Source: Planktothricoides sp. SR001 | GTDB taxonomy: Bacteria > Cyanobacteriota > Cyanobacteriia > Cyanobacteriales > Laspinemataceae | Direction of reading: 5' to 3' | DNA: 34,473 nt | NCBI RefSeq assembly: GCF_001276715.1 | Contig: NZ_LIUQ01000014.1 | Span: 94,227-128,699, forward strand | Shown here: piece after piece, positions 1-34,473 of the stretch | Numbering within the stretch: position 1 is the stretch's first letter | Layout of the letters: each line of letters opens with the position of its first letter | Program-made: the position numbers and the translations under genes | The notes under the pieces: generated by a model | What the model was told of the DNA's origin: nothing | Seen by the model: the letters and a program-made list of their open reading frames with translations, nothing else | Database searches by the model: none

Positions 1-46
1 TATTGCCCGCAATGCTTCGCCCCTACCAAACAGGAATCCTCCTATT

Positions 47-74
47 TGATATCATTATTTGAGATAATTATTGA
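47..74. promoter_or_regulatory. Possible Fur/Zur-type operator upstream of metal permease
   Basis: An AT-rich, partly palindromic stretch with GATAAT-like hexamers lies about 20 bases before the most likely start codon of the metal permease. Fur-family operators of cyanobacteria are built from such hexamers. The match is loose and the symmetry is imperfect, so this is only a candidate. It would imply that the permease can be transcribed from its own metal-responsive promoter. Confidence 0.22.
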
Positions 75-95
75 TTGAGTCAATATCGATTTTTT

Positions 96-983
96 ATGTG
101 GGAACTATTAAGCGAACCTTTACAATATGCTTTTATGCAGCGATCGCTGGCGATCGCGATTTTAGTGGGTTTAATTTGTGCGGTTGTCGGTAGCTATTTA
201 ATGGTGCAACGGTTAGCCTTACTCGGTGATGCTATTAGTCACTCCGTACTCCCAGGATTAGCGATCGCCTTTCTTCTCGGTGGCAATATTTTTATCGGCG
301 CCTTTATTGCCGGGGTGCTAAGTACGGTCATTATTGCCTGGATTCATACACGATCGCCCATCAAAGAAGACGCGGCGATGGGCATAGTTTTGTCGGGATT
401 TTTTGCCCTGGGAATTACTCTGATTACGGCGATCCAAAAACAGAATAAAATTGACCTCAACCATTTTTTATTTGGCAATATTTTAGGAGTCACTGCTGAC
501 GAAGTCCGCGATACTGCCATCATCACCATTGTAGTTTTATTAGTCGTGATTTTTCTCTACAAAGAACTCTTATTTTACACCTTCGATCCATTGGGGGCTG
601 AATCCGCCGGATTGCCCGTCAATCTACTCAACTTTGGTCTAATGGTGCTGATTGCTTTAACCGTAGTTGCCAGCATGAAAACCGTCGGCGTTATCCTAGT
701 TTTATCATTACTCATTACTCCGGCTGCCACCGCTTATTTATTAGTCAAACAACTGCATCAAGTAATGATTTTAGGAGCAGTCATTGGCATTATTTCCAGT
801 ATCAGTGGAATGTACCTGAGTTATTACTTGAATCTCCCCTCTGGGCCAGCCATTGTATTAGTAGCTTCTAGTTTCTTTATCTTATCTTTATTCTTTAGTC
901 CCCGTCACGGCATTTTCACTCACCGTCAAACAAATCCTAGGGAATTTGCCATCTGGAGAGAAATCAAAAATTTTTGGAAATAA
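96..983 (+). CDS. Metal (Zn/Mn/Fe) ABC transporter permease, ABC-3 family
   Basis: This is the membrane subunit of a ZnuB/MntB-type ABC importer that takes up zinc, manganese or iron across the inner membrane. The protein is strongly hydrophobic, with about eight to nine membrane segments, and carries the family signature VGSYLMVQRLALLGDAISHS near the N-terminus. The length of 295 residues is normal. A TTG seven codons upstream (position 75) is also open, but ATG at 96 gives the N-terminus usual for the family (MWELL followed by EPLQYAFMQR). The ATPase and solute-binding partners are not in the window and probably lie to the left. The metal cannot be told from the sequence. Family assignment is firm. 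Confidence 0.9.
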   Translation: MWELLSEPLQYAFMQRSLAIAILVGLICAVVGSYLMVQRLALLGDAISHSVLPGLAIAFLLGGNIFIGAFIAGVLSTVIIAWIHTRSPIKEDAAMGIVLSGFFALGITLITAIQKQNKIDLNHFLFGNILGVTADEVRDTAIITIVVLLVVIFLYKELLFYTFDPLGAESAGLPVNLLNFGLMVLIALTVVASMKTVGVILVLSLLITPAATAYLLVKQLHQVMILGAVIGIISSISGMYLSYYLNLPSGPAIVLVASSFFILSLFFSPRHGIFTHRQTNPREFAIWREIKNFWK

Positions 984-1561
984 GTCCCCCGATCTCCCTT
1001 CCCCTCTTGGACGTAGCAACACTAATCTTTTAAGCCGCAAGCATTGCGGGCGCAAGTAGGGGCGATCCGATCCGCGATCCCCGCGCCCCTACATGACATA
1101 ACGATTTTTCCTACAGGGGTTTTCACGCCCTACAAGATCGGCTCTTTGGATCCACTTCATCCCCGATTCACTTGACACTTTTTCGCAACTACCTTGATTT
1201 AACTTTATTTAAACTTATTGAAAAATATTACCGATAACTGAGGGCGGTTGAAAGCCGAATCGATATGTAACTTCACCAACCCCGAAGCGGTGGGTCGGGT
1301 CGATCGCCCATCGATCGCTTGCTAAAACCCTGATAAAACAAAGCTTTTACGCTTATTTGGGGACGCTGGGCAGGTCAGCGATCGCCGTTTATCTGAGCCA
1401 AAAGGCGATCGGGGCAGAGCATAATCGCCAAAATCTTAACAAAACTTAATAAATTTTTATTGATAAAGATTGTAGACTAAAGTGACTTATTAATAAAAAT
1501 AGTCAATAAGCTTTTGTCTGCTTGAATTGATTAACCCATTCTGTAACCCATCTTGTAACCC
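984..1561. other. Non-coding region before isiA, with hairpin repeat
   Basis: This 578-base stretch has no credible gene. It holds an interspersed hairpin (1056-1092; arms GTAGGGGCG and CGCCCCTAC) and two HIP1-related sites. An AT-rich section at 1430-1510 is the natural place for the isiA promoter. I could not point to a convincing Fur box or sigma-70 promoter there. Confidence 0.5.
1056..1092. repeat. Interspersed hairpin repeat (GTAGGGGCG type)
   Basis: The outer arms GTAGGGGCG and CGCCCCTAC are perfectly complementary, and a GC-rich centre containing two GATCCG-like words lies between them. The same GTAGGGGCG word occurs near 17087 and 34313, and related words at 4-25 and 6055, so it belongs to a dispersed repeat family. 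It may also act as a terminator downstream of the metal permease. Confidence 0.6.
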
Positions 1562-2585
1562 ATGCAAACTTACGACAATCCAACGGTGAAATATGACTGG
1601 TGGGCTGGTAACGCCCGGTTCGCCGACAAAAGCGGCTTATTCATTGCCGCTCACGTTGCCCAAGCGGCGCTGATTACCTTCTGGGCGGGTGCATTTACCT
1701 TGTTTGAAATTTCCTGGTTTGACCCCACCCTACCCATGAGCGAACAAGGACTAATATTGCTTCCCCACCTAGCAACCCTGGGTCTGGGTGTTGGGGATGG
1801 CGGCAAAATCGTGGACACCTACCCCTACTTTGTCGGAGGTACAGTTCACCTGATTTCCTCAGCGGTACTCGGTGCGGGGGCCTTGTTTCACATTCTCAAA
1901 GCACCCGAAGACCTGAAAACTGCCTCCGGTCAAGCCAAAAAGTTTCACTTTGACTGGAACGATCCCAAACAATTGGGGCTGATTTTGGGGCATCATTTAC
2001 TGTTTTTAGGCATGGGCGCTTTATTGTTAGTAGCCAAAGCCATGTATTGGGACGGACTTTATGATGCGGCAACTCAAACCCTGCGCGTGGTGACAGAACC
2101 AACTCTCAATCCATTTGTGATTTATGGCTATCAAACTCACTTTGCCAGTATTGATAATTTAGAAGACCTGGTGGGCGGTCACATTTATGTAGGCGTGATG
2201 CTCATTGGTGGGGGAATTTGGCATATCTTAGTTCCGCCAATGGGCAAAGAAAGTCTTAACTTTCTCCGGGGAAGCAATTCTTTCTTACTCATTAGGTGGC
2301 ATTGCCTTAGCTGGTTTTGTAGCCGCTTATTTCTGTGCCGTTAATACCCTCGCCTATCCGGTGGAATTTTACGGTCCAGTGTTAGAAGTAAAAATGGGAA
2401 TTACTCCCTATTTTGCCGATACGGTTAACTTACCTTTGGGCGAACATACTCCTCGTGCATGGTTAGCCAACGCTCACTTTTTCCTCGCATTTTTCTTCTT
2501 GCAAGGACATTTGTGGCACGCTATCAGAGCAATGGGGTTTGATTTCAAGCGAGTAGAAAAAGCTTTGAATTCTGTGGAAGTTTAA
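1562..2585 (+). pseudogene. isiA: isiA: iron-stress chlorophyll-binding protein CP43', frameshifted
   Basis: IsiA is a six-helix chlorophyll a antenna protein of the CP43/Pcb family. It is made under iron starvation and forms rings around photosystem I in the thylakoid. Reading from ATG 1562, the sequence matches IsiA (start [20 protein letters not shown], His-rich helices, [18 protein letters not shown]). At about 2261-2265 one extra base moves the frame, and this reading ends at 2344 with a nonsense tail. In the +1 frame the normal sequence continues at 2265 ([18 protein letters not shown]), ending at 2585 with the usual [18 protein letters not shown]. Restored length is about 341 residues, as expected. 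As written, the product would lose its last helix and C-terminus. A sequencing indel is possible, but isiB in the same locus is also broken. Confidence 0.9.
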
Positions 2586-2610
2586 TTCTTAGGAATTACA
2601 TGATTCCAGC

Positions 2611-2694
2611 AACCCGGTTGATTGGGTAGCTATGGATGCCAGCCATAAGTTTCCTAAATTTTCCTAGAGTTTCCTAGATACAAAACCGGGTTTT
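2611..2694. repeat. AACCGGGTT-type repeat pair with TTTCCTA repeats
   Basis: AACCCGGTT (2611) and AAAACCGGGTTTT (2682) bracket a stretch with three TTTCCTA/TTTCCTAG words. This belongs to the dispersed AAACCGGGTTT family also seen at 3661, 11186, 19137 and 20645. It lies between the isiA end and the next small gene, and could fold into a hairpin in the transcript. Confidence 0.55.
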
Positions 2695-2723
2695 CTCAAC
2701 CGCTCCTCACACTATTTTTAGTT

Positions 2724-2894
2724 ATGAACTGTCCTTGTTGTTCGGGAAAAGTCCTCCGGCATATCGGTCGCAATGGTTTGTACTGGTATTGCCCAAGTTG
2801 TCGCCAAACTATGCCAGTTTCCGAAGAAGTTAATCGGCTGTTTTTGCAGCCGGAGGTTTGCTCAAAATCAAGTCCTCAAGTTTATATGTTCTGA
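2724..2894 (+). CDS. Small zinc-ribbon protein in the isi locus
   Basis: This 56-residue ORF starts at ATG 2724. It has two CxxC-type pairs, NCPCC near residues 2-6 and YCPSC near residues 22-26, with a short basic and aromatic stretch between them (GRNGLYWY). The pattern is that of a one-zinc ribbon. Comparable small CPCC...CxxC ORFs are, to my recollection, common in cyanobacteria. The function is unknown. It lies in the same direction between isiA and isiB and is the only intact frame of the three, which argues that it is a real gene. A last cysteine (about residue 46) is outside the ribbon. No strong ribosome binding site is seen. Confidence 0.62.
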   Translation: MNCPCCSGKVLRHIGRNGLYWYCPSCRQTMPVSEEVNRLFLQPEVCSKSSPQVYMF

Positions 2895-3094
2895 TGAAGC
2901 CAAGATTATCGCTGCAAGCGATTGAACAATGACAGAAATAAAAGCACCGATTCTAGACGTAGGTAAAATGAGCATTTTTTTGCCTAAAACATATAGCTTT
3001 TAATGATTTTTTGGCCAAATTATTTAGAGATATTAGCAAAAAATACTCATAACCCTAAAGCGCTGACTAAGAAGGATTAATCTAGGAGAAAAGT

Positions 3095-3607
3095 ATGGCA
3101 AAAGTTGGTTGATTTTATGGAACCCAAACGGGAAATACCGAAACGATCGCGGAAATGATTCACAAAGAACTGGGTGGCGATAGCGTTGTTGCTTTGCACG
3201 ATATTTCTGAGGCAGAAACCAGCGATTTTGGGGATTACGATCGCATTATTATTGGCTGCCCAACTTGGAATGTGGGAGAACTTCAATCTGATTGGGAAAG
3301 CTTCTAGGATGAATTAGACAGCATTGATTTTATTGGCAAGAAAGTGGCCTATTTTGGCGCTGGCGATCAAATAGGATATGCGGATAATTTTCAAGATGCC
3401 ATGGGAATTCTCGAAGAAAAAATTACCTCCCTTGGGGGGCAAACCGTGGGTTATTGGCCGACAGATGACTATGATTTTACCGAGTCGAAAGCAGTTAAAA
3501 ATGGTAAGTTTGTCGGCTTGGCGATCGATGAAGATAATCAGTCAGATATGACCGGTCTCCGCGTGAAATATTGGGTGGATCGACTAAAACAAGAGTTTGG
3601 CTTGTAA
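3095..3607 (+). pseudogene. isiB: isiB: flavodoxin with two in-frame stop codons
   Basis: Flavodoxin is the FMN electron carrier that replaces ferredoxin under iron limitation. The frame from ATG 3095, preceded by the good ribosome binding site AGGAGAA, gives a full 170-residue flavodoxin: FYGTQTGNTETIAEM (phosphate-binding loop), IIIGCPTWNVGELQSDW (FMN loop), and an intact C-terminal half ending KQEFGL. Codon 6 is TGA (3110-3112), where the family has a hydrophobic residue such as Leu. Codon 71 is TAG (3305-3307), in the conserved F-Y-D-E-L-D context, where Tyr is expected. No frameshift is present. The gene cannot make flavodoxin without readthrough of two different stops. Together with the broken isiA this marks a dead iron-stress operon. 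Confidence 0.92.
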
Positions 3608-3660
3608 AGGTTTCTGTCTTTCCTTAAAAAGACGGGGAATTGATAATTAAGGATTTACTC

Positions 3661-3694
3661 GGAAACCGGGTTTCCCAAAAAAACTCGGTTTCTA
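3661..3694. repeat. AAACCGGGTTT inverted repeat
   Basis: GGAAACCGGGTTTCC is followed after a few bases by AACTCGGTTTCT, giving a hairpin-capable pair between isiB and the hydrolase gene. It is one of about five such loci in the window and may serve as a transcription terminator after isiB. Confidence 0.5.
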
Positions 3695-4021
3695 TTCCTA
3701 GCCTGTCACAATCGAGAAAATTTATTACAAATCAAAAGGAGGTTTTCCTATGTCTTTATCACCGGATGCACTGTGGATTAATGTTAGCCCCGCGTTAGAA
3801 AAATTCAATCGCCCGCTATTAAAGCAGTTATCGGCACAAACCGCGATCGCTAAATGGGAATATAGTCAAACTCCCGACGAACCCACGTCTTTAGAAATTG
3901 CTGTAGATTTACTCCATGATTATTTAAAAGATCGCCAACAGCCAATTCATTTACTCGGACATAGTACCAGCGGACTATTAGGATTAATGTACGCCCGTCG
4001 CTATCCAGAAAAAGTGCGATC

Positions 4022-4045
4022 GCGTAGCGTTGCGGATGCAACATC
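4022..4045 (-). repeat. Single inverted copy of the 24-bp repeat unit
   Basis: This is an exact reverse complement of the unit that forms the tandem array at 4377-4544. It sits in phase inside the hydrolase frame directly beside a GCGATCGC-like site, between V-R and L-T-L-L of the expected protein. It shows that the unit exists as a single mobile or copied element as well as in arrays. Confidence 0.85.
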
Positions 4046-4376
4046 GCTCACACTTCTCTCTGTCGGAGTGCATCCTGCGGTTGATTGGCAAGCCCATTAT
4101 TACGCACAACTCCAAGTCTTGCCTTGTTCTCGGTAAATCATTTTAGCCCGAATGGTTTACAACTTATTTGGCAAGCAATCTCATGTCGTTACCAAAGAAA
4201 TCATCAAAATATTAGAAAACGATCTAATGAGTTCTTTATCACCTCATAGTTTATATCAAAGATTTAGTATGTTTCCGGGCAATGCACCAGTTCCTATGTT
4301 AATTTGTGGCAGTGATAACGATTTCGTGGTTGACTCTAATTTATTGCATGGATGGCAGCCTTGGTTAAAAGAAGGC

Positions 4377-4544
4377 GATATTGCATCCGCAACGCTACGC
4401 GATGTTGCATCCGCAACGGTTCGCGATGTTGCATCCGCAACGGTTCGCGATGTTGCATCCGCAACGCTACGCGATGTTGCATCCGCAACGGTTCGCGATG
4501 TTGCATCCGCAACGCTACGCGATGTTGCATCCGCAACGCTACGC
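4377..4544 (+). repeat. Tandem array, seven 24-bp units, in coding frame
   Basis: Seven contiguous 24-base units, of the form GATGTTGCATCCGCAACGCT followed by ACGC, differ only in CTA versus GTT near the end and in one base of the first unit. Each unit contains the hairpin GTTGC-ATCC-GCAAC. The array is exactly 168 bases, so it does not disturb the reading frame and adds 56 residues. All six frames across it are open, which creates several false ORFs. No spacers are present, so it is not a CRISPR array. Confidence 0.95.
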
Positions 4545-4691
4545 GATCGCATATGGTCATGTCCTGGAGGCCGTTACTTTTTTCAGTATTTCCATTCGCA
4601 ACTGGTCAGCGAACAAATTACTAAATTTTGGCAATTGTCCGGTTTATTTCCTAAGCAGCGAAAAAAATATGCCATGTTAGTTAGGGAATAG

Positions 4692-5069
4692 TTTACGCAT
4701 ACATTTTGATTTATTTTGAATTTATGTTCAATTTTTAATTGCTGATTAGCGAGGAAATAACGAAGTAGGTGAACATAATTAATTGCACTTTTCGTTCCCC
4801 TGCGTAAATCTTTGGATTCCCGCATATAGGAAGGATGCATAGGAGAGAGATTCGTAGGAGAGAGAAGAGAGAATATCTTTACTAGGCATCTCTTTACTCT
4901 TTCCTCTTTTCTTCTAATCGGGTCTGTGGTGAATTTATTTCTGCCCGTAAACTTATATCTTTATGCCAATTTTTTTTCTATTTAATCGGCTTAATCGGCT
5001 AATAATTTAAGAAATTATTGCTGCAATTGCGAGATTAATTTGGGCGCAAGCATTGCGCCTCTACGGTTT
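4692..5069. other. Non-coding region between hydrolase and queG
   Basis: This 378-base stretch holds no supported gene. I see AGGAGAGAGA repeated near 4838-4870, a duplicated TTAATCGGC word near 4984 and a GCGCAAGCATTGCGC repeat word near 5044. The two flanking genes converge here. Confidence 0.5.
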
Positions 5070-6011
5070 TTAACCTTCACAATTTCCCAAATTAGCCCTA
5101 GCATTCCGCCGCCACATTTCGGGTTTAATCCGCCGCAAAGCCGAAGCGGGAAAACGCCGATTCCATTCGTCTTCTGATAACTCTGCCAGTTCTGCCAAAG
5201 TCGGGGCAAGATTCTCTGGATAAGGCTCAAATTCTTTCACATCTGTAGGCTGGGCAAACCGTTGATTCCAGGGACAAACATCTTGACAAATATCACAACC
5301 GGCTACCCATCCTTGTAAATTAGACTTAATTTCATCCGGTAAATCTTCTGCCCGGTTTTCAATCGTATGATAGGCAATACAACGGTTAGCATCAACCACA
5401 AAAGGCTTAACAATAGCCTGAGTAGGACAAGCTTCAAGGCAGCGATTACAAGTGCCACAATGTTGGGTATGGGCGCGATCGCCTGTTAATTTCAGATTCG
5501 TCAAAACCTCCCCCAAAAACACCCAAGATCCATACTCACGAGTAATCAAATTCCCATTTTTAGCAATCCAACCCAGACCAGCTTGTTGCGCCCAAAACTT
5601 ATCAGAAATTGGCCCTGTATCCGCATAATAACGGGCTTTAATTCCGGGGGCTTGTGCCTCTAACCAAAGAGAAAAAGCTTTCAATTTTTTATCCAATACC
5701 CGATGATAATCTCTGCCCCAACCATAGCGAGAAATTTTGGCAATTTTTGGCTCGTCAGAATGTTGATATGGGGTATAATAATTTAATGCCACAGAAATCA
5801 CCGATTCTACATCGGGCATCACTTGACGAATATCTTGGCGTTTGGGATTAGCCATCCATTGCATATCTGCTTGATAGCCATAATTTAACCAGGATTGTAA
5901 ATGGCTAACTGCTGAGGAATCAGCCTCATCTACTAGAGAAATGCCCACTTTATGAAAGCCAAATTCTTGGGCTTTTTGTTTAATTTGGTTACTGGTAATT
6001 GGATAATTCAT
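5070..6011 (-). CDS. queG: Epoxyqueuosine reductase QueG
   Basis: QueG reduces epoxyqueuosine to queuosine in tRNA, the last step of making this wobble-position base. It is a cytoplasmic cobalamin and iron-sulfur enzyme. The 313-residue protein has the family's N-terminal domain with Asp131 in YYADTGP (the proposed catalytic acid), and two 4Fe-4S motifs: C185-x2-C188-x2-C191-x3-C195P, and C239-x2-C242-x3-C246P together with C211. Length is close to normal; some homologues carry an extra C-terminal HEAT-like repeat that is absent here. The gene is monocistronic. Its first codons and upstream region have a relic copy at 13703-13760. Assignment is firm. Confidence 0.95.
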   Translation of the reverse strand: MNYPITSNQIKQKAQEFGFHKVGISLVDEADSSAVSHLQSWLNYGYQADMQWMANPKRQDIRQVMPDVESVISVALNYYTPYQHSDEPKIAKISRYGWGRDYHRVLDKKLKAFSLWLEAQAPGIKARYYADTGPISDKFWAQQAGLGWIAKNGNLITREYGSWVFLGEVLTNLKLTGDRAHTQHCGTCNRCLEACPTQAIVKPFVVDANRCIAYHTIENRAEDLPDEIKSNLQGWVAGCDICQDVCPWNQRFAQPTDVKEFEPYPENLAPTLAELAELSEDEWNRRFPASALRRIKPEMWRRNARANLGNCEG

Positions 6012-6059
6012 GCATGGAATAATCTTGATTTAATGATATAATATTTGCAGGGGCGGTAG

Positions 6060-6126
6060 GGGCGAAGCATTCGGGCGATTAATTTCGGGGTAAAAACAAA
6101 TAATTTATTACCCGAATGCTTCGCCC
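6060..6126. repeat. Large hairpin with 16-bp perfect arms upstream of queG
   Basis: GGGCGAAGCATTCGGG (6060-6075) and CCCGAATGCTTCGCCC (6111-6126) are perfect inverted repeats around a 35-base AT-rich spacer. Related GAAGC-rich words occur at 4-25 and at 34318-34400. It is probably a dispersed non-autonomous repeat placed between queG and the NB-ARC gene. Confidence 0.75.
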
Positions 6127-6136
6127 TTATCCAGTA

Positions 6137-6164
6137 GTAGGGTGGGCAAAATTGCCCACCCTAC
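6137..6164. repeat. Palindrome family, copy 1 (28 bp)
   Basis: The arms GTAGGGTGGGCAA and TTGCCCACCCTAC are separated by two bases. This is the first of six copies in the window and lies just past the stop codon of the NB-ARC gene, where it could terminate transcription. Confidence 0.85.
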
Positions 6165-6170
6165 AGGCAG

Positions 6171-7547
6171 TTATTTTTCCCCAGTGATTCTCAAATATGC
6201 CCGAATCACATTAGATAAATCAAGCAACACCTTTTCTCCTGCTATGATGTTGATTAAATAACGTCGCTTCAAAGATTGCAATCCGTTAATCAGCGCAATT
6301 GGTGACAGGTCTAAACCTTGCTTTAATTCTTCCTTAGATATCGGCTTATCCCATTGGCTTAATTTTAACATAATCTGTTCTTCTATCGGGGATAATCGCT
6401 GGAAAAAATCCTTAATTTGTAATTGAGTATCAACGGGGATAATTAGGCAATCTTCAGCTAAAAACTCAGACACTTTGCCGCCAAAAACATGGCTGATTAA
6501 ACTAGCAATATCTTTTAAGTAAGCCGGATGTCCTTCATAGGCTGTCATTAAACTTGACAAATTGCGATCGCCTGACAATCCCAGAGATGTAAAAAAATTG
6601 GGATCGGTTAAACCTTTTAATTCTAAATACTTGACTGGTGATAAATTGTCGTTGAAGCTGAACATCTCTTGAGATTGTTCCTGACTCAATAATATCGCAC
6701 AGCTTTGATGTGTAATTTCTCGCAAACTGCTAAACAAAGTTTTATAGTCTTCATATTCGCTTTTATATTCTCCTGCCAATTGTCCAGGGGTAAACAACTC
6801 TTGCACGTCATCCAAGATTAGCAAGCATCTTTGCTGAGATAAAATATTAATTAATTGACTAATGGCGTTGTCAGTAATAATCAGGTTATCTAAATTGCCA
6901 TTTGCACAAATATCTGTAATTATGCTATCTAAAGACCGGGAAAACTTAAGGCTTTTCCAGACCACCACATCAAACTTTTGCAGGTTGAGGTCAACAAACT
7001 TTTTCACTAGGGTAGTTTTCCCAATTCCCGGTAATCCCAAAACCGATATCAAACGAGTATTTTCCTCTAGTACCCAATGGGATAAAGTTTGTAGTTCGGT
7101 TGTGCGATCGCAAAAATAGGCGATACTCGGCGCGATCGCTAAATCCCGATACTCGGTTTTTTTGTTTATTTCCTCTGTCTCAGGGGTTGATGTGCTACTG
7201 GGTTGAATATTGGGATGACACCAAGTAATATGACTGTTGACCAATCCAACAAACTGAGAATTTATTACTCTCTCAATTGTCCAACAAAAATTAGCTCTAG
7301 TTACTTTTTCATCTAACTCTTCAGATAACTGTTTAAATAACCAACGACTGGTATCCCCAATATAGTTTGTATCGTATCCATGTTCGTCGGCAATTTGACT
7401 GTATGTTTTACCTTCCCACAGACCTTTAACCACAGTTTTTTCTAAGTCGTTGAGGTGTTTGCCCGCTTGCTTCTCTACGAGGCGATCGACCAACTGCAAC
7501 ACTTCTGTAATCGTCATACAAACGCTGGTGGTATAGGTTACAGCCAT
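6171..7547 (-). CDS. NB-ARC (STAND) ATPase with N-terminal HTH-like domain
   Basis: This is a STAND-class signalling ATPase of the kind that switches on nucleotide exchange. Residues about 11-110 form a helical domain (HLNDLEKTVVKGLWEGKTYS) of the HTH-like type found at the N-terminus of many cyanobacterial NB-ARC proteins. Residues 171-179 are the P-loop GLPGIGKTT, 241-250 the Walker B stretch CLLILDDVQE, 338-347 the GxP-like EGHPAYLKDI, and 380-458 a winged-helix region. It ends there, without the WD40 or TPR sensor repeats that usually follow, so it is a short form. ATG at 7517 (Met11) is an alternative start. The next gene pair is divergent, with 187 bases between. Role in defence or regulation is inference. 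Confidence 0.85.
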   Translation of the reverse strand: MAVTYTTSVCMTITEVLQLVDRLVEKQAGKHLNDLEKTVVKGLWEGKTYSQIADEHGYDTNYIGDTSRWLFKQLSEELDEKVTRANFCWTIERVINSQFVGLVNSHITWCHPNIQPSSTSTPETEEINKKTEYRDLAIAPSIAYFCDRTTELQTLSHWVLEENTRLISVLGLPGIGKTTLVKKFVDLNLQKFDVVVWKSLKFSRSLDSIITDICANGNLDNLIITDNAISQLINILSQQRCLLILDDVQELFTPGQLAGEYKSEYEDYKTLFSSLREITHQSCAILLSQEQSQEMFSFNDNLSPVKYLELKGLTDPNFFTSLGLSGDRNLSSLMTAYEGHPAYLKDIASLISHVFGGKVSEFLAEDCLIIPVDTQLQIKDFFQRLSPIEEQIMLKLSQWDKPISKEELKQGLDLSPIALINGLQSLKRRYLINIIAGEKVLLDLSNVIRAYLRITGEK

Positions 7548-7566
7548 TATAGCTTACCTTTGCTCC

Positions 7567-7636
7567 AGAAAATCAGGTTTTTTCAGGGGTTTTTGTTACA
7601 TTTTGTTACCAAATTACCTAGAAAATCAGGTTTTTT
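7567..7636. promoter_or_regulatory. Direct repeats in the NB-ARC / membrane-protein intergenic region
   Basis: AGAAAATCAGGTTTTTT occurs twice (7567-7583 and 7620-7636). Between the copies the 10-mer TTTTGTTACA/C is repeated in tandem (7591-7610). They lie in the 187-base gap between divergent genes, so they could be operators or simply duplications. No promoter boxes could be set with confidence. Confidence 0.4.
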
Positions 7637-7734
7637 TCCGATTGCGTGGTTCAGACCGGGGAATTTAAACTCTTTACAGAGGGAACTAAAGTTTCTCATT
7701 GTCAACTGTCAATCTCACGACGGTTAAGTGATTT

Positions 7735-8403
7735 ATGCTGGAGAAAATCCTGAATTTTATTACTCCCGGTCCGCTGAACGAAAGATTTGGTTTTGGAGCC
7801 AGAGTTTTTTCCAGTTGGATTAGTTTAGGCTTGGGGTTAGGGTTAGTCAATATACTGATATCAGGTCTTGGAGGCACTCTAAGTTGGGAAATTGTAGTAG
7901 GAGGTTTCATAGGAGGACTTGTTCTTTCTTGTGGTTATGGTTTGATTGGGGTCGGAATAGATTTTATTCGAGGACGGAGAGTTGAATATCCAGGCTGGTA
8001 CTGGTGGGTCTTCCCTATTGCTACTTTTTTGTCCATACTTTTATCGCTGACCTTTGGGCTTTTTGGCATTTTCTTGGCATTTGCAGGAATTAAACTCCCA
8101 AAATTGCCCGACTTTGGAGATATGCCTCAACCTTCTAATATAGATCCCGATAAATTTCGCCAAGAATTAGGAAAAATGAAGGTTGAAGACCTTCTCAAGG
8201 ATTTTGGAAAAAAACTGGAGCAACTTGATAACCAATCTCAGCTTAACCCAGAAGAAAAAAAAGTAGTTAAGAAAATCAGAGGCTTAGATCGCGCCAAATT
8301 GCGTTCTAGACTACAAGAGATACTTATTGATGATGAAAGAGAAATTTTGTTTATTTTGCTGTTAAAGTTACTAGGTTTTGTTCGAAAAAAACCAAAAATA
8401 TGA
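7735..8403 (+). CDS. Three-segment membrane protein paired with AHH nuclease
   Basis: I do not recognise the family of this 222-residue protein. It shows three strongly hydrophobic segments at about residues 25-46, 51-77 and 87-118, the first two glycine-rich. A charged, probably helical cytoplasmic tail follows (about 120-222) that is rich in Lys, Glu and Leu. Its stop codon overlaps the start of the next gene in ATGA, so the two are almost surely co-translated. The pairing suggests that it anchors, exports or neutralises the nuclease. It could be an immunity protein, a delivery partner or a membrane effector; the sequence does not decide. The divergent NB-ARC gene lies directly upstream. 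Confidence 0.8.
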   Translation: MLEKILNFITPGPLNERFGFGARVFSSWISLGLGLGLVNILISGLGGTLSWEIVVGGFIGGLVLSCGYGLIGVGIDFIRGRRVEYPGWYWWVFPIATFLSILLSLTFGLFGIFLAFAGIKLPKLPDFGDMPQPSNIDPDKFRQELGKMKVEDLLKDFGKKLEQLDNQSQLNPEEKKVVKKIRGLDRAKLRSRLQEILIDDEREILFILLLKLLGFVRKKPKI

Positions 8404-9041
8404 TGAATCACGAACACGAAAAATTTTGGTCTTACTGGTCTGTTTGGTCTATTCCAGAATGGATCTGCAAACCACTTAAAATACAACCAGGAGAATATAT
8501 GATTAAATATCATAGCGCTACTGGAGACTTAATTATTAAAGATCCTAACAATCAAGAAAAAGAATACAGGGTAAATTTATATAACTTGCTTCCCGAAGAT
8601 ATTAACGAAGAGCAAAAAGAAGCAATTGCAAGACTACAGAAAAAAAAATATGCAAGCGCACGTGATGGTATTCATCATAAGCATCACATTATTCCAGTCC
8701 AGCTTTGCAAAAAACACCCCCTAATTAGGGAAGCTGAACGCTACAGAGTTTTCAATAAAGATGGGGATGAAAATTTAATGCTTTTGCCTATAAATTTTCA
8801 TAAAAAAAATCATACTGAAGGCTCAAAATACTATACTACAATTCTAGGTATTCTAGACGATCAATGGGCACGCATTCAGCAAGATGATTTAGATACAGAT
8901 CCAGATGAAATTAAACAAACTATTCTGGAAATTGTTGCAACAACTAGAGATTACTTGACTGAGTTGTTACAGATAGCAGGAAGCACAATACGGGATGATT
9001 TTCTTTCACCTGATTATCCTGATTCCTGGCTGCCTAAATAA
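8400..9041 (+). CDS. Putative AHH/HNH-superfamily nuclease
   Basis: This 213-residue protein carries HHKHHIIP at residues 92-99, then ENLMLLP (124-130) and INFHKKNHTEGSKYY (about 131-145). This is the arrangement of the AHH group of HNH/endonuclease VII nucleases, known mainly as toxin tips of polymorphic bacterial toxins. His95/His96, Asn125, His134 and His138 are candidate catalytic or metal ligands. The first 90 residues (aromatic, FWSYWSVWS near the start) match nothing I know and may contact the membrane partner. It has no signal peptide, and no large toxin body precedes it, so it is not a classical polymorphic toxin. It begins four bases before the end of the membrane-protein gene. Nuclease activity is inferred from motif only. 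Confidence 0.72.
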   Translation: MMNHEHEKFWSYWSVWSIPEWICKPLKIQPGEYMIKYHSATGDLIIKDPNNQEKEYRVNLYNLLPEDINEEQKEAIARLQKKKYASARDGIHHKHHIIPVQLCKKHPLIREAERYRVFNKDGDENLMLLPINFHKKNHTEGSKYYTTILGILDDQWARIQQDDLDTDPDEIKQTILEIVATTRDYLTELLQIAGSTIRDDFLSPDYPDSWLPK

Positions 9042-9129
9042 ACCAAGACTTACGCATTACCTCTATATTGAGCAGTGGCAATTCGTAAATTGTCACTACA
9101 TATTGAGTAATTATAGCACAAAGCCCCCG

Positions 9130-9159
9130 GTAGGGTGGGCAAAATTTTGCCCACCCTAC
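9130..9159. repeat. Palindrome family, copy 2 (30 bp, perfect)
   Basis: This copy is a perfect palindrome with arms GTAGGGTGGGCAAAA and TTTTGCCCACCCTAC. It lies after the nuclease gene and is followed by the ACATAA word that also follows the other copies. Confidence 0.9.
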
Positions 9160-9245
9160 ATAATTACATAACTACAATTACCACAACCCCTGCACGGATT
9201 GCTATAGAATAATCATAGAATTTTTCCAAAGAGTCAAAATTATTT

Positions 9246-9476
9246 ATGTCATCAACAGCGATCGCAGATTCGGTAGAGATGGTAGAAGCTTTACCCACTG
9301 AAATCCAGCAGCGAGTGGTCGATCATTTGCGCGAGTATATTGCTGATTTACGGGATGAACAGCGGTGGGATGCGTCCTTTGCTCGAACGCAGTCAGCGTT
9401 GGTGGCAGCAGCGCAACAAGCGAAAAAAGAACGGGCAGCAGGAAAAGCGAGTGAGATGGATTATGAGCAGTTATGA
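9246..9476 (+). CDS. Antitoxin-like protein of a broken RelE-type module
   Basis: This is a 76-residue acidic helical protein with an ALPTEIQQRVVDHLREYIAD core and a Lys/Glu/Ala-rich tail. This is the look of the small antitoxins that sit before RelE-like toxins in cyanobacteria. Its stop overlaps the next ATG in ATGA, typical of such pairs. The following toxin frame is cut after about 24 codons, so this antitoxin is now without its partner. Identification rests on composition and arrangement rather than on a diagnostic motif. Confidence 0.65.
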   Translation: MSSTAIADSVEMVEALPTEIQQRVVDHLREYIADLRDEQRWDASFARTQSALVAAAQQAKKERAAGKASEMDYEQL

Positions 9477-9544
9477 AATCTGAAGTTATTCCTTCGTTTT
9501 GGACTGAATATCGCAAGCTAAGTGATGATGTTCGGCAACGTGAT
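9473..9544 (+). pseudogene. RelE-like toxin, 5' fragment only
   Basis: The frame starts MKSEVIPSFWTEYRKLSDDV, which resembles the N-terminus of small RelE/HigB-like toxins of cyanobacteria (FWxxYxxLP/S). After about 24 codons the resemblance ends and the frame runs into the antisense side of another toxin fragment (9564-9651). The remaining open frame to 9784 is therefore chimeric and meaningless. The C-terminal part with the catalytic residues is missing. Confidence 0.65.
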
Positions 9545-9563
9545 ATGAACGTTTTTTTGGCTA

Positions 9564-9651
9564 AAGTGCTTCGTAAATTTGTGCCAGAAGTTCTATATGA
9601 CCGATCGCAATCAAGGTTACTCAACGGCGAAGTATTGCTAACTATTGTCAT
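9564..9651 (-). pseudogene. DUF3368 PIN-like toxin, 5' fragment only
   Basis: The start MTIVSNTSPLSNL is the N-terminus typical of DUF3368 PIN-like toxins. Its ATG overlaps the stop of the UPF0175 gene in ATGA, the usual arrangement. Near 9615 one extra base shifts the frame; after correction it reads IAIGHIELLAQIYEAL and then meets TAG (9561-9563). The rest of the toxin, about 130 residues, has been deleted. What follows is the fragment of a different toxin in the opposite direction. Confidence 0.75.
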
Positions 9652-9893
9652 CGCCAGTTATTTTCTTGTAAGGATTTCATATCTTCCCGAAACTCTTCAA
9701 CACCGTAATGAATGCAAATGCCACGACTTCCGAGCAAATGTTGAAACTGAAGTTGAGACATTCCTGCTAGATAACTGGCTTTAGCCAGAGATATTTTTTC
9801 TTTTTCAAATAGCATGATAATAATTTCCAGCATCAAGTCTTTTTCTGATAGCTGGCTGGCTTTGACCACTTCATCGGAAATCACTAAGCTCAT
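9648..9893 (-). CDS. UPF0175 family antitoxin
   Basis: This 81-residue protein has the UPF0175 pattern: LMLEIIIMLFEKEKISLAKA (helix), then ASYLAGMSQLQFQHLLGSRG (helix-turn-helix-like), then a C-terminal YGVEEFREDMKSL. UPF0175 proteins are antitoxins for DUF3368 PIN-like RNases. The gene is complete, but its partner immediately downstream is only a 5' fragment, so it is an orphan. The DNA-binding part suggests that it could still bind its own promoter. Confidence 0.85.
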   Translation of the reverse strand: MSLVISDEVVKASQLSEKDLMLEIIIMLFEKEKISLAKASYLAGMSQLQFQHLLGSRGICIHYGVEEFREDMKSLQENNWR

Positions 9894-9961
9894 TTAATCT
9901 GCTCCTGAACCCCTCAAGCAAGTTTAAGGTTTTGGCATAACTGTATAATATGTTAATCTAT

Positions 9962-10112
9962 CTACACCTCAAACATACCCGTTTCAATATTAATGGCAAC
10001 GATTTTCCCATGATTTCCTTCTTCCAAAGAGCGATCGCACTTGTGTCTCATATATGCGATCGCCCCTCAAAGCAAATTCTGCTTTACTGTAGCGAGGTTG
10101 TCTCACTGTCAT
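9962..10112 (-). pseudogene. Frameshifted, truncated copy of the small gene at 13366-13599
   Basis: From ATG 10112 the frame reads MTVRQPRYSKAEFALRGDRI, nearly identical to the intact gene at 13366-13599. A 1-base insertion near 10030 breaks the frame. After correction it reads EEGNHGKIVAINIETGMFEV and ends at TAG (9962-9964), about 28 residues short of the intact copy. It forms the left end of a 255-base direct repeat. Confidence 0.85.
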
Positions 10113-10220
10113 AACTTTGACCTGTGATGAAAAGATGGTTCTGCTGTGATTATAACTCAGGACTTTCGCACCGAATCCACGGGTAGGGTGGGCTGGCATT
10201 TTGCCCACCCTACATAACTG
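9965..10220. repeat. Direct repeat, left copy (about 255 bp)
   Basis: This segment matches 13453-13706 almost base for base: the small-gene 5' half, its upstream region and the palindrome that follows. Differences are a few substitutions, a 1-base insertion in the gene, and a changed centre in the palindrome. It encloses the PIN-like pair and the AlbA_2 gene together with its partner copy. Confidence 0.9.
10183..10213. repeat. Palindrome family, copy 3 (degenerate centre)
   Basis: The outer arms GTAGGGTGGGC and GCCCACCCTAC are kept, but the centre reads TGGCATTTT rather than AAAATTTT. It is part of the left direct repeat and corresponds to copy 4 at 13670. Confidence 0.85.
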
Positions 10221-10241
10221 AACTATGCTAAGATTAAATAA

Positions 10242-10481
10242 CTAACCAATTGCCGTAATTAATGTTTTTAATGCGCGGGCGATCGCTTCTTCTTCAGTCG
10301 CACAAACACCACTTGATATTGCCTGTTTAATCATATCTCGGATATCTGGACGGGATAAAATTCTATAAGCCTGACGTTCCGCACTGCGCCGTTCCAAAGC
10401 AGCCGTCAGTGCCAGTACATCCTCATGGACATCTTCAGGGGATAATAACTCGGCGTTGGGTTCTGGAACTTGTTTGGTCAT
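10242..10481 (-). CDS. Small partner of PIN-like protein, probable antitoxin
   Basis: This 79-residue protein is acidic at the N-terminus and has the helical core RSAERQAYRILSRPDIRDMI and a C-terminal TEEEAIARALKTLI. It follows the PIN-like gene after three bases, which suggests a two-gene toxin-antitoxin unit with the toxin first. I do not recognise a named family. It could instead be a DNA-binding regulator of the pair. Confidence 0.65.
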   Translation of the reverse strand: MTKQVPEPNAELLSPEDVHEDVLALTAALERRSAERQAYRILSRPDIRDMIKQAISSGVCATEEEAIARALKTLITAIG

Positions 10482-10484
10482 AGT

Positions 10485-11051
10485 TTAATTACCGTAATTT
10501 TCTGCTAAGGTTTCAATTAATCGATCGCTATAAAATGTCCCTTGCTGCTGGCACATTTTGAGCAACTGTCGAATCTCATCTTTTGTTAAAACTCCGTCAA
10601 GTCCCGCACGTCCCAGGACACCGGGAAATCCGGTTAGGTTTAATCTCAGTTGGCGAGCCACCTGACGTGCTGCTTTCTCATCTAAAAGAATCATAGCAAC
10701 ATCTAGGTTTTTTCGGTGCTGCATGAGAACGATTGCTTCCGCTTCCGCCAGGTCATTGTGCCAATCTGAATTAGCGGATTTTTGTAATTGAGCAATGCGC
10801 TTTGCCACTGCTTCTGCCTGTGTTTTTTCTGAATCAGTTAATTCTTCAACAACCACAAATCCCTCAGCAATGAGTTGATTCACTTCATCTATCCAGCCAT
10901 GAACATTTAGTTCCTCTAGCTCAGATGGGGTAATATAAATTAACGCAAAGTATCGCTTAAGCAAATCTATTCGGCCACATTGAAAGGCGGAAACCATTGG
11001 GCCAGTGTTGGAAATGGCAATTATTTTATCGACTTCTGTGGTTTCAAGCAT
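10485..11051 (-). CDS. PIN-like (DUF3368-type) putative RNase toxin
   Basis: This 188-residue protein begins with the DUF3368-like strand IIAISNTGPMVSAF (Asn15 at the place of the first PIN acid), has LNDLAEAEAIVL-like acidic helix DWHNDLAEAEAIVL in the middle and ILLDEKAARQVARQLRLNLTG in the last third. These correspond to the acidic cluster of PIN-like RNases, and GFPGVLGRAGLDGVLT is the usual DUF3368 C-terminal turn. It is full length. It precedes its small partner by three bases, the reverse of the UPF0175-DUF3368 order. Activity as an RNase toxin is inferred from family. Confidence 0.8.
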   Translation of the reverse strand: MLETTEVDKIIAISNTGPMVSAFQCGRIDLLKRYFALIYITPSELEELNVHGWIDEVNQLIAEGFVVVEELTDSEKTQAEAVAKRIAQLQKSANSDWHNDLAEAEAIVLMQHRKNLDVAMILLDEKAARQVARQLRLNLTGFPGVLGRAGLDGVLTKDEIRQLLKMCQQQGTFYSDRLIETLAENYGN

Positions 11052-11185
11052 AGATTCGGTAAGTGATTAGGGCGATTGATACAGAATCACAATAGCTGGG
11101 AAAGCGATCGACTTATAGTAACCTACTAGCAGAAATCGCCCCCAAAGCGATCGAATGCGAACGAGAGCATCGGTTTGAGTATCGG

Positions 11186-11250
11186 AGAAACCGGGTTTTT
11201 TGCCCTTTTTCCCAAAATTATAGATTAACCCTCAAAAAAACCCGGTTTCT
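11186..11250. repeat. AAACCGGGTTT inverted repeat, 16-bp arms
   Basis: AGAAACCGGGTTTTTT (11186-11201) and AAAAAACCCGGTTTCT (11235-11250) are perfect inverted repeats around a 33-base spacer. They lie between the AlbA_2 gene end and the PIN-like gene start, so they may end the AlbA_2 transcript. Confidence 0.75.
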
Positions 11251-11279
11251 GAACCCTGCTACGATCAAAAATTGACGGG

Positions 11280-13133
11280 TTAGGGGGTGGGTGGCGATCC
11301 GGTTTTGTATGCTTGCTGTGGATGATTGGCGCGATCGGGATATTTCAGTTCTAGTAAACCCTCATCTAACATGGGGTTGACATAATGGTTTCGCACACTA
11401 TTTGGTTTACGTCCGAGTAATTCAGCTATTGTTCGCAGTGACAGATAATGTTCGGAGCAAAGTTGTAAGATTACCTTCTTGACATCTTCTTGTTTCGCAC
11501 GACCTGTCTCACGCACGGCAGTCGAGATTTGTTTTAATCGCTCGTAATGTTCGGAGTTCACCTCGTAATGTTCGGAGTTCGCCTCGTAATGTTCGGAGTT
11601 CGCCTCGTAATGTTCGGAGTTCGGCAACAACGAAAACAAATCAGGCTCACTTTGGTTCGCTAAAGTATAGCGTGTACCGCGACTACGACCAGATTGTTCT
11701 AAGTAACCATTTTTAACTAACCCCTTAAGGCATTCGCCAATATCTCTAGGATGCTCATTGCGGAAATATTGAATATCCGTGTTAGTAATTTCACCAAATT
11801 TATGAGTACAGGCTAAGATAATTCGTTCTAATTCAGTTAAGCTAGAATAATTGTCTCTCACCAAATCTCTTAATTCTTTTTCAATAGTTTCAGGAATGAA
11901 ACCGACCATTGGTAAAATAACCGAGGTTAAATCTTGTTCTAGTTTCTCTGAAACATCAGGGATGTACCACTGTTGTTCCTTCCAAGCCCGCAGAATTTTC
12001 TGAAATCCCGACCCGGCTTTTTCCCCTAATCCAAGCATTTGAAACATTTTTTGTAAATTCGGATTGCGAGGGTCGGTAATTCCACCCCCATAAAGTTCTT
12101 GGATAGTAATTCTCAGCCGCCCTGGATTAGAAAACTCAAATCGATCAGTTTTTTTGATAATTACAATCGAGCGGTTAGAGAAATGATCTGCATGAATTAA
12201 AGTATTGACTAAAGCTTCTCGTAAAGCTTGATGAACGTGGGTTTCTCCTTTACGGGTGGCATCTTGATCGAGTTGAAAAGGAACCGCTAAATCATTCACT
12301 AAGCGATTATAAACCCGATAATAAAAATTAAACAAATTAGGAACCCATTTCCCGTCAAGAGTAAGGCGATAAGTCCATCTCTGTTCCGGGTCGGTGGAAA
12401 AATTTTCTTGATAATCCAGATGGTAATAGGGTAATGCGTCTAAAATACTCCGTTCTTGCCCGAACATCAGCAAACCAGCAATGGTTAATCCTTCTTTCCC
12501 CGTGGTGCGATCGCGCCGCCATCCTCCTAATTGATACAGTAAATCTCGATCATCTTTTGCTAACCAAGGATGATCCGGTTCTCTATTACTAAAACGTTGA
12601 CGAAATGCCTTCAGCGTATCAGAATCGAGGTCAGTTAAATCAAATCCATCCAAAATTTGATAATCTTGAGGATCGTCACTGGCATCTCGCAACATTTGTT
12701 TAACTTATGAGGCAGAACAACGATAATCTCCTTCATAGTTTCGCTTGTACGTCCCGGTCATCGGATTATTATTAATGTACACGGGGCGTTGAATTCGTGA
12801 AGCTCTGGGAATTCTAATAATGACAAGATTATTCTCCTCGATCGCTTGAATTTGCATATCTGAATTGCCGCAAATTGGCGTACTGAGTTTTTGGGAGTTA
12901 TTATGACCGTCCCAAAATTCTTTAATTAACTGATTCGGGTCGATAACTCCTGAAATATTCATTCCTTGAGACGTTTCACTGACTCCCAAAATAATATAGC
13001 CGCCCTCTGTGTTGGCAAAAGCAGATACAGTTTCCCAAACATCTTTTGGTAAAGTCCATGTAGCAGATTTAAACTCAATGTCTTGGTCTTCATTTCCGAT
13101 ATCAATATACTGAAGTAGTGTTTCTAAATCCAT
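11280..13133 (-). pseudogene. AlbA_2 / HATPase_c_4 regulator with an in-frame TAA
   Basis: This is a putative ATP-binding transcriptional regulator of the schlafen-like AlbA_2 type (COG2865). The start is ATG 13133, which has AGGAGA upstream; the open frame extends 24 codons further to 13205 without such a site. The N-terminal AlbA_2 domain shows DIEFKSATWTLP and AFANTEGGYIILGVSE. The frame then hits TAA at 12705-12707 (context C-S-A-S-stop-V-K-Q-M-L-R), where Glu (GAA) is likely. It continues in the same frame with the HATPase_c_4 part (HQALREALVNTLIHADHFSN, EFSNPGRLRI, GLGEKAGSGFQKILRAW) and winged-helix regions. The whole would be 617 residues. The rest may be made from ATG 12695 as a separate chain. 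A 4 x 7-residue NSEHYEA repeat lies near the C-terminus. Confidence 0.88.
11541..11624 (-). repeat. Four tandem 21-bp units inside the AlbA_2 gene
   Basis: Four units of CTCGTAATGTTCGGAGTTCG with one further base encode N-S-E-H-Y-E-A/V on the minus strand. The units differ by one or two bases. A diverged SEHYLS occurs again about 50 residues later. The array forms a polar linker between the ATPase part and the C-terminal helix-turn-helix. Confidence 0.92.
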
Positions 13134-13365
13134 TAAGTAGTCTCCTGGCTTAGTTATTGTGACTGCGGCGCCGCTTCTATCTAATTTTCTTTGAATTGTT
13201 GGCAAGATTTGAAATCCGGTTCCGAGTGGCGTTTTTAAGGGGGGTTAGGGGGGATCGCACCAGATTTAATTTATCTTAATCTTTCAATAACTTCTGGCGA
13301 CAAAATGATGAACATTGCGTGAAGCTATCGCGATCTGGCTGTTGCAACGCCCCAAGCGATCGCGC

Positions 13366-13599
13366 TTAGGGGCGAATCATCCGAACAATCCAAGGTTGAG
13401 CATCAGGGAGTCGTTCAAATAAGCGATCGGTGGCGGTCAAAATTTCGTCTGCCACCTCAAACATACCCGTTTCAATATCAATCGCCACGATTTTCCCATG
13501 ATTTCCTTCTTCAACTTGCGATCGCACTTGAGTTTCATCCAGGCGATCGCCCCTCAAAGCAAATTCTGCTTTACTGTAGCGAGGTTGTCTCACTGTCAT
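13366..13599 (-). CDS. Conserved-looking small protein, function unknown
   Basis: This 77-residue protein starts MTVRQPRYSKAEFALRGDRL and contains EEGNHGKIVAIDIETGMFEV and DRLFERLPDAQPWIV. I recall small cyanobacterial proteins of this type but know of no function; some are found beside small protease- or toxin-like genes. The final MIRP is shorter than I would expect, so the C-terminus may be slightly truncated. A decayed copy lies at 9962-10112 within a direct repeat. Confidence 0.7.
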   Translation of the reverse strand: MTVRQPRYSKAEFALRGDRLDETQVRSQVEEGNHGKIVAIDIETGMFEVADEILTATDRLFERLPDAQPWIVRMIRP

Positions 13600-13706
13600 A
13601 ACTTTGACCTGTGATGAAAAGATGGTTCTGCTGTGATTATAACTCAGGACTTTCGCACCGAATCCACGGGTAGGGTGGGCAAAATTTTGCCCACCCTACA
13701 TAACTG
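13453..13706. repeat. Direct repeat, right copy (about 255 bp)
   Basis: This is the partner of 9965-10220. It includes most of the intact small gene, its upstream region and a perfect 30-base palindrome. The similarity stops inside the small gene on the left and at TAACTG on the right. Confidence 0.9.
13670..13699. repeat. Palindrome family, copy 4 (30 bp, perfect)
   Basis: This is identical to copy 2 at 9130-9159 (arms GTAGGGTGGGCAAAA and TTTTGCCCACCCTAC) and is followed by ATAACT. It forms the right end of the direct repeat. Confidence 0.9.
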
Positions 13707-13760
13707 GTAATTGGAGAATTCATGGATGGAATCATCTTGATTTAATCATATAATATTTGT
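13703..13760 (-). repeat. Relic copy of queG start region
   Basis: This 58-base segment aligns with 5991-6048 with about five differences. The match covers the first six or seven codons of queG, its start codon and about 37 bases upstream. No queG coding sequence continues beyond it. It sits between two palindrome copies. Confidence 0.85.
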
Positions 13761-13786
13761 AGGGTGGGCAAAATTGCCCACCCTAC
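13759..13786. repeat. Palindrome family, copy 5 (28 bp)
   Basis: This is the same 28-base form as copy 1 (two-base centre), followed by ACATAACT twice. Copy 1 and this copy both lie close to queG-start-like sequence, so the two loci share more than the palindrome. Confidence 0.9.
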
Positions 13787-13847
13787 ATAACTACTACATA
13801 ACTACAAATTAAATTTTCGGCGAATAAAACAAATCGGGTTAAACAAT

Positions 13848-14621
13848 ATGACTCAAAAACAATGGTACGAATCCCTGTTCGAGAACTACGGAGAAAAATA
13901 CGATTCTGAGATTTATACAAAAGGGACAATTGGTGAGTGTGATTTTTTAGAGCAAGAACTAGGATTTAACAAATCCTTGAAAATATTAGACGTGGGCTGC
14001 GGTACGGGAAGACATACAATTGAACTGACAAAGCGGGGATACTCTGTTACTGGAATTGATTTATCTGCATCCCAGCTTAAAAGGGCAAAGGATAAAGCAA
14101 AAAGTGAAAATTTGATCGTTGACTTTCAGCAGCAGGATGCCCGTAATTTGACATTCAATAATGAATTTGACGCAGCGATCATGCTTTGCGAGGGAGGATT
14201 TTCGCTCATGGAAACTGATGAAATGAACTTTGAAATCCTGAAAAATGTCACCAGATCGCTAAAGGCGCATACCCATACTAAATTTATATTTACGACTTTA
14301 AATGGATTGTTCCCATTATATCATTCGGTTGAGCAATTCTGTGCATCAGCAACGGGATCAGGAAATTCTATCTGCCGAAGCAATTCTTTTGACTTGATGA
14401 CATTCCGGGATTATAACATAACGGAATTTGAAGATGACCTGGGAAACAAGAAATCCCTTGCCTGTAATGAAAGGTTTTATGTGCCAAGCGAAATTACCTG
14501 GTTACTTAAATCTCTTGGTTACAGCAGGATAGATATTTATGGTGCCAAGCTGGGTGCATTTTCTCGAAATGATAAATTAACCACTGAAGATTTTGAGATG
14601 CTGGTCATTGCTGAAAAATAA
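13848..14621 (+). CDS. Class I SAM-dependent methyltransferase
   Basis: This 257-residue cytoplasmic methyltransferase has motif I ILDVGCGTGRHTIEL at residues 46-60, the acidic loop VTGIDLSASQL, and a QQDARNL motif. The following AAIMLCEGGFSLMETDE is typical of methyltransferase domain 11/25 proteins. The C-terminal part (YVPSEITWLLKSLGY) is the usual final strand pair. The substrate is unknown. It stands alone between palindromic repeats, with only moderate sequence evidence for a ribosome binding site. Base composition is more AT-rich than queG and serS beside it, so transfer is possible. Confidence 0.88.
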   Translation: MTQKQWYESLFENYGEKYDSEIYTKGTIGECDFLEQELGFNKSLKILDVGCGTGRHTIELTKRGYSVTGIDLSASQLKRAKDKAKSENLIVDFQQQDARNLTFNNEFDAAIMLCEGGFSLMETDEMNFEILKNVTRSLKAHTHTKFIFTTLNGLFPLYHSVEQFCASATGSGNSICRSNSFDLMTFRDYNITEFEDDLGNKKSLACNERFYVPSEITWLLKSLGYSRIDIYGAKLGAFSRNDKLTTEDFEMLVIAEK

Positions 14622-14638
14622 TTTCCTAATCACAAGTA

Positions 14639-14668
14639 GTAGGGTGGGCAAAATTTTGCCCACCCTAC
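14639..14668. repeat. Palindrome family, copy 6 (30 bp, perfect)
   Basis: This is identical to copies 2 and 4 and is followed by ATAACT. It lies between the converging methyltransferase and serS genes, a good place for a bidirectional terminator. Confidence 0.9.
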
Positions 14669-14686
14669 ATAACTATTTCTATTTCT

Positions 14687-15967
14687 TTATAATATCTCTC
14701 GTTTCAGATAAGGTTGCAGGACTTTCGGCACTTTAATTGTGCCATCGGGCTGTTGATAATTTTCCAAAATTGCCGCCATTGTTCGCCCGATCGCCAACCC
14801 AGACCCGTTTAAAGTATGGACAAATTCCGTGCCTTTTTTGCCTTTATCTTTAAAGCGAATATTCGCACGTCGGGCTTGAAAATCCCCAAAATTAGAACAG
14901 CTAGAAATCTCCCGATATTTTCCAGCGGAGGGCAGCCATACTTCTAAATCATAGCATTTTTGGGCACTAAAACCTAAGTCTCCGGTACAAAGTTCTATGA
15001 CTCGATAAGGCAGTTTTAAGGCTTGCAAAATCGCCTCAGCATTAGCCACTAATGCCTCATGTTCTGCTTCCGAAGTGCTGGGGTGAACAAATTTGACTAA
15101 TTCAACTTTATTAAATTGATGCAGTCGAATCAGTCCTCTAGTATCCTTGCCATAACTGCCAGCTTCCCGCCGAAAACAAGGAGTATAAGCACAATGATAA
15201 ATTGGCAAATCTTCAGCGGTTAAAATCTCATTGCGGTAGAGGTTGGTGACGGGTACTTCCGCAGTGGGGGCTAACCACAAGTCATCCTCCCGACATTGAA
15301 AACTTTCTTCCGCAAATTTAGGTAATTGTCCCGTAGCCCGAAGGGAGTCGGAGTTAATTAAAACTGGCGGCATAATTTCCAAATATCCCGCCGCAATTTG
15401 TTGATCGAGCATAAAATTAATTAACGCTCTTTCTAAGGCGGCACCAGCCCCAATTAAAGAAACAAACCGACTTTGGGCAACTTTTACGGCGCGATCAAAG
15501 TTAAGAATCCCTAACTTTTCGCCAATTTCCCAATGAGGCAAAATATTGGCATTTTTGGGCAGGTATTCGTCACCCCAACGCCGCACTTCTACGTTTTCAT
15601 TTTCACTCTTGCCAATGGGAGTGGTTGCACTGGGTAAATTTGGTAGGTTTAAAAGTAATTCTTCCAGTTGGGCTTTGAGTTCTTTTTCCTTGGGTTCTAG
15701 TTCCCCAATTTGGCTTTTCACTTGGTTGCCCTCTTCTTGTAAAGCCGAGATTTCAGGGTCTTCCGGTTTACCGCCCCCTTTCATTTTTTGGCCAATTTCT
15801 TTGGCAATTTCTTTACTCCGCGCTTGTAGCTGCGATCGCTGCGTCTCTAATTCTCGCTGTTGGCGATCGATTTCCACAATGGGCGCCAGGTCGTAGTCAT
15901 TACTGCGCTGGTTTAGCCGTTCCTGAACTGCTTGGGGATTTTCCCGAATTTGTTTAATGTCTAGCAC
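14687..15967 (-). CDS. serS: Seryl-tRNA synthetase
   Basis: This enzyme charges tRNA-Ser (and tRNA-Sec where present) in the cytoplasm. The 426 residues are the normal length. Residues about 30-105 form the long antiparallel coiled-coil arm that holds the tRNA ([20 protein letters not shown]). The class II core shows [15 protein letters not shown], motif 2 with [19 protein letters not shown], and motif 3 with [19 protein letters not shown]. The start [11 protein letters not shown] is standard. The gene is intact and lies between the methyltransferase and a TauE/SafE gene. Assignment is firm. Confidence 0.97.
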
Positions 15968-16217
15968 AAATAGTCCTCACAGACGGGGAACTCAACAATA
16001 GCGTCTGCCAATTTATCAGCATATTCTGTATTGCCTTTGATTGACTATTTGGTTTGTTGATATTTTATTGCAAGTTACTAACTGATTATTTTTTGGCATG
16101 AGCAAAAGATCCTTCAGTGATGAATGGACTGAAATGAACTGATTTGATTTAATTTGGGGGGTGGCCAAATATTGCGGAAAACATCCTAGGGGTGATCCAG
16201 TTGATTTGCCGATCGCA

Positions 16218-17000
16218 TCAAAATCTCAACCCGCTTTCTTCTAGCATATATAAAGCTAAACATATCAGGAAAAACTGAAACCACCGATTAATCCAAGTGG
16301 TCGAAACATGAGGCAATAACCAAGTCCCCAATTGCACCCCAATAATCCCGCCAATGCCTAAACAAATTCCCGAAATCCATAAGACATGATGATGCCAAGT
16401 ATGTTGAATTAATCCGGAAGCGGCGATCGCCACCATTGCCCCTAAACTGGTGGGGGCAGCAGTTTTAATTGACTCTCCTAATAATAGGATTTGTAACGGC
16501 ACCATTACAATCCCACCCCCAATCCCAAATATCCCAGACATCACCCCAGCGATCGCGCCAATTTGGGCAAATTTCCAGCGGCTTAATGGCTGAGATAAAA
16601 TTGGATCAACTTCCGGTTCATTCGCCGAATTATCTGCATCTTGATTGAAACTTTCTCGCCTGTGAATTAGATAAATCGTCAATAATAATAAACCGGAAAA
16701 AATCAGAGCCAACCAGCGATCTGAAAGGCGATCGCCCACCCAAGCACCCACTTGTGCAGCGGGAATTCCCACCAAAGCAATTTGGCCACAAACACGCAAA
16801 TTTAATTGAGAATTCAACCAGTTTTGCCAACTACCGGAAATCGCTGTAAGCAACACTCCGACTAAACTGGTGGCCGCTGCATTAATCACAGAAAATCCCA
16901 AAAAAGTTAAGGCAGGCACGATGATAAATCCGCCACCTACGCCAAAAATGCCTGAGAGAAAACCAGTCCCTATTCCTAATAAAAATAGCCAGAATAACAT
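16218..17000 (-). CDS. TauE/SafE family membrane permease
   Basis: This is an inner-membrane protein of 260 residues with about eight hydrophobic segments. It has the two-fold repeat of the TauE/SafE (DUF81) family: SGIFGVGGGFIIVPAL near residues 16-31 and SGIFGIGGGIVMVPL near 155-169. Members export sulfite, sulfoacetate or other organic anions; the substrate here cannot be told. The soluble loop at about 113-140 is acidic. The gene is apparently monocistronic, upstream of serS on the same strand with a 250-base gap. Confidence 0.9.
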   Translation of the reverse strand: MLFWLFLLGIGTGFLSGIFGVGGGFIIVPALTFLGFSVINAAATSLVGVLLTAISGSWQNWLNSQLNLRVCGQIALVGIPAAQVGAWVGDRLSDRWLALIFSGLLLLTIYLIHRRESFNQDADNSANEPEVDPILSQPLSRWKFAQIGAIAGVMSGIFGIGGGIVMVPLQILLLGESIKTAAPTSLGAMVAIAASGLIQHTWHHHVLWISGICLGIGGIIGVQLGTWLLPHVSTTWINRWFQFFLICLALYMLEESGLRF

Positions 17001-17086
17001 TGTTTTTTATTTGTTAATTGTACTTTTGGTATTCGCCCGAAGCCTCATAATTACAGCGGTTTTCTGGTTGGTAAAACACAAATATC

Positions 17087-17163
17087 CGTAGGGGCGCGAT
17101 CTTTCCGGCAGATATTCTTGGGTTAACAGCCAGAGATTATTTGCCGTCAGTCTTCGCCCCTAC
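17087..17163. repeat. GTAGGGGCG...CGCCCCTAC hairpin repeat
   Basis: GTAGGGGCG and CGCCCCTAC enclose about 60 bases between the TauE/SafE gene and argS. It is the same dispersed repeat type as 1056-1092 and 34313 onward. Confidence 0.6.
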
Positions 17164-17178
17164 AAACATCGATTGTAA

Positions 17179-17198
17179 GGGTCAACGGTCGTTGACCC
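17179..17198 (-). terminator. Hairpin after argS
   Basis: GGGTCAACG and CGTTGACCC are perfect 9-base arms with a 2-base loop, 16 bases past the argS stop codon. There is no T-run, so this is a candidate terminator or RNA-stabilising hairpin. Confidence 0.5.
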
Positions 17199-17213
17199 CT
17201 ACCCTGAATAAAA

Positions 17214-18971
17214 CTACATCCGATCTAACACTTCAATTCCCAATAAATTCAAGCCCAATTTCAAAATCCGGGCTGTAAAATCACACAGGAGTAAACGAGA
17301 AGTGTGGAATGGTTCCTCTGCTTGTAAAACCGGACAGCGATCGTAAAATTGATTAAACTTTTGGCTCAATTCAAATAGATATTGACAAAGCCGATTCGGT
17401 AATAACTCCGTTTCTACCGCAGCGATCGCCTCACTCAACAGCAGAATATGTTTTGCCAAAGCGATTTCCGTCTCTTCTTTGAGAATAATTTGCTCACCCA
17501 CCCCCAAATGTCCGAAATCAATATCACCTTTACGGCTAATTCCCTGAACTCGGACATAAGCATAAAGCATATAAGGGGCCGTATTCCCTTGCAAAGCCAG
17601 CATTTTATCGTAACTAAAAATATAGCTACTGGTGCGATTTTGGCTCAAGTCAGCATATTTCACCGCACTCAAACCCACCACTTGCGCCACACGGTCGATA
17701 AATTCTGGAGTTTCTGACCGTCCTTCTACTTGAAGTCGGGTTTCCAAATCAGCCTTAGCGCGGGCGATCGCCTCATCCAACAAATCCCGTAACCGCACAG
17801 TTTCCCCAGCGCGGGTTTTCAACTTCTTGCCATCTTCCCCTTGCACCAAACCAAAGGGAACATGAACCACTTGTACATCATCGGGAATCCAACCAGCACG
17901 AGTTGCCACCTGGAACACCTGGGCAAAATGGGTAGACTGACCTAGATCCGTCACATAAATAATCCGTTTTGCCCCATCTTCCTTAATCCGATAGCGCAAA
18001 GCTGCCAAATCCGTAGTCGCGTAATTATAGCCACCATTAGACTTTTGCACGATCAACGGCTGAGGGTTTCCTTCTTTATTCATAAACCCTTCTAAAAACA
18101 CACATTGGGCGCCTTGGTCTTCTTGCAATAATCCCAAGTTATCCAAATCTGCCACCACTGCGGGCAAAAAAGGATTATAAAAAGACTCGCCCCGTTCCGT
18201 CACCTTAATATCCAACAAATCATAAATCACCTGAAACTCGCGACGAGATTGATCGCACAATAATTTCCAAGCTTGGATTGTCTCTGGATCTCCAGCTTGC
18301 AGTTGCACCACCGCTTGCCGGGAAATCTCGCAAAACGCCTCATCTTCATCAAACCGTTGTTTGGCTTTTTTGTAGAAAGCCACCAAATCGCCAATATCCA
18401 AAGCATCCGCTTTCGTCAAAGCTTCGGGATAAGCTTCGCGCAAATAGGTAATCAGCATCCCGAATTGGGTGCCCCAGTCACCGACATGGTTGAGTCGGAT
18501 AACTTCGTGTCCCCGGAATTCCAAAATTCGGGCAATACAATCGCCGATAATGGTCGATCGCAGATGTCCCACGTGCATTTCTTTAGCAATATTGGGGCTG
18601 GAAAAATCCACCACAATTTTCTGGGGATTTTCTACCCGGTCTACCCCCAGTCGGGCAAAACCCACAATCGAACTGAGTTGGGCTTCCAGATAACTGGGTT
18701 TAATCATCAAATTAATAAAGCCGGGACCCGCTATTTCTGGGGTTTGGCAAATATCGCTCACATTTAAATGATCCACAATTTTCTGAGCAATATCGCGGGG
18801 CTTTTGCTTTAACGGTTTCGCCAAAGACATAGCCACATTTGACTGGTAATCCCCAAACTTGGGATTACTCGCAGGAACTAACAGGGGGTCAGTTGCCGCT
18901 AATTCTTGCCCAAAAGCAGCGACTAAAGCCTGTAAAAATCGTTCTTTGAGGAGGATAATTGGAGTTTTCAT
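17214..18971 (-). CDS. argS: Arginyl-tRNA synthetase
   Basis: This is the class I enzyme that charges tRNA-Arg. The frame is open from 19016, but the ATG at 18971 gives [20 protein letters not shown], the N-terminus expected for ArgRS, and 585 residues, the usual length. The 15 extra upstream codons (with a P-P-P-K-K stretch) look untranslated. The Add-1 domain comes first, followed by the HIGH signature as HVGHLRS at residues 133-139. The KMSKS loop is replaced by GKKLKTRAG, a common variant in ArgRS. The C-terminal DALR anticodon-binding domain ends [13 protein letters not shown]. The gene is intact. Confidence 0.96.
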
Positions 18972-19016
18972 AATTTTTTTTGGGGGGGGGAAAACAATCG
19001 TCCATTGAATACACAT

Positions 19017-19483
19017 TCTCGTATGTAGTGGGCCAATCCCCCTTCTTTAAGTTTATCAATTGACTCGTCTATTATTCTATGATTCAGGCAAATGATTCAG
19101 GCAAACCAGATAAACAGGACTGATCCACACGACCCTAGAAACCGAGTTTCTCACCTTGATTTTCTGCGAGGGACTTTTTTTCCTGAAAGAAACCCGGTTT
19201 CCGAGCACCCAGCCGATCGCCCGTTTTTGCCAATATGCAACCAATACAACAGATACAGGATGACTGGCTAAATTATCTACCGTTTTGGTGGAGATTTCCA
19301 CTAAGTATAATTACTCACTTCCTAATTGAGATGCACCCCTCGGCGGGCTTTGGTGGTAGAGATTAATCGCGATCGTTTCGTTTTTTTATGATGATACTCT
19401 ATTTTGGGAATTTGATAGTATTATCGAGATGTTTATTAAATTCAACTGATGAAACTTCTGTAAAACCAAAAGGAGATGAAAAT
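19017..19483. other. Non-coding region between argS and the amidase gene
   Basis: This 467-base gap contains the AAACCGGGTTT-type repeat pair at 19137-19203 and a short word, TCTATTATTCTATGAT, that recurs near 32878. There is no supported gene. It must contain the argS promoter (minus) and that of the amidase (plus). Confidence 0.5.
19137..19203. repeat. AAACCGGGTTT-type inverted repeat pair
   Basis: AGAAACCGAGTTTCT (19137-19151) and AGAAACCCGGTTTCC (19188-19202) form a palindrome pair upstream of argS. The family is dispersed through the window's intergenic regions. Confidence 0.6.
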
Positions 19484-20617
19484 ATGTGTACGCGAATACT
19501 ATGGACAGGAAAGGATAAGAGTGGCAAATTTCACTCAATCTGCGGTCGTAATATGGACTGGGGTATTGATATGGGAGAAAAGCTATGGGTCTTTCCGGCT
19601 GGACTAAAGCGAAAAAGTGATGTCAAGGGCAAACCTGTAGAGTGGGTGTCAAAATATGGCAGCATTGCTACTATTGTTTACGATCAGGCCACCAGTGACG
19701 GAATGAATGAAAAGGGACTAGGAGTTCATGCTAATTGGCTTGCTAAAAGTTTTTATGGGGAGCGGGATGAAAGCAAACCAGGGCTTGATTGTAATCGCGC
19801 CCTGCAATATTTCCTCGATAACTTTGCCACCGTTAAGGAAGTTGTTGAATACTTCAAGAATAATCAAGATATGCAGTTGGTTGAAACCAAGATCACAAAA
19901 GGGAAGTTTGAAGTTCCAATCGAATGCCATTTAGCGATCGAAGATGCTCAGGGTGAGTCGCTCATTGTCGAGTATCTTAATAAAAACGACGACGATGATA
20001 CTAAACCTCGTGTTCTGGAAGTAAAAATCTACTACAGTGGCGATCTTCCTGAATTATACCTTAAATACTGCAATAACCTTGACATTCCTTCTGAAAAAAA
20101 AGAGGAGTATAAAGCAAATTATTTGAAGGCGTACAACGTCCTGACTAATAATCCTACCTTCAAAAAACAGCTTGAAAATCTCAAAAATTATAAATATTTT
20201 ATTTCTGATGATCATCTAAACTTGCCTGGTGATACTGATGCATCTTCCCGTTTTGTTCGTGGTGCCTATTATTTAATAAATCTCCCTGAGCCAACAAACC
20301 AACGGGAAGCGATCGCTCAGGTTTTAAGTGTTATGCGTTCTACCGCACAACCGTTCCGAAAACCAAAACCAGACTCTAATGCCCTTTATGCCTCATCAAC
20401 CCGGTGGCGTACAGTGGCAGCTTGCACAGAAAAACTGTATATGTACGAATCATCCGTTAATCCAACCCTGATCTGGCTTGATGCTAACAAGTTAGACTTC
20501 AAAGAAGGCAGTGGGGTCCGTGTCTTCGATCTGACCAAGCATGAAACAGTGATCGGTGAAGTATCCGAGAAATTGACACCTGCCGAGGATCTGTTTGGCA
20601 AGAACTTATCCGAGTAA
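19484..20617 (+). CDS. Linear amide C-N hydrolase (choloylglycine hydrolase family)
   Basis: This is an N-terminal nucleophile hydrolase related to bile-salt hydrolase and penicillin V acylase. ATG 19484 follows AGGAG at 19471-19475 and gives MCTRILW, so Cys2 becomes the N-terminal nucleophile after Met removal. The open frame from 19388 has no such feature. Arg22 and Asp25 in CGRNMDWG match the Arg/Asp pair of the family, and STRWRTVAAC near the C-terminus carries a candidate Arg. Length is 377 residues, within the family range. No signal peptide is visible if the start is right. Substrates may be acylated amines or peptides. It lies 526 bases before the NRPS in the same direction, so it may act on that product, but this is only inference. 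Confidence 0.88.
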   Translation: MCTRILWTGKDKSGKFHSICGRNMDWGIDMGEKLWVFPAGLKRKSDVKGKPVEWVSKYGSIATIVYDQATSDGMNEKGLGVHANWLAKSFYGERDESKPGLDCNRALQYFLDNFATVKEVVEYFKNNQDMQLVETKITKGKFEVPIECHLAIEDAQGESLIVEYLNKNDDDDTKPRVLEVKIYYSGDLPELYLKYCNNLDIPSEKKEEYKANYLKAYNVLTNNPTFKKQLENLKNYKYFISDDHLNLPGDTDASSRFVRGAYYLINLPEPTNQREAIAQVLSVMRSTAQPFRKPKPDSNALYASSTRWRTVAACTEKLYMYESSVNPTLIWLDANKLDFKEGSGVRVFDLTKHETVIGEVSEKLTPAEDLFGKNLSE

Positions 20618-20644
20618 TGGGAAGTTGAGTCAAGTGCGACCTTC

Positions 20645-20710
20645 AGAAACCGGGTTTCTTAATACTATCTTTGTCACCCAAGCTTCATGGTGATAGAAAC
20701 CCGGTTTCTT
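20645..20710. repeat. AAACCGGGTTT inverted repeat pair
   Basis: AGAAACCGGGTTTCTT (20645-20660) and AGAAACCCGGTTTCTT (20695-20710) each resemble the same near-palindrome, so the two can pair. It probably ends the amidase transcript. Confidence 0.65.
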
Positions 20711-20824
20711 GGGTTGCTCAAGACCTAGTGATTGTAGGGGCGGTGCCCCCGTGCCCGCCCTGACGCTTTGATTCTCAAGACGGCTAAAGGGTTGCAACCC
20801 TTATCCAGTATATATCCAGTATAT

Positions 20825-20894
20825 TAGACATCTCCAATAATTGCCCGTCACAAAGCCAGATCAAGGCTTTATATCTAATTTTTGGAGATGTCTA
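20825..20894. mobile_element. Possible 70-bp MITE-like element with 18-bp inverted ends
   Basis: TAGACATCTCCAATAATT (20825-20842) and the complement of 20877-20894 differ at one of 18 positions. Both ends begin with TA, as expected for Tc1/IS630-type insertion. Inside is a second hairpin, AAAGCC-N7-GGCTTT. It has no room for a transposase. It may be a non-autonomous element or a structured leader of the NRPS gene. Confidence 0.45.
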
Positions 20895-21143
20895 TTGTCT
20901 AGCTCAACGAGTCTCCACTTAACCATAACTTTATATTTCTTATTATGTTGTTGACTTTTCCTTCTTGACAGATGGGGATAATTGTCATTATATTATTTTG
21001 GAGATACCTAAAGCCGAGACTCAGAGCAAAAGCATATTTTTTTGGATGAGTTCTTAACAAGAATTGATTTTTTCTTGTTTCGCCCGCCAGAGGTGATGAA
21101 AACAACAAAAGTAGATAAAATTACTGATCTAATATTATAAATT

Positions 21144-24100
21144 ATGGAAACGCAACTAAATTATTGGCAGCAGCAATTACAAGATGCTCCCGAATTATTA
21201 CAATTGCCCACAGATAGAACTCGCCCCAGCATACAAACTTATACGGGTAAAATACAAAGATTTACCTTGAATCAGGAATTAACCCAGAAATTACAAAAAC
21301 TCTCAAGTGAGTCTGGAACTACTTTATTTATAACCCTATTGGCTGGCTTCGCTACTTTACTATACCGTTACAGTGGGCAGTCAGATATTTTAATAGGTTC
21401 ACCAGTAGTAAATCGTCATCATCAAGAACTAGACTTATTTATTAATACATTAGTTTTCCGAAGTAATTTTTCCGACAATCCTAGTTTTTTAAGCTTACTC
21501 CATCAGGTCAAACAAACCACAACAAAAGCTGATGAAAATCAAGATATACCCTGGGAAAAGGTAGTAGAAGCATTACAACCTCAAATATCTTTAAGTCATT
21601 CACCTATTTTCCAGGTGATGTTTACCTTAGAGAGTCAATTGGGGCATGAATTAGAATCAACCCTAAAAAATTGGAGAGAATTAAATCAAAACAACATAAC
21701 TGCTAAATTTGATTTAACAGTTTCAATGACGGAAACACTTGAAATTTTAGAAGCGGAATGGGAATATAACAGAGAATTATGGGATGACTCAACGATTGAG
21801 CGGATGGCTGGTCATTTTGAGAACTTGTTATCAGCCATTGTTGCTGACCCTCATCAGACGGTAAATGAATTACCCTTATTGAGCGAAACCGAACGCGATC
21901 GATTATTAGTAGAGTGGAATAATACCGAAACAGAATATCCCCAGGATAAATCTATTCATCAATTATTTGAAGAACAGGTACAACTTACACCCAATGCCAT
22001 AGCTGTAATATTTGCACAACAAAAATTAACCTATTCTGAATTAAATCAAAAAGCTAATCAAGTAGCACACTATTTACAAAGTTTGGGAGTAAAACCTGAC
22101 GCACTGGTAGGGATTTGTGTAGAACGCTCCCTAGAGATGATAATTGGACTGTTAGGGATATTAAAAGCCGGTGGATCTTATGTGCCCCTTGACCCAAATT
22201 ATCCAGCCGAAAGGTTGAGTTATATGCTGACGAATTCAAAAGTTGATGTGTTATTAACTCAACAGGATTTATTATCATTTTTACCTTCATCTACTGCCAA
22301 TCTAGTTTGTTTGGATAGAGATTGGCAAGAGATTAAAAAATATAGTCAGTCCAATCCTGAGACGGGAGTAGGTTCAGAGAATTTAGCTTATGTAATTTAT
22401 ACTTCAGGTTCTACTGGACAGCCTAAAGGAGTGTCCATGAACCATCGTCCGCTTGTCAATCTTATACTTTGGCAAGTAAAACAATCATCTGCTAAATCTG
22501 GCACAAAAACAGGGCAATTTACACCAATAAGCTTTGATGTGTCTTTTCAAGAAATCTTTGCTACTTTGTGTTCAGGGGGAATATTAGTTTTAATCAGAGA
22601 AGAAATACGCAGAGATGGAACAGCATTATTAAAAATGCTCACAGAAGAAGCTATTGAAAGACTATTTCTGCCTTTTGTTGCGCTAGAACAGTTAGATCAG
22701 AGTGCGACAAATACTCAATTTCTCCCTCAAAATCTTCAGGAATTAATTACGGCTGGAGAACAATTAAAAATTACTCCGACACTAATAGAATTTTTCAATA
22801 AACTTCCTAATTGTCAACTAAAAAATCAATACGGGCCAACAGAAAGTCATGTCGTGACAGTATTTACTTTAAAAGGTTCTCCCGATATTTGGCCATCACT
22901 TCCACCCATAGGAAAACCAATAGCCAACGCTAAAATATACATCTTAGACAAACAATTTCAACCAGTACCCATAGGAGTATCCGGTGAACTTTACATCGGA
23001 GGAGATGCACTAGCTAGAGGTTATCTTAATCGCCCAGAATTAACCAGTGAAAGATTTATTTCTAATCCTTTTGGTGAGGGTCGCCTTTATAAAACAGGAG
23101 ATTTAGCCCGCTATTTACCAGATGGTAATATAGAATATTTAGGACGGATAGATAATCAAGTCAAAATTAGAGGTTTCCGCATTGAACTAGGGGAAATAGA
23201 AGCAGTTATTAACAACCATCCTCAAGTTCAACAAGCTGTAGTTATAGCTAGAGAAGATATTCCCGGAAACAAACGTTTAGTCACTTATGTAGTTCCCAAA
23301 TCAAATCATAGTTTGGCCTCAGATCAAGAACTCGATGCTACACAAGTTGCACAATGGCAACAAATTTGGAATACAAACTACAGCCAAACCGCATCCGACT
23401 TTGATCCGACTTTTAATACTATAGGTTGGCGAGATAGTTATACAGGTCAAGCTATTCCTAAACAAGAAATGCGTCAATGGTTAGATGCTACAGTAGAACG
23501 TATTCTTACCTGGAAACCCGACCGAGTTTTGGAAATTGGTTGCGGAACGGGAATGCTTTTGTTTCAAATTGCTCCAAAATGTTCTTATTATCTGGGGACT
23601 GATTTTTCTTCCCAGGTTTTGTCTTATTTAGAAGAACAATTAGCAAATTTAGACGGAAATTGGTCACAAGTTTCTCTTTCCCAGAGAACAGCAGATAATT
23701 TTGAGGGTATTGAACCTGCTTCATTTGATACTGTAATTATCAATTCCGTAATCGAGTTATTTCCTAGCATTAATTACTTAAGTGATGTTTTAAAAAAAGC
23801 GATCCAGGCGGTGAAAAAAGAGGGGATTATTTTTATAGGAGATATCCGTAATTTCTCTTTAATAGAAGCTTTCTATGCTAAACTTGAATTAGATAAAGCT
23901 TCAGATTTGCTATCAACAAAAGAGTTACAGCACTACATTTTTGATGGCATGGGTAAGGAGGATCAATTATTGCTAGATCCTGATTTTTTCATAGCACTAA
24001 AGCAACATTTTTCTTCCATCAGTCATGTGCAAATTCAACTCAAGCGCGATCGATATCATAATGAAATATCTAAATTCCGCTATGATGTTATTCTTCATAT

Positions 24101-27100
24101 AGAAAAACAGGTTTCTCCCACAGCAGAATTTCAGTGGTTAGACTGGCAAAAAAATGACCTAACTGTGTCAGCAGTCCGTGATTTAATTAAAGAAACAAAA
24201 CCAGAAATTTTAGGCATAAAGAATATACCTAACCCTCGTTTGAGTCAAGAAATCAAGCTTTTAGATTTATTGCATAATCCAACAGAAGTAACTACAGTCG
24301 GTGAATTACGAGAAGCGTTACAGTGGTTTGAAAATGATGGGATAGAACCCGATGATTGGTGGGATTTAGGCGCAGAGTTAGCGCAGAATGTTTATATTAA
24401 TTGGTCTGAGGTTAAGGGCTACTATGATGTGGTTTTTCAAACAGGGGGAAAACTTTTCGACCATGACCGAGAAAATGTTGAGATCAAACCTTGGAACAGT
24501 TATGGTAATAATCCTCTGCAAAGCAAAATAGTAAGTAATTTAGAACAAAAATTGCGGACTGATTTGAAAAAAAGTCTCCCTGACTATATGATGCCCACAG
24601 CTTTTGTTATCCTCGATCAAATGCCACTAACACCAAGTGGTAAAGTCGATCGTCGTGGGCTAAAAGCTCCTGAAAAGTGCCGCCCTGAATTGTCAACAGT
24701 TCTGGTTATTCCCCGCACAGATAACGAAAAACTGATTGCTAATATTTGGCAGGAATTATTACAGATAGATTTAGTAGGAATACATGACAATTTCTTTGAG
24801 TTAGGTGGCCATTCTTTAGTAGCAACTCAATTAATATCCAGACTCAGAGAAACTTTTGAAGTAGAAATACCCCTCAGAGTCATCTTTGAATCGCCAACAA
24901 TAGCAGAATTAGATCAGGCATTAAGCCAATTACTGCTCCTCAAAAAAGGATTGAATATTCCCCCTCTAAAACCTGTTACAAAAGATTTAGAGCAAATCCC
25001 CCTATCTTTTCAACAAGAAAGACTGTGGTTTCTCGATCAATTAGAAGGAGCAAATGCTACTTATAATATACCAGTAGCCATCTCGTTAACGGGTAATTTG
25101 AAAATTCATTTACTTGAAAAAGCCCTTTCTGAAATAGTACAAAGACATGAGGTACTAAGAACTAGCTTCCCCACAGTTGACGGCACACCAAGACAGATAA
25201 TCGATCCAGAAGCTACCCTAAATATTAAGGTGACAGACTTACAGCATCTTGAAGAAACAGAACGCCAAACTGTATTAAAACAAGAACTACAACAAGAAGC
25301 AAATATTCCGTTTAATTTAGAACAAGCACCCTTAATCAGATGTAGTTTATGGCAGTTATCTCAAACTGAATATGTGTTACTAATAACAATGCACCATATT
25401 GTGTCAGATGGCTGGTCATTAGGAATATTGAATCAAGAAATTTCAACTCTATATAAAGCTTTTCTAGCAGGGAAGTCATCACCTTTAGAAAAATTACCCG
25501 TGAACTATGCAGATTTTTCTGTTTGGGAAAAACAATGGTTAAAGGGAGAAATATTAGAAACTCAACTCAATTACTGGAGACAACAATTACAAAATGCTCC
25601 AGAATTATTACAATTACCTACAGATCGCCCTAGACCAAATATACAGACTCACAAAGGGAAAAGCCAAAGATTTCTCTTAAACACAGAGTTAACCAAGAAA
25701 ATCCAGAATCTAGCCAATGAGTCTGGAAAAACTTTATTTATGACTTTGTGGGCAGCTTTTGCCACATTACTATATCGTTATAGCGGACAATCAGATATTT
25801 TAATCGGGTCATCAATAGCTAATCGTAACCGCAGTGAAATCGAGTCATTGATAGGTTTTTTTCTTAATACTTTGGTTTTAAGAAGTAATTTTGAGGATAA
25901 TCCTAGTTTCTTAGAATTACTCAACCAAGTTAAAGAAACTACACTTAAAGCTTATGAACATCAAGATGTACTCCTTGAACAAGTATTACCATCCCAAAGG
26001 TCTTTAAGTTATGCTTATTTATTCCAAGTAATGTTTATTCTCCAACCTCCAGTAGTAGAATTAGAACTACCAGGAATAACTTGTCATCAGTTATATCAAG
26101 AAAGCAAAATTGCGAAGTTTGATTTAACAGTCTCAATGACGGAAACATTTCAAGGCTTAGAAGGAGAATGGGAATACAATACAGATTTATGGGATGACTC
26201 AACTATTAAGCGGATGGCTAGTCATTTTGAAAACTTATTATCAGCGATTGTTACTCATCCTTATAAGACTGTTAATGAGTTACAATTATTGAATGAAACA
26301 GAACGCGATCAATTATTAGTAGAGTGGAATCATACTCAGACCGAATATCCCCAGGATAAATGTATTCATCAATTATTTGAAGAGCAGGTAAAACTCACAC
26401 CCAATGCCATAGCGGTAGTTTTTGAAGAACAAAAATTAACCTATTTTGAGTTAAATCAAAAAGCCAATCAAGTAGCACGTCATCTCCAAAGCTTAGGAGT
26501 AAAAGCTGAATCCTTAGTAGGGATTTGTGTAGAACGTTCTTTAGAGATGGTAATTGGAGTGTTAGGGACATTAAAAGCGGGTGGTGCTTATGTTCCCCTA
26601 GACCCAAATTATCCAGCCGAAAGATTGAGTTATATGTTGACTAATTCAAAAGTTGATGTGTTATTGACTCAAAAACATTTCTTGTCATATTTCGCGTCAA
26701 ATACTACACAGATAGTTTGTTTGGATAGAGATTGGACAACAATTGAACAATACAGCACAGAAAACTTATCTGCTGAAGTAGGGTCAAAAAATTTGGCTTA
26801 TGTCATTTATACTTCAGGTTCTACTGGTCAACCGAAAGGAGTTTTAATTGAACATCAAGCTTTGGTAAATTTCAATCAAGTAGCTTGTCAATATTATCAA
26901 CTAAGCGATCGGGATCGAGTCCTACAATTTGCTTCAATTAGTTTTGATGCAGCCGCAGAGGAAATTTATCCTAGCTTGACATCAGGAGCAACTTTAGTAT
27001 TGCGAACTGAGGAGATGATTCAATCATCCGCAACCTTTCTGCAACTGTGTAATCACTGGCAAATCACCGTCTTAGACTTACCCACTGCTTACTGGTCTCA

Positions 27101-28916
27101 GTTAATAGCTGACATAAAATTAGACAATTTAAAACTCCCTACCTCTTTACGATTAGTTATTATTGGAGGAGAGGAGGTTAAGCTTAGTCAAGTGGAACTC
27201 TGGCTTAGTCAAAAACATCATTCGGTTTTAATCAATACTTACGGACCGACAGAAGCCACTGTAGATGCAACATTATATTCTATTCCCACAGAACTCAAAA
27301 GCCTGAAGACAATTCCCATAGGTCGTCCTTTAGCCAACACTCAAATTTATATCCTAGACCAACATCTGCAACCAGTGCCAATAGGAGTTACGGGAGAATT
27401 ATATATTGGTGGAGATAGACTAGCCAGAGGTTATCTGAATCGACCAGAATTAACTCAAGAGAAATTTATTCTTAATCCCTTTGGCGAAGGTCGTCTTTAT
27501 AAAACAGGTGATTTAGTTTGTTATCTCCCTGATGGCAATATTGAATACATTGGTCGCATCGATAATCAAGTCAAAATAAGAGGCTTCCGCATTGAGTTAG
27601 GAGAAATAGAAGCTGTTCTCAACACCCATCCTCAAATCCAACAAACTGTAGTTATAGCGAGGGAAGACATACCTGGAAACAAACGTCTAGTAGCCTATAT
27701 TGTGACTGAGGATGAATTATTAAATACTCATCAACTACGAGAATATCTCAAACAGAAGTTACCAGAATATATGCTACCTTCTGCTTTTATGTTATTAAAA
27801 AATCTCCCCTTAACACCCAATGGCAAAATAGACCGTAAAGCTTTACCGGCTCCTGATTTAGACTTAAGCACGGGCGGACAGTTAATTCTTCCGCGAGATA
27901 CTATAGAACTGAAATTAGCACAAATCTGGTCTGATTTGCTCGGCATCAATCCTATAGGAGTAACAAACAACTTCTTTGAATTAGGCGGTCATTCTCTTTT
28001 GGCTGTCAGTCTCATGGCTCAAATTCAAAAACAATTCCACAAAAAGTTATCTCTAGCAACGCTTTTCCAAAATTCAACCATTGAACAAATAGCCCATCTT
28101 CTGCGTTTAGAAACAGATTCTTTAGATTGGGCTGTCTTAGTTCCCATCAAATCTAAGGGTAATAAACCTCCGCTATTTTGTATTCATCCATCAGGAGGAA
28201 ATGTTCTCTGTTATCAAGATTTAGCCTATCAATTGGATTTAGCTCAACCAGTCTATGGATTACAATCCTTTGGTCTAAATCCTGAAAACCAACCTCATAG
28301 CAGCATTGAACATATGGCTAGTCATTATATCCAAGCAATCCAAACTGTTCAAGCTCATGGTCCTTACTTTCTGATGGGTTGGTCTTTAGGGGGTATAGTT
28401 GCTTTTGAAATGGCACAGCAACTTTCTCGCCAAGGAGAACAAATTGCTTTCTTAGCTTCAATAGATGCTAACCCTCTTTTCACCACATCTGAATTAGAAA
28501 ATAATGATGCTGTTGTGATGGTGTGGATGCTTGGAGAAGCTCTTGAACCTTGTTTGGAGGAAATAAAACAACTAGAACCACAGGAACAATTAATCTATGT
28601 GTTAGAACAAGCTAAACAAAAAAATCTGGTGTCAGAAGACGTTGATTTAACTCAAATTCAACATTTATTGGAGATTAACAAATTGAACATTCAATCTCTA
28701 GGAAAGTATCAACCTCAATCTTATTCAGGCTCGATGATTGTCATACAAGCTAGTGAAACTGAGACTGACCTGGCCTCAGTCTGGAATGATTTTGTAGAAA
28801 AAGTAGATGCTTATATGATTCCGGGTAATCATTACAATCTGGTCAGAAATCCACAAGTTCAGATATTAGCTCAAATCATCCAAAAATATCTTGATCAAGA
28901 TTGTCGGTTAGGTTGA
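21144..28916 (+). CDS. Two-module NRPS: (half C)-A-NMT-PCP-C-A-PCP-TE
   Basis: This is a 2590-residue non-ribosomal peptide synthetase. Residues 1-255 are only the second half of a condensation domain, without the HHxxxDG lobe. A1 spans about 270-730, with TSGSTGQPKG at 420. An N-methyltransferase is inserted in A1 (LEIGCGTG near 796), A10 is TPSGKVDRRG near 1160, and PCP1 has Ser1224 in LGGHSL. C2 is complete (HHIVSDG, 1417-1423). A2 has TSGSTGQPKG at 1890, and PCP2 has Ser2284. The TE has Ser2414 in GWSLGG, Asp2441 and His2563. By alignment with GrsA as I recall it, A1 lining residues are D-V-Q-F-I-A-Q-V-V and A2 D-A-E-D-I-G-T-V-D. A2 acidic residues suggest a basic amino acid. The product is likely a short, partly N-methylated peptide. 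ATG 21144 lacks a clear ribosome binding site. Confidence 0.92.
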   Translation: METQLNYWQQQLQDAPELLQLPTDRTRPSIQTYTGKIQRFTLNQELTQKLQKLSSESGTTLFITLLAGFATLLYRYSGQSDILIGSPVVNRHHQELDLFINTLVFRSNFSDNPSFLSLLHQVKQTTTKADENQDIPWEKVVEALQPQISLSHSPIFQVMFTLESQLGHELESTLKNWRELNQNNITAKFDLTVSMTETLEILEAEWEYNRELWDDSTIERMAGHFENLLSAIVADPHQTVNELPLLSETERDRLLVEWNNTETEYPQDKSIHQLFEEQVQLTPNAIAVIFAQQKLTYSELNQKANQVAHYLQSLGVKPDALVGICVERSLEMIIGLLGILKAGGSYVPLDPNYPAERLSYMLTNSKVDVLLTQQDLLSFLPSSTANLVCLDRDWQEIKKYSQSNPETGVGSENLAYVIYTSGSTGQPKGVSMNHRPLVNLILWQVKQSSAKSGTKTGQFTPISFDVSFQEIFATLCSGGILVLIREEIRRDGTALLKMLTEEAIERLFLPFVALEQLDQSATNTQFLPQNLQELITAGEQLKITPTLIEFFNKLPNCQLKNQYGPTESHVVTVFTLKGSPDIWPSLPPIGKPIANAKIYILDKQFQPVPIGVSGELYIGGDALARGYLNRPELTSERFISNPFGEGRLYKTGDLARYLPDGNIEYLGRIDNQVKIRGFRIELGEIEAVINNHPQVQQAVVIAREDIPGNKRLVTYVVPKSNHSLASDQELDATQVAQWQQIWNTNYSQTASDFDPTFNTIGWRDSYTGQAIPKQEMRQWLDATVERILTWKPDRVLEIGCGTGMLLFQIAPKCSYYLGTDFSSQVLSYLEEQLANLDGNWSQVSLSQRTADNFEGIEPASFDTVIINSVIELFPSINYLSDVLKKAIQAVKKEGIIFIGDIRNFSLIEAFYAKLELDKASDLLSTKELQHYIFDGMGKEDQLLLDPDFFIALKQHFSSISHVQIQLKRDRYHNEISKFRYDVILHIEKQVSPTAEFQWLDWQKNDLTVSAVRDLIKETKPEILGIKNIPNPRLSQEIKLLDLLHNPTEVTTVGELREALQWFENDGIEPDDWWDLGAELAQNVYINWSEVKGYYDVVFQTGGKLFDHDRENVEIKPWNSYGNNPLQSKIVSNLEQKLRTDLKKSLPDYMMPTAFVILDQMPLTPSGKVDRRGLKAPEKCRPELSTVLVIPRTDNEKLIANIWQELLQIDLVGIHDNFFELGGHSLVATQLISRLRETFEVEIPLRVIFESPTIAELDQALSQLLLLKKGLNIPPLKPVTKDLEQIPLSFQQERLWFLDQLEGANATYNIPVAISLTGNLKIHLLEKALSEIVQRHEVLRTSFPTVDGTPRQIIDPEATLNIKVTDLQHLEETERQTVLKQELQQEANIPFNLEQAPLIRCSLWQLSQTEYVLLITMHHIVSDGWSLGILNQEISTLYKAFLAGKSSPLEKLPVNYADFSVWEKQWLKGEILETQLNYWRQQLQNAPELLQLPTDRPRPNIQTHKGKSQRFLLNTELTKKIQNLANESGKTLFMTLWAAFATLLYRYSGQSDILIGSSIANRNRSEIESLIGFFLNTLVLRSNFEDNPSFLELLNQVKETTLKAYEHQDVLLEQVLPSQRSLSYAYLFQVMFILQPPVVELELPGITCHQLYQESKIAKFDLTVSMTETFQGLEGEWEYNTDLWDDSTIKRMASHFENLLSAIVTHPYKTVNELQLLNETERDQLLVEWNHTQTEYPQDKCIHQLFEEQVKLTPNAIAVVFEEQKLTYFELNQKANQVARHLQSLGVKAESLVGICVERSLEMVIGVLGTLKAGGAYVPLDPNYPAERLSYMLTNSKVDVLLTQKHFLSYFASNTTQIVCLDRDWTTIEQYSTENLSAEVGSKNLAYVIYTSGSTGQPKGVLIEHQALVNFNQVACQYYQLSDRDRVLQFASISFDAAAEEIYPSLTSGATLVLRTEEMIQSSATFLQLCNHWQITVLDLPTAYWSQLIADIKLDNLKLPTSLRLVIIGGEEVKLSQVELWLSQKHHSVLINTYGPTEATVDATLYSIPTELKSLKTIPIGRPLANTQIYILDQHLQPVPIGVTGELYIGGDRLARGYLNRPELTQEKFILNPFGEGRLYKTGDLVCYLPDGNIEYIGRIDNQVKIRGFRIELGEIEAVLNTHPQIQQTVVIAREDIPGNKRLVAYIVTEDELLNTHQLREYLKQKLPEYMLPSAFMLLKNLPLTPNGKIDRKALPAPDLDLSTGGQLILPRDTIELKLAQIWSDLLGINPIGVTNNFFELGGHSLLAVSLMAQIQKQFHKKLSLATLFQNSTIEQIAHLLRLETDSLDWAVLVPIKSKGNKPPLFCIHPSGGNVLCYQDLAYQLDLAQPVYGLQSFGLNPENQPHSSIEHMASHYIQAIQTVQAHGPYFLMGWSLGGIVAFEMAQQLSRQGEQIAFLASIDANPLFTTSELENNDAVVMVWMLGEALEPCLEEIKQLEPQEQLIYVLEQAKQKNLVSEDVDLTQIQHLLEINKLNIQSLGKYQPQSYSGSMIVIQASETETDLASVWNDFVEKVDAYMIPGNHYNLVRNPQVQILAQIIQKYLDQDCRLG

Positions 28917-29015
28917 GGAACAAAACCCCACCCTATCAAGGATTTGGTTGGGGTTCTCAGTCGCTCAATTCAACCTACGTTTTAAAATATGTTTATTTTG
29001 TAGGAGAGTTAGCCC

Positions 29016-29336
29016 ATGAAAAGTTGGATTTATTTATCCATTGCCATTTTATTTGAATTAGCAGGAACAACCTGTACGAAGTTGTCTAATGGATTTACTA
29101 ACTTAAGTTATTCTGTTTTAATGCTAATATGTTACGGCTGTAGTATATCTTTATTGACAATAGCTGTTAAAGGAATTAATCTAAATATTGCTTATGCGGT
29201 GTGGTCAGGATTGGGAACAGCTTTAATTGCGATCATAGGAGTTGTTTTTTTTAAAGAAAGTTTAAATCCTTCAAAAATAGTTTTCATTCTTTGGATTATT
29301 TTAGGGGTTGTCGGCTTGAATTTAACATCTAAATAA
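29016..29336 (+). CDS. Small multidrug resistance (SMR) family transporter, subunit 1
   Basis: This is a four-helix inner-membrane proton-coupled exporter of the EmrE/Qac type, 106 residues. Glu14 (SIAILFELAGTTCTK) is the essential proton/substrate site, and the third and fourth segments carry NLNIAYAVWSGLGTAL and WIILGVVGLNL. The start is preceded by AGGAG. It follows the NRPS by 99 bases in the same direction, so it likely exports the product or protects the host. A second SMR gene (30098-30411) lies in opposite direction and shares the KGINLNIAYA core. The two look like partners of a heterodimeric pump such as EbrAB. Confidence 0.93.
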   Translation: MKSWIYLSIAILFELAGTTCTKLSNGFTNLSYSVLMLICYGCSISLLTIAVKGINLNIAYAVWSGLGTALIAIIGVVFFKESLNPSKIVFILWIILGVVGLNLTSK

Positions 29337-29341
29337 AATTT

Positions 29342-29367
29342 ATCTTAATTTTAAATTAAGATTTTTA
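29342..29367 (+). terminator. Intrinsic terminator after SMR subunit 1
   Basis: ATCTTAATT (29342-29350) and AATTAAGAT (29354-29362) form a 9-base hairpin with a 3-base loop, directly followed by TTTTT. It is AT-rich, so possibly weak. It would end the NRPS-SMR transcript before the GNAT gene. Confidence 0.6.
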
Positions 29368-29434
29368 ATCCGATAAATACCATTTAATTTGGTATTGTAA
29401 AAATTAAATTCATAAAACTTAGGAGAAAATAATT

Positions 29435-30079
29435 ATGTTAGAAAAAGATGGAATCGTTTATGAAATTCTGCAAAGTCAGGATTTGTCCAGTGCAATTGAA
29501 TGTGTAGCTACTGTTTTTCCTGGCAGTGAGCCACTTACACAGTGTTTAGGCATAACCAAAGAATACTATTATCCCGTAGCCGAAATTGTTTGTCAGAAAG
29601 CTGTAGAAGATGGGTTATCTCATATCGCGAAGGATGCAAAAACTGGTGAATTGGTCGGATTTATAATTTCCGAAGATATGTATATAGAAAATAATTTTTA
29701 TAAAGAAAAGTATAAAAAATTTGACAAATTTCTCCCAATCATTTCTCTGGTAGAGTTACTACAAAAAGAATATTTAGCAGAGAAAAATATCAAAAAAGGA
29801 GAATTATTTTACGAGTCTATGATAGGAGTATATCCTCAATATCAGAATCGCAACATAGCTAGATATTTATATGCTGAAAATATCGAGTATGCTAAAACTC
29901 AAAAATTTTCCAGAATAATTACTGAACCAAGTGGAATTGTTACACAAAGATATTGTTCGAGATTCGGATTTAAGGAAATTTTGTCAATTAATTATCAAGA
30001 TTATGAATATGAAGGAGTGAAAGTATTTGCTAACATCAATCGTCACAAAAAATGCGTGCTAATGGAGAAATTACTCTAG
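29435..30079 (+). CDS. GNAT-family N-acetyltransferase
   Basis: This 214-residue cytoplasmic protein has the GNAT fold. The central strand is FYESMIGVYPQYQNRNIARY with the acetyl-CoA loop Q/N-x-x-N-I-A, followed by IITEPSGIVTQRYCSRFGFK, the usual last helix-strand. The start has AGGAG upstream. It presumably acylates an amine, either the NRPS product, a building block, or the toxic product for self-protection. It sits right after SMR subunit 1, separated by a terminator-like hairpin. Members of this type occur as tailoring or resistance enzymes; the substrate is not deducible. Confidence 0.82.
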   Translation: MLEKDGIVYEILQSQDLSSAIECVATVFPGSEPLTQCLGITKEYYYPVAEIVCQKAVEDGLSHIAKDAKTGELVGFIISEDMYIENNFYKEKYKKFDKFLPIISLVELLQKEYLAEKNIKKGELFYESMIGVYPQYQNRNIARYLYAENIEYAKTQKFSRIITEPSGIVTQRYCSRFGFKEILSINYQDYEYEGVKVFANINRHKKCVLMEKLL

Positions 30080-30097
30080 CCTGACACAACGAGATTC

Positions 30098-30411
30098 TTA
30101 AGATAGCAAATTTACCCCCACGACTCCTAGAATAATCAAAATAATTGAAACAATTTGTAGAGGGTTTAAAGTTTCTTTAAAAAAAATAACCCCTACTATT
30201 GCATCGCGGTTCCCAATCCTGACCAGATTGCATAAGCAATATTTAGATTAATTCCTTTAAGGGCTTTGGTCAACATAGTGATGCTACAAATGTAGCAGAT
30301 CACCACTAAGGCAGAAGGAATTAATTGAGTAAATCCCTGGGAAAACTTCATACAAGTTGTTCCTATGGATTCTAATAAAATAGCAATGAATAAATCAAGC
30401 CAACTTGTCAT
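30098..30411 (-). pseudogene. SMR family transporter, subunit 2, one-base deletion
   Basis: From ATG 30411 the frame reads MTSWLDLFIAILLESIGTTC (Glu14 kept) to AYAIWSGLGTA, then runs into two stops after M-Q. Restoring one base near 30203 gives IAIVGVIFFKETLNPLQIV and a normal end (LGVVGVNLLS) at 30098-30100, for a total of about 104 residues. So a 1-base deletion has removed helix 4. It is the last gene of the minus-strand unit, 22 bases behind the PLP decarboxylase. If real, the heterodimeric pump has lost one subunit. Confidence 0.85.
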
Positions 30412-30433
30412 AATCTAACTCTTTCTACAATCA

Positions 30434-31750
30434 TTAATGGACTGGTTTTATAGGTTGAATTAGTTCCAAACGAGAAGGTAGATATTCTCTTCTCTCTATA
30501 TCACTCAAATCTTCAGCCGCACGAATTAATTCTACATCTCCTCTTTCTGTAATCAACACAATATTAGGACGATATTCGATAAACTGAAACCAAAAACTAT
30601 TATTATAGGCACCAATATTAGAGATGACCAAGCGATCGCCTCGTGATAAAGGTGGTAAGCTAATCGCTTCAGCTATCACATCTATATTAGTACAAAGAGG
30701 CCCATAAAGTTGAGAATTTTCACACTGACCAGGAATAGCCTGTGCTAGGGCAATATTAAAGTCAAACCAAAGACCAAGAAATAGTAAGTTAATCCCAGCA
30801 TCGATAACATAACCAGGATTTCCATCAGGTAAGCGTTTTGTCCCACAAACGGTAGTAATTAAAGTTCCTGCTTCATCTACCAGCAATCGTCCTGATTCAA
30901 TAATTAATTTAGGTCTATGGTTGGGTCTAAGACTTTTCAAGAGAGCATTACAGATGGTCTCCGCATAGTCATCAATCGAAGGAACCCTTCCCTCGTTTGA
31001 ATGAATTGCACCCTTAGACACATGATAAATTTCCTTGATTTTATTGTTGGATGCAAATCCACCCCCAATATCTATATACTCCATCTGCCAACCAAAATGA
31101 TCTTCTATCTCATAGCCAAATTTGACCATTTTTTCTACTTGTTGATCATAGGCTTCTTTATTGGTTATGAAAGTACCAATATGGCTATGTAATCCATTTA
31201 GACGTAACCTATTACTCTTAGCTATATGTTGTACGGCTTCCATCGCTTCACCAGATTCTAGGTTAAAACCAAATCTTGACCAACAAGGTTCAATACCTGT
31301 ATCTAAGTTAATACGAATACCAACAGTCAGGGTTTTGTCTAAGATTGAGGCAATTTTTTCTAAATCTTGAATTTCCTCGAAGTGGTCAATATTAACTGTT
31401 CCCTCATCTTTAATTGCCTCTAATAAAGTATCATAAGGCTTATGGGGACCGTTTAAGATGATGTCTTCACCAGGAATACCTAAATTCTTAGCTTTCTCAT
31501 ATTCCATTTTAGAAACCAATTCCGCGATCGCGCCTTCTTGATGGAAAATAGCACAAATTGCTTTTAAATAATTCGTTTTGTAAGACCAACCAAAAGTTAC
31601 CTTTGGATAACGAGTAGTAAAAGCATTTTTGAAACTACGAAACTGCTTTCTTAATGTTGCTTCTGAGTAAACAAATAAAGGAGAACCAAATTTTGTGACT
31701 AAATCTTCAACATTAACTCCAGCTATTTTTGTTTTAATTGTATAATCCAT
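30434..31750 (-). CDS. Fold-III PLP decarboxylase (LysA/Orn-DC-like)
   Basis: This 438-residue enzyme belongs to the alanine-racemase-fold decarboxylases of diaminopimelate, lysine, ornithine or arginine. Lys58 in GWSYKTNY is the PLP Schiff-base lysine. HSHIGT (188-193), DIGGGF (227-232), ESGR (285-288) and GPLCTNID (350-357; Cys353 and Asp357) follow in order. The Cys motif differs from C-E-S-G-D of DAP decarboxylase, so the substrate may be a related amino acid or a carrier-bound one. It is co-directional with the SET gene upstream and the broken SMR gene 22 bases downstream. A role in making an amine unit for the neighbouring NRPS is inference. Confidence 0.9.
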   Translation of the reverse strand: MDYTIKTKIAGVNVEDLVTKFGSPLFVYSEATLRKQFRSFKNAFTTRYPKVTFGWSYKTNYLKAICAIFHQEGAIAELVSKMEYEKAKNLGIPGEDIILNGPHKPYDTLLEAIKDEGTVNIDHFEEIQDLEKIASILDKTLTVGIRINLDTGIEPCWSRFGFNLESGEAMEAVQHIAKSNRLRLNGLHSHIGTFITNKEAYDQQVEKMVKFGYEIEDHFGWQMEYIDIGGGFASNNKIKEIYHVSKGAIHSNEGRVPSIDDYAETICNALLKSLRPNHRPKLIIESGRLLVDEAGTLITTVCGTKRLPDGNPGYVIDAGINLLFLGLWFDFNIALAQAIPGQCENSQLYGPLCTNIDVIAEAISLPPLSRGDRLVISNIGAYNNSFWFQFIEYRPNIVLITERGDVELIRAAEDLSDIERREYLPSRLELIQPIKPVH

Positions 31751-31800
31751 AGTTCAAACCTGTTTAGTTAACACTTTTTATATCTGGGAGAGATTGCCAT

Positions 31801-31838
31801 AAAAAAGGGGGACTTCGAGCAAATTTCTGCTTACCCCT
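31801..31838 (-). terminator. Probable terminator after the SET gene
   Basis: On the minus strand a GGGG...CCCCC hairpin containing an inner AGCA...TGCT stem is followed by six T (31806-31801). It lies between the SET gene and the decarboxylase, so these two may be only partly co-transcribed. Confidence 0.5.
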
Positions 31839-31849
31839 CTTTAGGATGG

Positions 31850-32536
31850 CTAGGTATTATCGGAGTTCACTGAACCTTTTTTATAATAGATATTAATGCT
31901 AGAATCTATCGTTTCTATTCCAGCAGCAACAGCTATTACCTTATCTTTGTACTTGTCATTAATCAGATGTTTTAAAGGTTGTTCAACTTGATTAAAATAA
32001 GACATTGCTTCAGCAGCTTTTTTGTCCCATTCTGAATACAAGTTTAAGGGATCATCTGGTAGGATAGTATGACGAACTCCTGCTTCTTCATCGTTTCGTA
32101 GACATTCAAAAGGTTCATCTAAATTTAAAGTTCCATAATCAATTGTTATTTCTTCTCCGGGATAAATATCTCTGACTGCTATTTCAAAATCATAAGCAGT
32201 AGTAATACAGTTGGGATTAGAATTATGATTAAGAAAACGCCCTAGATCCCAAACAAATGCGAACTCACCACTTCTATAGCGATAACAGTATTTAAGAAGT
32301 TCTTTTTTCCTGACTTCATCAAGATTATGTACAAAAGATTCATCTAGTCTTTGCGTCAGGTCATCTAAAATCCAAACTATAGTTCCTTTTGGAATCAATT
32401 TAGTGGCTATTACCCCATAACCAATAACGTCGTTAATCTTGGTCATTTGGGTGTCAGGATGTATCATATAGTATTTCTCAGGTAGATTAGTTATGTTGAA
32501 TTGCTTTAGTGGTAAAGCTTTTAGCTTCAAAAACAT
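31850..32536 (-). CDS. SET-domain protein (putative lysine methyltransferase)
   Basis: This 228-residue cytoplasmic protein has the SET signature: IGYGVIATKLIPKGTIVWI near residue 38, GRFLNHNSNPNC at 99-110 and GEEITIDYGTLN at 127-138, the last two forming the SAM-binding knot. The post-SET part (to 228) lacks Cys-rich zinc sites, as usual for bacterial SET proteins. SET enzymes methylate lysine side chains in proteins, which is unusual in a peptide gene cluster. It may modify a carrier, a partner enzyme, or a free amino acid. It is the first gene of the minus-strand unit. Assignment to the family is firm; role is not. Confidence 0.9.
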   Translation of the reverse strand: MFLKLKALPLKQFNITNLPEKYYMIHPDTQMTKINDVIGYGVIATKLIPKGTIVWILDDLTQRLDESFVHNLDEVRKKELLKYCYRYRSGEFAFVWDLGRFLNHNSNPNCITTAYDFEIAVRDIYPGEEITIDYGTLNLDEPFECLRNDEEAGVRHTILPDDPLNLYSEWDKKAAEAMSYFNQVEQPLKHLINDKYKDKVIAVAAGIETIDSSINIYYKKGSVNSDNT

Positions 32537-32946
32537 ACCTCATGTCACTAATAACCGCGATAACAGGTCTTCAAAAAAAACAACATAACTGATTATAATA
32601 ACTGTTTATTAGATAAATTTCCAGGGCAAACCCATGAAAATTTCGGAAGCCATAGGCATTAAGACTTTGAGAAAAAGCTCAGTAAAAATACTTAGCATCG
32701 AACGCCTTGCTGGGAAAGGGATTTAGTTTTTTTATGCGTTTGCCTTGCGTTGGTTGCTTCAAGGGAGCCAAAAAGGAGCGCGATTGGAATGCGCCGATGC
32801 TGCGCGATCGCGTTATGGTTGTCTCGCCTCATGGTTGTCTGACTCATAATCACTTCCGAACCTTACCAACTAAGTTATCTATTATTCTATGATCCAATCT
32901 GGTAGATGCCTCGGATATTACTCATAAAATCCCCGAACCCAAGTTT
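32537..32946. other. Non-coding region before the FAD oxidoreductase
   Basis: This 410-base stretch separates the SET gene from the next gene. The only open frame (32707-32892) has unlikely composition and no ribosome binding site. I see a GGTTGTCTC/GGTTGTCTG tandem word near 32817 and TCTATTATTCTATGAT near 32878, which also occurs near 19069. It should contain divergent promoters. Confidence 0.5.
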
Positions 32947-33003
32947 ATGAGTCAATGCCGATCGCTTCGCAATTCTGATTATATGCAGTCAACAAAACAG
33001 CCA

Positions 33004-34272
33004 ATGACTCAAAACCTGGTTTTCATCGGTGGAGGACATAGCCATGCGATCGCCCTGAGAATGTGGGGCATGAACCCATTACCCGGAGTTCGCATCACCT
33101 TAATCAGCGATGTTACCCATACCCCATATTCGGGAATGCTTCCGGGTTATATTGCTGGTTTCTACGATTATGACCAAAGCCATATTGATTTAAGACCTTT
33201 AGCCCACTTTGCCGGAGCCCAATTTTATCGCGAACGCGCCGTGGGTTTAGACTTAGCCAACAACCGCGTAATTTGTGCCCACCGTCCCCCAGTTGCCTTC
33301 GATATTTTATCCATTGACATTGGCAGCACCCCGGCAACCCTCTCCGTACCTGGCGCCGCAGACTATGCCATTCCTGCCAAACCCGTCCCAAACTTATTGC
33401 ACCATTGGCATCAACTAATTGAAGAATTGCAAGGAGGGTCAACCACAGCTACAGAAAAGCCCCTACAGATAGGCATTGTTGGCGGGGGCGCCGGAGGTGT
33501 GGAATTAGCCTTATCCATGTCTGCTCGTTTAAATCAAATTCTCGGTTCCCAAAATCGCCCAAATTCCCCAAATTGCCCAAATCGCCCAAATTGTTCAAAT
33601 CTTCAGATTCATCTCTTCCAACGTAGCCCCGAAATCCTCCCCACTCATAGCACTTATGTGCGAAATAATTTGCAAAAAATTCTCACTCAGCGCGGGATTA
33701 ACTTACATTTAAGTGAGTCAGTCATCCGAATAGAATCTCGCACCCCCGCCCCTCCGCTCCTCTGCTCCTCTGCTCCCCTGCCCCCGATGGCAGCCCACGC
33801 AAAAGAACCCGTCACCGTCTATTGTGAATCTGGGTTAACCATAGAGTGCGATCGCCTCTTTTGGGTCACACAAGCCTCGGCCCCGGATTGGTTAAAAGAA
33901 TCTGGTTTAAGTACCGATGCTGCTGGCTTCATTAAAGTGAGTGATACCTTACAATCAATTTCTCACTCTCACATATTTGCCACTGGGGACATTGCCACCA
34001 TGATTAATCATCCCCGTCCCAAAGCGGGAGTCTTTGCGGTCCGTCAGGGTAAACCTTTAGCTGAAAATTTGCGGCGCATTCTACAAGGTCAACCCCTCAA
34101 ACCATTTAAACCTCAGAAAAATTTTCTCACTTTAATTGGTACAGGAGAAGGAAGCGCGATCGCTTCTCGTGGGGCTTTTGGTCTTGGGCCTTCTCCGCTC
34201 TTATGGCGTTGGAAAGATAGGATCGATCGCGAATTTATGGAAAAATTCCGCAATTTTCCGCATCAAAAATAG
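33004..34272 (+). CDS. FAD-dependent pyridine nucleotide-disulfide oxidoreductase (SelD N-half-like)
   Basis: This flavoprotein of about 422 residues has NLVFIGGGHSHAIAL at the start, IGIVGGGAGGVELALSMSAR for the second nucleotide site, and ATGDIATM near the end. The first Met in frame is 32947, but Met20 (33004) gives the normal family N-terminus. It resembles the N-terminal half of cyanobacterial selenide, water dikinase fusions, and type II NADH dehydrogenases. The frame stops at WRWKDRIDREFMEKF plus a few residues, the place where, as I recall, the SelD half would begin. Two repetitive inserts (PNR/PNS/PNC and a Pro/Leu/Ser stretch) interrupt the chain. The role could be a quinone or selenium-related redox step. 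Confidence 0.8.
   Translation: MTQNLVFIGGGHSHAIALRMWGMNPLPGVRITLISDVTHTPYSGMLPGYIAGFYDYDQSHIDLRPLAHFAGAQFYRERAVGLDLANNRVICAHRPPVAFDILSIDIGSTPATLSVPGAADYAIPAKPVPNLLHHWHQLIEELQGGSTTATEKPLQIGIVGGGAGGVELALSMSARLNQILGSQNRPNSPNCPNRPNCSNLQIHLFQRSPEILPTHSTYVRNNLQKILTQRGINLHLSESVIRIESRTPAPPLLCSSAPLPPMAAHAKEPVTVYCESGLTIECDRLFWVTQASAPDWLKESGLSTDAAGFIKVSDTLQSISHSHIFATGDIATMINHPRPKAGVFAVRQGKPLAENLRRILQGQPLKPFKPQKNFLTLIGTGEGSAIASRGAFGLGPSPLLWRWKDRIDREFMEKFRNFPHQK
33552..33596 (+). repeat. Five tandem 9-bp units in the oxidoreductase gene
   Basis: AAATCGCCC, AAATTCCCC, AAATTGCCC, AAATCGCCC and AAATTGTTC run in tandem and encode a P-N-x repeat. They resemble the short tandem repeats common in cyanobacteria. 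A second C/T-rich repeat of 8-base words lies at about 33748-33785 in the same gene. Confidence 0.85.
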
Positions 34273-34312
34273 CGACAGATAAACTAATTACAATTAACCT
34301 TGGCAATTGGAG

Positions 34313-34402
34313 TAGGGGCGAAGCCTGACGGCAGTAGGGGCGAGAAAGCGAATCGTCCTTACAATAAAGCAATCAATTATCTGCGGTCATGCTTCGCCCT
34401 TA
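34313..34402. repeat. GTAGGGGCG-type repeat at window end
   Basis: Two GTAGGGGCG words (34313 and 34335) and a downstream TGCTTCGCCCTTAC form a partial inverted repeat similar to those at 1056, 6060 and 17087. No gene is seen from 34273 to the end. Confidence 0.55.
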
Positions 34403-34473
34403 CACGGAGTTTATTGGAGATGATTTGGCTGAATGAATTTCAGTTCTATTTTCACCGCTCGTAAAAATCTGGA

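Follow-up and report, generated by a model that had tools for sequence, protein, structure and literature searches.

Does the gene cluster of Planktothricoides sp. SR001, in which a nonribosomal peptide synthetase (NRPS) stands beside a SET-domain protein, a PLP-dependent decarboxylase, a GNAT and an SMR exporter, form one pathway, and what would that pathway make? We studied the cluster within a 34,473-nt stretch of contig NZ_LIUQ01000014.1 (hereafter the window). An original prediction from the DNA letters had proposed a small N-methylated peptide or amide, with an amine unit derived by decarboxylation of a basic amino acid. Pfam and NCBIfam searches confirmed the predicted gene families, their coordinates and their arrangement in two convergent runs, NRPS-SMR-GNAT on the forward strand and SET-decarboxylase-broken SMR copy on the reverse strand (Table 1), with the corrections given below.

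Table 1. Features in and around the unit (window positions)
Feature	Position	Strand	Details
Ntn amidase, choloylglycine-hydrolase family	19484..20617	+	PF02275, 1.8e-41
Presence/absence unit	20717..32980	.	12,264 bp; NRPS, SMR, GNAT, broken SMR copy, decarboxylase, SET
16-nt direct repeat, left copy	19068..19083	+	occurs once in the equivalent intergenic stretch of G386 (same genus)
16-nt direct repeat, right copy	32878..32893	+	within G386-homologous sequence (32854-33000, 90%)
Sigma-70-like promoter match	20965..20994	+	upstream of NRPS; 11/12 positions
NRPS, 2590 aa	21144..28916	+	half C - A1 - MT - PCP - C - A2 - PCP - TE
SMR-family small multidrug exporter, 106 aa, EbrB/Qac-like	29016..29336	+	Pfam PF00893, 4.7e-28
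GNAT, amine N-acyltransferase by fold, 214 aa	29435..30079	+	AlphaFold2 model, pLDDT 91.0
Second SMR copy, inverted, broken frame	about 30095-30422	-	arms 75-78% complementary to intact gene
PLP fold-III (Orn/DAP/Arg) decarboxylase, 438 aa	30434..31750	-	nearest solved structure FigC
SET-domain protein, 228 aa	31850..32536	-	Pfam PF00856, 7.4e-14; FLNHNSNPNC and EITIDYG motifs

The unit varies between strains

In a complete genome of the same species (G410, locus L103), positions 7092-20716 and 32981-34473 of the window were aligned at 99.3% DNA identity, and between these flanks 84 bp stood in place of the whole unit. This junction contained a copy of 61 bp from the neighbouring gene. The decarboxylase, SET and GNAT genes, each sought genome-wide, had no match elsewhere in G410. 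The unit is strain-variable within the species. Its GC content was 0.360, against 0.423 in the remaining window, and GC3 was 0.23-0.26 in its five genes (NRPS, SMR, GNAT, decarboxylase and SET). Host genes mostly lay near 0.40, with one of the nine sampled (8400-9041) at 0.26. The unit was probably acquired. At gathering threshold the only RNA family found was IsrR, far from the unit.

The amidase upstream was predicted as part of the cluster. Its family and place stood, and its membership became doubtful, because the gene lies inside the 99.3% identical stretch of G410, whose locus lacks all the other cluster genes, and because its GC3 (0.40) is host-like. It adjoins the unit and is probably not a member, while the 16-nt direct repeat allows a history in which amidase and unit arrived together and the unit was later lost in G410.

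A two-module NRPS with a halved first C domain

The prediction of a two-module NRPS with an N-methylation domain was borne out in domain order and motifs, apart from the first C domain. Pfam and NCBIfam recognised two A, two PCP, one MT and one TE domain, and by motif the dipeptide-synthetase set is intact (two A, two PCP, one complete C and the TE). Motifs were present wherever sought, namely the A-domain core, the MT motifs, both PCP serines, HHxxxDG of the second C domain (C2) and GxSxG of the TE. Of the first C domain only the second half is present, matching the later part of C2, and the half with HHxxxDG is missing; a search of 20600-21200 with the corresponding half of C2 found nothing. 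The promoter match upstream is weak evidence, since such matches in the region (48) were not above the number in shuffles (44.4, s.d. 5.6).

A co-linear two-module cyanobacterial NRPS (G024, L091; C-A-MT-PCP-C-A-PCP-TE, 49.7% over 2644 aa) has a whole first C domain where the window NRPS has half. This difference, with no remnant of the missing half upstream, would suit a locus in decay, with an NRPS truncated beyond function and a unit on its way to being lost. Such decay fits the halved domain together with the broken SMR copy described below, a fit that counts against a working dipeptide-amine pathway, and the unit-free genome with its 84-bp junction points the same way. However, the 2590-codon frame is open and carries all the motifs named above, and an initiation module can do without a condensing C domain; a complete first C domain is needed only where the first residue is N-acylated. 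We regard decay as unlikely.

The specificity codes, obtained by motif anchoring with GrsA positions, had no exact match among the published codes compared. A1 reads DVQFIAQVV and is Pro-like by comparison with DVQFIAHVXK, given as a Pro code in Table 2 of PMC2866473; in the G024 NRPS the code DVQFIAQVV belongs to A2, not to A1. A2 of the window NRPS reads DAEDIGTVD and is Lys-like, since DAEDIGTV resembles both the BacB-Lys code DAESIGSV and the P. syringae code DGEDHGTV, which PMC3207962 matches to BacB-Lys, a second predictor there disagreeing for DGEDHGTV.

The decarboxylase is not LysA

The fold-III family of the decarboxylase was confirmed by Pfam and NCBIfam, whereas its description as LysA-like was not upheld. 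Two NCBIfam models were nearly tied on the protein, lysA (TIGR01048) at 218.8 bits and FslC (NF041039) at 219.3 bits, and it lay under both cut-offs (297.9 and 500, respectively). The genome's own LysA scored 504 bits on the lysA model versus 91 on FslC, and has a Glu beside the catalytic Cys and an Arg in the helix region, both of which are absent from the window protein. LysA identity is ruled out on these grounds. Among solved structures the nearest was N-citrylornithine decarboxylase, FigC (7kh2, 1.2e-52, 182.5 bits against 134 for the next), FigC exceeded DAPDC by 48 bits, and FigC was preferred also for the relative L052.

PMC7857480 places FigC with SbnH, AcsE, MccE and BtrK, all of which act on conjugated substrates, and regards clade members that are neither DAPDC nor D-ODC as likely to serve specialised metabolism. 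With the FigC/FslC enzymes of rhizoferrin biosynthesis (PMC7857480; PDB 7kh2) the window decarboxylase shares fold family and PLP motifs, but its 219 bits fall well below the family cut-off of 500, and no citrate-ligating synthetase was seen in the unit, unlike in the FigC/FslC system. Beside the catalytic Cys it has Thr354 where FigC has Met, neither having Asp or Glu, and in the helix L325, W328 and F329 stand against T327, T330 and Y331 of FigC, with an Asp at 330.

Four close relatives (L045, L046, L051 and L052; 61-76% identity) lie in a cassette with PqqD and ATP-grasp genes in all four cases and a transporter in three. In contrast, the window decarboxylase has no PqqD or ATP-grasp neighbour, and no ATP-grasp match was found in its genome. 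It also lacks the relatives' leader-like N-terminal extension (YxKPxI...MNK type), of which no remnant was seen upstream in three frames of 31741-31860. In the specificity helix, four of the 10 residues invariant in the relatives are changed in the window protein, the overall figure being 34 of 262 (uncorrected Fisher p 0.028, for a region chosen after the alignment was seen); the same test with each relative in turn gave 0 of 10, and helix and Cys loop together gave p 0.067. At position 330 the window has Asp where the relatives have R, K, R and H, and this Asp, which may occupy the place of the substrate-binding Asp of ODC and ADC, would suit a basic side chain. Among 282 records of plasmid decarboxylase relatives, none reached at least 60% identity.

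GNAT and SMR proteins

The GNAT family assignment was likewise confirmed by Pfam and NCBIfam, and the AlphaFold2 model predicts the fold of amine acyltransferases. In Foldseek the two best matches by TM-score among those listed were the C-terminal condensation domain of Ebony (6dym, 0.85/0.85; 18% identity in the structural alignment) and a spermine acetyltransferase chain (5yag_B, 0.84/0.85), and the model also resembled dopamine, polyamine and agmatine acetyltransferases. The window GNAT thus shares its fold with the Ebony domain and with insect and viral amine N-acetyltransferases, but is a stand-alone bacterial protein, unlike the Ebony domain. A relative is fused behind A-PCP in G199, and another, in G030, has a group II PLP decarboxylase gene nearby; GNAT relatives sought on plasmids gave no match.

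The Ebony match and the G199 fusion raise an Ebony-like chemistry, in which the GNAT, without acetyl-CoA, would join the amine that the decarboxylase produces to an aminoacyl group held on the NRPS; the acyl-CoA-binding motif also appeared degenerate, by eye, in most of six relatives. Yet the NRPS has a TE of its own at its end, GNAT homologues occur as stand-alone proteins away from NRPS genes, and dopamine and polyamine acetyltransferases match about equally well. We hold this chemistry to be most unlikely.

EbrAB and MdtIJ are paired SMR exporters. The window copies belong to the same family, but they are inverted and one is broken, with no tandem pair as in those systems. A small deletion breaks the frame of the inverted copy, in which 71 aa are still in frame, and a functional SMR pair is ruled out; the predicted paired exporter is one intact gene and one frame-broken inverted copy. 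Against the NCBIfam EbrB model the intact protein scored 1.6e-24 and 86.6 bits, under the cut-off of 160.

The SET protein

The predicted SET domain was found by Pfam, with FLNHNSNPNC and EITIDYG, which we take to be its SAM-binding and catalytic motifs. In the PDB the protein matched lysine methyltransferases, with E-values of 5e-4 at best; its AlphaFold2 prediction reached a pLDDT of just 46.5, too poor for interpretation. The protein may be a passenger or may methylate lysines of proteins. In G245 a SET relative comes immediately after a gene run that encodes AMP-ligase, carrier-reductase and three desaturases, and in G382 a weak relative adjoins a desaturase; none of the SET relatives examined adjoins a decarboxylase like that of the window. 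The biosynthetic run in G245 allows a tailoring role for SET proteins elsewhere. In the window, there is a slight chance that the SET protein methylates the side-chain amine of a Lys-like residue, in a free or carrier-bound dipeptide, which would give a permanently cationic, decarboxylated N-methyl dipeptide amine exported by the Qac-type SMR protein.

One pathway or two passengers

Among 35 other loci compared, none had matches to both the SET protein and a window-type decarboxylase, and neither occurred together with a match to the methyltransferase module of the window NRPS, the test covering NRPS genes that carry this module. One genome (G060) has relatives of both SET protein (55%) and decarboxylase (69%), on different contigs. 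The original prediction would have been refuted by relatives in which the SET-decarboxylase pair sits far from the NRPS; this was found in part, the decarboxylase lying with PqqD and ATP-grasp and no joint locus occurring among the 35. That no cluster with SET protein and decarboxylase had been described agreed with the open-licence literature, although the decarboxylase is not LysA-like. No known cluster of this gene content turned up there, and searches for SET with NRPS, for PqqD with ATP-grasp and decarboxylase, and for the A-domain codes gave no description of this cluster. The parts are of known types; the full combination was seen in one genome only and in none of the others searched.

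We tentatively predict, with confidence somewhat short of even, that the unit serves to produce and export a small dipeptide amine with an N-methyl group. Module 1 would start the chain with a Pro-like residue and N-methylate it, module 2 would add a Lys-like basic residue, and the TE would release the dipeptide acid. The decarboxylase may then act on the conjugated Lys-like residue and take off its carboxylate, so that a cadaverine-type amide is left, the GNAT would acylate the free amine, and the SMR protein would export the cationic product. Because A2 is Lys-like, the decarboxylase is nearest to FigC among solved structures and the GNAT has an amine-acyltransferase fold, the predicted N-methylated peptide or amide with a decarboxylation-derived amine is still the best reading, shorn of its SMR pair and LysA-like enzyme and with the amidase in doubt. 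N-methylation of a Pro-like residue is unusual and counts against the dipeptide-amine model.

That the two convergent runs belong together is inferred from a single genome, the only one seen to have the combination, so nothing shows their co-selection. With one genome and a halved first C domain, passengers or decay are possible. Two unrelated passengers may share a variable locus, an NRPS run and a separate amine-tailoring or export module (SET, decarboxylase, SMR and GNAT) whose decarboxylase would act on a host conjugate while GNAT and SMR detoxify amines. These genes do not lie together in the relatives examined, and within 19.9 kb the G024 NRPS locus had no SET, GNAT, SMR or decarboxylase match. 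On the other hand, all five genes share the low GC3 and are absent from the G410 locus, three of them being unmatched elsewhere in that genome as well (one same-species comparison), and each run holds one SMR copy, the intact gene with the NRPS and the broken one with the decarboxylase, a tie between the two. The passenger explanation is a distinct possibility, which we lean against.

Significance

The unit-free strain of the same species is a ready comparison for product discovery. In the very improbable case that the SET protein acts in the pathway, a SET enzyme in small-molecule biosynthesis would be new. If the dipeptide-amine model is true, NRPS tailoring has recruited a FigC-like decarboxylase out of a PqqD/ATP-grasp cassette, and this would be an example of how the fold-III decarboxylase fold is put to new use on peptide conjugates.

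Results and discussion

Each gene family named in the original prediction was confirmed with Pfam and NCBIfam, and the genes of the unit lie in two convergent runs. The window (G000:C133:94227-128699) belongs to a genome of 7.07 Mb, and it also carries IsrR, the antisense RNA that regulates the iron-stress gene isiA. A second SMR copy, behind SET and the decarboxylase, has a broken frame and is inverted, 75-78% complementary to the first. The inverted copies, one intact and one broken, flank the GNAT gene (window 29005-30422). They may be left over from the joining of the NRPS and SET-decarboxylase runs.

Features of the window and of the loci of close decarboxylase relatives
Feature	Location	Strand	Remark
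IsrR antisense RNA	window 1955-2132	-	Rfam RF01419, 121 bits
NRPS	window 21144-28916	+	half-C, A, methyltransferase, PCP, C, A, PCP, TE
SMR	window 29016-29336	+	behind NRPS, same strand
GNAT	window 29435-30079	+	behind SMR, same strand as NRPS
Decarboxylase	window 30434-31750	-	same strand as SET
SET	window 31850-32536	-	opposite strand to NRPS run
PqqD-like/ATP-grasp/fold-III decarboxylase cassette	L051:7098-12062; L052:7146-11995; L045:1011-3679; L046:8565-13056		

The unit is variable within the species. G410, a single contig of 7.2 Mb labelled as the same species, matches window 7092-20716 and 32981-34473, both at 99.3%, with only 84 bp between them; the amidase is present at this locus and the genes of the unit are absent. 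Queries with the decarboxylase (E 1e-50), SET (1e-10) and GNAT (1e-3) found none of the three in the rest of that genome. Among 14 genomes of the family, the decarboxylase and SET each occur in one, the window's own. GC is 0.360 within 20717-32980 and 0.423 outside. The five unit genes have a GC3 of 0.23-0.26; it is 0.40 in the amidase and spans 0.26-0.51 across nine further genes of the window. In G386 (same genus) and G388 (same family), ArgRS adjoins the SelD-N-terminal-like gene, with no amidase, NRPS or partner genes between them. The G410 junction (L103:13649-13732) holds, in place of the unit, a 61-bp copy from inside the SelD-N-terminal-like gene (window 33229-33289) and is a rearrangement scar. 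Window 32854-32980 is homologous to G386 and absent from G410, and a 16-nt repeat at 19068 and 32878, present once in G386, flanks the amidase and the unit; similarity to G386 is weak from the ArgRS start to the left repeat. This homology, the 61-bp copy and the bracketing repeat would be explained no less well by joint entry of amidase and unit, with later loss in G410, than by a clean insertion into G000.

The first C domain of the NRPS is a half domain that matches C2 in its later part alone, and a query with C2's first half found nothing in window 20600-21200. Methyltransferase-bearing modules are common (43/386 genomes, own included; E at most 1e-80). The NRPS of G024 is co-linear with that of the window (49.7% over 2644 aa), but its first C domain is whole; in 19.9 kb of this locus, the partner genes were unmatched. 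Motif anchoring gave the codes DVQFIAQVV for A1 and DAEDIGTVD for A2. Neighbours of the A1 code are the Pro codes DVQFIAHVXK and DVQYIAHVTK (PMC2866473, Table 2). Neighbours of the A2 code are DAESIGSV, the Lys code of BacB, and DGEDHGTV, which PMC3207962 matches to it, another predictor there disagreeing.

The best solved-structure match of the decarboxylase was FigC (7kh2, 182.5 bits), followed by DAP decarboxylase (134 bits). It scored 218.8 bits against the lysA model, under the cut-off of 297.9, compared with 504 for the genome's own LysA. Relatives were found in four of 386 cyanobacterial genomes (own, G127, G060 and a remote one in G324; E at most 1e-50). The 84,980-species collection, where a single-protein query picks up close relatives only, yielded three loci, L045 and L046 being close and L047 27% identical; this search gave a 70% relative in Cyanobacteria bacterium UBA8803. 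In all four close relatives (61-76% identity) the gene stands behind PqqD-like and ATP-grasp genes and bears an N-terminal extension of about 25 residues, type YxKPxI...MNK; a urea-transporter/M23 gene follows in three. The window decarboxylase has neither these neighbours nor the extension, and the cassette ATP-grasp found no match in its genome, while the same query matches homologues in the compared loci. The cassette hosts are cyanobacteria and one planctomycete; its urea-transporter/M23-peptidase is a fusion, and the YxKPxI...MNK stretch is leader-like. The cassette is suggestive of a RiPP-type recognition system in which leader and decarboxylase are fused; a search of the open-licence literature found no description of it.

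The window decarboxylase retains the catalytic Lys, HIGT, glycine loop, ESGR, Cys and GAY motifs; their roles follow PMC7857480 and general knowledge. Of the 10 specificity-helix positions at which the four relatives do not vary, 4 are different in the window copy; over all such positions the figure is 34 of 262. The helix was chosen for this comparison after inspection. Asp330 stands where the relatives have R, K, R and H, and the residue next to the catalytic Cys is Thr354 in place of Met.

The AlphaFold2 model of the GNAT (pLDDT 91.0) was compared by Foldseek. Its best PDB matches were dopamine acetyltransferase, the Ebony C-terminal condensation domain (TM 0.85 in both directions) and viral polyamine acetyltransferase, as well as arylalkylamine, spermine and agmatine acetyltransferases. 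Relatives occur in five of 386 genomes, own included (E at most 1e-8), and five neighbourhoods (L073-L077) were inspected. In L074 (7372-10045) the gene lies a short way behind a group II PLP decarboxylase gene, whose top NCBIfam model is diaminobutyrate decarboxylase at 217 bits, far under the cut-off of 900; the two are perhaps an amine-acylation pair. Insect Ebony has the order adenylation, carrier and amine-condensing GNAT domain, and the same order is found in L077 (G199), where the GNAT is fused after A and PCP domains (L077:7703-10153). By eye, the other three neighbourhoods held no evident amine gene.

SET relatives were detected in 10 of 386 genomes, own included (E at most 0.001), and on 12 plasmid records, the best at 50% in Priestia megaterium. 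Neighbourhoods were read in the nine other genomes (ORF lists by eye, Pfam on ten neighbours) and in five of the 12 records, the Niallia record being without annotation. None held a decarboxylase of the window's family or the NRPS methyltransferase module, and by eye the surrounding genes mostly seem unrelated. In G245 (L038:1739-9893), genes for an AMP-ligase, a carrier-reductase and three desaturases are followed on the same strand by a SET gene with 31% identity to that of the window, and a weak relative in G382 (L041) adjoins a desaturase. Four Priestia megaterium plasmids (L097, L098, L099, L101) carry SET genes that share about 50% identity with that of the window, and sporulation- or spore-annotated genes lie nearby. 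G060 carries a SET relative (55%) and a decarboxylase relative (69%) on contigs 10 and 19. That the genes are independent passengers in one shared variable locus is nearly as likely as a single pathway.

Tentatively, a single pathway is the simplest coherent reading. The NRPS would make an N-methylated dipeptide with a Lys-like residue at its end, released by the TE; the FigC-like decarboxylase would act on this dipeptide as a conjugate, the GNAT would acylate the decarboxylated product, and the SMR protein would export it. Only the parts of this pathway are seen in the window; the step order, the substrates and a connection between the two runs are inferred. Searches of the open-licence literature yielded no described cluster with the genes of the unit. 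Every part has precedents.
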